Part shown: in pieces, positions 1-46,906 of the stretch
Position numbering within the stretch: position 1 is the first letter of the stretch
How the letters are laid out: each line of letters begins with the position of its first letter
Source of the DNA: a virus
Reading direction: 5' to 3' (one strand)
DNA: 46,906 bases
Virus record (IMG/VR): IMGVR_UViG_3300017779_000020
Location: 1-46,906 of that record
The notes under the pieces: model-generated
Database searches by the model: none
What the model was told of the DNA's origin: nothing
What the model saw: the letters and a program-made list of their open reading frames with translations, nothing else
Position numbers and translations under genes: made by a program

Positions 1-28
1 TAAAACATGTATGAATTTCTTAATTGCA

Positions 29-457
29 TTAAATAACTCCTGAAGTAAACTTTTTCCAATCTATAGCATTCTTAATAGTAAATGTTCTATTTGATATAAT
101 TTTTAGAGTCTTCTCTAAATAATCTACCGTTGTTTCTATATATGTTACCTTTTGTTCTAGTTTATTAACATCACTATCTGACTTAACGTATTTGTCAACG
201 TCTTGTCTTAATACTTTTAGATTAAAAGGTTTTTCTTGGTATACACTAGGGTCTGCTTTACCTGTGTAGTATTCCCACTTCTCTCTTACAATTCTTGCTA
301 AATCTTGTTCAGCAACCTTTAAAAGATTTTTATATTTTGAATGGTACTTTGAATATTTGTTGTGTAATTGTGGCGTCTTTAAAGATTCTAAATCAAGTTC
401 AACATCATTGATCTTCAAGTCTTTATCTGCCATTGTCTGTATTTCTTCTAACGTCAT
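29..457 (-). CDS. uvsY: UvsY-like recombination/replication mediator
   Basis: 142 aa, close to the 137 aa of T4 UvsY. In T4, UvsY loads the UvsX recombinase onto gp32-coated single-stranded DNA during recombination-dependent replication. Recognised from the general pattern: an N-terminal LEEIQ segment, a central YYTGKADP stretch (T4 has YYSGRGD), and a C-terminal helix with SNRTFTIKNAIDW (T4 has KSRGFAIKHIQDM). These similarities are from memory, not an alignment. The start at 457 is preceded by AGGTGAATAC and by a CATAAATA late box. It is the only DNA-metabolism gene in the window, at the end of the virion block, as in many marine T4-like phages. Confidence 0.82.
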   Translation of the reverse strand: MTLEEIQTMADKDLKINDVELDLESLKTPQLHNKYSKYHSKYKNLLKVAEQDLARIVREKWEYYTGKADPSVYQEKPFNLKVLRQDVDKYVKSDSDVNKLEQKVTYIETTVDYLEKTLKIISNRTFTIKNAIDWKKFTSGVI

Positions 458-475
458 TATGTATTCACCTTTTTA

Positions 476-483
476 TATTTATG
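476..483 (-). promoter_or_regulatory. Late promoter box CATAAATA for uvsY
   Basis: One-base variant of the T4 late -10 box TATAAATA, with its near end about 19 nt upstream of the uvsY start and followed by an AAAGGTGA ribosome site. It lies in the gap between the gp54-like gene and uvsY. The box is visible; its use as a promoter is inferred. Confidence 0.55.
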
Positions 484-533
484 GATATTTTATCCTATGG
501 ATATTATATCATAACTACTCAAAAAATCAAGCT

Positions 534-1160
534 TTATGATGTAGTTTCTATGGTTCTGCCACCTGACACAGCTGCAAATTCGTATATCTTATATGCAAAG
601 GTCACACTAGCAGTTAGATACTGTATATCAGTTTCTTGTTGATTATAGTCTAAACCAGATAATGATATAGGATATATATCTCTAAATCTAACTTCTAAAG
701 CTGCATTGTTTTTACTTGATAATACAAATAAAGTTGCGTCTGAATATAGACCACCATCATCTTGTACTGCCGTACTTACTTTTCCTAGTTCTTTGTTGAG
801 ACTTACACTATTTGTTGTAGGAAATCTGTCACTTCCTGCGTTTTGTAGATTTCTAAATTGTTCATGGTCTTTAGGAAAACCAAGACCTGTTAACCAACCA
901 TGTATTTCTCTGTAATTTTCTAAACTTTCATCTACCAAGAATTGTATAGTTAAATTATCATAATCTAATTTATCGCCTGGTATAGGTATGTCTTTAAGAG
1001 GTGTAGGCATACTTGCTTGACCTAGTGATATACCAGGTATGTTTGCAGCCGTACAGAAAAACTCTACTTTAGGAAGTTTGGTTACGCCAAACCTAAACTT
1101 TGTAGGTTCTGCATAGTCAAATTTAGTTGGTTGTCTATCTAATGCTTTTGTAGTAGTCAT
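534..1160 (-). CDS. gp54: gp54-like baseplate tail-tube initiator
   Basis: 208 aa. T4 gp54 caps the baseplate hub and starts tail-tube polymerisation; it shares the tube fold with gp19. The C-terminal half matches the remembered gp54 pattern: FLVDESLENYREIHGWL (T4 FRMDSEACNYRAMQDWV), then RDIYPISLSGLDY (T4 CIPISVSAPELSY) and VTFAYKIYEFAAV (T4 VTFAYRVMQAGAV). The N-terminus (FFCTAANIPGISLG) resembles the gp19 tube protein of this same phage (FLCTSTSLPGMTLG). It is shorter than T4 gp54 (320 aa), lacking an N-terminal part. A gp19 paralog or another tube-fold cap is the alternative. Confidence 0.68.
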   Translation of the reverse strand: MTTTKALDRQPTKFDYAEPTKFRFGVTKLPKVEFFCTAANIPGISLGQASMPTPLKDIPIPGDKLDYDNLTIQFLVDESLENYREIHGWLTGLGFPKDHEQFRNLQNAGSDRFPTTNSVSLNKELGKVSTAVQDDGGLYSDATLFVLSSKNNAALEVRFRDIYPISLSGLDYNQQETDIQYLTASVTFAYKIYEFAAVSGGRTIETTS

Positions 1161-1164
1161 GCTA

Positions 1165-1359
1165 CTATTTATCTGTTTGTTTATCTACTTCTTGCCACTC
1201 TTTTTCAGTCGCTTCTTGTATCAGTTTTTGATCTGACTCTGATACCTTATCTTCTTCTTTCATATTATCTATTCTATCCCATAATTTATCCCACACGCTT
1301 ACTGATGGTTTCGAACAAGAAACTATAAAAATTGTTAAGAGGATTAGTAGATATTTCAT
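1165..1359 (-). CDS. Small predicted lipoprotein
   Basis: 64 aa. A K2 charge, a hydrophobic core (residues 3-13) and the lipobox-like IVSC with Cys15 indicate a type II signal peptide. The mature part would be about 50 residues, hydrophilic and charged, with two Trp in WDKLWDRI and a predicted helix. The gene sits alone between the major capsid terminator and the gp54-like gene, ending 4 nt before the latter's start. Possible roles for such phage lipoproteins are an outer-membrane spanin (Rz1-like) or receptor blocking/superinfection exclusion; nothing in the sequence decides between them. No good ribosome site precedes the ATG. Confidence 0.6.
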   Translation of the reverse strand: MKYLLILLTIFIVSCSKPSVSVWDKLWDRIDNMKEEDKVSESDQKLIQEATEKEWQEVDKQTDK

Positions 1360-1364
1360 ACTTT

Positions 1365-1372
1365 TATTTATG
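1365..1372 (-). promoter_or_regulatory. Late-type box CATAAATA next to lipoprotein start
   Basis: CATAAATA lies between the gp23 terminator and the lipoprotein ATG, ending only 5 nt before the ATG. If it acts like T4 late boxes (-13 to -6), transcription would start at or near the ATG and give a leaderless message. It may be a chance match. Confidence 0.35.
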
Positions 1373-1374
1373 CT

Positions 1375-1401
1375 AAAAAAAAGGGGGCCGAAGCCCCCTC
1401 T
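1375..1401 (-). terminator. Intrinsic terminator after major capsid gene
   Basis: On the minus strand GGGGGC-TTCG-GCCCCC forms a GC-only stem with a UUCG tetraloop, extended by an A-U pair, followed at once by eight T residues. It starts 24 nt past the gp23 stop codon. It is the only textbook rho-independent terminator I found in this AT-rich window. Confidence 0.93.
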
Positions 1402-1424
1402 TTAGAATTTGTTTGCACAAACTA

Positions 1425-2816
1425 TTACATGATGTTCGCTACTTGTACTCGTCTGTAATATCTGTTAGAAGATAATGCAGTTAAGCCATCAGCAGTGATT
1501 GAACCAGTACCAGTCACATCGCTACCAGCAAATGGGTTCGCTACTAGACCATATCTAGTTTTGAAACCAATTTTTGGTTGAAATGAGTCTTGTCCTACTG
1601 CTCTTACCATTTGTAGTGGCACATATGGGCAATAGAAAATACCAGCGTCATAAGGTGAAGTACCTTTATAACCAACAACATAGTATTGTTTAGCAGGTGA
1701 AGCGTTAGACGCCAAGTTTGCAGCATATGGGTCGATATATACTTTGTATTTACCGTTTAATACACCAGCAAAAGTGTTACCTGTGTCATCAACATTTAAA
1801 TTGTTGTTTAACGCAGGAGTGTAGTCTAAAACACCAGCCATTTGTAATGCAGAGGCAACATCTGAAGAACAGATAATTATATTACCTTTTCCTCTTCTCG
1901 TTCTTTGAGCGATAGTGTTTGCGTCTCTCTCTACTTGGAACATTAATCCTTTGAATCTTTCAACAGACCATCTTCCGTTTGAGTCAGTATCTAAATCAAA
2001 GATACCAGCAGTTGTTGTGTTAATTGCAGCGTCTGAATTATCGTTATCAGCAGCACCTACTTCAGCGCCTCTGTAAACTGATCTTACAACTTCTCTGTTG
2101 ATTTCCGCAAGGATCTCAGCAGATAGGATGTTTGATAATTCTGTTTCAGCGTCTAAACCATGGATTGCTTTTAAGTCTTGAGCAAGTTCCATAGTGTATT
2201 CAGCTTTAAGAGCTCTTGATTTAGCAGTCACAGTTGATTTCTCAATTGAGAAAGCCATCTCAGCGAAAGCGTTTCCGCTAGCATCGCCTAGAGCTTCAGC
2301 CGCAGCTGTTGTCATACCAGTACCAGTTGTGTAGTTTGGACCTGCAGCTGGGATTGGTGCGTCATTAAGCACAGCAGGGTTTTCACCATTCTGTGCAGTT
2401 TGTGAGAATCCAGTGTTCGTTGAAGAACCAGCAGCATTTCTACCACTGAAGTCTGAATCAGCTTCGTTAAATAAAGCTTCTGTGCCAGATTGACTAGAGA
2501 ATCTACTTCTCATTGCAAATATAAGACCAGTTGGTCCTGACATAGGTTGTACGCCACAAATATCGTAAGCGATAAGATTTGGCATTGCTCTTCTAACTAA
2601 ACTGATAAGAATTGGATTCCAGTTTTGTATAGATGAACCAGTTGCGTTTGAAGGAGCCGACTCAGACATAAACTGAGCGTCTTCTTTTAAACTTTTCTCT
2701 TGGTTCTCTAGTACAACAGAAGTGACTGCTCTTTTATAACTATCACCGATCTTTGGAAGATCAGGATGGTCTAAAACAGGCTGCCACTTGTTTTGTATAG
2801 ATTCGGATAAAAACAT
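1425..2816 (-). CDS. gp23: Major capsid protein gp23
   Basis: 463 aa (T4: 521). Forms the hexameric shell lattice. Recognised by the N-terminal segment with SIQNWNPILISLVRRAMP and AYDICGVQPMSGPTGLIFAM, typical of T4-like capsid proteins. The likely gp21 maturation site is after Glu52 in QFMSE/SAPS, releasing a roughly 52-residue propeptide. The strong ribosome site AAAAAAGGAGAG precedes the start. The gene follows gp22 by about 50 nt with no TATAAATA box of its own, so it probably shares the gp22 late promoter, and it is followed by a strong terminator. T4's vertex paralog gp24 is not seen nearby. Confidence 0.97.
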   Translation of the reverse strand: MFLSESIQNKWQPVLDHPDLPKIGDSYKRAVTSVVLENQEKSLKEDAQFMSESAPSNATGSSIQNWNPILISLVRRAMPNLIAYDICGVQPMSGPTGLIFAMRSRFSSQSGTEALFNEADSDFSGRNAAGSSTNTGFSQTAQNGENPAVLNDAPIPAAGPNYTTGTGMTTAAAEALGDASGNAFAEMAFSIEKSTVTAKSRALKAEYTMELAQDLKAIHGLDAETELSNILSAEILAEINREVVRSVYRGAEVGAADNDNSDAAINTTTAGIFDLDTDSNGRWSVERFKGLMFQVERDANTIAQRTRRGKGNIIICSSDVASALQMAGVLDYTPALNNNLNVDDTGNTFAGVLNGKYKVYIDPYAANLASNASPAKQYYVVGYKGTSPYDAGIFYCPYVPLQMVRAVGQDSFQPKIGFKTRYGLVANPFAGSDVTGTGSITADGLTALSSNRYYRRVQVANIM

Positions 2817-2841
2817 TTTTTATCTCTCCTTTTTTCTCTTT

Positions 2842-2857
2842 TAGTTTAATTAAACTA
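2842..2857. repeat. Palindrome in gp23 leader
   Basis: TAGTTTAATTAAACTA is a perfect 16-base palindrome between gp22 and gp23, upstream of the gp23 ribosome site. In RNA it could form a 6-bp stem with an AATT loop. A role in message stability or processing is speculative. Confidence 0.5.
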
Positions 2858-2868
2858 CCAAAAAGTTA

Positions 2869-4338
2869 TTAGTATAACTTCTTAGCTTGGTTTTTACTAA
2901 TTGCAGCTGTGTATGCAGCCATTGACTCAGATACAAAAGCATCCGAAGTCATGTTATCTGTTGCAGCTACTTCATTAGATTCAGTATCACTTGCTTTTGA
3001 TTTCGGAAAGTAAGAATTTTTAATTGTTTCTACTTTCGTTCTATAATCAGCAGCATCCACATACTCAATACTTTCTGCTAAACCTTTAAGTTTTTCAGTT
3101 TCAGTTTCAGCAAGGTCACTAGATACGTCATTTATAATGTCGTCTTTAGCAAATTCGCCAATTTTCTGATTTAACTCTACATTAGATTCTAATGTTTTGT
3201 TCATATCTTCTTTTAACTTAATGATTGTTGCAGCTTGATCCTCAACAACATCAAATTTACTTTCAGGTAAATCAATGTAATGAGTTTCAAAAAGTTTCTT
3301 CATGCCACCAATAAAGTCTTCAGTAATTTCTGCCTTTAGACCTTTTTCGATAGCCAATTCGTTGTCTTTCATCCAAGACTCGACAACGTAATTTAGATAA
3401 GCGTCAACTTTTTCTACGATTTCTGATTTAGTTTCTTCAACTTTATCAGCAACTTTTGATTCGTATTCACCTTCTAATTTTTCAATTTCTTCTACAAGTT
3501 TTGCTTTAACAGCAGATTCGAAAATTGTAGCAGCTTTTGCTTTAAACTCTTCCGATAGTTCTTCACCATCTGTAAGAGCAGCTACGTCTTCTTTCATATC
3601 CATGTCTTTTACTTTATCTTTTGCAGAAGCTTTAATATCTTTTTTATCTTCTTTTTCGTCTTCTTCTTTAACTTCTTTGTCGTGTTCTTTATTTGCTTTG
3701 ATGTCTTTTTTCTTTTCGTCTTCAGACTCTTCTTTCATCTCTTTGTCTTTTTGAGATTTGATGTCTTTCTTCTCACCATCGTGAGCAGTTTCTTTTTTGT
3801 CTTGCGACTTTTTCAAAGCGTCTAAAGCAGCCTTAGGCATTTCGCCCTCTGACATTTCTTTTTCCTTATCAGCTTGCGCCTTTAATTCTTTTTCTTTGTC
3901 AGCCATAGTTTCTTTCATCTTTTCAATCTCAGCTTTGATCATGTCAGATTTCTTATGGTCTTCTGCTTCTTTCATTTCTTTTTCTTTGTCATTTACTTGA
4001 GCGTTCATTTTTTTAATGTCAGCTTGTGCTTTCATCATCTTTTCTTTTTCTTTCTCGTCAGCTTCTTTAACTTCTTCCTTGTCTTCATAAGTTTCAGACT
4101 TAGGTTTCATGTCGTAATTAGCTTTAAGAGATTGCATTGGCTCAGCAGGTTTTGCACTTTTTTGTTGTGGGTCACCAGTAATGTGGTTTACCCCTTGTGC
4201 GAAATCAATTTTGCCATCAGTTGGGCTTGTGACAGCCTTTGTGATAACATTCTGAATAGTTGCCCCTAAAGTTTTAGGTGCTTCTGCTGGAGCGGCATTT
4301 TTTTTCGGCGCCATAGCGTCAGTTTTACCGTTTTCCAT
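2869..4338 (-). CDS. gp22: Prohead core scaffold gp22, with charged N-terminal expansion
   Basis: 489 aa, far longer than T4 gp22 (269 aa). The scaffold fills the prohead and is degraded by gp21. The canonical part runs from about residue 255 to the end: LTDGEELSEEF, helical EKLEGEYESKV, and a C-terminus with FVSESMAAYTAAISK that resembles the gp23 cleavage motif (FMSES). Residues about 82-250 are almost all K, E, D, M and A, with three spaced KKDIK repeats (near 190, 210 and 232), presumably long coiled coil or disordered. A late promoter box, a leader hairpin and a GAGG ribosome site precede the start; an 8-9 nt spacer supports this ATG. Confidence 0.88.
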   Translation of the reverse strand: MENGKTDAMAPKKNAAPAEAPKTLGATIQNVITKAVTSPTDGKIDFAQGVNHITGDPQQKSAKPAEPMQSLKANYDMKPKSETYEDKEEVKEADEKEKEKMMKAQADIKKMNAQVNDKEKEMKEAEDHKKSDMIKAEIEKMKETMADKEKELKAQADKEKEMSEGEMPKAALDALKKSQDKKETAHDGEKKDIKSQKDKEMKEESEDEKKKDIKANKEHDKEVKEEDEKEDKKDIKASAKDKVKDMDMKEDVAALTDGEELSEEFKAKAATIFESAVKAKLVEEIEKLEGEYESKVADKVEETKSEIVEKVDAYLNYVVESWMKDNELAIEKGLKAEITEDFIGGMKKLFETHYIDLPESKFDVVEDQAATIIKLKEDMNKTLESNVELNQKIGEFAKDDIINDVSSDLAETETEKLKGLAESIEYVDAADYRTKVETIKNSYFPKSKASDTESNEVAATDNMTSDAFVSESMAAYTAAISKNQAKKLY

Positions 4339-4380
4339 TTTAGTTTTCCTCTTCTTTTTATATTAAAATTGCAATAATTG

Positions 4381-4395
4381 GACTATAAAATAGTC
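4381..4395 (-). repeat. Hairpin in gp22 leader
   Basis: GACTAT-AAA-ATAGTC (plus strand; TTT loop on the minus strand) is an inverted repeat with a 6-bp stem located just downstream of the gp22 late promoter, hence inside the predicted 5' leader. Its role is unknown. Confidence 0.5.
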
Positions 4396-4401
4396 AACTA
4401 T

Positions 4402-4409
4402 TATTTATA
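4402..4409 (-). promoter_or_regulatory. Late promoter TATAAATA for gp22-gp23
   Basis: Perfect T4 late box on the minus strand, just past the gp21 stop codon and 63 nt upstream of the gp22 ATG, the longest leader in this window. It probably drives gp22 and gp23 up to the terminator at 1375-1401. Confidence 0.8.
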
Positions 4410-4412
4410 AAA

Positions 4413-5057
4413 TTACAGCTTTTTAAGAAAGTTCTCAAACACAATAGCATTTTTCTCTGCTCTTGCGATTCGTTCTTTACTCTCAACCTGTACTTTTAAT
4501 TCTTTAACCTCTGCTTCTTTCAAAATCCCATTATTCCAAATCCATTCTTTGCCTTCCATTATGCCTTCTACAAAAGCGTCTGGAGCAGATGGATCAGCAA
4601 CTATATCAGCTGCTGTCGCAAGGTAAAAATCGTTGTTAACTACATTGGCACCTTGACTATTTGATAGTGTGCCCATACCTCGGGAAGAAACGCCTAATCT
4701 TGCACCTTCATCTATAAGTGACTTCACAATTTTTCCATATGGTGTGTCTAGGACTCTTGCTTCTCCGATAAAATTATTGCCTTCTGGATACAGAGCTTTA
4801 ATCATATGACTAACTCTTTCTAGGTTGACGGTGGGACCGTCTGGATGACCTAGTTCGCCAAATGCTCTGTTTTTATTGATAAATTCTCTGTTGTATCTAA
4901 CAACTTCTCTTTGAAGAATCTCTTTTGGATACATTCTGCCATTCTTATTTTTGATGTCAGATTGCATAAAGATACCTTTGATGGCATAATTTTTTTTGCC
5001 ATTAGTTTCTTCTACAATGTATTCCGCTTGTTCTATTTCTTCGGTAATTAGCTTCAT
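4413..5057 (-). CDS. gp21: Prohead core protease gp21
   Basis: 214 aa (T4: 212). Serine protease that digests the scaffold and trims capsid proteins before DNA packaging. The catalytic signature is visible: GELGHP with His71 and LGVSSRGMGTL with Ser124/Ser125. The preceding block with SDIKNKNGRMYPKEIL is typical of the family (herpes-protease-like fold). It has its own perfect late promoter and lies directly upstream of its substrates gp22 and gp23. Confidence 0.95.
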   Translation of the reverse strand: MKLITEEIEQAEYIVEETNGKKNYAIKGIFMQSDIKNKNGRMYPKEILQREVVRYNREFINKNRAFGELGHPDGPTVNLERVSHMIKALYPEGNNFIGEARVLDTPYGKIVKSLIDEGARLGVSSRGMGTLSNSQGANVVNNDFYLATAADIVADPSAPDAFVEGIMEGKEWIWNNGILKEAEVKELKVQVESKERIARAEKNAIVFENFLKKL

Positions 5058-5086
5058 AAGTATCTATCTCTTAATTTCTCTACTAA

Positions 5087-5094
5087 TATTTATA
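5087..5094 (-). promoter_or_regulatory. Late promoter TATAAATA for gp21
   Basis: Perfect late box 29 nt upstream of the gp21 start, in the short gap after the preceding gene's stop. Confidence 0.8.
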
Positions 5095-5101
5095 CAAATT
5101 A

Positions 5102-5494
5102 TTATCTAAACTCGGCAATAATCGTGTAATTATCACCATTTGCAAAATTTTTTGTAGATAGTAAAACATCACCTGTAGGTGTTGTCGAGTTATTTGTTAT
5201 CTCATTACCATCTGCTCTTAAATCGAAAAAACCTTGACCAGACAATAAAACTGCGGTAGCGTTAGTTTCGCCATCCCATATAAGTTCTACTGCTGACTTA
5301 CTGTCAGACGTATTAATAGAATAATATAACTTTGATATTTTTCTATTTCCATCCTCTGTCATAAAAGTTAATTCAGAAGCGTCAACTTTTTTGACTAGGG
5401 TCTCACCTGTACCGTCAGAGAAGTTTGTAAGTTTAGTTGTAAACTTGACACCTGAAGTATCTGCGATTGTTAAGCTTGAAACTGTATCAGCCAT
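5102..5494 (-). CDS. Small beta-rich virion-type protein, paralog 3 of 3
   Basis: 130 aa, function not recognised. Shares with its upstream neighbour a layout of an opening strand, a VDASEL-like segment (LDASIL in the neighbour), KLYYSIN (HLYYEIL), L/FSGxG, TGDVLLS (TGDVLVS) and a terminal YTIIAEFR (YNIVVEFR). Predicted mainly beta with no signal peptide. Its start overlaps the preceding gene by 8 nt, implying coupled translation. The position between the prohead core genes and gp21 suggests a head-associated protein (decoration or fibre), which is inference. Confidence 0.75.
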   Translation of the reverse strand: MADTVSSLTIADTSGVKFTTKLTNFSDGTGETLVKKVDASELTFMTEDGNRKISKLYYSINTSDSKSAVELIWDGETNATAVLLSGQGFFDLRADGNEITNNSTTPTGDVLLSTKNFANGDNYTIIAEFR

Positions 5495-5888
5495 TTGTAA
5501 ATCCTTTTTCTTTTCTAAATTCTACTACTATATTATATGTTGACACCGTACTATCAGATGACACAAGCACGTCACCTGTCGGATTGACAAGTGTTATGCC
5601 TGTGTCTTCTTGTTTAATTCGTGGTTCGTTTTTCTTCAAACCGTAATTACCACGTCCACTAAATTGTGTTGCAGCTTGTTCATCTGTCTCAGCGTCAAAG
5701 AAAAAAGTTAAATTTCCCGAACCGAGTATCTCGTAATACAAGTGTGCAATTGACAAGTTAGGACTTGACGTTGCGCCTGATAAAATACTTGCGTCTAATA
5801 ATGTTTGTTTTGTTTCACCACCTAAACCATTTGCTTTAACAATAACTTTTTTATTATCATCAGCTAATGTTTCAGTAGTGATTGCCAT
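5487..5888 (-). CDS. Small beta-rich virion-type protein, paralog 2 of 3
   Basis: 133 aa, paralogous to the genes on both sides. Shared landmarks are TLLDASIL, IAHLYYEILG, TFFFDAET, FSGRGNYGL, TGDVLVSS and YNIVVEFRKEKG. It begins 2 nt after the 124-aa gene and overlaps the 130-aa gene by 8 nt. Probably a structural protein given its place in the head-gene block. No enzyme motif is visible. Confidence 0.75.
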   Translation of the reverse strand: MAITTETLADDNKKVIVKANGLGGETKQTLLDASILSGATSSPNLSIAHLYYEILGSGNLTFFFDAETDEQAATQFSGRGNYGLKKNEPRIKQEDTGITLVNPTGDVLVSSDSTVSTYNIVVEFRKEKGFTNG

Positions 5889-5890
5889 TA

Positions 5891-6265
5891 TTAACTATAA
5901 TTAAAATTGTCTTTTACTACTTCAATTACAACATAACCACTTGCACTTACCGTTGTGATTGAAATATCACCATCGGTTGCATGTGTAGCAGCACCTGCTG
6001 AGTTCACAATTGTACCTGCGTTATAAACATCACTACCTGATAGTGATATTGCTTTCTCTGCTGTTGCACCATTTTTTATAAATGATAATGTAGCGTAACC
6101 TGTAAGCGCAAATTTTAGACCTCTAATTTTTAACTGCCCACCATTTTGGTGTGCGTCTAATCCAGAAGCGTCAATTACGGTTGTGGTAGCGCTGTCATTT
6201 GTAAATTCCACTAATACTTTTGCAAACCCTCTAGTATCTGATAGAGTTCTACTTGATATTGCCAT
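5891..6265 (-). CDS. Small beta-rich virion-type protein, paralog 1 of 3
   Basis: 124 aa, the most divergent of three tandem paralogs: VIDASGLDAHQ aligns with VDASEL/LDASIL, RGLKFALTGYATLSF with the HLYYEIL block, ISLSGSDVY with FSGRGNY, and the end VSASGYVVIEVVKD with the YTIIAEFR strand. A good ribosome site (AAAGGTAAAGGGAATAG) precedes it. First of the trio to be transcribed; function unknown, head association inferred from position. Confidence 0.72.
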   Translation of the reverse strand: MAISSRTLSDTRGFAKVLVEFTNDSATTTVIDASGLDAHQNGGQLKIRGLKFALTGYATLSFIKNGATAEKAISLSGSDVYNAGTIVNSAGAATHATDGDISITTVSASGYVVIEVVKDNFNYS

Positions 6266-6283
6266 ATGCTATTCCCTTTACCT

Positions 6284-6541
6284 TTATCTTCTTAAAATTG
6301 TTAATGTTTCTTTGTCAAAGTATTTCATTAAATCGTTCACTTTAACATTATACATTTTAGAGGCCGCTTTGACATTCTTCTCAAAGTCAGCGATTACATC
6401 TGCTGATTTATCAGCAGCTCTAAAAACCATATCTACAGCTTTTTTCATCTTAGGCGATAACTTATTATATTGCCTAGTTCGCTTGTAGTCGTTGCCGTCA
6501 GTAATTATTTCTTCTCTAAATTTACTGAGCGTCTTGGTCAT
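6284..6541 (-). CDS. Small helical protein at gp68 position
   Basis: 85 aa, basic and predicted all-helical (LSKFREEI, SPKMKKAVDMVFRAADK, ADFEKNVKAASKMYNV, LMKYFDKETL). It follows the gp67-like gene with a 20-nt overlap. In T4 the gene here is 68, a minor prohead core protein of 141 aa. I see no convincing residue-level match, so the gp68 assignment is positional only. Confidence 0.65.
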   Translation of the reverse strand: MTKTLSKFREEIITDGNDYKRTRQYNKLSPKMKKAVDMVFRAADKSADVIADFEKNVKAASKMYNVKVNDLMKYFDKETLTILRR

Positions 6542-6788
6542 TACTTGGCACCTCTTCAGCAGGAGTTTCCTCTGCTGATTGTTCTATGTTATCACCTGTA
6601 AAAGGATCAGCCTCAGGTGCTATAACACCTTGTTGACCTGTAAACATAGATTTAGCCACATCAGTTTTAGCGTCATCTAAAGAAGCAGCAATCTTATCTG
6701 ACATGGTGTCATTAAAGTTTTTCTGTGCTTCTGTATTGTCGCCTTTATCCAAGTTATCTACGAAATTTTTTAAATTTTCTTTACTCAT
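6522..6788 (-). CDS. gp67: Prohead core protein gp67-like
   Basis: 88 aa (T4: 80). An N-terminal helix with LDKGDNTEAQKNFNDTM then DKIAASLDDAKTDVAKSMF parallels the T4 gp67 plan (AIKSNDLVAARKLF... then a second amphipathic helix), and both end in an acidic tail (EQSAEETPAEEVPSNDQDAQ). gp67 is a scaffold component cleaved by gp21. It lies directly after the portal gene, as in T4, overlapping it by 8 nt. Confidence 0.7.
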   Translation of the reverse strand: MSKENLKNFVDNLDKGDNTEAQKNFNDTMSDKIAASLDDAKTDVAKSMFTGQQGVIAPEADPFTGDNIEQSAEETPAEEVPSNDQDAQ

Positions 6789-8298
6789 CTTTTATTTCCT
6801 TTTTTTCACTTGATTGTTCAGGTTCTACAGGTTGTTCTTTCTGTATCTCATCATCAATCATTTTTTGTTCTAATTCATTTTGTTTTAAAATTTTTGTTCT
6901 TACATATTGATGACTAAAATACTTACCAACATATTGTTCTAAATCTCTAGCAAGACCCACTCGTTCCCTCATCATCTCACTATGTTTTAGTTCAGCAAAG
7001 TATCCATCTTGTAAGTAAGTGTATGTAATATCATTTTGCATATTGTCCCATTCTTCAGGAGCAATAACACCTTTTAAAACAAGTTGTGTTTTTAATAGAT
7101 CATGGAATAACATACAGAATTTTTTTCTTAATCTGCCTACAAATTTAGTAAACTTAACTTCATCTCTACTAATTTCAGCTGCACGACCAAGGTTAAATCC
7201 TGATCCACTTTCTAATCTACTAATAGGTACGTTTAGAGAACGATATAGTTTTCTTTGGAAGTATTCTATATCTTGTATCTCACCTAGGTTTTGACCACCA
7301 GGTAAAGTTGTAATTTCAGTTCCTCTTCCACCTTCTCTACGAGGTAACCAAAAGTCTTCTAACATACTCATATAGTTTCTGTCATCTCTTACTTCACCTG
7401 TACTTGCGTCATATACAAGTTTATTTCTATATCTAGCCATAACATCTCTTAAATATTGTTCAGCCTTGATCTTAGGTAAATTACCTACATCAATATAGAA
7501 TATTCTTCTTTCAGGTGCACGAGCAATTCTGTATATTACAACAGCGTCTTCAATCATTCTTAATTGATTGACAGGTTTAATTGCTTTATGTAAATAAGAT
7601 AAAACTAAATTATGTGTCTGATCTATAAGACCAGAAGGGCAATATGCAATTGCGTCTGTAGCAATCTTTAATCCACCTACGTTTGAAGCTGCTGTAGGAT
7701 GTATTCCCTTTTCATTATACATAAAGTATTCCTGAAATTTATCAGAGAAAGAGAAAGAGCCTGGCACGCCATCTACTCTTTGTTTTCTAACTTCTCTTAT
7801 CTTCTTAATCTTTCTAGGATCAATATATCTTAATTCTGTTATCCCTAATCTTGGTGAATCTTTATCTATAATCTTATGATAATAAACTCTACCATCAACA
7901 TACCATCTTCTAAAGATGTCATGTCCTTTTATATCAAAACTTAATAGTTTAAGTACCTCACCAAATGACTCTCTCATTTTTCTTTTGATTGAATCACTAT
8001 AATTTACTCTACTTAAATCTAGTTGTACTGATTGTTGATTTTCATTAGAGACTATTGCTTCTGAAACAATATCCTCTATTGCAAGGTCACACTCGGGATG
8101 TAGTGCTACCTCTCTATATCTTCTTATTAAGTCTAGTTCGTTTCTAGCATTTGTATCGAACCCACCGTAAGACGCAAAGAACCCACCAGCAGGGACGGTT
8201 TGTGTTCCGTCCTCTGCTTGTGGAGGTACTATGTTTTGTCTTGGATCGGTTGACTGAGTGCCTAAACGCTCTATCTTAAACCCAAATAGTTCTGCCAT
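6781..8298 (-). CDS. gp20: Portal vertex protein gp20
   Basis: 505 aa (T4: 524). Dodecameric portal through which DNA enters the head. Family landmarks: the N-terminal RRYREVALHPECDLAIEDIV, ELRYIDPRKIKKIREV, a RAPERRIFYIDVGNLPK segment that is a standard target in marine T4-like surveys, and NVPISRLESGSGFNLGRA with EISRDEVKFTKFV. The C-terminus is acidic and disordered. Starts after GAGGATATAAT; a weak CTAAATA element lies 25 nt upstream. Confidence 0.96.
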   Translation of the reverse strand: MAELFGFKIERLGTQSTDPRQNIVPPQAEDGTQTVPAGGFFASYGGFDTNARNELDLIRRYREVALHPECDLAIEDIVSEAIVSNENQQSVQLDLSRVNYSDSIKRKMRESFGEVLKLLSFDIKGHDIFRRWYVDGRVYYHKIIDKDSPRLGITELRYIDPRKIKKIREVRKQRVDGVPGSFSFSDKFQEYFMYNEKGIHPTAASNVGGLKIATDAIAYCPSGLIDQTHNLVLSYLHKAIKPVNQLRMIEDAVVIYRIARAPERRIFYIDVGNLPKIKAEQYLRDVMARYRNKLVYDASTGEVRDDRNYMSMLEDFWLPRREGGRGTEITTLPGGQNLGEIQDIEYFQRKLYRSLNVPISRLESGSGFNLGRAAEISRDEVKFTKFVGRLRKKFCMLFHDLLKTQLVLKGVIAPEEWDNMQNDITYTYLQDGYFAELKHSEMMRERVGLARDLEQYVGKYFSHQYVRTKILKQNELEQKMIDDEIQKEQPVEPEQSSEKKEIKDE

Positions 8299-8322
8299 AT
8301 TATATCCTCAATTCTACTTAAT

Positions 8323-8329
8323 TATTTAG
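8323..8329 (-). promoter_or_regulatory. Possible late-promoter variant CTAAATA for gp20
   Basis: ACTAAATA in the gap between gp19 and gp20, about 25 nt before the gp20 start, at the spacing seen for the perfect TATAAATA boxes. Departs from the consensus at one or two positions. Without it gp20 would rely on read-through from gp18-gp19. Confidence 0.3.
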
Positions 8330-8336
8330 TCGTCTA

Positions 8337-8864
8337 TTAAGTAGTAGTATTTGTTTCAAAGTATTGGTATCTATGCGTTGCAGTAAAAGATTCTACTGCA
8401 TTGTTAGTACCGTAATCCAGACCAATGTCGTCCAATGTTATTGGGAACATTCCTCTGAAAGTGTATGATTTAATCACGTTACCGTTTCGGTCTAATTGGT
8501 CAACGAAAGAGTCAACTTGATAGTCAGCAGGATTAACAAGGCCTTCATTATCAGACATATTGTTAATACCATTTAACCATCTCTCGTATGCGTTTCTAAT
8601 TAAAAAGTCAGTATCATTTAGCATAGTTGTAGTCCATGTACCGAATGTTCTATCACCCGCTACATATAACTCCCTACCTCTAAATGGTATCGCAACTTCT
8701 CCCAAGGTCATTCCTGGTAGACTTGTTGATGTACATAAGAAAGACATTGTTTCAGTCTCTCCACCTACACTTGCAAATCCAGGGAAAGGCATTGTCACTC
8801 TGAACTGATTGGCTCGAGCTCCACCGCCTCTTAACTTACTTTTAAAGTCATTTATATTTGGCAT
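8337..8864 (-). CDS. gp19: Tail tube protein gp19
   Basis: 175 aa (T4: 163). Polymerises to form the inner tail tube. Shows the tube pattern: NQFRVTMPFPGFA, FLCTSTSLPGMTLGEVAIPF, ERWLNGINN, then YTFRGMFPITLDDIGLDY and FTATHRYQYFE. Lies 4 nt after the sheath gene with an AGGAGCG ribosome site. Same fold as the gp54-like protein at 534-1160. Confidence 0.95.
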   Translation of the reverse strand: MPNINDFKSKLRGGGARANQFRVTMPFPGFASVGGETETMSFLCTSTSLPGMTLGEVAIPFRGRELYVAGDRTFGTWTTTMLNDTDFLIRNAYERWLNGINNMSDNEGLVNPADYQVDSFVDQLDRNGNVIKSYTFRGMFPITLDDIGLDYGTNNAVESFTATHRYQYFETNTTT

Positions 8865-8868
8865 GGTT

Positions 8869-10776
8869 CTACGCTCCTATCACTTCTTCAAACGAGACGC
8901 CTGTTCTTGTCGCCACGAATGTTAGAGTTATAAAGTTGATTGATCTAGCAGGTTTGACAAAAATGTCAGCTCTAAATTCATTTCTATCAATGACATCGCC
9001 TGTATTGTTTGTTTCGTCACAAACAACCAAGAAGTCTGTAATACCTCTTCGGCCTTGTACATCTCTTAAAAATGGCTCTACAATGTTTCTAAATTGTGCT
9101 CTTGTAAATTCGTCATTAAACTCGAACAATTGAAATTTAGAAGCAGTTGATATTGCCTTCTCTAAAGTAATGAATAGTCTTCTTACATTTATTCTATCAA
9201 ACGCACTAGGAGCAGATAATCCAGTTTTATCACCAAACAAGATTGTACCTTGTCCTGGGAATGTAACCACTGGGTTTATTCTAGCTCTGTATAAATCATC
9301 TCTTTGTGTTTTGTTAGGATTATAAGCAAGTTTAACTGCACCTCTTACTACACCTCTGTTAAAACCAGCAGGTGAGAAGTGTGAGTCTGCAACTAGATCC
9401 GTTCTAGCACATAAACCCGCCATATCTCCGTTTAATGGTACAAATCTGAATACGTCAGCATATTTGTCGTAAGTATATTTGTAACCACTATCAAATACTA
9501 CAAATGAAGATGATCTGATTGAATTAAAAAATCCAGTCACGTTGGTTGTTTGCGTCACACTATTTGCAACATTAACTACATCACTTCTTTCAGGAGAAAC
9601 AAATACTACTGCGTCTTTTCTGTTTTCTGCGATTGTAATTAGGTTGTCAATATGTGTTGCGTCACATGTACCAGCAATGATTAGATTTATGTCTGTTGTC
9701 TCAGCGTCTTCAAATTTCTCATAAGCAGTTTTCTTTTGGCCAACTGTAGCAGCTGAACCGTCTGCACCGCCTCTTAATGAGTCATTTTTAATTGTTGTGA
9801 CAGCAGTAAATGTTGTTGATTGAACAGCAGATCCCCAATTAGTACCACTAGTATGATGATCCATCCAATAAACATAAGCTGATTTATTGTATATTACATC
9901 TGGATAATAGTTAGTATCTCCTTGTGGAGTTTTTGCGTCAGAAGCTTTTGATAATGAATCATATACTTCTAATATATCTCCTGCTTTTCCTGTTATGCCA
10001 CCGTCTTCGTCAACTACTACAACGTGTAATTCATCATTAACACCTGATCTGTCAGAAGCATAAGGTGATGTTCCTGGTGCAGCACTAACTAGATCATAGT
10101 ATTGCCATCTTCTTCTTACAGTAGCTCCGTTAGCAACAGCAGTATGTAAACCGCCAACGCCTGATGGATGTCTTACGATTGTAAGTGTAGTTGAAGCAAT
10201 ACCTGTAATTCTATATTCATAACCGCCAGTTTCGCCAAAGTTTATAATATCTCCGACTGATATACCAGATACGGATGCTACCGTTACCGATGTATCTCCA
10301 ACAGCTAAGTTAGTGTTATTTACAGTTGTTTTTGATGTTTCTTCGTATGCAGTTGAACTTGGACAGATGGATATTTTTAAGTTGTTACCATGAGCACCTG
10401 CTGTTCTTGCAGCCCAAAGTCCTACTGAACCTTGACCTGTAGCATAGTTATCTTGGTAGGCTTGTGTGTTGTTGATCAATACGCCACTTGCGTTAGCAGT
10501 TGCGTTTAAGATCCCAGTTCCCGAAGCTCTTACTACTCTTAAAGCGTTTCCGTATTGCAAGAAACTTGCAGCCGAAAAGAACGATTCAAAAGTTGTAGAG
10601 TTAGGCTTACCAAAAATTTCTACTAATTGACCTTCAGATGAAACTGTTGTAATCTCATCTAATGGACCTTGAGTAAAATCACCTGCAAATGCACCTATTG
10701 AGGTTGCAACTGCTGGTATTACATTTGTTAAGTCTTTTTCTCTTACGAGAACACCTGGTGAAACTTGAAATGCCAT
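8869..10776 (-). CDS. gp18: Tail sheath protein gp18
   Basis: 635 aa (T4: 659). Contractile sheath subunit. The N-terminus MAFQVSPGVLVREKDLTNVI and the C-terminal domain with RINPVVTFPGQGTILFGDKT, NVRRLFITLEKAI and FVATRTGVSFEEVIG are diagnostic. The central part is the variable surface domain. Preceded by AGGAGAACA, a leader palindrome and a CATAAATA late box; probably co-transcribed with gp19. Confidence 0.97.
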   Translation of the reverse strand: MAFQVSPGVLVREKDLTNVIPAVATSIGAFAGDFTQGPLDEITTVSSEGQLVEIFGKPNSTTFESFFSAASFLQYGNALRVVRASGTGILNATANASGVLINNTQAYQDNYATGQGSVGLWAARTAGAHGNNLKISICPSSTAYEETSKTTVNNTNLAVGDTSVTVASVSGISVGDIINFGETGGYEYRITGIASTTLTIVRHPSGVGGLHTAVANGATVRRRWQYYDLVSAAPGTSPYASDRSGVNDELHVVVVDEDGGITGKAGDILEVYDSLSKASDAKTPQGDTNYYPDVIYNKSAYVYWMDHHTSGTNWGSAVQSTTFTAVTTIKNDSLRGGADGSAATVGQKKTAYEKFEDAETTDINLIIAGTCDATHIDNLITIAENRKDAVVFVSPERSDVVNVANSVTQTTNVTGFFNSIRSSSFVVFDSGYKYTYDKYADVFRFVPLNGDMAGLCARTDLVADSHFSPAGFNRGVVRGAVKLAYNPNKTQRDDLYRARINPVVTFPGQGTILFGDKTGLSAPSAFDRINVRRLFITLEKAISTASKFQLFEFNDEFTRAQFRNIVEPFLRDVQGRRGITDFLVVCDETNNTGDVIDRNEFRADIFVKPARSINFITLTFVATRTGVSFEEVIGA

Positions 10777-10789
10777 ATGTGTTGTTCTC

Positions 10790-10805
10790 CTATTTAGCTA
10801 AATAG
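10790..10805. repeat. Palindrome in gp18 leader
   Basis: CTATTTAGCTAAATAG is a perfect 16-base palindrome. Its downstream edge overlaps the gp18 ribosome site on the minus strand (CTAAATAGGAG), so a hairpin would partly hide it. Each arm also carries the CTAAATA string. Confidence 0.55.
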
Positions 10806-10823
10806 TATCATTAATCTCAAATC

Positions 10824-10831
10824 TATTTATG
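10824..10831 (-). promoter_or_regulatory. Late promoter box CATAAATA for gp18-gp19
   Basis: One-base variant of TATAAATA 47 nt upstream of the sheath start, just beyond the terminase stop. It makes sense as the promoter for the abundant sheath and tube proteins. Confidence 0.6.
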
Positions 10832-10834
10832 TTT

Positions 10835-12460
10835 TTATAGACCTTTACGGACTCTTACAGGTGACCACACCTCACCTTTATCGTCTATTATTGTGTCTTC
10901 CTCTGTGCCGTCATCTACAAACCCAAAAGGTGCCATATCTTGTTCTATTGCGTTTTGTTGCTCTTCATACATTCTAGCACGTACATCTAGGTCTGTTAAT
11001 TCTTTAAAATATCTTTGATTAGATATCCATGCAAATATCACTAAACACATTGCAAGGTCGTCATTAGAACCTTCTTCGGCTTGCCATGATTGACCTCTTC
11101 TTACAAAGGTTGATAATTCTTCTATAATATTAAAGTCATTAATTATAAGTTTATCACCTTCAACCAATGTCTTTAAGTTTGTACAACCAATTCTTTTAAC
11201 TTGTTTTGTCATACGAACACCTAGTTGAGACCCTCGTTTAGAAAAACCACCACCTAATATTTGACCTGCTCTACCTTTCATCATACACATTAATAAGTTT
11301 GTGTATTCTAATTCAAATTGTAATGCGTCTGCTACTTGATGACCCACATCATTTACCTCAACACAAACATGAGCATTGTTATATGCTCTTGCAACCTTTT
11401 CAATAGTATGAGGAAATAGTAAAGGTTTAATTTCATTGTTTCTATATTTTGCAACTATGCGATAAGGCATTTTTGATACGTCAAAAACTACAAAGGCAGA
11501 ATAATCTTTTACTGTACCTCTTGCTACGTCAACCGTCATTACATAATCTCTACCTTTAATTGCTTGTTCGTACATATCTAAACCATTTTGAGATACAATA
11601 GGATTACTATGCGACATGGTTCTAATTTTAGATGGATTTAAAAGTGTGTCTACCGAACCTACAAACTCACACTCAAACTCTGTGGCAAATTGTGCCTCAC
11701 TAGTGTTTCTTATAGTTTCTTCTTTCCACTTATCATCTCTACCTGGTACCTCTGACCAATGTACTTCAATTGGCACATAGTCATTTCTTTTATGTATTGC
11801 GTCATTCCATATTTTGTAATACATATTCATACCATGTGGCGTAGATACAATCATAACTTTAGATTTTTTACCAGAAGATATTGTAGGATAAACTGAACTA
11901 AAAAATTGTTCAGATATATTTGCAGGTATAAAAGCAAACTCATCAAGGAATATTATGTTGAATGAACCACCTCGAATAGCACTTGATGATGTTGCAGCTG
12001 CAAGTATCTTTGAGCCATTCTCTAATTCTAAAGAACCTTTGTTCCAGTTAAGAACACCTTGTTGTAGAAAGGTAGGTAAATTTTCATATGCAAGTTGTAA
12101 TCTACCTAATAAATCTCTAGCAGTTGTAGATTTGTTAGCAAGTATGGCTACATTAATATTATCATTAAATATAACTTGATGTAATAAGTAAGCGATGATA
12201 GTAGTTGACTTACCTGATTGTCTAGGTAGTTTACATATAGAAAATCTGTTTGCGTCAAATGACCTTACCATTTTTTCCTGAAACTTATACATCTCAAAAG
12301 GTACAAGACCTTCATCTATGTTTACAATTCTAATATATGTTTTGATAAAGTACACAGGATCTTTCATACATCTATCAAGCTCTACTATTTGTTGCTCAGT
12401 ATATTCTTGCTTTGTGTGTGCTTTAAATAAATTAGGATTGCCTAAATAATTTTCACTCAT
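10835..12460 (-). CDS. gp17: Terminase large subunit gp17
   Basis: 541 aa (T4: 610). Packaging motor ATPase and headful nuclease. Visible motifs: Walker A LPRQSGKST (about 78-86), Walker B NIIFLDEF with Asp173/Glu174, coupling motif STP (206-208), and RuvC-like nuclease acids at D311 (VMTVDVARG), E368 (HVCVEVND) and D467/D468 (GSNDDLAM). Short at the N-terminus relative to T4. The start overlaps the upstream ParB-like gene by 8 nt. Confidence 0.97.
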   Translation of the reverse strand: MSENYLGNPNLFKAHTKQEYTEQQIVELDRCMKDPVYFIKTYIRIVNIDEGLVPFEMYKFQEKMVRSFDANRFSICKLPRQSGKSTTIIAYLLHQVIFNDNINVAILANKSTTARDLLGRLQLAYENLPTFLQQGVLNWNKGSLELENGSKILAAATSSSAIRGGSFNIIFLDEFAFIPANISEQFFSSVYPTISSGKKSKVMIVSTPHGMNMYYKIWNDAIHKRNDYVPIEVHWSEVPGRDDKWKEETIRNTSEAQFATEFECEFVGSVDTLLNPSKIRTMSHSNPIVSQNGLDMYEQAIKGRDYVMTVDVARGTVKDYSAFVVFDVSKMPYRIVAKYRNNEIKPLLFPHTIEKVARAYNNAHVCVEVNDVGHQVADALQFELEYTNLLMCMMKGRAGQILGGGFSKRGSQLGVRMTKQVKRIGCTNLKTLVEGDKLIINDFNIIEELSTFVRRGQSWQAEEGSNDDLAMCLVIFAWISNQRYFKELTDLDVRARMYEEQQNAIEQDMAPFGFVDDGTEEDTIIDDKGEVWSPVRVRKGL

Positions 12461-12779
12461 CTACTATTATACCTTCTATTGCGTTATAACCATTTTCTAC
12501 GGCATAACTTATTCTACTACTGCCTCTTTTGACAGAATACTGCTTTTCAATATATAGTTGTCCTCCTACACCCATACGAGGAGTTGGACTGATAGAGTGT
12601 CTAATAACGTGTATTGGATCGTTCATACCATCACTTAGCCAGGTGTTTCTTTGATCTTCGGGTAAAGTATTAGGATATGGATTTTTATGTATATATGTTA
12701 AATCACTTATCAGAAACGTCTGTATCTTTGGGTGTGATGTCTTTGCCTTTAAAATCTTTATCTTCGTCACTTTGTACAT
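12453..12779 (-). CDS. ParB/Srx-like small protein between terminase subunits
   Basis: 108 aa. The C-terminal half resembles a ParB/sulfiredoxin-type core: DPIHVIRHS, then an extended strand region, GSSRISYAVENGYNAIEGIIV (GSSR at 86-89), comparable with the G-x-x-R and 'GY..I..I(I/V)' pattern of ParB N-domains. The resemblance is by eye. With the ATG at 12779 it overlaps gp16 by 77 nt; no ATG exists nearer the gp16 stop, so a non-ATG start (CTG at 12713) is possible. It overlaps gp17 by 8 nt. Role unknown; its position suggests packaging or DNA processing. Confidence 0.62.
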   Translation of the reverse strand: MYKVTKIKILKAKTSHPKIQTFLISDLTYIHKNPYPNTLPEDQRNTWLSDGMNDPIHVIRHSISPTPRMGVGGQLYIEKQYSVKRGSSRISYAVENGYNAIEGIIVDE

Positions 12780-13200
12780 CCTTATTTTTATTTTTTAGCA
12801 TTTTATGTAAATCTGCTGATGAACCTACAAACAATGCCTGTTTGATATTTGCAGTTGTCTTATTAGGAACATCTTTTAAATTTTTTAGTTTACCTTGCAA
12901 GTCTTGTAGTTTATCAACCGTGTCAGCAACTTGTTTAATTAAATTACCTGCAACCTCGTATGCTCTCGGGTGTTGACTTTCATTAGCAATATCAAGTATA
13001 CCTTGTATAGCGTCTTGTCCTCTTTCTATAAGATTGTAATAATTTTCTCTACTATATTTGTAATCATTATCTACATCTTCCTTATTCTTATCTTCTAATC
13101 TAGGAACAGGTGGTGTAAAATCTTTTTTGATTACTTGTTTAGTTGTTGGTTTATCCGTAGAGATACCAAGTGCTTCATTTATCTTATCGTCTATACTCAT
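12703..13200 (-). CDS. gp16: Terminase small subunit gp16
   Basis: 165 aa (T4: 164). DNA recognition and regulator of the gp17 motor. Contains a central helical hairpin (YNLIERGQDAIQGILDIANE, then AYEVAGNLIKQVADTVDKL) followed by DLQGKLKNL, which matches the oligomerisation core of T4-like small terminases. The C-terminal tail is Lys/Asp-rich. Starts 2 nt after gp15. Confidence 0.9.
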   Translation of the reverse strand: MSIDDKINEALGISTDKPTTKQVIKKDFTPPVPRLEDKNKEDVDNDYKYSRENYYNLIERGQDAIQGILDIANESQHPRAYEVAGNLIKQVADTVDKLQDLQGKLKNLKDVPNKTTANIKQALFVGSSADLHKMLKNKNKDVQSDEDKDFKGKDITPKDTDVSDK

Positions 13201-13202
13201 AA

Positions 13203-14012
13203 TTATTCATCACTATCACTTGTTGGGTTATAATTTTTTGAATCAGTAAAACTTGTCACAGTTGTTGTAAATCCAAAATCATCATCAGCGTCGGCACCTG
13301 TAGGATTTGTTTCAACAACAATTCTTTGTTCTCTTTTAGGGTTATTTGTTGTGTCGGTATACATATCTGCCTGTGTAGATTTGATAACTCTCTGTTGACT
13401 TACTGGTCCATACAAGTATGTTTTAGCAGTAAATGCTAAAGTATAAACGACCGCTCTTCTTGTAGTAAAGTCTCCACTATATGTATCTTCATAATTAACA
13501 TTATTTAATATTATAGGTACATCTCTTACAATATTCATACCAGGTATTGCTCTAATACTTACCGTGTAATCTGGTTGAAAGAAAGGTAAAATCTGTTCTA
13601 TTATTTGTAGTCCACCCTCAGCACTTGAAGTAAATGAATATAAATTCATACTAATATTATAAGGCACAGGATTAAATTGTTTATTCATAATCTTACCATC
13701 TGTTGAAGTTGCTCTAACTTTTTTAATCTGACCCATTCTATTTAATTTTCTACTAGGGTCATAACTTAAACCAGAAATTTCAAAACCCATTCTAGGTAGT
13801 GTCACAGCGACTCTTCTATCTTGTACTAAATCTGGTTGTTGATCTAATCGTGCAATAAACTTTTCTTTAGGCGAATACGCTAAAGGAACTTTTATAGACT
13901 GTACTACTTTGCCAGTGCTATCTTTTCTATGAATATGAATATTATTAAAGATAGTACCAAAGGCAATAATAATCTTTCTTAAACTTTCGTGGTAAAAATA
14001 ATCTCCTAGCAT
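13203..14012 (-). CDS. gp15: Tail sheath stabiliser/completion protein gp15
   Basis: 269 aa (T4: 272). Caps the tail and forms the head-tail joint with gp13 and gp14. Recognised from the N-terminal YFYHESLRKIIIAFGTIFNN, then DRRVAVTLPRMGFEISGL and PYNISMNLYSF, all typical. The C-terminal roughly 50 residues are acidic and variable. Start and gp14 stop share one base (TAATG), implying translational coupling. Confidence 0.95.
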   Translation of the reverse strand: MLGDYFYHESLRKIIIAFGTIFNNIHIHRKDSTGKVVQSIKVPLAYSPKEKFIARLDQQPDLVQDRRVAVTLPRMGFEISGLSYDPSRKLNRMGQIKKVRATSTDGKIMNKQFNPVPYNISMNLYSFTSSAEGGLQIIEQILPFFQPDYTVSIRAIPGMNIVRDVPIILNNVNYEDTYSGDFTTRRAVVYTLAFTAKTYLYGPVSQQRVIKSTQADMYTDTTNNPKREQRIVVETNPTGADADDDFGFTTTVTSFTDSKNYNPTSDSDE

Positions 14013-14791
14013 TAGAATCCTTCGTCAACCTCACCAAATGGGTTTCTTTCTGTAAAGTCTAGTATATCATCTGTTGTACTAGACGTACCAAAACCTGCGT
14101 CTGACTCAAATGTTGAGTTATCTGCATATGGCTGTTGTGTTTGTTGATCATAAGTTTCAAGTATTAAGAAATTTTGTTCATCACCTTCCATCAATATATT
14201 ACCATCTTCGTTTTCTAAACTCATTTGATGAGCATACATGTCCAAAGACTTATCGTCTTCTAATTTATTGATGTCTGAAACATTTGTATCAATTCTTTCA
14301 TTACTGTATTCAAATCTAGTACATCTTAATTTGTAAACAGGTAAGTTTCCTAATTGATAAAATGGTTGTTGATCTTCTACAAATTGAATTTCAAAATAAG
14401 ATTTCATCATTGGGAAATAAATTAGGTCACCTTCGTTAGGTCTACCTGATTTGATTAAAGTAGCTTGATCGCCTACTGCGTCATCCCATCTTCTTTTTGA
14501 TACTGTAAATGTTGTATCATCTCTTATCTCTAAACCAAATTTAGATATTAATTCTCTTTCACCTTGAAAACCTTCCGTAGTTTCAAAGTACATTTCTAAT
14601 AGATAAGAAGCATTGAATTTTGAAGCAACATCTTCACCAAGTATTAAGTCTTGGTTTACTAATGTTCTAGGTAGATAATAGACATCATGGCCATAAATTT
14701 TAAGGCCTTCTATTATTAAGTTTTCGTGTAGATTTTTCTCAGCCTGATTGCCGATCCCATCGCCACCTTGAAAGTAGTGATTAACTGCCAT
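14012..14791 (-). CDS. gp14: Neck protein gp14
   Basis: 259 aa (T4: 256). Neck/head-completion ring component. The N-terminal block with AEKNLHENLIIEGLKIYGHDVYYLPR and the middle part with RPNEGDLIYFPMMKSYFEIQ are the conserved family landmarks (segments described, not full sequence). It lies between gp13 and gp15 in the T4 order, 4 nt after gp13. Confidence 0.92.
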   Translation of the reverse strand: MAVNHYFQGGDGIGNQAEKNLHENLIIEGLKIYGHDVYYLPRTLVNQDLILGEDVASKFNASYLLEMYFETTEGFQGERELISKFGLEIRDDTTFTVSKRRWDDAVGDQATLIKSGRPNEGDLIYFPMMKSYFEIQFVEDQQPFYQLGNLPVYKLRCTRFEYSNERIDTNVSDINKLEDDKSLDMYAHQMSLENEDGNILMEGDEQNFLILETYDQQTQQPYADNSTFESDAGFGTSSTTDDILDFTERNPFGEVDEGF

Positions 14792-14795
14792 TTAC

Positions 14796-15611
14796 CTATC
14801 CTATCATGTAAGATACAGGTGTCTCGTAAGTGCCTCTTATGTCTTCTTCTAATTTTTGAACATCTTGTAGTGCTTCAGAATATATCTGTTGACCATTTAA
14901 TGTCACACCACCGATCATTGCTACACCATTAAATTTAGATAAGTTAGCGCCCCATTGTTTTTTAAACAGAGCAGTCACATATCTTTTTAAAAATATATCA
15001 TTAAATACATCTGTCATTACTGTTGGGTCTAATTTTCTATAACACTCAATAATTAAATACTCACCCTCATTCATATCTACTTTCCAGTCCATATCAATGT
15101 AAAGTTTATTGTTGTGTTGATTAAATCTAATTGGTTTTTCACCTACTAACACGTGGTCTAAAAAATCTAAATGCCTTAGAACCATATCGTAGTGTATTAT
15201 AGATGTTGAAGAAAAATCATAAAGATCATTTAATCTTAATTGATACCTTATATCAAACATATTGTTGCTATGTTTATCAGATAAAGGAAATATTCTATTG
15301 ACAGCAAGTACAGAGTCAGGTACACCAATCCAGTTGTTGGCTTCTGTGTAAGATGTTGTTCTTCCACCAACCGAAGCAGTAACCGTTGAGTCACCTTGAG
15401 GTGATTTAAGTCTTGCTAAATCATTGCTAGTTAACAGATACTTTAGATAAACTCTTTCTATACCGTCATAGTGATATTGTGCAAAATATTGAAGTGCTTC
15501 ATCTAATCTATCTTCTAGTTGTGCGTCATCAACATTTATCTCTATAACTGGCTTACCTAAGTTTCTTAATGCGTATTCTTTTAATTGTGCTCTACTTGCT
15601 GGCGTTGCCAT
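14796..15611 (-). CDS. gp13: Neck protein gp13
   Basis: 271 aa (T4: 309). Head-completion protein that binds the portal and gp14. Family landmarks are LKEYALRNLGKPVIEINVDD followed by LDEALQYFAQYHYDG, and a C-terminal FNDIFLKRYVTALFKKQWG. It has its own perfect late promoter and opens the neck-terminase unit. Confidence 0.94.
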   Translation of the reverse strand: MATPASRAQLKEYALRNLGKPVIEINVDDAQLEDRLDEALQYFAQYHYDGIERVYLKYLLTSNDLARLKSPQGDSTVTASVGGRTTSYTEANNWIGVPDSVLAVNRIFPLSDKHSNNMFDIRYQLRLNDLYDFSSTSIIHYDMVLRHLDFLDHVLVGEKPIRFNQHNNKLYIDMDWKVDMNEGEYLIIECYRKLDPTVMTDVFNDIFLKRYVTALFKKQWGANLSKFNGVAMIGGVTLNGQQIYSEALQDVQKLEEDIRGTYETPVSYMIG

Positions 15612-15635
15612 AATAATCCCTTATCTTTACTGGTA

Positions 15636-15643
15636 TATTTATA
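15636..15643 (-). promoter_or_regulatory. Late promoter TATAAATA for gp13-gp17
   Basis: Perfect late box 24 nt upstream of gp13. No other good box occurs before 10831, so it probably drives gp13, 14, 15, 16, the ParB-like gene and gp17. Confidence 0.8.
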
Positions 15644-15646
15644 ATA

Positions 15647-17626
15647 TTAACCAAGAGCAAGTGAAAATGCGATTGATTGTGCTTTACTTGATTTTGTGTC
15701 TAATTGTGTTTGGATTGCACTAGTAACCCCAACCGTATGATTTAATTGTGTTGCAGTTGCTGTGACAGCCACATCTTCGTTTACTTTAGGACTTGTCAAT
15801 GTTTTGTTAGTAAATGTAGTTGTAGATGAAGCAGTTGTAAATCCAGATGATGAGTTATCGTAGTTAGATAAGTCATTATCCACAACAAAATTTAATGTTG
15901 CAGCTGTATCATCATAGGTAACCGTAATTCTAGTTTCAGTATTACTACCAACCATTGCACCTACAATGTCTTGTATTCTTTCAGCGACTAACGATACAGC
16001 ACCTGAAGCCACAGAGAAGTCTGCACTAGTAAATGAAGCGATACCTTTATTAGATGTTGTAGCGTCTTCTCCTGCGATAGTTAACGTATCACCAGAAGCA
16101 GTTGTATTAATACCTGCACCTGCAAGAAACTCTAAATTACCACCTAATGAAACTCCTCCAGCAGTTGAACTTTCATCTGTAAATGCAAATGATGAATTTG
16201 CTAGCATAGTGTTAGAAACTGTGCCACTATCACCTGTACCTATAAGAGTACCAGTTGCAATAGGTAGAGTTAATACTGCTGAACTACCTGCAGAATGTGG
16301 TTGTGCCTGTATAGTTTGTGCGTGAGCATTAGAAACCTCACAATAAAATTTAACTTTAGACACAGCGCCTGTGCCTGTTCTTATGTCAATTAAACCATCA
16401 GATACACTAACACCGCCTGAAGTACCATTACCATCCATAACAACTTTACCAGTGCCGTGAGGCAATAGGTCAATATTAGCATTTGATAATGTAATAATGT
16501 CATTACCATTCATATCTAAATTACCACCTAGACTTGGTGTAGTGTCATCTGATAAGTCAGATAATCCTGCACCTGAAGCGGCAGTTGCAGAGATGAAAGA
16601 TAAATTACCTGAACCATCTGTTGATAATATTTGATTAGCGTCACCATCATTGACAGGTAAAGTTAAAGTGACATTACCTGCTAAACTAGATGAAGCAACT
16701 AAAGATACAGCGTGTGTTGTACCAGATTTATAAATTTTATTTCCTGCACTTGATATTGTGCCATGTGTAAAAGCAAGATTGCCTGAACTTGAGCCTGTAA
16801 ATGAACCTGTACCTACTATAAACTCATCAACATTTTCATCAAAACCTATGATTGCATTAGCACTATCACCTCTTTCAATAACGATACCAGCGTCACCTGA
16901 TGGTGTGCCAGTTGTACCAGTTCCTAATTCAATGAACTTATCTGCTATTGTTGTATTTGTAGATGACAAAGTAGTTGTACTACCACTCACAGTCATATTA
17001 CCAGCAACTGTTAAATTACCAGCAACACTTAAACCATCGCCTGCACCAATCTCAACAACAGTTGAGTCAGTAGATTTAATTACATTACCAGCAATATTAA
17101 TTGTACCAGCAGTTAAATCAGATACACCTGCGATTGTTGTAGCACTAGCACCTAAACTGATAGATGTAGTACCAACGGTTACAGCAGAGTTTGCTAATTT
17201 AGAATTTGCTATAGCAGCACTAGATTTAATATCAGCATTTACAATGTTTGTAATTGTATTGTTATCTGAGTCTATTGTTTTATTTGTAAGTGTTTTAGAT
17301 GTCGCAGAAAATAATGTATCTAATTGTGATAAGGTAACTCTACCTTCAACACCACCATCTGATAATAATATCTGATCGCCTGCAACAAGTGTAGAACCTG
17401 TCTTATCTGTAGCTCCGTCTATGTTTACAATTGCTTCAACAGAACCAAATTCTAAAGCAGAACCACCTGTGTTTACTTTTAGTACCTGACCTGCAGAACC
17501 TATTGATAAAGCTGCACCTATACCACCATGTGCTAAAGGTACAAACTCACCAGTTTGATATTCTGCTAATCCAGTTGCGACACCACTATCATTAAATACG
17601 GTTCTTATAGGCGTTTTACTTGACAT
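15647..17626 (-). CDS. Fibre-type virion structural protein, 659 aa
   Basis: Low-complexity beta-repeat protein rich in S, T, G, A and N. Contains fibre motifs: FVPLAHGGIGAAL near the N-terminus, two LTNKT segments (LTNKTIDSD and FTNKTLTSP), VNADIKSSAAIANSKLA as in the neighbouring adhesins, paired VAGNLTVAGNMTVSG strands and SLGGNLDMNGNDI/SLGGNLEFLAG. Such proteins are common as tail fibre or whisker-like subunits of marine T4-likes. It ends IAFSLALG, resembling the end AIAQAVALG of the cupredoxin-like protein. Third in a three-gene unit directly before gp13, the T4 position of fibritin (wac), but no fibritin match is seen. Confidence 0.8.
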   Translation of the reverse strand: MSSKTPIRTVFNDSGVATGLAEYQTGEFVPLAHGGIGAALSIGSAGQVLKVNTGGSALEFGSVEAIVNIDGATDKTGSTLVAGDQILLSDGGVEGRVTLSQLDTLFSATSKTLTNKTIDSDNNTITNIVNADIKSSAAIANSKLANSAVTVGTTSISLGASATTIAGVSDLTAGTINIAGNVIKSTDSTVVEIGAGDGLSVAGNLTVAGNMTVSGSTTTLSSTNTTIADKFIELGTGTTGTPSGDAGIVIERGDSANAIIGFDENVDEFIVGTGSFTGSSSGNLAFTHGTISSAGNKIYKSGTTHAVSLVASSSLAGNVTLTLPVNDGDANQILSTDGSGNLSFISATAASGAGLSDLSDDTTPSLGGNLDMNGNDIITLSNANIDLLPHGTGKVVMDGNGTSGGVSVSDGLIDIRTGTGAVSKVKFYCEVSNAHAQTIQAQPHSAGSSAVLTLPIATGTLIGTGDSGTVSNTMLANSSFAFTDESSTAGGVSLGGNLEFLAGAGINTTASGDTLTIAGEDATTSNKGIASFTSADFSVASGAVSLVAERIQDIVGAMVGSNTETRITVTYDDTAATLNFVVDNDLSNYDNSSSGFTTASSTTTFTNKTLTSPKVNEDVAVTATATQLNHTVGVTSAIQTQLDTKSSKAQSIAFSLALG

Positions 17627-17645
17627 ATGTTATATTTAGTTACCT

Positions 17646-18836
17646 CTAAAATTGAAATAGTGTAATATTACTATCTGCTAGATTACTCCCATTTGATAAT
17701 GTAAATGTTTTTGCACCTGTATAAACAAACTTATCATCTACAACAGAGTTAAAGTTAAAACTAGTATTTGAACTTGACAATCCACCTGCCTTTGTAAAGA
17801 AAGGAACAATAGTTGCAGCTTGTTCAGCACCACCAGAACCTGTCACAGCAACAGCAATTTTGTTTGTACCTGCTTTTGAACCTTCAGGTAAAGTCACACC
17901 AGTTGCTGACACAGCAACAGTACCAGTACCATCTGAACTAATCGTTGCACCACCAAGGTTAATTGTTTCTCCTGCCAAGAATATTTCTTTAAATCTTTTA
18001 GACGCACTACCTAAACTTCTAGTGCCATTACCATCAGGTATAATATCTTGGTCTACAGCAGATAAGTCACTTGCAACTTCTCCGAAGTCATATTTACCAG
18101 TTGTAGAATTATATTTTAATGCGTATCCGTTTTGTTGTGCTGATATATTAACATCATCCATTTGTGATATTTTAGTTGAACCACCACCGCCAATTGATGA
18201 CATTTGTTGAGATACTAACTCTTTAAATTTAAAGAACTCTTTTTTAAGTCCTTCTAAATCGTTTATATCTTCGTTTAATTTAACACCAGTGTTTTTAGAA
18301 ATTTTAGATAACTCTTTAAACACATCTTGTGGATTAATGTCTTTTGTTTCTGGCTTTTCTTCTACTTTTATAATGTTTGGATTTGCAATTTCACCAGCAG
18401 CTTGATCTACTAATGAAGGCTCTGTTAATAATACTTGATTTGCTTGATGTACAGCTTCTTTAATTTCATCTAAATTAGGTTCTTGTTCTTTTTTAATTTG
18501 TTTATCTAATTCTTCTATATCGTAAGCCTCTGTGTCTAATTCATTTTCTATAGGTTCTAAATCTTTTTGTGATTTTTCTGACTCAGATTCTTTTTCTTCT
18601 TTTGCAAAAAGTAATTTTTCTAATTGTAATAATTTCTTTTGATCATTTTCTCTTTGCTCTTTTAGTTTTTTCTTTTCGCTGTTTATGGCAGAAAAGAAAT
18701 CTTTTAATTCTGTTGCTTTGACCGTGACAGATACTTTGTCATTGCTTAATAATGATTCGTTTTCATTTTGTTCTTTAACTGATTTCTTTTTACCTTCAGA
18801 TATAATTTTAAAAAAATCAGATAACTCTTTAGTCAT
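17646..18836 (-). CDS. Coiled-coil plus fibre-repeat structural protein, 396 aa
   Basis: Two-part protein. Residues 1-215 are strongly charged and helical (coiled coil likely), with a repeated N-terminal motif: LSDFFKIISEGKKKS at 5-19 and LKDFFSAINSEKKKL at 45-59. After a GGGGS hinge (216-220) comes a fibre-like beta region: KISQMDDVNIS, RSLGSASKRFKEIFLAG and INLGGATIS, as in many marine phage fibres. The hinge suggests a stalk joined to a blade. Starts in a TAATG overlap with the 115-aa gene. Exact virion location unknown. Confidence 0.78.
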   Translation of the reverse strand: MTKELSDFFKIISEGKKKSVKEQNENESLLSNDKVSVTVKATELKDFFSAINSEKKKLKEQRENDQKKLLQLEKLLFAKEEKESESEKSQKDLEPIENELDTEAYDIEELDKQIKKEQEPNLDEIKEAVHQANQVLLTEPSLVDQAAGEIANPNIIKVEEKPETKDINPQDVFKELSKISKNTGVKLNEDINDLEGLKKEFFKFKELVSQQMSSIGGGGSTKISQMDDVNISAQQNGYALKYNSTTGKYDFGEVASDLSAVDQDIIPDGNGTRSLGSASKRFKEIFLAGETINLGGATISSDGTGTVAVSATGVTLPEGSKAGTNKIAVAVTGSGGAEQAATIVPFFTKAGGLSSSNTSFNFNSVVDDKFVYTGAKTFTLSNGSNLADSNITLFQF

Positions 18837-19183
18837 TATTGTGTTGCCTGAGGATGAACTGTAATTATGCCGTAATGTACTTTCTCTACCGTTGAGTCAT
18901 TTAAATTAATCTCAATGTCGTAAACATATCTACCGTCATCTAAACTAGTTGTATCGCTGTTTGATAATTGAATTTTATAGGTACCTGCTGTACCTGATAC
19001 TATTGATATTGTGAATGTGGCACTTGCAGACTCAGACGCATAAGATTTTCTCATCTGACCTGTTAGTGTTAGTCCTGATATATCATACGCAGTAGAACCA
19101 TCTGTGGTAACCGTTAATGTTCTATTAAGATTAGCACCTTGATTAATACTGAAATTTTCTGCTGTTCTTGCTGTAGTAGCCAT
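18836..19183 (-). CDS. Ig-like (BppU-type) virion protein, 115 aa
   Basis: Small beta-sandwich-like protein with the pattern NFSINQGANLNRTLTVT, YDISGLTLTGQMRKSY, a TFTISI strand, and LDDGRYVYDIEINL before GIITVHP. This resembles the N-terminal domain of phage baseplate upper proteins (BppU) and a protein common in marine T4-likes. Opens a three-gene unit under a perfect late promoter with the two fibre-type proteins, so probably a tail or fibre component. Confidence 0.75.
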   Translation of the reverse strand: MATTARTAENFSINQGANLNRTLTVTTDGSTAYDISGLTLTGQMRKSYASESASATFTISIVSGTAGTYKIQLSNSDTTSLDDGRYVYDIEINLNDSTVEKVHYGIITVHPQATQ

Positions 19184-19208
19184 AACTATCTCTCTTATTG
19201 TTATGTAC

Positions 19209-19216
19209 TATTTATA
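19209..19216 (-). promoter_or_regulatory. Late promoter TATAAATA for the 115/396/659-aa unit
   Basis: Perfect late box 25 nt upstream of the 115-aa gene, directly abutting the stop of the preceding oxygenase gene. Confidence 0.8.
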
Positions 19217-19972
19217 CTATTTTTTTCTTATGTTTTCTATATTAACTGCCCCAAAACTTTCATGTCCTACACCTCTTATTGACTCGTATTGACCTTCTTT
19301 CCATTTCTGTTTAAAGTTAAATGATACTGATACACGCCAACCATCTTCACCTTTTAGATTACACATGTTTTGTGCTACTTCATGTGTTAACCAACCAGGA
19401 AACATTATCAATCTTCCCTCTATGGGTTGATAGTGTACCTCTCTCCAGTAGTGTAGTGGTTTATCTTTTGAGTGATCCATTATAGGCATATCAAGGTGTC
19501 GTTGACCACAAGGGTCTGTAAACCATATATGACCACAATTAGGTGGGCATTTAATATAATAGACACCAGACCATTGAGCGCCTGGGTGTACATGATTCTT
19601 ATTGTGTGAGTATTTGTAATTTACATTTGCCCACATGTTATCACATATAGGTTCAGTTTTAGGATGATATCCCTCTGCTTCAAATATCTCTTGTTGCATT
19701 TTGAACATTTCCTCTAATAGAGTTTTATATTCTTTTCTGTGGTGCATATCAACAGCACTATGCCAACCTAGAGAATTTGATCTAGTGATACCTTTTTCAT
19801 CTCTTTTTTTCCACGCCTTGATGTGTTTCAATAGATGTTTATTTAATTTTTCAGCGATAGGTAAATCTTTATAGAAGATAGGGGATGCAAAGAAAAACTC
19901 CCTTGCTAACCTACCTTGTGTTTTAGCAATTTTATCTTCTTTTTTAATTTTTTTACTTGAATGTTGGGCCAT
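19217..19972 (-). CDS. 2OG-Fe(II) oxygenase, TIGR02466-like
   Basis: 251 aa. Fe(II)/2-oxoglutarate dioxygenase of the phage TIGR02466 type. Metal and substrate residues visible: HVHPGAQWSGVYYI (His127/His129), LIMFPGWLTHEV (His197), and WRVSVSFNF with Arg213 for 2OG binding. The N-terminal FFFASPIFYKDLP matches the family opening (a conserved 'fP.p.y' strand). It overlaps the upstream oxygenase gene by 20 nt, so the two are probably co-translated. Substrate unknown; late-type promoter context points to a role during virion assembly. Confidence 0.82.
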   Translation of the reverse strand: MAQHSSKKIKKEDKIAKTQGRLAREFFFASPIFYKDLPIAEKLNKHLLKHIKAWKKRDEKGITRSNSLGWHSAVDMHHRKEYKTLLEEMFKMQQEIFEAEGYHPKTEPICDNMWANVNYKYSHNKNHVHPGAQWSGVYYIKCPPNCGHIWFTDPCGQRHLDMPIMDHSKDKPLHYWREVHYQPIEGRLIMFPGWLTHEVAQNMCNLKGEDGWRVSVSFNFKQKWKEGQYESIRGVGHESFGAVNIENIRKK

Positions 19973-20582
19973 GTATCCATCCTACGATTGCATGTCTAGT
20001 TCCTTTAGTGACCTTACTTACTCTATGAGGTAAGAATGATGGATAGATTATACAGACACCTTTTTGTCTGAAACCTTTTGTATCTACTTTAGTTCCTATA
20101 AATTCAACATCACCACCCTCATAATCTTTACTGTCAGAAAGTTGTATTGTAAAACTTAATTTTCTATGACATACTGAATTACCAGTATCAACGTGCCAAT
20201 CATAATGACCACCTTTTGTATATTTCATAATCATAGGTGCGTCAACATCTAAAAATCCTTGTACGTCAAATTTAAATCTAGCGTTATTAGCTTGTTTTCC
20301 TAACTCTAATATTCTTGTTAGTGGCCAACCTTGTTGATTAATAGGTAATACTTGTTGTTCTACGTTTCTAATTTTTTTATTGATACCACCACCAACTGTT
20401 TCACCTGACATCCATAATTCATCTACACATGCTTTTACCAATGCGTCACATTGTTTTGTATCAAAAAATGTTGCGTGTAATACTGAACAGAATTGATTAT
20501 TTGCTTGTAGATTGACTTGTGTAGGTTTTGTTTGATCTACTTTTGTTTTCTTAGGTGTTTTTATCTTTTTTGTTTTAGGCAT
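19953..20582 (-). CDS. 2OG-Fe(II) oxygenase, PKHD/prolyl-hydroxylase type
   Basis: 209 aa. The complete iron-binding facial triad is visible: HVD (His130, Asp132) in HYDWHVDTG and His186 in FLPHRV, with Arg196 (GTRHAIVGW) for 2-oxoglutarate. The middle strands LSFTIQLSD, YEGGDVEF and GVCIIYPSF follow the P4Hc/PKHD (PiuC-like) plan. The first roughly 25 residues are Lys/Thr-rich and probably disordered. A different subfamily from the three neighbouring oxygenases. Preceded by GAGGAGTATATA and a CATAAATA late box. Confidence 0.9.
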   Translation of the reverse strand: MPKTKKIKTPKKTKVDQTKPTQVNLQANNQFCSVLHATFFDTKQCDALVKACVDELWMSGETVGGGINKKIRNVEQQVLPINQQGWPLTRILELGKQANNARFKFDVQGFLDVDAPMIMKYTKGGHYDWHVDTGNSVCHRKLSFTIQLSDSKDYEGGDVEFIGTKVDTKGFRQKGVCIIYPSFLPHRVSKVTKGTRHAIVGWIHGPTFK

Positions 20583-20607
20583 TATATACTCCTCAATTCA
20601 TTTTATA

Positions 20608-20615
20608 TATTTATG
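20608..20615 (-). promoter_or_regulatory. Late promoter box CATAAATA for two oxygenase genes
   Basis: One-base variant of the late box 25 nt upstream of the PKHD-type oxygenase. It overlaps the stop region of the preceding gene. Confidence 0.55.
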
Positions 20616-21363
20616 ATGTTGTTTTAGTTGTGCTGTTAGGATCAAGCGTAGCTTGTAAATTAAAATGAATAAATCTAAACTTATCTTTACCCTTGTGATG
20701 TACATATGAATGTGGCATGTATGAGTTAAAAAAGATAAATTGTCCTGGCTTTACTTTATAGTGTACCTGTTGACTACCATAATTTATTTTACTCTGATCT
20801 TTCATCTGTAAATCTGTCATCTTTTTACCTGGTCTAGGATCCCAAAATACAGGATGAGATGTCTTCTCATTACATTTTAAAAAATAGAAACCAGATATGT
20901 GATTATTACCATGTTCATGTATATCATGGAAACCACCTTCTTCAGGAAACTCTTGTACCCATAATTCAGTCAACAAAGGTATTCTTCCTGTTAGATTATA
21001 ACCTTGCCAAGATAATATATTCCATGATTGTTGTAAAATAAGATTTGCTATTTCTTTAAATTCTGGATATTGCCATAGCAATTCACTATGAAGTGAATTA
21101 GGCATAGTTTTAGCAGGATCTTTAGGGTCTTTTATTTTCTTCTTCCAGTTTTTTTTAAGTCTTTCAATAATAGGATCGGATGCCTTGTTTAAAGGTTCAA
21201 CCCACTCTGGTTTTTTAGAGATATATATTGGGCATTTAAAAGTTTCTTCAACATTAAATTCTAATTGTTCTTGTCCAGGCATAAGCATTTGTGGTTTGCT
21301 TTGCGCCTCTTGTTGTGTTGATATAAAAAGACTTTCTTCTTGTTTTTTAGATTCTTTACTCAT
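20611..21363 (-). CDS. 2OG-Fe(II) oxygenase, TIGR02466-like, divergent
   Basis: 250 aa. After a disordered Gln/Glu-rich N-terminus (1-40) comes FKCPIYISKKPEW, then LWVQEFPEEGGFHDIHEHG and ISGFYFLKC (His149/His151 candidates), PVFWDPRPG, and FIFFNSYMPHSYV (His218) with FRFIHFNLQ (Arg230). This is the same architecture as the 251-aa oxygenase but only distantly similar. The upstream gap holds no TATAAATA box; it probably reads from the promoter at 22092. Confidence 0.78.
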   Translation of the reverse strand: MSKESKKQEESLFISTQQEAQSKPQMLMPGQEQLEFNVEETFKCPIYISKKPEWVEPLNKASDPIIERLKKNWKKKIKDPKDPAKTMPNSLHSELLWQYPEFKEIANLILQQSWNILSWQGYNLTGRIPLLTELWVQEFPEEGGFHDIHEHGNNHISGFYFLKCNEKTSHPVFWDPRPGKKMTDLQMKDQSKINYGSQQVHYKVKPGQFIFFNSYMPHSYVHHKGKDKFRFIHFNLQATLDPNSTTKTTS

Positions 21364-21404
21364 TTCATAATCCTATCATATTTTAATATATTTGTCAAGC
21401 TTTA

Positions 21405-22073
21405 CTATTTAACTGTATATTTACCTACTTTAGGCATTCTTCCACCTTGGCCAGGTTCACCTTTATTTAATTTTCCCCACTTAGGATCAACCCAACCTCT
21501 ACCGAAATTGTTAGTTTCACCCAACACCCATTGCCAAACTTTTTTTCCTCTTTCTTTTTTTGCCTCTTTACTTATGCCTTTTTCTTGTTCAGTAGGTTCT
21601 CTATCTAAAGATTTTCCTTGGGGATTCATATGAGACATTACTTTACCTTGATTAGCTGCGTCAAGCCACGCTCTCATATTCATGGATTTATTAGGTTTAT
21701 ATTCTTGTTGCCATGCACCTGTAATTTTATTTTGTATTAATTTACCTTTTCCAGGTACTGCTTTTTTAGGTTTTGTATACCACCACCTTGATATGCCTCT
21801 ACCCATATCTGCCATCTTTTTAGCAAATGCTTTACTGTTTTCTTTAAATGATCTAAAGTTTTTTGCGTTCTCAATATCAAGCTCTCTCATCACATGGTCT
21901 CTTCTCCAACGCATTGCTCTTTGTTCTTCACTTTCCATATATTGATGTTCAAACTCTCTCAACTGGACTAAAGTTATCTCACCTCTTTCAAAGGCCTTTT
22001 TCTTATCAGCATATGCGTGTAAGTTATGAACTTCCCACTCATAGCCTTCAGGTATTTTGTATTTATCCGACAT
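21405..22073 (-). CDS. Unknown basic protein, 222 aa
   Basis: Not recognised. Starts MSDKYKIPEGYEWEVHNLHA, followed by a charged helical region (ERGEITLVQLREFEHQYMES), then a Trp- and Lys-rich second half with RWWYTKPKKAVPGKGKLIQN, AWQQEYKP, KKVWQWVLGETNNFGRGW and WGKLNKGEPGQGG. Strongly basic, without signal peptide or membrane segment. It has its own perfect late promoter whose predicted transcript begins with the ribosome site AGGAG. Possibly a minor virion or nucleic-acid-binding protein; no function can be assigned. Confidence 0.72.
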   Translation of the reverse strand: MSDKYKIPEGYEWEVHNLHAYADKKKAFERGEITLVQLREFEHQYMESEEQRAMRWRRDHVMRELDIENAKNFRSFKENSKAFAKKMADMGRGISRWWYTKPKKAVPGKGKLIQNKITGAWQQEYKPNKSMNMRAWLDAANQGKVMSHMNPQGKSLDREPTEQEKGISKEAKKERGKKVWQWVLGETNNFGRGWVDPKWGKLNKGEPGQGGRMPKVGKYTVK

Positions 22074-22091
22074 GTTATAATCTCCTAATTC

Positions 22092-22099
22092 TATTTATA
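22092..22099 (-). promoter_or_regulatory. Late promoter TATAAATA for the 222-aa gene
   Basis: Perfect late box 18 nt upstream of the start. It overlaps the last codons/stop of the methyltransferase gene. Confidence 0.8.
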
Positions 22100-22661
22100 C
22101 TCTCTTATAGACACAAAAATATGCCCTTAGATATGGTTTAATATTGCTATAATAATATGTATCTCTTATACTTTCAAGTTTAAAGTTATCGCCAAATACA
22201 CTTTCTAATTGTTTCTCACTAAATCTATAAGGTCCCGATTGATTTGCTAGATGATGAAACCTTACCTCATATGGACTCAATACTTTCAATAAAATTCTAC
22301 TATTTTTTTTAGTAATTTTTTTTATTATTGTAAAGTAATTATTGACTGTGGATAATACAAATATATTGTGTAGTAAACCTCTGTCAATGATGTAATCAAA
22401 CTTACCTTTTATTTTAGTATCTAATATATCATCTCTACTAAAGTCTTTTAATTTATATTTTAATTTTTCAACTATGTCTGTTGATTTAACTTTAAAACCA
22501 AGTTTTTGTAAAAAGAAACTTTGTGTGCCATCACCACAACCTAAATCTAATATTGTTTTACTCTTTACAATATTTTTAAAATACTTCTTTAGGTCATCAT
22601 CTAACTTATGATAATTCCAAGGCGTATTATTTTCTTCATATTGTTTCTGCCAATCAATCAT
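22095..22661 (-). CDS. Class I SAM-dependent methyltransferase
   Basis: 188 aa. Motif I ILDLGCGDGT (37-46), an acidic residue after beta-2 (STDIVEKL) and a motif II-like DYIIDRGLLHNI identify a Rossmann SAM methyltransferase. The opening WQKQYEENNTPWNYHKL resembles TehB/thiopurine-methyltransferase-type small-molecule enzymes rather than DNA methylases; no DPPY or PC motif is seen. It overlaps the preceding oxygenase gene by 8 nt, so the two are likely coupled. Substrate unknown. Confidence 0.85.
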   Translation of the reverse strand: MIDWQKQYEENNTPWNYHKLDDDLKKYFKNIVKSKTILDLGCGDGTQSFFLQKLGFKVKSTDIVEKLKYKLKDFSRDDILDTKIKGKFDYIIDRGLLHNIFVLSTVNNYFTIIKKITKKNSRILLKVLSPYEVRFHHLANQSGPYRFSEKQLESVFGDNFKLESIRDTYYYSNIKPYLRAYFCVYKRV

Positions 22662-23313
22662 AATTTTTCTTAATCTGTTTTAATAGTTTGTCATTAATGT
22701 GTTTTGGTATTGGTGGTTGTGATTTACCATATATTGATGTGGTATAAAAATCAAATGATATGCAAACTCTATCATCATCAGCATTATATTCTTTCAATAC
22801 ACCATGAGATATGTCACCTGGGAATAATATTATTTTACCAGGTTCTACCTTATATAAAACTGTGTTTTGTGTGAACTCATTAGCCACAAGTATAGGATCA
22901 TTCTTTCTATACTTTGCAAGATAAAGATTATCGTTTATATCTGTGCTGTTGATATATAACACGCCACTAATATATGCCTTTGAATGATTATGTTCAGAGA
23001 CCTTAGAACCTTTTTTAGCAAAATTGACCCACGACTTTCCTAAATATAAGAACTCTTTATCTAAATCTATCCCTCTCACTTTAGCATATTCGATAGCACG
23101 TTCTTCTATGTAATCAAATATCTTCTTAAATTTTTTATCGAAATGTATGTATGAATTTATTGTTGCAACACCTGTCTTTATATTACCTTGCACTAACAAT
23201 TCTTTATTATTGTCAGGTGTGTATTTTTTTAGATGAGGTATTAGAGACCTTAGGTGTGCTAGGTCTTTATAATGCTCATAATATATTGGTGTAGGAAACC
23301 ACTTTTGTATCAT
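22654..23313 (-). CDS. 2OG-Fe(II) oxygenase, PF13759-like
   Basis: 219 aa. Begins with the family opening WFPTPIYYEHY, has KSWVNFAKKGS then SEHNHSKAYISGVLYI (His108/His110), IILFPGDISHGV (His170) and DRVCISFDF (Arg182). This is the phage 2OG-oxygenase layout: HxH-type metal motif, distal His, and Arg for 2-oxoglutarate. Follows directly on the last adhesin gene, with only a weak AATAAATA box and no strong ribosome site. First of four oxygenases in 4.1 kb. Confidence 0.82.
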   Translation of the reverse strand: MIQKWFPTPIYYEHYKDLAHLRSLIPHLKKYTPDNNKELLVQGNIKTGVATINSYIHFDKKFKKIFDYIEERAIEYAKVRGIDLDKEFLYLGKSWVNFAKKGSKVSEHNHSKAYISGVLYINSTDINDNLYLAKYRKNDPILVANEFTQNTVLYKVEPGKIILFPGDISHGVLKEYNADDDRVCISFDFYTTSIYGKSQPPIPKHINDKLLKQIKKNYD

Positions 23314-23323
23314 AATATAGTAT

Positions 23324-23331
23324 TATTTATT
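23324..23331 (-). promoter_or_regulatory. Possible late box AATAAATA for oxygenase-methyltransferase pair
   Basis: One-base variant overlapping the stop codon of the last adhesin gene and 10 nt before the oxygenase start. Because TAATAAATAA also arises from the stop codon context, this is a weak call. Confidence 0.35.
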
Positions 23332-25000
23332 ACGCCCAGGATAAAGAAACTCCATGTATTTTTACTTGATTATTTGCCAATGCAAGTTTCCATCTCATAG
23401 ACTGACCACTAGGTTGTCCTGATATGGTTGCTTGACCTGTTAATATACGTTGACCACTTGCACCTGTCACATAACCACTATCTGCCAACGTGACTGTTGT
23501 AAAATTACTACCACCATTTCTACTTATACTTGCGATAATATCTGTATTCAAAGTAGGTGTGTCTATATTTTCTTCAAATACAACTATCCTTGATGTAGTA
23601 GGTACTGTACCAGCAGCAAAAGGTTCTGAAACAATTGTTGTTGAAGCAGCAACTAATTTTGTTCCTGTTATTAACACATAACCATCTTCGCCTGCCTCAC
23701 CTTCGCCTGTTCCTTGAGCACCTGCTTCATTTGTTCCACCAACGTATCCTGATATAGCTGTTCCACCGCCTTCTTCAGCAGCGCCTTCTTCAGTTGAACC
23801 TGAAGTAATTTGTGGGTGTGAGTGATATGATGAACCTCCACCACCTGAACCATAAGGACCAGGGGCATTACCAGCACCTGAACCACCACCTCCACCATAA
23901 AATCCAGCGCCTCCTCCACCAGGGGCAGCAGCAGGCACAAAACCAAATCCACCAGCAAATAATGATCCGTTTTGTCCTGCCCCATTAGGAGCTTCACCAC
24001 CTTGACCACCTTGTTCTTGGTCTCCACCTCCACCACTTGCCTCTGTCACAGGAGAACCACCACCTTCATTTCTATTAGTTTGCTCTGTTTGTGAATTACC
24101 AGCGTCACCTGTTAAACCACCACCAGCACCACCACATCCACCATTTGAATATCCTCCAGCACCACCTGAACCAGCAACAACGTAAGCTGTAGGAGCTGAA
24201 TATTGAGGAGCACTTAAAGGAACTAAATCAACTGAAAAAACTCCTGCTAAACCTCCACCTGAACCATATAAACCTTGTTGAGGAGAACTAGAACCTCCTG
24301 TTTTACCACCATTTAAAAAAGCAGAGGCAATACCAGATGATTCTTTTTGACCACCTTCTCCTGATAAAACTTTTACTGATTGTCCTTGAGTCACAGCAAG
24401 TGTACCTTCAGCATAACCACCTCCACCAGCACCACCATAATCTGTACCACCAGCACCCCATACTTTTATGTCAGCACTTGTCATGCCAAAAGGAACTGTA
24501 AAAGTACCCATTTGACCACTACCAATTGACGGATTTGTACCTGTTGTTGAAGTATCTGGTTCTGTAATTGATGTAGTTGTAAATCCTGCTGATATAGCTG
24601 CTGGAGTTGAATTAGAATATAAATCTGAAGTAGCACAATAATTGTCATTAGTACCTTCACCCTCGTCTGTTCCTGATTCATCGTGGAATTCATCTACGAC
24701 ACCATCTACTAAATTGAATACTGTTAAGTTTTCGTTTACAGCCATTTTAAAACCTAATAGAGCAACATTAAAATGTTCTCTATCAAAGTTTATTGATGAA
24801 CTAGGTAAGGTTACTGTTTTAGATGATAAATCTAAAGTTGAAGCAAGATCATCTGCTGTGACAGTTCCGTTTCCTATTTTAGCTGAGTCTACTGCGTCTG
24901 CCCCAATCTTTGCTGTTGTAGCAACACCCGTAGCTAGATTATCCTCTTTGACCTCAGAGTCTTTGATTGCTGTTTTTACTAATTTATTTAATGATCCCAT
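23330..25000 (-). CDS. Glycine-rich adhesin paralog F (556 aa)
   Basis: Sixth and last transcribed member of the adhesin array. N-terminal linker with KIGADAVDSAKIGNGTVTADD, nearly the same as paralog E; conserved ALLGFKMAVNENLTVFNLVDG and EFHDESGTDEGEG; Gly-rich centre of about 300 residues (residues about 155-450) with long Gly runs; conserved HPQITSGSTEEG; and the shared roughly 100-residue C-terminal domain ending MRWKLALANNQVKIHGVSLSWA (22 residues, described by its ends MRWKL and SLSWA). Belongs to the DQEQGG subtype with paralogs A and C. Probable tail-fibre tip/adhesin; polyglycine packing as in S16 gp38 is inferred. Confidence 0.85.
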   Translation of the reverse strand: MGSLNKLVKTAIKDSEVKEDNLATGVATTAKIGADAVDSAKIGNGTVTADDLASTLDLSSKTVTLPSSSINFDREHFNVALLGFKMAVNENLTVFNLVDGVVDEFHDESGTDEGEGTNDNYCATSDLYSNSTPAAISAGFTTTSITEPDTSTTGTNPSIGSGQMGTFTVPFGMTSADIKVWGAGGTDYGGAGGGGYAEGTLAVTQGQSVKVLSGEGGQKESSGIASAFLNGGKTGGSSSPQQGLYGSGGGLAGVFSVDLVPLSAPQYSAPTAYVVAGSGGAGGYSNGGCGGAGGGLTGDAGNSQTEQTNRNEGGGSPVTEASGGGGDQEQGGQGGEAPNGAGQNGSLFAGGFGFVPAAAPGGGGAGFYGGGGGSGAGNAPGPYGSGGGGSSYHSHPQITSGSTEEGAAEEGGGTAISGYVGGTNEAGAQGTGEGEAGEDGYVLITGTKLVAASTTIVSEPFAAGTVPTTSRIVVFEENIDTPTLNTDIIASISRNGGSNFTTVTLADSGYVTGASGQRILTGQATISGQPSGQSMRWKLALANNQVKIHGVSLSWA

Positions 25001-25003
25001 GCG

Positions 25004-26758
25004 TTAAGCCCATTGTAAAGCCACGCCATGTATTTTCACCGCATTGTTAGCCAATGCAAGTTTCCAACGCATTGATTGACCACTTGGTTGTCCTGAAATT
25101 GTAGCTTGTCCTGTTAAAATTCTTTGTCCTGAACTTCCTGTGACGTAACCACTATCTGATAAGGTTGCTGTAGTAAAATTACTACCACCATTTCTACTAA
25201 CAGAGGCAATAATATCTGTATTAAGTGTGGGAGAAGCTACATCTTCTTCAAATACTACTATTCTAGCAGTAGTAGGAACAGTACCAGCAGCAAAAGGTTC
25301 TGAAACAATTGCTGTTGATTGAGTGTTTGCAGTTGTTGAAACACTTCCAGAACCTGTGATTAATACATATCCATCACCACCTACACCTGTATTTGGCGTA
25401 CCATCACCACCTGTTGATGTTGCTTTACCGTTTGCAGGATCACCTGTTGTTGGATAAGCAGCTGGATAAAAAGGACTACCAGCACCTGGTGCAGATGTAC
25501 CTGATCCACTACCACATGTACTACCACTTGTAATCTGTGGGTGACCTATATAACCTGATCCACCACCACCGTTTCCGTCTTGTCCACCACCATCGGGTCT
25601 TCCTCCACCACCGCCGCCGCCGAAATAACCAGCACCACCAGCGCCTCCTCTAGGAGAATTACCACCTTTAAATAAATTACCTGCTTGACCACTAAATAAA
25701 GGTCCACTACCTGCACCACCACCAGCAGTTTGAGAACCACCTGATCCACCAGTTACCATAGGGCCATATCCACCAAAACCACCTGATCCACCAGTTGCAC
25801 CACCACCTCTTCCAGTGTTAGCAGAGCCAGAAGGGCCTACATATCCACCACCGCCACCTGAACCAGCGATAATATATGCGTCTGGTGCCTCACCTGGACT
25901 ACTCTCAGCAGCTGACCAATCAAAATTTTCTATGAATACACCTGCAAGACCACCACCTCCACCAGCAGTTGTTTCACCACCACCAAAGAAACCACCAGAA
26001 GTTAAAGGTCTAGGACCACATGTTCTAGGACCACCACCGATTGCATTTTCAGTAAGACCACCTTCACCTGCAAGTACATCTAATACTTGACCTGCTGTCA
26101 CAGCAAGGATACCTTCAGAGTAACCTCCGCCGCCACCATTATTTTTAAAATTACAACCACCATAACCTGATCCTCCACCACCACCAAAAACATAAATGTT
26201 TGCAGCTGTCATAGCGGCAGGTACTGTAAACTTACCAGCTGTACCAGAACCTGGTGCAGGGTTAGTACCTATTGTTGAAGTATCTGGTTCAGTTATTGCT
26301 TTTGTACCGAATCCAGCAGAGACACAGAAAGGCGAACAAAATGAAACACCTGTTGGTGATGTACTATTGACATAAAAATCACTTGTTGCGTTATATGTGT
26401 CGTTTGAACCTTCGGCTTCGTCTGTTCCTGATTCATCATGGAACTCATCAACAACGCCGTCAACTAAATTGAATACTGTAAGACCGTCATTTACGGCCAT
26501 TTTAAATCCTAATAATGCGATATTATCTTGTACTGGTCTTTTTAAACTATCTACTAAACCACCAGCAAGTGTGACTGTCTTAGGAGACAAGTCTAAAGAT
26601 GAAGCTAGATCGTCTGCTGTGACAGTTCCGTTGTTTATCTCTGAACTCTCTACAGCATCAGCGCCTAACTTTCCAGTAGTGACTGAGCCTGGTGCTAATT
26701 TATCACCATCTACAGCGTTATTTGTTATACCTTTTGTAGTGACTTTAGTAAGAGCCAT
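25004..26758 (-). CDS. Glycine-rich adhesin paralog E (584 aa)
   Basis: Fifth array member, SQTAGG subtype. N-terminus VTTKGITNNAVDGDKLAPGS then the linker shared with F; conserved LLGFKMAVND and EFHDESGTDEAEG; Gly-rich centre with many GGGG runs and cysteines in CSPFC, GGCNFK and RTCGPRP; GHPQITSGSTCGS; and the common C-terminal domain (SGQRILTGQATISGQPSGQ). Four bases separate it from F, and 3 nt from D. It lacks the virion-attachment module seen in paralog A, so it must be anchored differently or assemble on a partner. Confidence 0.85.
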   Translation of the reverse strand: MALTKVTTKGITNNAVDGDKLAPGSVTTGKLGADAVESSEINNGTVTADDLASSLDLSPKTVTLAGGLVDSLKRPVQDNIALLGFKMAVNDGLTVFNLVDGVVDEFHDESGTDEAEGSNDTYNATSDFYVNSTSPTGVSFCSPFCVSAGFGTKAITEPDTSTIGTNPAPGSGTAGKFTVPAAMTAANIYVFGGGGGSGYGGCNFKNNGGGGGYSEGILAVTAGQVLDVLAGEGGLTENAIGGGPRTCGPRPLTSGGFFGGGETTAGGGGGLAGVFIENFDWSAAESSPGEAPDAYIIAGSGGGGGYVGPSGSANTGRGGGATGGSGGFGGYGPMVTGGSGGSQTAGGGAGSGPLFSGQAGNLFKGGNSPRGGAGGAGYFGGGGGGGRPDGGGQDGNGGGGSGYIGHPQITSGSTCGSGSGTSAPGAGSPFYPAAYPTTGDPANGKATSTGGDGTPNTGVGGDGYVLITGSGSVSTTANTQSTAIVSEPFAAGTVPTTARIVVFEEDVASPTLNTDIIASVSRNGGSNFTTATLSDSGYVTGSSGQRILTGQATISGQPSGQSMRWKLALANNAVKIHGVALQWA

Positions 26759-26761
26759 CTA

Positions 26762-28360
26762 TTAACTCCATTGTAATGATACACCGTGTATCTTCACTTG
26801 ATTATTAGCCAAAGCGAGTTTCCATCTCATAGACTGACCTGAAGGTTGTCCTGAGATAGTTGCTTGGCCAGTTAAAATTCTTTGACCACTTGATCCTGTG
26901 ACATATCCTGAATCTGTTAAAGTAGCAGTCGTAAAGTTTGATCCACCATCTCTACTAATTGAAGCAATTACGTCTGTATTAAGTGTTGGACTATCTACAT
27001 TTTCTTCAAATACAACTATTCTACTTATTGTAGGAACAGTACCAGCAGCAAAAGCTTCTGAAACAATTGTCGTTGATGTAGCAGCCGCACAAACTGCTGC
27101 TGATGTAATTAAAACATAACCATCTTCACCCTTTACATTGTTAGTATTTGTATGTGAACCATCTTGTCCTGATTCATTTGTATCTGCAACATAAGCAGGA
27201 TCTGCTGTTCCACCACCTTCTAAACCTGCTGCTTCTTCAGTTGCACCTGAACTAATTTGTGGGTTACCAATATAACCTGAACCTCCACCAGCACCTCCAT
27301 GTTGACTACCTTGGTCAGTTCCTACACCACCACCATAGAATCCACCACCACCACCTGCCATAACAGCAGTAGCGCAGTTTGCAATTCCACCATACATGAA
27401 ACCACCTGAAGCAGCTTCACCACCTGGTGTTGAACCACCTTGACCACCAGCAGTTTGAGAACCTCCACCAGCATAACCATTTGGACTTTTACCTGGTGTT
27501 GCTTGTCCTTTAGAAGTTTGTTCAGCGGATTCAGATGTTGCACCTTCACAACTACTTTGACCTCTGTCACCTTGAAGACCACCACCTCCACCACCAATAG
27601 TAAATACTGTGTTGCTACAACTACCAGCTGCACCTCCGCCGCCTCCAGCAGCGATAGCAAAACCTGATGTTGGGAATGTATTACTTGGACCTGGTACAAA
27701 TTGAGGATGACTAACTTCAACAGGACCTGCTGTTATAAATGATCCCCCTCCACCACCACCAGTATTAGGATTTAGAGGACCAGTAGTTGATCCTTCTCCA
27801 CCACCACCTAAAGTAATTCTATCATATGGTTGAGGACCTTCAGCACCTTCACCTGGACCAGCACCTTCGCCAACTACTATATCTAATACTTGACCTGCTG
27901 TCACAGCATAATTACCTGAAGAAAAACCTCCTGCACCACCAGAACCATAATTTTTTGTTCCACCACCACCTGCAGCCCAAGCTTTTAAAGTGACACTTGT
28001 TATACCTGCTGGTACTGTAAATGTTCCAAACGTACCTGTACCATATTGTGGATTTGTTGCTGTTGTTGATGTTTGTGGTTCTGTAATTGCTGTTGTTGAA
28101 AAACCTGCAGATAATCCTGCGACTGATACTCCAGTATTTGTATTAGAGTTAATATAATAATCTGAATCTGCAACATATCTATCGTTAGAACCTTCACCTT
28201 CGTCTGTACCACTTTCATCATGGAATTCATCTACTACTCCGTCAACCAGATTAAAGACAGTTAAACCTTCGTTTACTGCTATCTTAAAACCTAATAGTGA
28301 TATGTTAAATTCATTGTCTTCAGTTTTTCCAGAAGCAAGTAATCTTGTTTTTAGTCCCAT
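26762..28360 (-). CDS. Glycine-rich adhesin paralog D (532 aa)
   Basis: Fourth array member and the one with the shortest N-terminus: only about 22 residues before ISLLGFKIAVNEGLTVFNLV. SQTAGG subtype (YAGGGSQTAGGQGGSTPG), with cysteines in GSCSNTV, SSCEGA, IANCATA and AAVCAAA. The peptide GNPQISSGATEEA deviates from the GHPQITSGST of the others. Common C-terminal domain ends KIHGVSLQWS. The ribosome site AAGGAG lies just upstream; transcribed from the 203-aa gene's promoter. Confidence 0.85.
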   Translation of the reverse strand: MGLKTRLLASGKTEDNEFNISLLGFKIAVNEGLTVFNLVDGVVDEFHDESGTDEGEGSNDRYVADSDYYINSNTNTGVSVAGLSAGFSTTAITEPQTSTTATNPQYGTGTFGTFTVPAGITSVTLKAWAAGGGGTKNYGSGGAGGFSSGNYAVTAGQVLDIVVGEGAGPGEGAEGPQPYDRITLGGGGEGSTTGPLNPNTGGGGGGSFITAGPVEVSHPQFVPGPSNTFPTSGFAIAAGGGGGAAGSCSNTVFTIGGGGGGLQGDRGQSSCEGATSESAEQTSKGQATPGKSPNGYAGGGSQTAGGQGGSTPGGEAASGGFMYGGIANCATAVMAGGGGGFYGGGVGTDQGSQHGGAGGGSGYIGNPQISSGATEEAAGLEGGGTADPAYVADTNESGQDGSHTNTNNVKGEDGYVLITSAAVCAAATSTTIVSEAFAAGTVPTISRIVVFEENVDSPTLNTDVIASISRDGGSNFTTATLTDSGYVTGSSGQRILTGQATISGQPSGQSMRWKLALANNQVKIHGVSLQWS

Positions 28361-28376
28361 ATTTCTATTTATCTCC

Positions 28377-28988
28377 TTAGATTGGTAGATACCTCACTCT
28401 TATTTCAGCACTTGCACTAGGTGGAGTACTAAAAGTTAATGTTGTTCCTGATAATGTGTAGTCATCACTAGGATGAAATACTACACCATTGACGGTTACT
28501 AGAATATCGTTTTGTGTTCTACCACTAGTACCGATTGTAAAACCTGTTGTTGAACCATCACCTGCTAAATTTGCATTTACTGAATATGCTAATGTAGTTG
28601 CGATATTAGATTTCTGTATTTTTTTTAATGAGGTAGTAGATGTGTCGTATATTAATAATAAATCATCATCAGCTGCAAGGGCAGATAATTCTGTTTGTCC
28701 TGTGATTGCGCCTGTGCCTAGTATAGAGCCAGCGTCAAATGCTACGCCTAAAAATATGACAAATATATCTTCACCAGATTCTGGTGCAGCTGAGAACACT
28801 ATTGTTGTACCACCACTTGCGATATTGTAAGCAGTCTCAGGTTCTTGTAATACTCCTGATACAGATACAAGTATTGCACTTGATGAACCTACTGTATAAT
28901 TAAGAGTGAATGTAGTTGTAGAACCATCTGCTGTGAAATCTTGTTTTTCAAATGTTCCTGCAACAGGTGTCTTTCCTATATATGCCAT
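28377..28988 (-). CDS. Free-standing fibre-attachment-module protein (203 aa)
   Basis: Begins MAYIGKTPVAG, like the N-terminus of adhesin A (MAYIGKSPST). Contains two copies of a beta module: FTADGSTTTFTLNYTVG...SGVLQEPETAY (about 18-83) and LAGDGSTTGFTIGTSG...NGVVFHPSDDYTLSG (about 141-200), joined by a linker with AADDDLLLIYDTSTTSLKKI common in marine phage fibres. A Gly-rich tip is absent. It may be the adaptor or stalk that carries the neighbouring adhesins, which lack this module. Perfect late promoter upstream. Confidence 0.78.
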   Translation of the reverse strand: MAYIGKTPVAGTFEKQDFTADGSTTTFTLNYTVGSSSAILVSVSGVLQEPETAYNIASGGTTIVFSAAPESGEDIFVIFLGVAFDAGSILGTGAITGQTELSALAADDDLLLIYDTSTTSLKKIQKSNIATTLAYSVNANLAGDGSTTGFTIGTSGRTQNDILVTVNGVVFHPSDDYTLSGTTLTFSTPPSASAEIRVRYLPI

Positions 28989-29016
28989 ATACTAAAAATC
29001 CTTTTTCTTATAATAC

Positions 29017-29024
29017 TATTTATA
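29017..29024 (-). promoter_or_regulatory. Late promoter TATAAATA for 203-aa protein and adhesins D-F
   Basis: Perfect late box 28 nt upstream of the 203-aa gene, in the gap after adhesin C. It divides the adhesin array into two transcription units (A-B-C and D-E-F). Confidence 0.8.
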
Positions 29025-29033
29025 ATCATTTTA

Positions 29034-30698
29034 TTACGCCCAGGCTAATGAAACTCCGTGTATTTTTACTTTCTTATTTGCAAGTGCTAACTTCCATCTC
29101 ATACTTTGACCACTTGGTTGACCACTAATAGTTGCCTGACCTGTTAATATTCGTTGCCCACTTGAACCAGTGACGTATCCACTATCACTTAAAGTTGCGT
29201 TTGTAAACGTACTACCACCATCTCTACTAATTGAAGCAATAACATCCGTATTTATTGTAGGTGTTTCAACGTTTTCTTCAAACACAACTATACGAGATGA
29301 TGTAGGTACACTACCAGCGGCAAAAGCATTTGATACGATTGTTGTTGAAGAAGTAACTAAAGTTGTTGCTGTACCACTTATTAAAACATATCCATCATTA
29401 CCGTGTGGTACGGGCATGTCAGGATATGAGTTGCCAGCTTCATCAACGTGAGCGTCATTTGTACCTGCTACATATTGAGGTATTGAAACTCCACCACCCT
29501 CTGTACCAGCGCCTTCTTCGGTTGAACCTGAAGTAATTTGTGGGTGACCATAATAAGATGAACCACCACCTGCTGATGAACCAAATGAACTTGGTTGTAA
29601 TAAAGGGCCACCACCACCTCCGTAATATCCTGATCCTCCACCTGGAGTATAAGTAGCGTCACCACTTGGTGGAGCACCTGCTCCTCCTGTAAATAAAGCT
29701 CCTACTACACCAGTGTAAGCAGGTCCGTTAGGATTTGCATAAACACCACCACCTTGTTCTTGGTCTCCTCCACCTCCACCACCTGCTTGTGGACTATAAT
29801 TAACTTGTTCCGACTGAGTTGACCCAGCGTCACCTATTAATCCCCCACCAGCACCACCTGGATTAGATTCTTGGAATGGTGGTGATTTCCAACCTCCACC
29901 TCCACCAGAACCTGCTATTACATAAGCTTGAGGAGCACTTGATAATGCTGGTTCAGTTGTTGCTGGAGCCACAAATACACCTGACAATCCACCACCACCT
30001 GAAGATCCTGGACCACCACCACCTAGTCCACCTCTTTCTCTTAAATTTGGTGTGTCTATCACTCCACATGTTGCTCTGGAACCACCTTCACCAACTACAA
30101 CTGCTAAAGCTTGTCCAGCAGTCACGGCAAGTGTACCCTCAGCATAACCTCCACCACCACCATCTCCTAAATAAGTTGAACCACCTGCTGATCCCCAAAC
30201 TTTTAAATCTACACTTGTAGCACCAGTCGGTACTGTAAAAGTACCAAATGTTCCTTCACCAATTTGTGGATTAGTACCTGCTGTTGATGTGTCTGCTTCT
30301 GTGACTGTTGTTGTTGTAAAACCTGCTAAAAAAGGTGCTGGAGAAGGCACTTCATTTTGATAAAAGTCACTTGAAGCACAATAGGTATCATTTGATCCTT
30401 CAGCCTCATCTGTTCCTGACTCATCATGGAATTCATCTACAACACCATCTACTAAATTAAACACCGTTAAATTTTCATTAACAGCCATCTTAAATCCAAG
30501 TAAAGATACGTTAAATTTTGCGTCTGTTAGACTCGCACAAGCATTTGTTAATGTTGTTGAGATTGCAGCTAAACCTGCTGTTTTAGAATCAACAATAGCT
30601 GCACTAGGACTTATATCAGCATTTACTATTGTGTTATCAACAATTTTATCTGAAGTGACTGTGTTGCTTGGAAGTTTTTTTATTTTAGTAAGTGCCAT
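29034..30698 (-). CDS. Glycine-rich adhesin paralog C (554 aa)
   Basis: Third array member, DQE subtype. The N-terminus has the fibre linker IVNADISPSAAIVDSKTAG, followed by SLLGFKMAVNENLTVFNLV and EFHDESGTDEAEG. The Gly-rich centre includes LSSAPQAYVIAGSGGGGGW and GGGGGGDQEQGGGV, then YYGHPQITSGSTEEG and the shared C-terminal domain ending KIHGVSLAWA. Starts 3 nt after paralog B. Function as a receptor-binding tip is inferred from the Gly-rich domain type. Confidence 0.85.
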   Translation of the reverse strand: MALTKIKKLPSNTVTSDKIVDNTIVNADISPSAAIVDSKTAGLAAISTTLTNACASLTDAKFNVSLLGFKMAVNENLTVFNLVDGVVDEFHDESGTDEAEGSNDTYCASSDFYQNEVPSPAPFLAGFTTTTVTEADTSTAGTNPQIGEGTFGTFTVPTGATSVDLKVWGSAGGSTYLGDGGGGGYAEGTLAVTAGQALAVVVGEGGSRATCGVIDTPNLRERGGLGGGGPGSSGGGGLSGVFVAPATTEPALSSAPQAYVIAGSGGGGGWKSPPFQESNPGGAGGGLIGDAGSTQSEQVNYSPQAGGGGGGDQEQGGGVYANPNGPAYTGVVGALFTGGAGAPPSGDATYTPGGGSGYYGGGGGPLLQPSSFGSSAGGGSSYYGHPQITSGSTEEGAGTEGGGVSIPQYVAGTNDAHVDEAGNSYPDMPVPHGNDGYVLISGTATTLVTSSTTIVSNAFAAGSVPTSSRIVVFEENVETPTINTDVIASISRDGGSTFTNATLSDSGYVTGSSGQRILTGQATISGQPSGQSMRWKLALANKKVKIHGVSLAWA

Positions 30699-30701
30699 GC
30701 G

Positions 30702-32501
30702 TTAACTCCATTGAAGAGCCACGCCGTGTATTTTTACTGTATTAGTGGCCAGTGCCAGTTTCCATCTCATGGATTGTCCACTAGGTTGACCTGAAATTGT
30801 GGCTTGACCTGTTAAAATTCTTTGTCCTGATGATCCAGTGACATATCCTGAATCTGATAATGTAGCAGTTGTAAATGTTGATCCACCATCTCTGGATATT
30901 GAAGCAATTATGTGTGTATTAAGTGTAGGAGATTGAACATCTTCCTCAAATACAACAATTCTACTTGTAGTAGGAACAGTACCAGCAGCAAAAGGATTAG
31001 ATATTATAGTTGAGTTACCACCACCTGGAGCACCAAATGCACTAAATGGTCCTGTCAATAACATATAACCGTCTTCTCCATTACTAGTTTCAGTACCACC
31101 TTCGTTTGTACAAGCAACATATGAACCTATGGCTGTACCACCACCTTCACAATTTGATCCTGCTTCTGTTGAACCTGAAGTTATCTGTGGGTGACCAATA
31201 AAAGATGACCCTCCGCCACCTCCACCTGAAATACCTGGTTCCCAACCACCTCCACCACCACCGTAGTATCCAGCACCTCCACCACTACCTACGTTATAAT
31301 TATTTCCTTCACACACATAGTTATTACCACCATAGAATAATCCACCATCTTCGGCATTACCAGGGCCAGGGGCAGGAGAGGCAGAAGATCCACCTTGTCC
31401 ACCAGCAGTCTGACTTCCTCCACCACCATGTGGAGTACCTGATGTACAACCTGGGTGTGATGTAAATGTATTTACCCTATTAGTTTGAGCTTGATCACCA
31501 GTTGCATATCCGTGAGGACCACCACCTGCACCACCTGGAGAAGCTGCAGTTTCTGGATTGAAGTCTGGTCTATCATAGTTAAATGTTCCACCACCACCTG
31601 CACCTGCGATTAAAGCAGCAGTTGGTGCACCGCCTGATAATGCAGCTGTGAAAATACCTGATAATCCACCACCGTGTCCGTTCTCACCCTTACCTGGAGT
31701 ACCTGATAAACAAGAACTACAAGGTGAAACTCCACCACCTCCAGCAACTTCTGGTTGCGAAGCGGAAGCTAATCTTTCTGGAGAAGGTCTGTATCCTCCG
31801 ATACCACCATGTGAATATGAAGCAGTATTTAAGTTACCAAAACCTAGACCACCTTCACCTACAACAACTGTAAGTGCTTGACCAGGTGTCACAGCAAGAG
31901 TACCTTCAGAGTAACCACCTCCACCACCATGTGCTTTACAATCTCTTCCTGAACCTTCACTAATAGAACCACCTTGACCTCCACCACCAGCACCCCAAGC
32001 AAATATATTTACCGAGGTCATACCATTAGGTACAGTAAATGAACCAAATGTTCCTGCGGCTATGATTGGGTTTGTACCTGCTGTTGATGTATCAGCCTCT
32101 GTGACTGCTGTTGTTGTAAATCCAGCAGAAACACATCCTGCTGTTAAATTATTTGAATAAACATCATTAGTAGCACAATAATGATCGTTAGAACCTTCAC
32201 TTTCGTCCGTTCCAGACTCGTCATGGAATTCATCTACAACACCATCTACTAAATTAAATACTGTAAGGCCATCATTTACGGCCATCTTAAATCCTAATAA
32301 AGCGATATTTTGTTCAACAGCACCTACTGTACTATTAATACTAGTGGCTGTTGCACATAGAGTAGCAATACCTGGTGCTTTAGAACTTGCAATCGCAGCT
32401 GAAGGCGATATGTCTGCATTTACAATAGTACCATCTACTATATTGTCTGAAGTGACAGCAGATTGACCTATTGATCCTTGTTTAATTTTATTAAGTGCCA
32501 T
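30702..32501 (-). CDS. Glycine-rich, cysteine-containing adhesin paralog B (599 aa)
   Basis: Second array member, SQTAGG subtype, the longest of the five that lack the attachment module. N-terminal linker IVNADISPSAAIASSKAPG, then ALLGFKMAVNDGLTVFNLV. About eleven cysteines, including SPCSSCLSG, HPGCTSG, YVCEGN and SNCEGG inside the Gly-rich loops, an unusual number for a cytoplasmically assembled phage protein. Ends with the common domain and VKIHGVALQWS. Neighbours: a 64-aa gene upstream and paralog C 3 nt downstream. Confidence 0.85.
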   Translation of the reverse strand: MALNKIKQGSIGQSAVTSDNIVDGTIVNADISPSAAIASSKAPGIATLCATATSINSTVGAVEQNIALLGFKMAVNDGLTVFNLVDGVVDEFHDESGTDESEGSNDHYCATNDVYSNNLTAGCVSAGFTTTAVTEADTSTAGTNPIIAAGTFGSFTVPNGMTSVNIFAWGAGGGGQGGSISEGSGRDCKAHGGGGGYSEGTLAVTPGQALTVVVGEGGLGFGNLNTASYSHGGIGGYRPSPERLASASQPEVAGGGGVSPCSSCLSGTPGKGENGHGGGLSGIFTAALSGGAPTAALIAGAGGGGTFNYDRPDFNPETAASPGGAGGGPHGYATGDQAQTNRVNTFTSHPGCTSGTPHGGGGSQTAGGQGGSSASPAPGPGNAEDGGLFYGGNNYVCEGNNYNVGSGGGAGYYGGGGGGWEPGISGGGGGGSSFIGHPQITSGSTEAGSNCEGGGTAIGSYVACTNEGGTETSNGEDGYMLLTGPFSAFGAPGGGNSTIISNPFAAGTVPTTSRIVVFEEDVQSPTLNTHIIASISRDGGSTFTTATLSDSGYVTGSSGQRILTGQATISGQPSGQSMRWKLALATNTVKIHGVALQWS

Positions 32502-32516
32502 TAATATCTCTCTTTA

Positions 32517-32711
32517 TTAACTAATTTTTGTGCCGAAATAACCAGTAGCATTATCAATTTTTCTTGTTTCACCATCCTTGTTAGGGTCATAGACGTTATC
32601 TTGGCTGTCATCTAACTTGATAGCATTACTATCTTTGTTAGAGCCTGAAACAATCTTAATCTTTGCACCTGCTTGAGGTCTAGTTCCGACTTTTGTAATT
32701 CTTTGTACCAT
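32517..32711 (-). CDS. Small protein between adhesins A and B (64 aa)
   Basis: Not recognised. Hydrophilic, with RITKVGTRPQAGAKIKIVSG and a KLDDSQDNVYDPNKDGETRK segment; no membrane or signal sequence. Spacing of 9 nt from adhesin A and 15 nt to adhesin B, with a GGAGAATAA ribosome site, supports a real gene. Position suggests an accessory, such as a chaperone or connector, for the adhesins, without direct evidence. Confidence 0.6.
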   Translation of the reverse strand: MVQRITKVGTRPQAGAKIKIVSGSNKDSNAIKLDDSQDNVYDPNKDGETRKIDNATGYFGTKIS

Positions 32712-32720
32712 TTATTCTCC

Positions 32721-34682
32721 TTATGCCCATTGTAGCGATACACCGTGTACCTTAACGGAATTATTCGCAAGAGCCAGTTTCCATCTCATAGACTGACCTG
32801 ATGGTTGTCCTGATATGGTCGCCTGACCAGTTAAAATTCTTTGACCACTTGTTCCTGTGACATAACCACTATCCGCAAGGGTAGCAGTTGTAAAGTTTGA
32901 TCCACCGTCTCTACTAATTGAAGCAATAATATCTGTATTGAGTGTAGGTGTTGCCACATTTTCCTCAAATACTACTATCCTTGATGTAGTAGGTACTGTA
33001 CCAGCAGCAAAAGGTTCTGAAACAATTGTTGTTGCAGTAGCTGAAGCTGCTTGAGAAACTGTTATAAAAACATATCCGTCTTCACTACCTGTTGGAGAAC
33101 CCTCATTAGTGTCAGCAACATAAAGTGGTTGATCTACACCACCACCTTCTTCCCCAGCACCTGCCTCTGTTGAACCTGAAGTTATTTGTGGATGACCATA
33201 GTAAGATGATCCACCTCCACCACCTTTATCAGTAGATTGTCCACCACTTGTTCTTGCACCTGCACCACCACCATAATAACCTGCACCTCCACCTCCAGCA
33301 CTATACCTTGATGTAGGAGAAGCACCTGTAGCACCTGAAAATAAAGTACCATCATTAGCACTTGGTTCATCTACACCGTGACCACCAGCCTCTTGGTCTC
33401 CACCACCTCCACCACCAGAAGCAGAACCACAATTTGAAAAAGTAAATGGGCCACCAAAAGGACCTGCTTGACCACCAGTAAGACCTCCACCAGCACCACC
33501 TTCATTGTCATTACCAGAAGCACCACCTGAACCTGCAATAACGTAAGCTTGTGGGGCTGAATATTGAGGAGCTGATAATGGAACTAAATCAGCAGCAAAT
33601 ACGCCTGATAGACCACCACCTCCACCAGCATAATAAGTAGATGGTCCACCTGAACCACTAGTTGCACCACCATTTAAAAAAGCTGATTCAAGCGAGTCAT
33701 CATTTTGAGATCCGCCACCTTCACCTGCAATAATATGTAAAGTTTGACTGGCTGTGACAGCAAGAGTACCTTCTGCATAACCACCGCCTGCACCGCCTGC
33801 TGCTTGACCAGAGTAACCACCAGAAGCACCCCATACAGCAATATTAACCGAAGGAGTACAAGCAGGTACAGTAAATGTTCCCATAGCACCTTCACCATAC
33901 GCAGGATTATTTCCTGCTGTTGATGTTTGTGGTTCTGTGATTGCTGTTAAAGAAAATCCTGCTGATATAGGAGTTGTAGGCGAACCATCAGGTGTCGTAC
34001 TATTAATGTAATAGTCACTAGAAGCATTATATAAATCGTTTGAACCCTCTGCCTCGTCTGTTCCTGATTCATCATGGAACTCGTCAACTATACCGTCAAC
34101 AAGATTGAATACTGTAAGGCCTTCATTTACGGCCATTTTAAATCCTAATAAAGAAATATTAAATGCGTTTGTATCTATTAAATCTGTTGGCATAGCACCG
34201 TATGTTCTATCACCTCTTAAAAATACACTAGCACTACCTGGTGCTGATAAGGCAGAAATATTTACTTTACTTGCAGTTGTTATACTTGCAAGTTTACTAT
34301 CAGCGATGGCTGCACTTGCATTAAGATCAGCATTAACAATCGCCCCATCAGCAATCTTCGCTGATGTAATTGTACCGTCACCTACTTCAGTTATATTTGT
34401 GGCTTCGAAAGTTGTGATGACATAAATCTCGTCTGAAGCGTCTGGCGCCGCTGTAAATGTAATTCTTTTTAGATCACCTGATCCATCATTACCTACTGTG
34501 AACGCATTTGAAGCGCCTGGTTTTTGTCTTACGTTGTTTACAAATACTTGTAATCCGTTTTCACCACCTGCAGGTATTATATTCGCTAGATCAAATGCAA
34601 CAGTAGAACCATCACCTGTGAAGGTATCTACTTTAGCTGCTGCCGAGAACTTTGTACTCGGTGATTTTCCTATGTATGCCAT
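32721..34682 (-). CDS. Glycine-rich tail fibre/adhesin paralog A with attachment domain (653 aa)
   Basis: First array member and the only one with a full N-terminal attachment region: MAYIGKSPST then the beta module around DTFTGDGSTVAFDL (1-92), the linker IVNADLNASAAIADSKLAS (115-133), and FLRGDRTYG. From about 175 it follows the common plan: ISLLGFKMAVNEGLTVFNLV, EFHDESGTDEAEG, a Gly-rich centre of about 280-520 (VPLSAPQYSAPQAYVIAGSG shared with F; GGGGGGDQEAGG), YYGHPQITSGSTEAG and the C-terminal domain. Probably the fibre that links the array to the baseplate. Host-receptor binding is inferred. Confidence 0.87.
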   Translation of the reverse strand: MAYIGKSPSTKFSAAAKVDTFTGDGSTVAFDLANIIPAGGENGLQVFVNNVRQKPGASNAFTVGNDGSGDLKRITFTAAPDASDEIYVITTFEATNITEVGDGTITSAKIADGAIVNADLNASAAIADSKLASITTASKVNISALSAPGSASVFLRGDRTYGAMPTDLIDTNAFNISLLGFKMAVNEGLTVFNLVDGIVDEFHDESGTDEAEGSNDLYNASSDYYINSTTPDGSPTTPISAGFSLTAITEPQTSTAGNNPAYGEGAMGTFTVPACTPSVNIAVWGASGGYSGQAAGGAGGGYAEGTLAVTASQTLHIIAGEGGGSQNDDSLESAFLNGGATSGSGGPSTYYAGGGGGLSGVFAADLVPLSAPQYSAPQAYVIAGSGGASGNDNEGGAGGGLTGGQAGPFGGPFTFSNCGSASGGGGGGDQEAGGHGVDEPSANDGTLFSGATGASPTSRYSAGGGGAGYYGGGAGARTSGGQSTDKGGGGGSSYYGHPQITSGSTEAGAGEEGGGVDQPLYVADTNEGSPTGSEDGYVFITVSQAASATATTIVSEPFAAGTVPTTSRIVVFEENVATPTLNTDIIASISRDGGSNFTTATLADSGYVTGTSGQRILTGQATISGQPSGQSMRWKLALANNSVKVHGVSLQWA

Positions 34683-34691
34683 GTTTTATCC

Positions 34692-35060
34692 TTATACGTC
34701 TTCTAATACAGAAACAATTGCGTCACAAGCACTTGCCGTGCCTGATGATATTCTTAATACATCAGCTGCTGATCCAGTATTTTGTAAAACTAGTTTGTTT
34801 CCTGCCATAACCTCTAATGAGGATCCTGCGGGTATCGTAGCATTTTTTACAATATGCACGTCATTTGAGCCTGCGTTGTTATCTAAAAACACACTTGCTG
34901 TTATACCAGCAGATGATGTGTTTGATATTGTGATACCAATAACAATTGACTCTAACGCACTTGAACCTGCCCCAGCGGGTACTGAATATACAGCACTAGC
35001 AGAAGCACCTGTTGATGTATTTACGTTTGTTACCGCAAATCTTTTAAAATCGTTAGCCAT
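34692..35060 (-). CDS. Conserved beta-rich virion protein, 122 aa
   Basis: No enzyme motif. Pattern FKRFAVTNVNTS, ALESIVIGITISNTSS, ITASVFLDNN, HIVKNATIPAGSSLEVM, NKLVLQNTGSA and a terminal CDAIVSVLEDV. Similar small beta-sandwich proteins occur among structural proteins of marine T4-likes (general recollection). It opens the transcription unit of adhesins A-C under a perfect late box whose predicted leader begins AAAGGAAT. Likely a fibre- or baseplate-associated protein. Confidence 0.75.
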   Translation of the reverse strand: MANDFKRFAVTNVNTSTGASASAVYSVPAGAGSSALESIVIGITISNTSSAGITASVFLDNNAGSNDVHIVKNATIPAGSSLEVMAGNKLVLQNTGSAADVLRISSGTASACDAIVSVLEDV

Positions 35061-35077
35061 CTTTTATTCCTTTATAC

Positions 35078-35085
35078 TATTTATA
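35078..35085 (-). promoter_or_regulatory. Late promoter TATAAATA for 122-aa gene and adhesins A-C
   Basis: Perfect late box 17 nt upstream of the 122-aa start, adjacent to the preceding stop codon. Confidence 0.8.
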
Positions 35086-35889
35086 TTATCCTAAAGCGAC
35101 TGCCTGAGCAATCGCAAAAGCATTTGACGCAAAAGTTTGTGTTGCGCCTGTTGATGTCACAAAAGTTATATCTTGTAGAACTTTTGAGTTTACCCCAACT
35201 CTATTACCCATATAGCCGTGTGAACTACATTGATAATATAAAATATGTGGTGTAGTGTCGGCAACTACTATTTGAGTATATGCCCCAGCACTACCAGGTG
35301 TGCCATTTGTTGTCACTCCTGTTGAAAAAGCAGTAGTTTTCGCAGGATCATAATAGAATAATAATGGGTGACCACTATTTGAACCATCTGCCTGATCGAA
35401 TCTATATGTATTACCTGCTTTTAATTCTAAAAACGGCGATTCTACACCGTCTAAAGTATAACCATTAGCTGAACCTGTGCCATGATATATGTGGGCAGAG
35501 GTTTTACTAATAACTTTAACAACAACATCTGTATATGTGTTAGAACCATCAGCATTATGTTTCGTACTTAATAGATCAAAACTGTGAGTTGCAAGACTAG
35601 TGTTAACTGATAGAGTTAATGTATCTGTAGCAGACACAGCCGCCGTTATACCTGAGGTACCAGTCACAGTCATAGTATTTCCTGCAACTACTGTTTGTGT
35701 TGTAGAGCCATCTGATAATACGAAACCTGTAGCAGAAACAGACGTATTAATCTCGTTGATCGCAGCTACGATAGTCTTGGCAGTTGTACCAAGTGTTGCT
35801 GGATCCCCTATATCAGTTCCTGACAGACTATTAAAACTAGTCCTAAAACCTTCTAGTGTACTTGTTGTTGCTACATTTCTTGCGGCCAT
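35086..35889 (-). CDS. Virion protein with cupredoxin-like domain (267 aa)
   Basis: N-terminal part (1-100) is fibre-like (EGFRTSFNSLSGTDIGDPAT, TAKTIVAAINEIN). Residues about 120-235 form a plastocyanin-like unit: LELKAGNTYRFDQADGSNSG leading to His174 (SGHPLLFY), then HILYYQCSSHGYM with Cys221, His224 and Met227. This is the H...C-x2-H-x2-M arrangement of type 1 copper sites. The C-terminus ends AIAQAVALG. Cupredoxin-like domains in marine phage structural proteins have been noted before; whether copper is bound is untested. Follows the 79-aa gene and shares the gp8 transcription unit. Confidence 0.82.
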   Translation of the reverse strand: MAARNVATTSTLEGFRTSFNSLSGTDIGDPATLGTTAKTIVAAINEINTSVSATGFVLSDGSTTQTVVAGNTMTVTGTSGITAAVSATDTLTLSVNTSLATHSFDLLSTKHNADGSNTYTDVVVKVISKTSAHIYHGTGSANGYTLDGVESPFLELKAGNTYRFDQADGSNSGHPLLFYYDPAKTTAFSTGVTTNGTPGSAGAYTQIVVADTTPHILYYQCSSHGYMGNRVGVNSKVLQDITFVTSTGATQTFASNAFAIAQAVALG

Positions 35890-35890
35890 A

Positions 35891-36112
35891 TTACTTTACT
35901 ATCTTCCTTACTAACTCTTTTATTTCTCTTAATTCACTCTTTAGATTATTTATTTCTTTTACGGCACTTCTCAATTGATCGGATTGTTTCTCTCTCACTT
36001 TAATCCTTTTCATATAAAGTTGATATTCAGTTTGATTAGTGTTGATAATAGCATTACTATTTACATCTCTAACTAAATTTGTGTGTCCCTGAACTTTTAC
36101 TATATCACTCAT
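35891..36112 (-). CDS. Small coiled-coil protein (73 aa)
   Basis: I choose the start MSDIVKVQGHTNLVRD at 36112, right after the DUF4815 stop, over an ATG six codons upstream (36130) that would overlap that gene. N-terminal part contains LVRDVNSNAIINTN; the C-terminal half (EKQSDQLRSAVKEINNLKSE and on) is a clear coiled coil. Small proteins of this design accompany the DUF4815 protein in marine T4-likes in my recollection. Probably a minor baseplate or fibre component. Confidence 0.72.
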   Translation of the reverse strand: MSDIVKVQGHTNLVRDVNSNAIINTNQTEYQLYMKRIKVREKQSDQLRSAVKEINNLKSELREIKELVRKIVK

Positions 36113-36113
36113 A

Positions 36114-39100
36114 TTATACCGCCAAAGCAATTCCTCTAAAATCTTTTATTCTTGCTGTATAGGAACTATTAGTTCCTCTAAAGACAATTTTAATTTGAAA
36201 TGAACTAAACTCTGATAAATTATTTACACTAAATTTATAATCTTTAAAATCTATATCTTGTACTTGATCTCCAGTAGATGGTGCAATCGTTGTATCAGAC
36301 GAACCATCTGTATTAAATGGAGTATATTCTATGTCGTCAATTTTTCTAGTTTCTTCACCACCAGTTGTTCTAAAGAAACATTTGATAGATGAAGATGATC
36401 TTACACTTGCAGCTACCGTTATATTTAATGCTGTTGAAGCATTTGCAAGGTTAACTGGTTTTGTGATGTAAGCACCAGCTGATGAACCACCCTCTACAGC
36501 AAAGTCTTCTACAAAATCTACCGTGTTTGTAATTTTAGCAATTACTTTTGCGCCTGAAGCAGGTGCACTAACCATTGTTAATGTTGTACCTGATACTGTA
36601 TAATCAACAACTGCTGATAATCGTTTACCAGATTTGGTTACAGCCATTATGTGAACATCACTTGGTGTTCCTGATAATGTAAATGCTGTTGTTGAACCAT
36701 CGCCTGTAAATGTATTAGTAGATGATACCGTTGGGTTATTTAATCTGTTTGATATTGCAAACATATTTAATCTTTTTACATCAATAACTGGTGATAAGTT
36801 TTGATTTTTAGAACTGATAGTCATATTAGAAACAAAAGATACAGAACCTGACATCTCATTAGTTTGATTTATACCACTAGCAACCAATTGTGGTGTTGTA
36901 AAGTATATATTATCACCTAACACAACAGACCTAGTAGATGTTGTGCCTTTTAGAGAGAATGGTGTTTCTGATCCGTGTACAGATTTACCACTTGTTGTTC
37001 TTACATTTGCAGTCAAAGTTGTTTCTGGATGTACAACGTGACCAGTTTGCATTTGCATAACATCAAATAATCTGTTTTGTGTTGCAGTCACACTTGAACC
37101 ACCAACATCTCCAGTTGCGTTTGCAGCTCCACCAGCAACTACATCATAAGAGTCTAATGTTATATTTTTAATAGTTGTATATGTACCATTAATATTACTA
37201 TGAGCAATACCATTATATGTACCAGCAGATATTCCTGCAATTGTCACGTTATCTGTTGTAGCGTGCATACCATGATTTTTATGAAATATTCTTACAGTTG
37301 TTGAACCATTAAATGTTCTAATAGGATTAGCAGCAAGCGTTTTTACAGGAAGAGTTTTGTTTGCAAGCGTTACCGTACCAGATGATGTTGTGTCAAATAC
37401 TGCTTTCTTTAATTTAAATTTTAAGTCCTCAGTTTGTTCTGGTGTCCATGTTCTATAATTAGATGATTTAAATAATACACCACCTGTTGGTTGTGTTGAT
37501 ACCGTTCTATTACCATCTAATGTTGTGCCACCTAGTTTAGAAATATAAGTTGTGTAATCTGTTGAATCTGAATATAAAATTAAACAATACTCTAAACCTT
37601 CTTGTAAGAATACTGGTGAATTAAATGTAAATGTTGTTGCAGTTGCACCATCTGTACTTGTATTGACTGAACTAGGATTTAAATATTTTTGTGAGAAAGG
37701 TAATAATTCCTGACTAGGATATCCATTTACCATTGTTCTTATTTCTGCTCTTACAGGAATAGTAGATGATTTTGTTGCAAAGAAAGCGTCAATTGAAGTT
37801 GCAAATATTCCACCTTCTTCGTCTACCATAAATGATTGAGCTAATGGATCAGGATCTCTATCTCGTCCTCCACCACCTCTATCGTTATTATTACTAGGTG
37901 GATTTATATTTACTACTGATCTACTTGCGACCCTACTTGTTGTTCTTCTTGTTGTAACCGATCTTCTTACGGTTCTGGATTCTCTAGTAGAAATGATTGC
38001 CTCTTGTACGGTCTCTAATAATCCTTTTGCGTCATAATCAGCTTCTGCTGATGTAGCGACTGCTGTTCTATCTACACTATTTGTAGATGAACTTGTTAAT
38101 CTGAATACTCTCTTACCTGTTCGCCATCTTGGATTAGATGTAGTATTAGGATCAGGTATTGCAAAAGTACCAGATACGGCACCATTAGCGTCTGTTGTTA
38201 AGTTACCACCTAATGCACCACCTGATGGTGTCACATAAGCAGTAATTGATTGTTCATCAAAGAAAGGATGAACTCTAGTATTAGGTCTCAAACCTTGAGC
38301 AGTAAATGTAATTGTTCTTTCTCTAATAAAAGGTACAAATGCAACAGAGATAACTCTATTACCTAAACTTTGTCTAACTGCTTGAGGAACTATTAATGTT
38401 CTAACGCCTGCTCTTGTTTGAACCACGTCAACATTTGTAGTTGTAATTCTTTGATTACCTGAGGTTGTTGTATTCGTTCTAGGATTACCTGACCATTGAT
38501 CTTGCCATTCGTTCCATTCAGTTCCAACAGGTATTTCTGTCGTACTTGAATTATTTAAACCTCTATCTCTAGCAAGGTTATCAAATGATCCTGCTACATT
38601 AGCAACTATCTCAGGTGCTGTTCTAGTTTCTTTCCACTCATCAACAGGTGGATCTAATTCTATGTTTCCTATCCAATCAAATATTAAGAATGGATTTAAA
38701 TTTTCTGTCGCAGTAGCATATGGGTTTTCCATAAATGTAGTTTCTGTATATGGTAAGGTAACTAAATCACCAGTCTTTTGATAATTTGCAGCCGTTCTAT
38801 CAGCTTCTACTAATGTTGTCAAGTCATCATCTATTTCTTCTAATTCAATTACATCTTCATTAAATAATGTTCTACCTTCACCTCTACCTCTATCAATAGC
38901 AAGTTTGTAATCATTGTTGCCAACATCACCTACATTGTGACCAGTAAAGTTATCTACCACAAAACCATTTTTGAATCTATCAAATCCATCACTATCTTGT
39001 ATTTGTAAAGATTGTGCGTCTGCTTCTAATAAAGAAAGTTGAGTATAATATTCTATATTTTTAATTCTGTTTTCTAAAGAAGATATATCCCTCATAGTGA

Positions 39101-42100
39101 ATCGTTTATTATCTTCTTTTTTAATTACAACATCTCTGGTATCTAAAGTATATGATGGTATCTCTAGTGTTGCAATATGTAAATTACCATCCATCTCACC
39201 AGGTTCAATAGGATTTAAATCAGAAGCACCTTTTAATACTTTAATTCTTCCATCTCTAGTAATGAATAATTTGTCTATTCTATTTAAATAAAACTCTAAA
39301 TCTGAAGTTATATCATTACCAAATTCAGGAATATCAATAGTTGAAGCACCTGTGCCATCATAAGACCTATCATCTGTACCACTATTAATTGTTGAAGCGT
39401 CATCAACTCTTGGTCTAAAATCTAATACATCTCTTAACTCAAATTTATTACCAGTTGTATCTGAAGTATAACTAGGAATATCTTCATAATCTATAACACC
39501 AGAATATGAGTCGACATCAAAATAATCTCCAGCACCATGTGAGAAAAAATCAAACTTGACAAGTAATCTTCCAGTAGGAACAATAGCGCCTGGTTTTAAT
39601 TTAATTCTACCTATGTCATAGAAGTTATCTCTTTGACCTGTATCTAAATCAAATCTATCTGTAATATCTGTATCTGAAGCACTTGCAGTTGCACCAAAAC
39701 CACTTGACATGTAAACATTTTCTAATTTAAACACATCAGCTTTTCCTAATGGTATAACTCCTGACTCAATTACTGATTGAGTATTGATATTAACCGTTGA
39801 ATCATTATTAAGTGTTTTTGTTTTAGAGCCTGCAACTGTTCTACTTACTGTTGCAAGTATTTTAATTTTGTGACCATTAAAGTTTGCACCAAAGTCAAGG
39901 TTTAAAGTTTTACCTGTTGGTGAACCTGTTAGATTAAATATTGTATCGCCTTCATGGTTATTACCAGATAAATTTAAAGTATCTCCAACACCACCAGTAC
40001 CACCAGAACCTGTTGTCATTATTGATACAGAAAAATCATTATTTGCTAAAGAAGCAAATGTTTCATTTGTTCCTGAAGTAATTGTAGCGTCACCATTTGA
40101 TGACAATGTAGCAGTAAATTGTCTTCTTACATTAAAGTTTGTATCTGTTTGCTCAGAGTTTGCAGTTGTCTTTAACGTCTTAACCGTGTTATAAGGTAAT
40201 TTAAATACTAATGAATTATTTTCAGGATTATTTAATAAAGCTCTTCTTCTTGTTAAGACAGCGGCAGTTGTGACATCTGAACCACCAACAGCAACTGTTA
40301 ATGTTGCTTCTGTTTGTGATATAATATTTTGTACAATTCTTGTTATAGTTGAACCAGCATTATTTGTAAATGATATTGAGTCGCCTATTTTTAAATCTGT
40401 TGTAAAGTTTGTACCTTTACCTAAAAGTTGTTTTGAACTATTTGCAATTGAAATATTACCTGTAATAGTTTCATTTGTTGCATATGTATTTGTTAAATCA
40501 GCGTCAGCAGTATAAGTAGGAGAACCTGCCATACCTAATTGTTTGACAGCACTTACTTCTCTTGTTAAAAATCCTTTTCTACCAATAGTGTTTGCTTGAA
40601 TTGTTGCAGTATTATTTGATGTTTGACCAACAATAGTTTCTCCTGCACTAAACTCACCTTTTACATTTGAAACTACAACAACACCATGTTTTAATGTAGG
40701 CATTGAAGAAGTTGAGGTTACAGCTTGAGCAGTAAGACCATCAGCACTAAACAATTCAAAAGTATTTGTTGTAGCGTTTCTTACACAATAAGTTCCTGCT
40801 GTGTATGCAGTAGAATTTATTTGAAATGAACCACCTGATACATTAATTTGTTGACCGTCTACAAATCCATGAGCATTTAAAGTGACAACACCAGGACTAG
40901 CACTTGTTATTGATGTTGCAGCTGCAGATTTTGTTGTAGATATAGATTGAACAACAGCAGTTGCGTTTGACGTTGTGCCTGTAATTATTTCACCAGTAGT
41001 AAATGATGTTGCTTCAATTGTGTTAATATGAGAAAACATTTCAATATCAAATAGAAAATGTTTCCATATATTACTTGTTGCGAAAATATCATTTGACTCA
41101 GTACCAGTTGAATATTCAAAACCTCTACTTTTTGCTCTACCAATTTGTGGCACAGTTGTACCAACTGTTGATACTTGCGTACCTCTAACAGCAGTAGCAG
41201 TATCATATAGATTAATATTTTTAAATGCAGCTACATCACCTGATACAAAACCTATATCAGGAGTGCCGTAAACATTGTTAACACTTACAAAGTTGTCAAC
41301 TGTAAATCTTGTTTTATTATTATTTGCAGTATCAAAATCCCTAGCCTTTTCTACATCAATATAGAAAGTTGAAAGTATCTCAGCTTCATAACCTTTAACA
41401 TATGCTTTAAATGGCGAAACACCAACTGCTAATAAAGCATTTGAAGCTGTACCACCGTCACCTGTTGTAGCGCCGTTTGTATAAATTCCTCTGTTGTTTC
41501 CTGATATAGCAGACTCTCTGACATCAAAATCAGGATTACTTAAAGTATAATCTCCTGACTCGTCAAATGTTCTTCTTGCTAATGTTTCTTCTAAAACAGC
41601 ATACTCTGTTGCTCTCACCATCGTTCTAATAGCACCACTTTCAACTCTAGCAATTTCTATAAAATTTGAGTCTTCAGTAGAAGCTAAAGTTTTCTTTGCA
41701 AGTGCTAATGTAATTTTTAATCTATGAGCACCAGGTGCGTTTACGTTAGAAGAACCTTGAGCATTATCGTTTAATGAACTATCGTCACCAGGTGTTGTAA
41801 AAGCCTCTGTGACTTGTAAGCCAATTCTGTATGAAGGACTATTTGTATATTTATCCAGTATGATTGACTCTGAACTTACATTAACAAAAAAACCATTAAT
41901 GTAGTAAGTGCCTGCTTCTACAGCAGCTGCAGAACCTGTTGCAGTTGTATCAACAACTACTGTTGGACTACCTGAACCTGAAGATGTTAAAGTTTCACCA
42001 TCAGAAAATACTGTTGCTGTATTATTTGTACCTGTTTTTGTGTATTTAACAAAAAGTGTATCTGGATCAGTACCATCAGTTGCAGATACTTTTACAACGG

Positions 42101-42413
42101 TTGCAACCAAACCTGAAGTACCACCAGTCATTGTAGTGTTTAAATATGTGTCTAAAGAAGAAACTGATTTAGAGGATAACTTAACAGCATAATAATTAGT
42201 ATCTATTGATAGTTGTCCTGGTAATATCATGGCACCAGATTTAAATAAATGGTCTCCCATTTTTTCAATCTGATTTTGAGTAATTGTTTGACTTTGTGTT
42301 AGCTCTCTTGCTTGAACAGCAAATGCTGGTCTAAACAATATTCTATGAAAATTCTTCGATTCTGAAAAATCATCATGGTATGGACTGACATTAAAATCAG
42401 TTGGTGATGGCAT
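36114..42413 (-). CDS. Giant DUF4815 baseplate/fibre structural protein (2099 aa)
   Basis: Largest gene here. The N-terminus FHRILFRPAFAVQARELTQS with QIEKMGDHLFKSGAMILPG is the DUF4815 signature. Central region holds repeated GE.I.G.TSN.TA modules; the later part has DPLAQSFMVDEEGGIFATSI, IPVRAEIRTMVNGYPSQELL and PVFLQEGLEYCLILYS, typical of the large marine T4-like structural proteins (VrlC-like). Residues about 1897-1964 contain the TGDGSTTAFTL beta module also found in adhesin A and the 203-aa protein. It ends IKDFRGIALAV. Occupies the T4 gp9-gp10 position, so probably the baseplate platform for fibres. Confidence 0.9.
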   Translation of the reverse strand: MPSPTDFNVSPYHDDFSESKNFHRILFRPAFAVQARELTQSQTITQNQIEKMGDHLFKSGAMILPGQLSIDTNYYAVKLSSKSVSSLDTYLNTTMTGGTSGLVATVVKVSATDGTDPDTLFVKYTKTGTNNTATVFSDGETLTSSGSGSPTVVVDTTATGSAAAVEAGTYYINGFFVNVSSESIILDKYTNSPSYRIGLQVTEAFTTPGDDSSLNDNAQGSSNVNAPGAHRLKITLALAKKTLASTEDSNFIEIARVESGAIRTMVRATEYAVLEETLARRTFDESGDYTLSNPDFDVRESAISGNNRGIYTNGATTGDGGTASNALLAVGVSPFKAYVKGYEAEILSTFYIDVEKARDFDTANNNKTRFTVDNFVSVNNVYGTPDIGFVSGDVAAFKNINLYDTATAVRGTQVSTVGTTVPQIGRAKSRGFEYSTGTESNDIFATSNIWKHFLFDIEMFSHINTIEATSFTTGEIITGTTSNATAVVQSISTTKSAAATSITSASPGVVTLNAHGFVDGQQINVSGGSFQINSTAYTAGTYCVRNATTNTFELFSADGLTAQAVTSTSSMPTLKHGVVVVSNVKGEFSAGETIVGQTSNNTATIQANTIGRKGFLTREVSAVKQLGMAGSPTYTADADLTNTYATNETITGNISIANSSKQLLGKGTNFTTDLKIGDSISFTNNAGSTITRIVQNIISQTEATLTVAVGGSDVTTAAVLTRRRALLNNPENNSLVFKLPYNTVKTLKTTANSEQTDTNFNVRRQFTATLSSNGDATITSGTNETFASLANNDFSVSIMTTGSGGTGGVGDTLNLSGNNHEGDTIFNLTGSPTGKTLNLDFGANFNGHKIKILATVSRTVAGSKTKTLNNDSTVNINTQSVIESGVIPLGKADVFKLENVYMSSGFGATASASDTDITDRFDLDTGQRDNFYDIGRIKLKPGAIVPTGRLLVKFDFFSHGAGDYFDVDSYSGVIDYEDIPSYTSDTTGNKFELRDVLDFRPRVDDASTINSGTDDRSYDGTGASTIDIPEFGNDITSDLEFYLNRIDKLFITRDGRIKVLKGASDLNPIEPGEMDGNLHIATLEIPSYTLDTRDVVIKKEDNKRFTMRDISSLENRIKNIEYYTQLSLLEADAQSLQIQDSDGFDRFKNGFVVDNFTGHNVGDVGNNDYKLAIDRGRGEGRTLFNEDVIELEEIDDDLTTLVEADRTAANYQKTGDLVTLPYTETTFMENPYATATENLNPFLIFDWIGNIELDPPVDEWKETRTAPEIVANVAGSFDNLARDRGLNNSSTTEIPVGTEWNEWQDQWSGNPRTNTTTSGNQRITTTNVDVVQTRAGVRTLIVPQAVRQSLGNRVISVAFVPFIRERTITFTAQGLRPNTRVHPFFDEQSITAYVTPSGGALGGNLTTDANGAVSGTFAIPDPNTTSNPRWRTGKRVFRLTSSSTNSVDRTAVATSAEADYDAKGLLETVQEAIISTRESRTVRRSVTTRRTTSRVASRSVVNINPPSNNNDRGGGGRDRDPDPLAQSFMVDEEGGIFATSIDAFFATKSSTIPVRAEIRTMVNGYPSQELLPFSQKYLNPSSVNTSTDGATATTFTFNSPVFLQEGLEYCLILYSDSTDYTTYISKLGGTTLDGNRTVSTQPTGGVLFKSSNYRTWTPEQTEDLKFKLKKAVFDTTSSGTVTLANKTLPVKTLAANPIRTFNGSTTVRIFHKNHGMHATTDNVTIAGISAGTYNGIAHSNINGTYTTIKNITLDSYDVVAGGAANATGDVGGSSVTATQNRLFDVMQMQTGHVVHPETTLTANVRTTSGKSVHGSETPFSLKGTTSTRSVVLGDNIYFTTPQLVASGINQTNEMSGSVSFVSNMTISSKNQNLSPVIDVKRLNMFAISNRLNNPTVSSTNTFTGDGSTTAFTLSGTPSDVHIMAVTKSGKRLSAVVDYTVSGTTLTMVSAPASGAKVIAKITNTVDFVEDFAVEGGSSAGAYITKPVNLANASTALNITVAASVRSSSSIKCFFRTTGGEETRKIDDIEYTPFNTDGSSDTTIAPSTGDQVQDIDFKDYKFSVNNLSEFSSFQIKIVFRGTNSSYTARIKDFRGIALAV

Positions 42414-42431
42414 TACTTTTCTTCCTTATAA

Positions 42432-43904
42432 TTAAAATTCAATGATAAGTTTAACATTTTCAGTTTGGTCAGTTGCCCTTGTAATAGGTGCTCTGTTTTC
42501 AATGTACATGACATCGCCAGAGTCAGCGTCTAATTCTGAAGCAGAATAACCTGAAGTAAATGAAGAACCATTTACAGTTGAACTGAAACTAGTATCTGGT
42601 GTACCTGTAGGTGTTGAACCTCCAACTCCTGACACTACATTAGCGCCAGAGAAAGCAGTTTGATTACCATTAGTATCTACACCCTCATCATTAAATCTTG
42701 TTTGAATATAATATAAAACTCTATTTGTTGAATCGTATTCTACAACTTTACCAACAGCGCCAGTAGTTGCCTGATTGATTTCTTGGTCAACAGTAAATGC
42801 ACCTGGTGTTGGAGAAGAAGCAAATCTAATTGCCTTAGTTGCTCTTAATGTAGTTGCACTTGCAGCTGATCCACCCGAAGTTGGATCTCTTAATAATGCG
42901 ACTCTTCTAAAATCGTTTGCAGCTGATACGTCTGAACCTGATCCTGATTCAACACCTTCAAATGATGTATTCAACATTACGAAAAATCCACCTAATTCTT
43001 TGATTGCGTTCTTACCATGACCACCTTTTGGTTCTACCATAATATCTATCTCAGCACCACTTAAACTTGTAGCACCTGCTGATACTATGTCAGCGTTTCT
43101 AATATATGCAAAAGTGTATCCTGTTCCTGGAGTTGTGATAGCCACTGCTGTCACAGCACCACCAGATACAGTCACAGTTGCGACACCAGAAGCACCGTCA
43201 CCTCTGATTGCAACACCTGTGTGAGTACCATTTGATCCACCAGATCCTGCAGTTTTAATCTTTGCGATATTAACAGCACCATCTACAGCGGCTGCAGCTA
43301 CAGTTGAGTTAGTTGCGACTGCCATAAAGTCTGTTGATAAAAAGTTTGCTTGTTGTGAAGCAGATAAAGTGTACATATATTTCCACTTGTATCCATCTCC
43401 AGTTGTTAAAATTGATGTTGAAGTGCCAGTAGGTTCAACTGTTGAAGCAGTATTATTATCATTTTCTAAACATTTGTAAACATTAAATGCGGAAGACATA
43501 ACATAAAATGTTGAGTCAAATAGATTAGTTGCGCCAGAGTTTGCAGCCTGAGTGGTTGTACCACCTGTGACTCTTCTACCATAATCTGGTCTGTAATAAT
43601 CATAAGTTGTTCCTGTTGTCCAGTTTCTTCTTGGTATTACAAATGAAGTATCTGAACTGGCTACTTTTTTAGCCGCTATTGCATCATCAAAAGTAAAAAA
43701 TTCTGTTTCTATTGCGTCTGCTGGTGTTAAAGGTGCACTATCAGAACCTTCGTTATCTGTTCTACTATCACCTCTTGTTGATGTTGCGAAAGCCTGTGGT
43801 CTTCCTAACAACATGTAATACACATTTGCGCCTGACTCTGAAAAAGATTCAGAGAATTGCTCAGAATTGTGTATTCTAAATTTGTTGGTTACTATTGCTG
43901 GCAT
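42432..43904 (-). CDS. gp8: Baseplate wedge protein gp8
   Basis: 490 aa (T4: 334). Matches gp8 at both ends: IVTNKFRIHNSEQF (T4 IVTSKFRTEKMLNF), VIPRRNWTTG (T4 VIPRRDWGDT), GDGYKWKYMYTLS (T4 GDGYVWEYLFEIP), and the C-terminus DVMYIENRAPITRATDQTEN (T4 EMIYMENRPPIIMAMDQTEE). Extra length lies in the middle, including a GGAVTAVAITTPGTGYTF element resembling repeats in the upstream 873-aa protein. Has its own perfect late box. Confidence 0.93.
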   Translation of the reverse strand: MPAIVTNKFRIHNSEQFSESFSESGANVYYMLLGRPQAFATSTRGDSRTDNEGSDSAPLTPADAIETEFFTFDDAIAAKKVASSDTSFVIPRRNWTTGTTYDYYRPDYGRRVTGGTTTQAANSGATNLFDSTFYVMSSAFNVYKCLENDNNTASTVEPTGTSTSILTTGDGYKWKYMYTLSASQQANFLSTDFMAVATNSTVAAAAVDGAVNIAKIKTAGSGGSNGTHTGVAIRGDGASGVATVTVSGGAVTAVAITTPGTGYTFAYIRNADIVSAGATSLSGAEIDIMVEPKGGHGKNAIKELGGFFVMLNTSFEGVESGSGSDVSAANDFRRVALLRDPTSGGSAASATTLRATKAIRFASSPTPGAFTVDQEINQATTGAVGKVVEYDSTNRVLYYIQTRFNDEGVDTNGNQTAFSGANVVSGVGGSTPTGTPDTSFSSTVNGSSFTSGYSASELDADSGDVMYIENRAPITRATDQTENVKLIIEF

Positions 43905-43923
43905 AATTGTCTTCCTTTACTTA

Positions 43924-43931
43924 TATTTATA
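43924..43931 (-). promoter_or_regulatory. Late promoter TATAAATA for gp8 and DUF4815 unit
   Basis: Perfect late box 19 nt upstream of gp8 followed by an AAAGGAAGA ribosome site. Confidence 0.8.
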
Positions 43932-43945
43932 ACGCAATTCTACTC

Positions 43946-46567
43946 TTATGTCGGTGTGACCGTAATATGAGATGGAATTGCCAGACTTGTTTTAAATCTC
44001 CTTGTTTCGTCTGATTGTGTCATTTGCATAAGAGCAGTATCACCATCTAGTGATGTGCCTGTTCCTATGATTTTTAGTTTATTTAATTCTTCTATTGTTA
44101 ATCCTTTTATATCATTATCTTCATATAACATATTATCACCATCAGTTTCTTCTATAAGATGACCTGATCCTATACCTTCTTCTAATGCAATATGTATACC
44201 ATCACTAAAGGTTCTAAATGCCTCTCTGTTTATGGTATTATATGAATATCCTGAGTATAAGAAACCTCTCTTACATTCTACACCCTCAATCGTAAATGAA
44301 CCACCTGTTCTAAACTTAACTGTATAAGCTGCATTTATAGTCACGTCTCTAGTTGTAGAATTTAATTGAGGTGGCGTTGTACTGAAATTGAAATCAGGAT
44401 CAACACCTACTAAAGGATTTGCTCTTAAAGATGTACCGTCACTTGTAGTTCCCAATCTTCTACCAAATAACGTAGTAAATATTGTTTTGATAACACCTTG
44501 TATTACCTCTAATACACCAGTATTTAATCCAGTCACATTTCTTAATTTAAGATCAAGTTGTGATTGTATGTTAACCTCACCTTGAAAGTAAAAACCAGCT
44601 GAGTGTAAAGTAGAAGAATAGGTATCTCTCCAGTCGTTTATTGAACGTCCTACTTTAATGATATAAGAATAATCCTGATAGACTAAACTATCTTGTATTC
44701 TCATTGTAGTTTCTGATATGTGACCATCCTGATTTATAAACCCACCATCTGTTGTAGCAACAACACCTACTGTTGCAGTAGCAGTTGCCTGATCGTGTCT
44801 TTTAATTGTAGCTGTCACACTAGCTGAACTTGTTATTGTGACATCTGTGCCAAACTCACCAGTTGCACCTGTTAATTTTAAAAAATTAGTATTTGTATCC
44901 CAAGAAGCAATTGTTGCTGTTATACTTGTAGAGCCATCTGATCCTGTAGCAGAAACAGTATGACCAACTGTAAAGTTATCACTTGCACCTGTGACTAACA
45001 TGTAGATAGGTAAAGTTAATGATGGTGGACTAGGACTATCTTCATGCCCAAATCCTTGTTCGATAGTTTTTAAACTTAATATTCTTCCTATCTCAGCACC
45101 ATATGCCTTTGCCGTTGCACTTGAACCACCTGAAGATGTAATTGTTAAAGTAGGAAAAGAAGTATAACCATTACCTGCGTCTATAATTCTAATGTCTGTT
45201 ATATCCTCATTACCTGAACCTGCTTCTTGTACAATCTTATTGCCTGTGTATGGATCACCTCTTGTAGTTTCATCTTCTAAAACTATGTGGTCTGTCGCAT
45301 CCATTCCTGTTGTATTAGCCTCTGGTGCGATACCACCATTGACTACTGAAACTTTTGCACTAGCATTACCTATACTAAAATTTACTACATCACCTATTGC
45401 ATAACCACTACCAACACTATCTACTAAAACTTCTTCTATACTTCCTGAGCCTACGGTATCAACTTGAATAGTTGCACCAGTACCACCACCTGAAATTGCA
45501 ACAACATCGCCAGAAGAATAACCACCACCATCGTTGTTTATAGATTTAGTTGTTATAATACCAGTTAATGTAGCAGTCACTAAAACATCTTCATCTGTAT
45601 TATCTGTACCTGTTATATTTTGATCTACTACAAATGTACCATTGATACTATCTTCATTTAAAATCATTTCTACAATTGTTTCACCAGCGATACCAAACTT
45701 AAATACGTTTTCTACGATTGCAGTAGCCTCATTAATACTTCCATTACCTGCAACATTTGCTTGTGTAATAGTCTGACCTATAAGATTAGAAGTGTCTGAG
45801 GTTCCTACCTCAGTACATCTTAAAACTTGTTGTGTATCAAACTTACCATCTGATACTCTTATCATCTGTTCTTTAGGTAAAGTCACTTCAGCATTTTCAT
45901 TGAATAATAATTTAAAGAAAACCTCTGTTGCTCTCTTTGTACCTTTTGCTCTATAAAGTGATTGTATATTTTTTATTAATTTTCTTTTATCAATACCACT
46001 ATCTAACTTATCTGGTATAGATTGTAAAAAAGAGTTTCTAAATTTTGTTAAGAAACCTTGTATAGTTTTATCAGGATCAGGATAGTCTAAAAGTTGTTGA
46101 ATATTTTGAACTGGGTTTGCTCTATAAGTTGAGATTGTGGCCTCAGCGCCTGAAGTTGCACCTACAATTAATTCACCCTCTATAAATTTATTTTGTGCTG
46201 ATATGTATAGTTTAGAATTATTATCTATGTCTTCAACTATAACAGTTGCAGTTGCACCAGATGTCTGTCCTGTTATGGTCTCTAAATTTTGAAAGTCGCC
46301 ATAACTTGTATCTTCTAATAATAGATTATCACCACCATCTAATCCTTGTTGATTACTACCATCTAATTGTAATACACTAATAATACCTGTTTGTGTCTCT
46401 AACTGAATAACATCTGGATCACCTATGTTTGTCAGCGTTAACTCTGCTGATTCCATAAACGTGTAATATGATTTTACAAATTCTAAAAAATATGGATGGT
46501 CATCAAGCACAAAATCAGGTGCTTGTTGATTAATAAGATTTGAGATTTTATCATCAAATTTTGCCAT
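43946..46567 (-). CDS. Large baseplate structural protein at gp7 position (873 aa)
   Basis: Starts MAKFDDKISNLINQQAPDFV and DHPYFLEFVKSYYTFMESA, an opening common to large marine T4-like baseplate proteins. Contains repeated beta elements: ETITGQTSGATATV and GELIVGATSGAEATI; NDGGGYSSGDVVAISGGGTG, SVGSGYAIGDVVNFSIG and DAGNGYTSFPTLTI. A conserved central block has IQSLYRAKGTKRATEVFFKL (residues about 205-225), and a later one FYFQGEVNIQSQLDLKLRN. It lies between gp6 and gp8, where T4 has gp7 (1032 aa), but I cannot confirm homology to gp7. Confidence 0.82.
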   Translation of the reverse strand: MAKFDDKISNLINQQAPDFVLDDHPYFLEFVKSYYTFMESAELTLTNIGDPDVIQLETQTGIISVLQLDGSNQQGLDGGDNLLLEDTSYGDFQNLETITGQTSGATATVIVEDIDNNSKLYISAQNKFIEGELIVGATSGAEATISTYRANPVQNIQQLLDYPDPDKTIQGFLTKFRNSFLQSIPDKLDSGIDKRKLIKNIQSLYRAKGTKRATEVFFKLLFNENAEVTLPKEQMIRVSDGKFDTQQVLRCTEVGTSDTSNLIGQTITQANVAGNGSINEATAIVENVFKFGIAGETIVEMILNEDSINGTFVVDQNITGTDNTDEDVLVTATLTGIITTKSINNDGGGYSSGDVVAISGGGTGATIQVDTVGSGSIEEVLVDSVGSGYAIGDVVNFSIGNASAKVSVVNGGIAPEANTTGMDATDHIVLEDETTRGDPYTGNKIVQEAGSGNEDITDIRIIDAGNGYTSFPTLTITSSGGSSATAKAYGAEIGRILSLKTIEQGFGHEDSPSPPSLTLPIYMLVTGASDNFTVGHTVSATGSDGSTSITATIASWDTNTNFLKLTGATGEFGTDVTITSSASVTATIKRHDQATATATVGVVATTDGGFINQDGHISETTMRIQDSLVYQDYSYIIKVGRSINDWRDTYSSTLHSAGFYFQGEVNIQSQLDLKLRNVTGLNTGVLEVIQGVIKTIFTTLFGRRLGTTSDGTSLRANPLVGVDPDFNFSTTPPQLNSTTRDVTINAAYTVKFRTGGSFTIEGVECKRGFLYSGYSYNTINREAFRTFSDGIHIALEEGIGSGHLIEETDGDNMLYEDNDIKGLTIEELNKLKIIGTGTSLDGDTALMQMTQSDETRRFKTSLAIPSHITVTPT

Positions 46568-46572
46568 CGTTT

Positions 46573-46906
46573 TTAATAACTAGAAGTTGTTGAGTAGCCG
46601 ATACCAGCGTTTGCAGAACCACCTACTAGTGTGTCTGCCTGTACCGTAAAGGTACTATTTGCTACATCTATATCAATCACCTGTGCCCTTACAGGAACAA
46701 TATCATTTGAACTAGGAGTAACCGTTAATTCTATTACACTTGAAGCCTCATCTCTAATGTTTTCGATACTTGTCATAGTTAAGGCATTAATTGCTACAGC
46801 ACCACTTGTATAAGTTATAGTACCTGCTGTGTTATCTACATATGTTCTTACTGAACCTACTAGGTAATATCTTCTAACATTACCTTGTCCATCATCATCA
46901 AAGAAA
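46573..46906 (-). CDS. gp6: Baseplate wedge gp6, C-terminal fragment (5' end outside window)
   Basis: The frame stays open upstream of the ATG at 46776 to the window edge. The extra residues read (edge) FFDDDGQGNVRRYYLVGSVR, then a VDNTAGTITYTSGAV stretch, so at least 110 residues are present and the gene is partial. The following part SSVIELTVTPSSNDIVPVRA resembles the gp6 C-terminus plan: a Y-x-x-G-x-I strand followed by 'P...DI...'. Synteny (6-7-8) supports gp6, the wedge protein that forms the baseplate ring. It ends 5 nt before the 873-aa gene. Confidence 0.72.
   Translation of the reverse strand, partial: FFDDDGQGNVRRYYLVGSVRTYVDNTAGTITYTSGAVAINALTMTSIENIRDEASSVIELTVTPSSNDIVPVRAQVIDIDVANSTFTVQADTLVGGSANAGIGYSTTSSY

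Follow-up and report, generated by a model that had tools for sequence, protein, structure and literature searches.

An array of six glycine-rich adhesin paralogs with divergent centres between conserved blocks in a T4-like phage record

Organisation of the adhesin array

The window analysed in this work is the whole viral record IMGVR_UViG_3300017779_000020, a fragment of 46,906 b whose own genes are designated W. It carries six adhesin paralogs (A to F) located between a VrlC-like gene (36114-42413), the upstream border of the host-recognition cluster, and the gene for a neck protein (PF11649, 14012-14791). The following features were assigned:

23330-25000, minus strand: gene A, adhesin paralog, 556 aa, intact ORF
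23654-24523, minus strand: Gly-rich centre of A (approximate limits)
25004-26758, minus strand: gene B, adhesin paralog, 584 aa, intact ORF
25334-26251, minus strand: Gly-rich centre of B (approximate limits)
26762-28360, minus strand: gene C, adhesin paralog of 532 aa with a short leader, PF12810 (E 1.1e-7)
27089-28042, minus strand: Gly-rich centre of C (approximate limits)
28377-28988, minus strand: gene X, 203 aa, tail-attachment (TA) domain protein of the T7 tail-fibre N-terminal type (PF03906, E 4.4e-8)
29017-29024, minus strand: TATAAATA, T4-type late-promoter-like site beginning 36 nt before X (consensus match)
29034-30698, minus strand: gene D, adhesin paralog, 554 aa, PF12810 (E 1.5e-13)
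29358-30260, minus strand: Gly-rich centre of D (approximate limits)
30702-32501, minus strand: gene E, adhesin paralog, 599 aa, intact ORF
31032-32060, minus strand: Gly-rich centre of E (approximate limits)
32721-34682, minus strand: gene F, 653 aa, the array's first adhesin, PF12810 (E 1.2e-13)
33048-33896, minus strand: Gly-rich centre of F, predicted TNF-like/glycine-rich type (approximate limits)
34692-35060, minus strand: gene Y, 122 aa, weakly matching phrog_26609 (1e-5); opens the proposed unit Y-F-E-D
35078-35085, minus strand: TATAAATA, T4-type late-promoter-like site beginning 25 nt before Y (consensus match)
35086-35889, minus strand: gene Z, 267 aa, tail-fibre and baseplate-fibre connector families (phrog_30742, 2.7e-52; phrog_677, 2e-11)
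36114-42413, minus strand: large gene with a DNA match to the VrlC/baseplate region of phage Mosig

Both TATAAATA sites match the T4-type late-promoter consensus and are candidate promoters.

Protein alignment and DNA repeats confirmed the initial annotation of the region 23330-34682 as six paralogs in which two conserved blocks enclose divergent Gly-rich centres. In 40-column windows across the six proteins, mean pairwise identity was up to 0.91 in the first block, 0.22-0.64 in the centre and 0.82-0.94 in the last three windows, which cover the C-terminal block. Gly makes up 17.6-23.1% of the whole proteins. A 300-nt DNA repeat family has six copies in the record, and five of them are 71-78% identical to the reference copy, far above chance expectation. 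The first block had been placed at the N-terminus; it is internal, behind leaders of 15 to 171 residues. The description of the genes as consecutive or nearly so holds in that all six are intact ORFs on the minus strand, but gene X, which is not a paralog, sits between C and D.

In F, the TA domain (residues 1-97) and a leader are followed by the N-block (172-262), the Gly-rich centre (263-545) and the C-block (546-653). Among the six paralogs the TA domain is present only in F. A gene similar to X precedes a short-leader adhesin also in loci L002, L010, L011 and L015. Of 66 uncut array clusters, 31 had no TA gene detected nearby. Within the C-block, A and F have a 61-nt exact run in common. 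The B-A junction of the window is devoid of a ribosome-site-like string. No tRNA was found in the window, and the 46,906-b record, a fragment, gave no match to reverse transcriptase (PF00078, RVT_1), which was looked for as a sign of a diversity-generating retroelement (DGR).

Domain type of the centre and structure of the frame

The centres of C, D and F are similar in sequence to the ALK-type family, with PF12810 profile scores of 32.6, 51.7 and 52.1 bits, respectively (curated cut-off 24.5). No Pfam match was obtained for A, B and E (E up to 1), and PF12810 is thus found in three of the six paralogs. It was also found in 18 of 32 members of alignment A2 (E 0.01) and in none of eight shuffled centres of F. 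A PDB sequence search with alignment A2 found nothing.

ALK was the best fold match of the AF2 model of F (Z 16.5, 220 residues, rmsd 4.2). The region of about residues 236-543 matched ALK and LTK entries at Z 14.4-16.5, a prediction made for one of the six paralogs, and the centre matched the Pam3 fibre gp24 (PDB 7YPX) at Z 11.5; outside the Gly-rich part, the mean pLDDT of 67 indicates low confidence. A TNF-like/glycine-rich fold is predicted for the centre from this model. The kinship with S16 gp38 put forward initially was not shown. The centre instead matches ALK/LTK and Pam3, and gp38 (6F45; a beta-helix with a polyglycine sandwich) was not among the matches listed in the fold search, an absence that excludes nothing.

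The N- and C-blocks of the F model together (about 184..653) aligned to jelly-roll domains, and the same region matched a phi812 baseplate chain at Z 10.5. Some relatives possess genes that lack the centre, of which a 225-aa example was modelled (pLDDT 79.6). Its residues 82-225 matched phi812 at Z 13.8 and Eph/CBM sandwiches at Z 9-10, and a helix is predicted at residues 58-82. Since a single sandwich is predicted for such centre-less proteins, the most plausible reading of the two "ends" is that they are halves of one beta-sandwich into which the centre is inserted. The jelly-roll matches at Z 7-10 may reflect nothing beyond a common arrangement. The cultured SAR11 podophages HTVC011P, HTVC201P and HTVC028P contain a split frame related to this one, with a different middle that is either ALK-type or other.

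Exchange, loss and replacement of centres in relatives

Flank-gene scans yielded 80 loci and one locus, and array genes were present in only two of these 81 (L083, L163); one scan of genome contigs yielded one relative, L164. When two group-2 proteins were compared by tblastn with the phages collection, there was no match at 1e-5, a search in which BLAST low-complexity masking left Gly-rich parts poorly tested.

In relatives whose flanks are about 93-98% alike, centres were absent (about 1.1 kb) or replaced. Loci L044 and L042 are 93.3% identical over 7,762 columns on the left and 93.9% over 7,391 on the right, and between these flanks 55 nt stand against 1,135 nt, i.e., the centre is absent. 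An absence of the same kind separates L056/L072 from L057. Replacement was seen in 10 of 22 slot comparisons, which are not independent, with centres 52-58% identical beside leader and N-block at 76-97%; in slot 2 of L044/L039, the respective values were 97% for leader plus N-block, 53% for the centre and 80% for the C-block. Leader plus N-block were kept per slot at 82-99% in 19 of the 22 comparisons and at 66, 68 and 76% in the remaining three. Exchange tracts ended in or near shared blocks. These direct exchanges come from relatives, mostly a more distant T4-like group.

Tags and centres are also mixed. Ten of 14 recurring centre types were paired with at least two leader (tag) types, where leader types were clustered without the conserved N-block residues at thresholds of the analyst's choice, and two of the 14 consist only of near-identical contig pairs (W/L016, L010/L012). 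The centre of A is 81% identical to that of gene 2 of L014. Trees of centre and C-block were in conflict (AU p 0.005 and 0.0028); the three centres of L010 gave p 0.13. AU tests of the N-block gave 0.279 for the six of L015, 0.0425 for the six of W and 0.321 for the W_A trio, which was chosen after inspection of the centre tree. The expected change in copy number among related phages was likewise observed, with 6, 6 and 3 copies in three records that have sequence on both sides and 1 in another.

In a 99.9% identical contig, of which 16,964 b are comparable with the window, A, B and C and the covered portion of D have the same alleles, and no array change was seen over the compared genes. All pairs of window paralogs approach saturation at synonymous sites, and median pN/pS is about 0.76 in the centres and about 0.25-0.35 in the ends. 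Runs of shared silent codons in the window were not beyond chance (p 0.078 for the N-block, 0.29 for the C-block), and recent gene conversion in the window was rejected on this ground. Recombination through the shared ends, as initially proposed, was found in relatives, where centres are exchanged via or near these blocks, but none of recent date is detectable in the window. Applied globally to relatives, the silent-codon-run test was weakly positive for the C-blocks of L010 (0.0065) and L011 (0.0175) and negative for L002, L015 and the N-blocks of relatives (0.07 to 0.97). Single pairs with p < 0.01 occurred in L002 N, L015 N and L015 C, many pairs having been tested.

C-blocks group by genome in the tree. 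Before trees were built, the best match lay in the own genome for 18 of 29 C-blocks, 9 of 26 centres and 9 of 26 N-blocks. Median pS of C-blocks is slightly lower within genomes than between them (0.57 vs 0.61). Given this small difference, gene conversion was rejected as the sole cause of the alike C-blocks; co-adaptation or old conversion may account for them.

Proposed mechanism and alternative explanations

In the reading that we consider likely, the six genes specify tail-fibre tip proteins with a common chassis, their centres are exchanged via the conserved blocks, and virions carry a mixed set. Each protein would comprise an N-terminal tag, a helix that probably trimerises, and a beta-sandwich split by the inserted TNF-like/glycine-rich domain. 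This domain, whose type is that of ALK/LTK and the Pam3 fibre, probably attaches to the host surface. Two late units are proposed, Y-F-E-D and X-C-B-A, and each would have its own virion anchor, in the first probably F, by means of its TA domain, and in the second probably the TA protein X. On a longer time scale, recombination in the flanking blocks or close to them would swap, delete or substitute the centre, in many cases together with a large share of the C-half; this would happen both inside a slot and across slots and would leave the tag in place. Promoter use, trimer formation, virion incorporation and receptor binding of the array proteins are what we infer. Expression of all six genes, and with it a displayed set rather than a silent store, is favoured by the promoter-like sites, the close gene junctions and the low pN/pS of the ends. 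As the close junctions suggest that the adhesins are made together, virions would probably carry several of them.

A silent repertoire, in which F with its anchor serves as the active fibre and receives copies of cassettes stored in the other genes, would account for the fused TA domain being confined to F, and six other loci (L002, L008-L012; L010/L012 nearly identical) also begin with a TA-bearing adhesin gene. We nevertheless judge it improbable: the six ORFs are intact with pN well below pS in the shared blocks, X-C-B-A has a late-promoter-like site and a TA protein of its own, exchange in relatives also hits non-head slots, and the window shows no detectable sign of recent copying. A history of ordinary old duplicates whose low-complexity centres drift fast between constrained ends, exchange being unnecessary, is very unlikely. 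The near-saturated synonymous sites and the higher pN/pS of the centres fit this account, yet drift would not readily generate same-slot centres of 53-58% beside leader plus N-block DNA of 89-97%, or the loss of about 1.1 kb between flanks that are 93-98% alike, and the tree conflict speaks against it as well.

A fixed division of labour, with each paralog occupying its own baseplate or fibre place and structural role, and with centre diversity unrelated to receptors or host range, draws on the tags, which differ between slots and are kept per slot in relatives like docking addresses. It appears unlikely since most recurring centre types occur with different tags, centres are wholly missing in some slots, and a copy number of 1 to 6 would be poorly tolerated by a fixed structural role.

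Beyond the exchange of centres on a common chassis, we tentatively envisage a multivalent plug-in tip with up to six different ALK-type domains per virion, the chassis serving as an exchange format across T4-like and T7-like marine phages, with unrelated folds (Gly-rich, LamG-like, others) at one site. In this less certain extension the array could grow, because the conserved 3' end of each gene would carry the ribosome site of the next and, in some phages, its start codon.

If the proposal is true, the hypervariable host-recognition region of ocean phages acquires a concrete architecture of address, frame and exchanged binding-type domain, and the tracking of changing host surfaces by phages becomes a matter of testable predictions. 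Cultured SAR11 podophages with the related frame offer a bench system.

Comparison with known systems

ALK and LTK are animal receptor kinases; here the same domain type (PF12810), the sequence family of C, D and F and the top fold match, is an insert in a phage tail protein. The fibre gp24 of cyanophage Pam3 is a myophage fibre with a helical stalk and a TNF-like plus glycine-rich domain, compared with ALK by its authors in the account as excerpted (PMC9608196). The centre of F matches it at Z 11.5, and the model of the centre-less relative has a helix at 58-82. Unlike the six-gene array, Pam3 has one fibre protein plus the chaperone gp25, and the excerpted account does not mention a split outer sandwich, an array or centre exchange (PMC9608196).

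According to excerpts of its description, S16-type gp38 is a host-range adhesin that shares Gly-rich motifs and hypervariable segments with the array adhesins (PMC6851490; PDB 6F45). It is, in contrast, a single adhesin capping gp37, with a beta-helix core and an N-terminal helical bundle whose Trp residues dock on gp37 (PMC6851490). The phi812 chain 9EUF_0, a Staphylococcus phage baseplate protein related to the array proteins by fold only, matches the centre-less sandwich (Z 13.8); its alignment runs from residue 499 to residue 1150, which suggests an insert there too. In HTVC011P, HTVC201P and HTVC028P the frame is split as in the array proteins and the middle differs, with one matching gene per phage in this search and non-Gly-rich inserts in two of the three.

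Pelagimyophages have a hypervariable region with several tail fibres between VrlC and gp14, and the array, likewise composed of tail-fibre genes between VrlC and gp14, has the same position; glycine-rich paralog arrays and cassettes are not described in the excerpted account of that cluster (PMC7029224). The array described here adds a further form to the host-recognition cluster, a hypervariable region already known from marine T4-like phages.

Organization of the array and its genes

A multi-gene adhesin array had been proposed in the initial annotation and is real: six genes (A to F) encode proteins in which an N-block and a C-block surround a Gly-rich centre. In all six proteins a leader of 15-171 residues is followed by an N-block of about 90, a centre of about 280-340 and a C-block of about 105. 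The relevant features are as follows.

23330-34682, minus strand: adhesin genes, in the order F, E, D, C, B, A, preceded by gene Y
28377-28988, minus strand: X, a non-paralog between D and C encoding a separate tail-attachment (TA) protein (PF03906)
19217-23313, adjoining the array on its downstream side: five genes, four 2OG-Fe(II) oxygenase-like and one weakly methyltransferase-like
17646-18836 and 15647-17626, between the oxygenases and the neck region: two large genes with weak matches only, to tail-fibre, virion or unknown families

A Pfam search with the 15647-17626 gene gave no match. The 19217-23313 stretch was found almost unaltered in one relative (L163).

Among the six adhesins only F starts with a TA domain. 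Its model resembles a phage P1 baseplate chain over residues 10-93 (Z 8.2) and an HRP29 tail chain over residues 15-102 (Z 7.2). In four relatives (L002, L010, L011 and L015) an X-like gene precedes a short-leader adhesin.

The window record (46,906 bases) carries T4-type gp23, portal, sheath, terminase and gp15 genes. Pelagibacter phage Mosig EXVC030M was the sole record of the phages collection to match 23000-46906 in megablast (pieces of 72% identity that fall in the VrlC and baseplate genes and cover 17% of the query), and because of this match we would guess at SAR11 or a similar marine bacterium as host. The array lies between a VrlC-like gene and a neck protein gene, an interval which in pelagimyophages is named host recognition cluster (PMC7029224).

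Expression signals

The junctions E-D, C-B and B-A each measure 3 nt, the first two with GGAG upstream and B-A without it. The motif TATAAATA, the late-promoter consensus of T4, occurs eight times on the coding strand and not at all on the opposite strand. A first-order Markov control gave 3.6 occurrences for the coding strand and at most 9 across 200 runs; taken alone, the number of sites is therefore unremarkable. Seven of the eight sites start 25-37 nt ahead of a gene start, including those of Y (35085) and X (29024).

Across all loci from the best 80 of 113 stretches, 43 of 65 distinct junctions were at most 15 nt long, and 33 of these 43 had GGAG, AGGA, GAGG, AAGG or GGA at a distance of 4-16 nt upstream, by a permissive criterion that had no chance control. 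Of the 65, 20 are overlaps of 10 nt in which the ATG of the next gene falls within the codons of a conserved C-terminal LQW motif; all 20 belong to the second, more distant phage group.

Survey of relatives

An IMG/VR alignment scan yielded 113 encoding stretches, of which the best 80 gave 69 distinct loci. Including the window, 70 loci were examined; duplicate contigs, two annotated records and copies of the window itself were left out, and near-identical contigs were kept separate. Full genes with both blocks numbered at least two in 39 loci, one in 19 and none in 12, the latter owing to contig-end cuts. Whole-record searches with A2, a 32-member adhesin alignment, detected six full genes each in L002 and L015 and three in L012, with sequence flanking both sides (a fourth L012 row is a weak leader match); the 31,791-b record of L033 has one.

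These loci hold 79 gene clusters, 13 of them cut at the contig start. Among the 66 uncut clusters the head gene contains a TA domain in seven (window F included), a TA gene lies at most 60 nt ahead in 24 and at most 1.7 kb ahead in four, and none was found nearby in 31. T4-type portal genes were present in 8 of 11 records tested; therefore, both phage groups are T4-like. The second group (L039, L042, L044 and relatives) has its adhesins in two clusters, of two and three genes, with about 6 kb between them. One adhesin relative was located on a Porticoccaceae MAG contig (L164; 118,694 b), which looks like a binned phage since a T4-type portal gene is on the contig itself.

Structure of centre and ends

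The ALK/LTK glycine-rich domain (PF12810) was detected above cut-off in C, D and F but not in A, B or E, and at E 0.01 in 18 of the 32 A2 members; none of eight shuffled F centres matched. The AF2 model of F had a mean pLDDT of 67, with 80-92 over much of the Gly-rich part. The matches listed for this model included ALK and LTK structures, at Z 14.4-16.5, as well as the Pam3 fibre (Z 11.5 and 10.8; a fold match to the predicted centre, from a single F model) and a Bxb1 tail-tip chain (Z 10.0). gp38, to which the initial annotation linked the centres, was not among the matches listed, an absence that does not count against kinship. Proteins with a similar predicted structure are listed in BFVD for cyanophage, Caulobacter phage and further viruses. 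Databases give several of the phage proteins the name 'receptor protein-tyrosine kinase', which seems to have been carried over from ALK.

Over residues ~184-653 the F model matched beta-sandwich domains (Eph ligand-binding domains, CBMs, phi812 baseplate), which suggests that N- and C-block align as one predicted domain with the centre between them. Six of 103 distinct genes with both blocks (loci from the best 80 of 113 stretches) lack a centre. Five are complete (214-240 aa), and the sixth, truncated by a contig end, is a copy of the L044 gene. The 225-aa protein of L056 was modelled better than F (pLDDT 79.6), and its residues 82-225 matched phi812 (Z 13.8) and Eph/CBM sandwiches (Z 9-10). 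Fold matches of this kind do not imply function, and those with Z below 8 may reflect no more than a common arrangement.

Exchange, loss and replacement of centres

Leaders and centres were grouped at 60% and 65% identity, respectively. Ten of 14 recurring centre types occur with at least two leader types, and the largest leader type (15 genes) is combined with ten centre types. In the window's group, genome labels clustered strongly on the C-block tree (13 changes versus a shuffled mean of 22.1; no value as low in 200 shuffles). Clustering was weak on the centre tree (17 versus 20.5; as low in 2 of 200) and absent from the N-block tree (19 versus 20.4; as low in 40 of 200). The centre of A forms a clade with those of L014 gene 2 and L015 gene 5 (95/90) which is rejected by the C-block (AU p 0.005). 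Centres reject clades of the six genes of L015 (AU p 0.0028) and of the window (0.0015); a clade of the three L010 genes was not rejected (AU p 0.13).

L044 and L042 share a left arm (93.3% over 7,762 columns) ending at the N-block end of slot 4, and a right arm from the C-block onward (93.9% over 7,391 columns); between them lie 55 nt in L044 versus 1,135 nt in L042. A similar absence, in a different slot, distinguishes L056 and L072 from L057: left arms are 96.0% and 97.8% identical over 3,015 and 5,754 columns, respectively, the right arm of L056 is 94.9% identical over 894 columns (the L072 contig stops before this arm), and the gap segment is 166 nt in L056 versus 1,252 nt in L057. IMG/VR contigs are drafts, but assembly error is an unlikely source of the centre-less L044 gene because six contigs carry the identical protein.

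In 10 of 22 mutually non-independent slot comparisons the centre was replaced (52-58% identity beside 76-97% in leader plus N-block); three others involve the absent L044 centre, and centres were 72% identical in two and 84-94% in seven. Values for leader plus N-block, centre and C-block were 97/53/80 for slot 2 of L044/L039 and 76/56/74, 89/58/80 and 86/52/74 for L010/L011 of the window's group. Identity drops at the N-block end and rises again at the C-block end or the next gene start, as expected if exchange occurs via shared blocks with much of the C-half co-transferred; in L056/L057 the dip starts earlier, in the leader.

Recombination through or near the shared ends, one of two alternatives in the initial annotation, found support in the losses and replacements among close relatives; the window lineage gave no sign of recent change. 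Its paralogs are probably old, because pS between their ends is 0.42-0.74, and a search for significant runs of shared silent codons found none in the window. A near-identical contig has 18 differences over 16,964 positions. Six fall within the array: three in A, two in D, and one in C, the only one of the six to change a residue. Gene order and alleles are the same as far as this contig reaches (A, B, C, X and the part of D that it covers), which in this single pair of sequences speaks against recent array change.

Comparison with known systems

With a two-block probe (E 0.01), 14 records were recovered: nine Rhizobium phages, four SAR11 podophage records (HTVC201P, HTVC011P, HTVC028P) and one fosmid phage. 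A profile of centre-less proteins matched four marine proteins in two co-linear pieces, the N part more weakly. Their N parts are alike at 64-72% and their C parts at 76-88%, and five of six insert pairs aligned no better than shuffles (z -0.4 to 1.5), the HTVC201P/S35-C6 pair reaching z 4.6. HTVC028P carries PF12810 as its insert (E 3.6e-15). By appearance, the inserts of HTVC201P and S35-C6 resemble LamG and that of HTVC011P discoidin, in neither case confirmed by a profile. In a Rhizobium phage RHph_Y52 protein, weak co-linear frame pieces flank a LamG domain (PF13385, E 1.4e-23). Under-recruiting C1q and tail-fibre C-terminal regions of pelagiphages are reported in PMC3909814.

The reading of the array that fits best is a set of interchangeable ALK-type binding domains, each carried as an insert in a common split sandwich. 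No description of such a split frame or array was found in the open literature, including the available portions of PMC7029224, PMC9608196, PMC6851490, PMC8651126, PMC9004378 and PMC3909814. The hypervariable tail-fibre locus is already known as a kind; within the reach of these searches, the chassis, its forms that lack a centre and the combination of tags with different centres make up a new variation on it.

Follow-up and report, generated by a model that had tools for sequence, protein, structure and literature searches.

A putative tail protein of a T4-like marine phage carries a cupredoxin domain with a type 1 copper ligand set

Results

A tail-module gene encodes a cupredoxin domain with four candidate copper ligands

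The window, the whole 46,906-nucleotide stretch of viral DNA that was analysed, contains within its tail module a gene for a tail-fibre-like protein with a cupredoxin domain and a complete type 1 copper ligand set (Table 1). The ligand residues are conserved as a unit, and the domain follows an N-terminal module shared with proteins of related phages. The first-pass annotation had read the ligands from the sequence as His174 and C221-x2-H224-x2-M227, preceded by the usual beta pattern. The open reading frame at 35086–35889 (minus strand, 267 amino acids) is confirmed, its translation has the four residues at exactly these positions, and the strands of an AlphaFold model reproduce the beta pattern. 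The ligand loop reads Cys221-Ser-Ser-His224-Gly-Tyr-Met227. Cys221 is the sole cysteine of the protein and a disulphide or zinc-ribbon reading was therefore rejected. No RNA families or tRNAs were found within the window.

Table 1. Parts of the cupredoxin-domain gene and its conserved neighbours in the window
Feature	Positions	Strand	Remarks
Glycine-rich fibre-like protein	32721..34682	-	conserved neighbour
122-aa protein	34692..35060	-	adjoins the gene in most nearest relatives
Tail-fibre-like protein with distal cupredoxin domain (whole gene)	35086..35889	-	267 aa
C-terminal tail, aa 239-267	35089..35175	-	low confidence; ends in ...TFASNAFAIAQAVALG; kept in nearest relatives
Cupredoxin domain, aa 118-238	35176..35538	-	AF2 pLDDT, PDB fold matches, plastocyanin profile match
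Met227	35209..35211	-	predicted axial ligand
His224	35218..35220	-	predicted copper ligand
Cys221	35227..35229	-	predicted copper ligand
His174	35368..35370	-	first predicted copper ligand, GHP motif
N-terminal module, aa 1-97	35599..35889	-	two helices followed by a low-confidence stretch; probably serves virion attachment
phrog_473 small coiled-coil-like virion structural protein	35891..36130	-	conserved neighbour
Giant DUF4815/VrlC-like structural protein	36114..42413	-	conserved neighbour
Baseplate wedge subunit, gp8-like (phrog_438)	42432..43904	-	conserved neighbour

The predicted structure resembles those of known cupredoxins

AlphaFold was run on the whole protein with 50 family sequences. 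The resulting model has a pLDDT of about 97 over residues 118–237 (mostly 91–98 from 121 to 230) and low confidence over the N-terminal ~100 residues, while a model of the domain alone has a mean pLDDT of 89.4 and a pTM of 0.84. His174 is located two residues ahead of a strand, Cys221 at a strand end and His224 and Met227 in the loop preceding the next strand. The four ligands thus follow the cupredoxin order and occupy the correct loops. In Foldseek searches against the PDB, the best 50 listed matches were all cupredoxin-fold proteins for the whole-protein and domain models alike, in keeping with a Greek-key beta sandwich. They include rusticyanin (E 6.6e-5 to 1e-4, probability 1.00), plastocyanin (TM 0.59–0.60 by target length), amicyanin, nitrite reductases, laccases, CueO, coagulation factor VIII and the copper-less SufI. 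One of them, 2vmj, is a nitrite reductase whose copper loop was swapped for CTPHPFM, a C-x2-H-x2-M loop like that of the window protein. The fold matches are moderate (TM 0.4–0.6, about 0.45 by query; rmsd 5–6 Å; identity ~16%), values which, as far as a model can indicate, are as for a remote member of the cupredoxins. Pithovirus and Marseillevirus 'beta-sandwich proteins' in BFVD also match the domain model, two of them with a TM of 0.72–0.77 by target.

Searches of Pfam, NCBIfam and PDB sequences yielded no cupredoxin name for the domain, with the weak exception of a pseudoazurin match on the loop (E 0.19), indicating that the sequence link to cupredoxins is remote. A profile built from 65 family members aligned with a profile of 14 cyanobacterial plastocyanins over 84 columns (P 2.4e-4), keeping the four ligands in register, and the best of 20 column-shuffled control profiles reached a P of 0.06. 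This alignment needed the broad profile: for a narrower one of 26 sequences (A3 alone) only the loop aligned with plastocyanin, at a probability of 5%. No solved structures of podovirus relatives were found. Overall, the assignment of a cupredoxin domain is firm, and the combination of cupredoxin fold and type 1 ligand set is strongly supported.

The residue following the first histidine departs from that of most small blue copper proteins. Asn or Ser is usual at this place, where it provides an NH-S(Cys) hydrogen bond, and is not required. The window protein lacks it and has Pro175 instead, with proline found there in 86% of the 65 members. With Pro175, the cysteine sulphur would lose one of its usual hydrogen bonds, and the redox potential could shift. 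Multicopper oxidases also have a proline after the first histidine, so Pro175 does not disqualify a type 1 site.

The ligand residues are conserved as a unit

His174, Cys221, His224 and Met227 are invariant across 54 aligned homologues, and the four ligands are kept in 61 of the 65 family members (reduced to below 70% identity). Across all loci examined, 229 of the 234 domains readable at all four places carry His-Cys-His-Met. The remaining five lack both the cysteine and the second histidine, while F164 and similar fold residues persist in them, and not one of the 234 has the cysteine without the second histidine or the reverse. Because these two residues are lost together, the ligands behave as a unit, as expected of a metal site, and metal binding would best explain the joint conservation and joint loss of Cys, His, His and Met in the sequences compared. 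The histidine codons differ synonymously among relatives and the domain has a dN/dS of ~0.04–0.29 (eight relatives).

Two larger homologue scans were seeded with ligand-free peptides and are thus free of selection for the motif. Their outcome was the same as that of one earlier scan with a motif seed, which rules out a motif-seeding artefact, and the conservation in the 54 homologues and the 65-member set rules out a chance motif. The pattern H-x25-75-C-x2-H-x2-M is present in 1 of the 62 window ORFs of at least 100 aa, and of 200,000 shuffled versions of the 267-aa protein 29 contain it, both post hoc counts for a pattern picked after being seen.

Ligand set and spacing are, by sequence, those of type 1 copper. 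Occupation of these residues by another metal, zinc, iron or only Cu(I) in a plain structural site, is unlikely in view of the Cys-His2-Met set, the invariant methionine and the C-x2-H-x2-M spacing, which together are a type 1 copper signature; methionine is rarely kept in zinc and iron sites. This reading does draw on the fact that cytoplasmic assembly offers zinc or iron ahead of copper and that the other metals of phage tails are iron and zinc.

Gene order and a modular N-terminus point to the tail

As the first-pass annotation had described, the gene lies between the DUF4815 giant and the fibre genes. The order of gp8-like wedge, DUF4815 giant, phrog_473, cupredoxin gene, 122-aa protein and glycine-rich fibre is conserved among the nearest relatives and is complete in L001–L004 and L008. 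PHROG matches of the 267-aa protein itself are tail fibre, baseplate wedge tail fibre connector and baseplate wedge. Its N-terminal module is common to Mosig_00098 (50% identity over aa 1–93, 98 columns), and aa 1–52 are common to gp059 of the pelagiphage HTVC008M (48% identity), a protein ending in a Peptidase_S74 fibre chaperone (E 1.7e-13). Both proteins are encoded at the same locus as the window gene and have different distal parts, with the cupredoxin domain absent from each. In the pelagiphage Mosig, the domain is part of a different putative fibre near baseplate genes. The same N-terminus with other distal parts and the presence of the Mosig domain in another fibre indicate that the domain moves between fibres. 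The window protein shows two hallmarks of a tail fibre, a constant N-terminal module combined with variable distal modules and a gene within a tail module with conserved tail neighbours. Its suggested place on the tail is supported by synteny, the shared fibre N-terminus and relatives on gp9, comparisons that make a tail location probable.

The tail sheath encoded in the window shares 73% identity with that of Pelagibacter phage Mosig, 59% with that of HTVC008M and 58% with those of the Methylophilales phages, and by these identities the host is likely a SAR11 bacterium. The surrounding region also has a run of large glycine-rich fibre-like genes (23330–34682), of which the four with a match to phrog_1589 or phrog_7388 appear to be paralogues. 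Four 2OG-Fe(II) oxygenase-like genes form a cluster behind the fibre genes (19217–23313). The 122-aa neighbour is related to structural proteins of S-TIM5-type phages.

Related domains are found in many marine phages and in Bacteroidota

A tblastn search with the window domain returned 59 phage records, nearly all of them named marine phages, and a second query returned 104. Existing annotations call the relatives tail fibre, structural, Ig-domain or hypothetical proteins. A related domain forms the C-terminus of gp9 (phrog_677) in T4-like cyanophages (including L210:132-1355 and L251–L256), and a gp9-type query returned 334 marine cyanophage records, mostly annotated as baseplate wedge tail fibre connector. 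The four ligands are kept in all seven gp9s that were read (S-CAM22, P-SSM4, Syn19, S-RIM14, ACG-2014d, S-H34 and P-SSM7). P-SSM7 gp9 joins an N-terminus that matches T4 gp10 and gp9 to the cupredoxin domain at its C-terminus. Unlike cyanophage gp9, the window protein has another N-terminal module, without a T4 gp9/gp10-like N-terminus, and a PDB search with it gave no T4 gp9 or gp10 match. In T4, the C-terminal part of gp9 bears the long tail fibre. By analogy, the cyanophage gp9 domain may do the same. The podoviruses P-GSP1 and P-SCSP2 and the pelagiphage HTVC028P also carry the domain. The baseplate wedge gp7 of P-HM1 (L204:1-5282) contains a divergent copy with a C-x2-H-x3-M-like spacing.

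The domain is also encoded by Bacteroidota. Members on several records, including an Arcticimaribacter chromosome (L217–L222), lie within very large open frames (4737 to 9219 aa) and keep the ligands, as do smaller proteins with apparent signal sequences (L248–L250). The smaller proteins join the domain to repeats resembling CHRD domains. One of them, L248, passes the cut-off of Pfam PF25489 (At5g54830-like domain; 28.3 vs 27 bits). The window domain has no match to this family, and those phage members of A3 that match it do so weakly (best E 0.0011).

Versions without ligands are found in another group of cyanophage fibres (Syn30, ACG-2014b, P-RSM4 and P-SSM4_026), for which a query returned 231 records. 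P-SSM4 has both forms, an intact gp9 and the ligand-less P-SSM4_026. A further ligand-less relative, the 113-aa ORF 080 of siphovirus P-SS2, was identified by mass spectrometry of purified virions, from an average of 9 peptides (PMC2784084), and is the sole family member with direct virion evidence met in this analysis. These losses, one of them in virions, imply that metal is unnecessary for the fold in general. They are also what a ligand-independent beta-sandwich would predict, in which the residues are kept for packing and the particle carries no metal; copper-less cupredoxin folds are known and SufI is among the fold matches. We nevertheless consider a metal-free site in the window protein improbable, given that the ligands are strictly kept together and lost together across hosts, kinds of virus and cellular proteins.

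Discussion

Among known systems, the window domain most closely recalls the small blue copper proteins amicyanin, plastocyanin, pseudoazurin and rusticyanin, with which it has in common the fold class, the order of secondary structures and a histidine followed by Cys-x2-His-x2-Met. The amicyanin loop CTPHPFM has the same spacing and length. The window domain differs in having HP for HN, in a long insertion between the first histidine and the cysteine and in an identity of only ~16%. Moreover, small blue copper proteins are free electron carriers of the periplasm or lumen, whereas the window domain is part of a tail protein. The HP at the first histidine is a likeness to the type 1 domains of multicopper oxidases, several of which are among the fold matches. 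Unlike these enzymes, the window protein has neither a second or third cupredoxin domain nor the HxH ligands of type 2/3 sites. Marine cyanophages are known to encode another cupredoxin, the plastocyanin petE (PMC3037559). In contrast to the window tail-module domain, petE is a stand-alone metabolic gene that serves the infected host and not a virion part, and the different gene context and architecture rule out an auxiliary plastocyanin here. Metal in other fibres is represented by the iron HxH sites of T4 gp37 and of Alteromonas phage R22Y, which were proposed to be structural or receptor-baiting and have been discussed for marine phages (PMC11705849). The likeness to these fibres is a protein-bound transition metal, predicted in the window protein, where a single-domain four-ligand copper-type site takes the place of octahedral iron.

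With moderate confidence, we favour a joint reading in which the gene product is a short protein of a T4-like pelagiphage, either a tail fibre or appended to the baseplate. Its constant N-terminal module would attach the protein to the tail and its distal part would be a swappable, outward-facing cupredoxin domain with the complete ligand set H174, C221, H224 and M227. A metal, most probably copper, may lock the ligand loop and stiffen the domain, which could then dock with the host surface or with a second fibre. A structural or adhesive role is more likely than an enzymatic one because the module is mobile between fibres, connectors and cell proteins that look secreted, and because loss of the site is tolerated in a virion. 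A counterpoint is that copper loading is not obvious for a protein assembled in a copper-poor cytoplasm.

The ligand set is equally that of electron-transfer cupredoxins, and rusticyanin, plastocyanin and amicyanin are among the best fold matches. This could suggest a redox-active or signalling copper that changes its oxidation state at the host surface, or a mimic of electron transfer that aids adsorption or triggers DNA release. We judge such a role quite improbable: no partner redox protein is seen, ligand-less versions persist in related fibres, and a structural or binding role better suits a domain that is shuffled between highly diverse fibres and cell proteins of secreted appearance. 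Copper scavenging by the particle, also raised in the first-pass annotation, likewise gained no support. The shape of a buried type 1 site is unsuited to handing over metal, and this, together with the occurrence of the domain in phages of very different hosts and the lack of evidence for a host receptor, makes it highly improbable that fibre copper baits a host metal-uptake receptor as a copper analogue of the Ferrojan Horse, despite the distal, swappable position of the domain and the proposal that iron HxH sites in tail fibres act in this way (PMC11705849).

The first-pass annotation had assumed that cupredoxin-like domains were already noticed in structural proteins of marine T4-like phages. 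Our full-text searches of open-access papers for blue copper proteins and other cupredoxins, plastocyanin included, in phages or their tail fibres yielded neither such a paper nor any account of the domain, and an earlier notice elsewhere is possible. The finding is also broader than first noted, as an intact type 1 ligand set is carried by a swappable tail module that is common in marine phages. Domains so far annotated as hypothetical or tail fibre gain a structural name. Intact type 1 ligand sets on phage tails would give the cupredoxin fold a new use and the tail a new metal.

Since the domain ends gp9 in 300-odd cyanophage records, the question of copper in attachment becomes testable in cultured phages, P-SSM4, Syn19 and P-SSM7 among them, and the intact gp9 and ligand-less P-SSM4_026 of P-SSM4 provide a natural pair for comparison. 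Tentatively, and with more doubt than conviction, we raise the idea that true blue-copper domains are parts of marine phage tails and that the site, in fibres and in most T4-like cyanophage gp9, acts in attachment or triggering. If true, marine virions would constitute a particulate copper pool and their tail function would be copper-sensitive.
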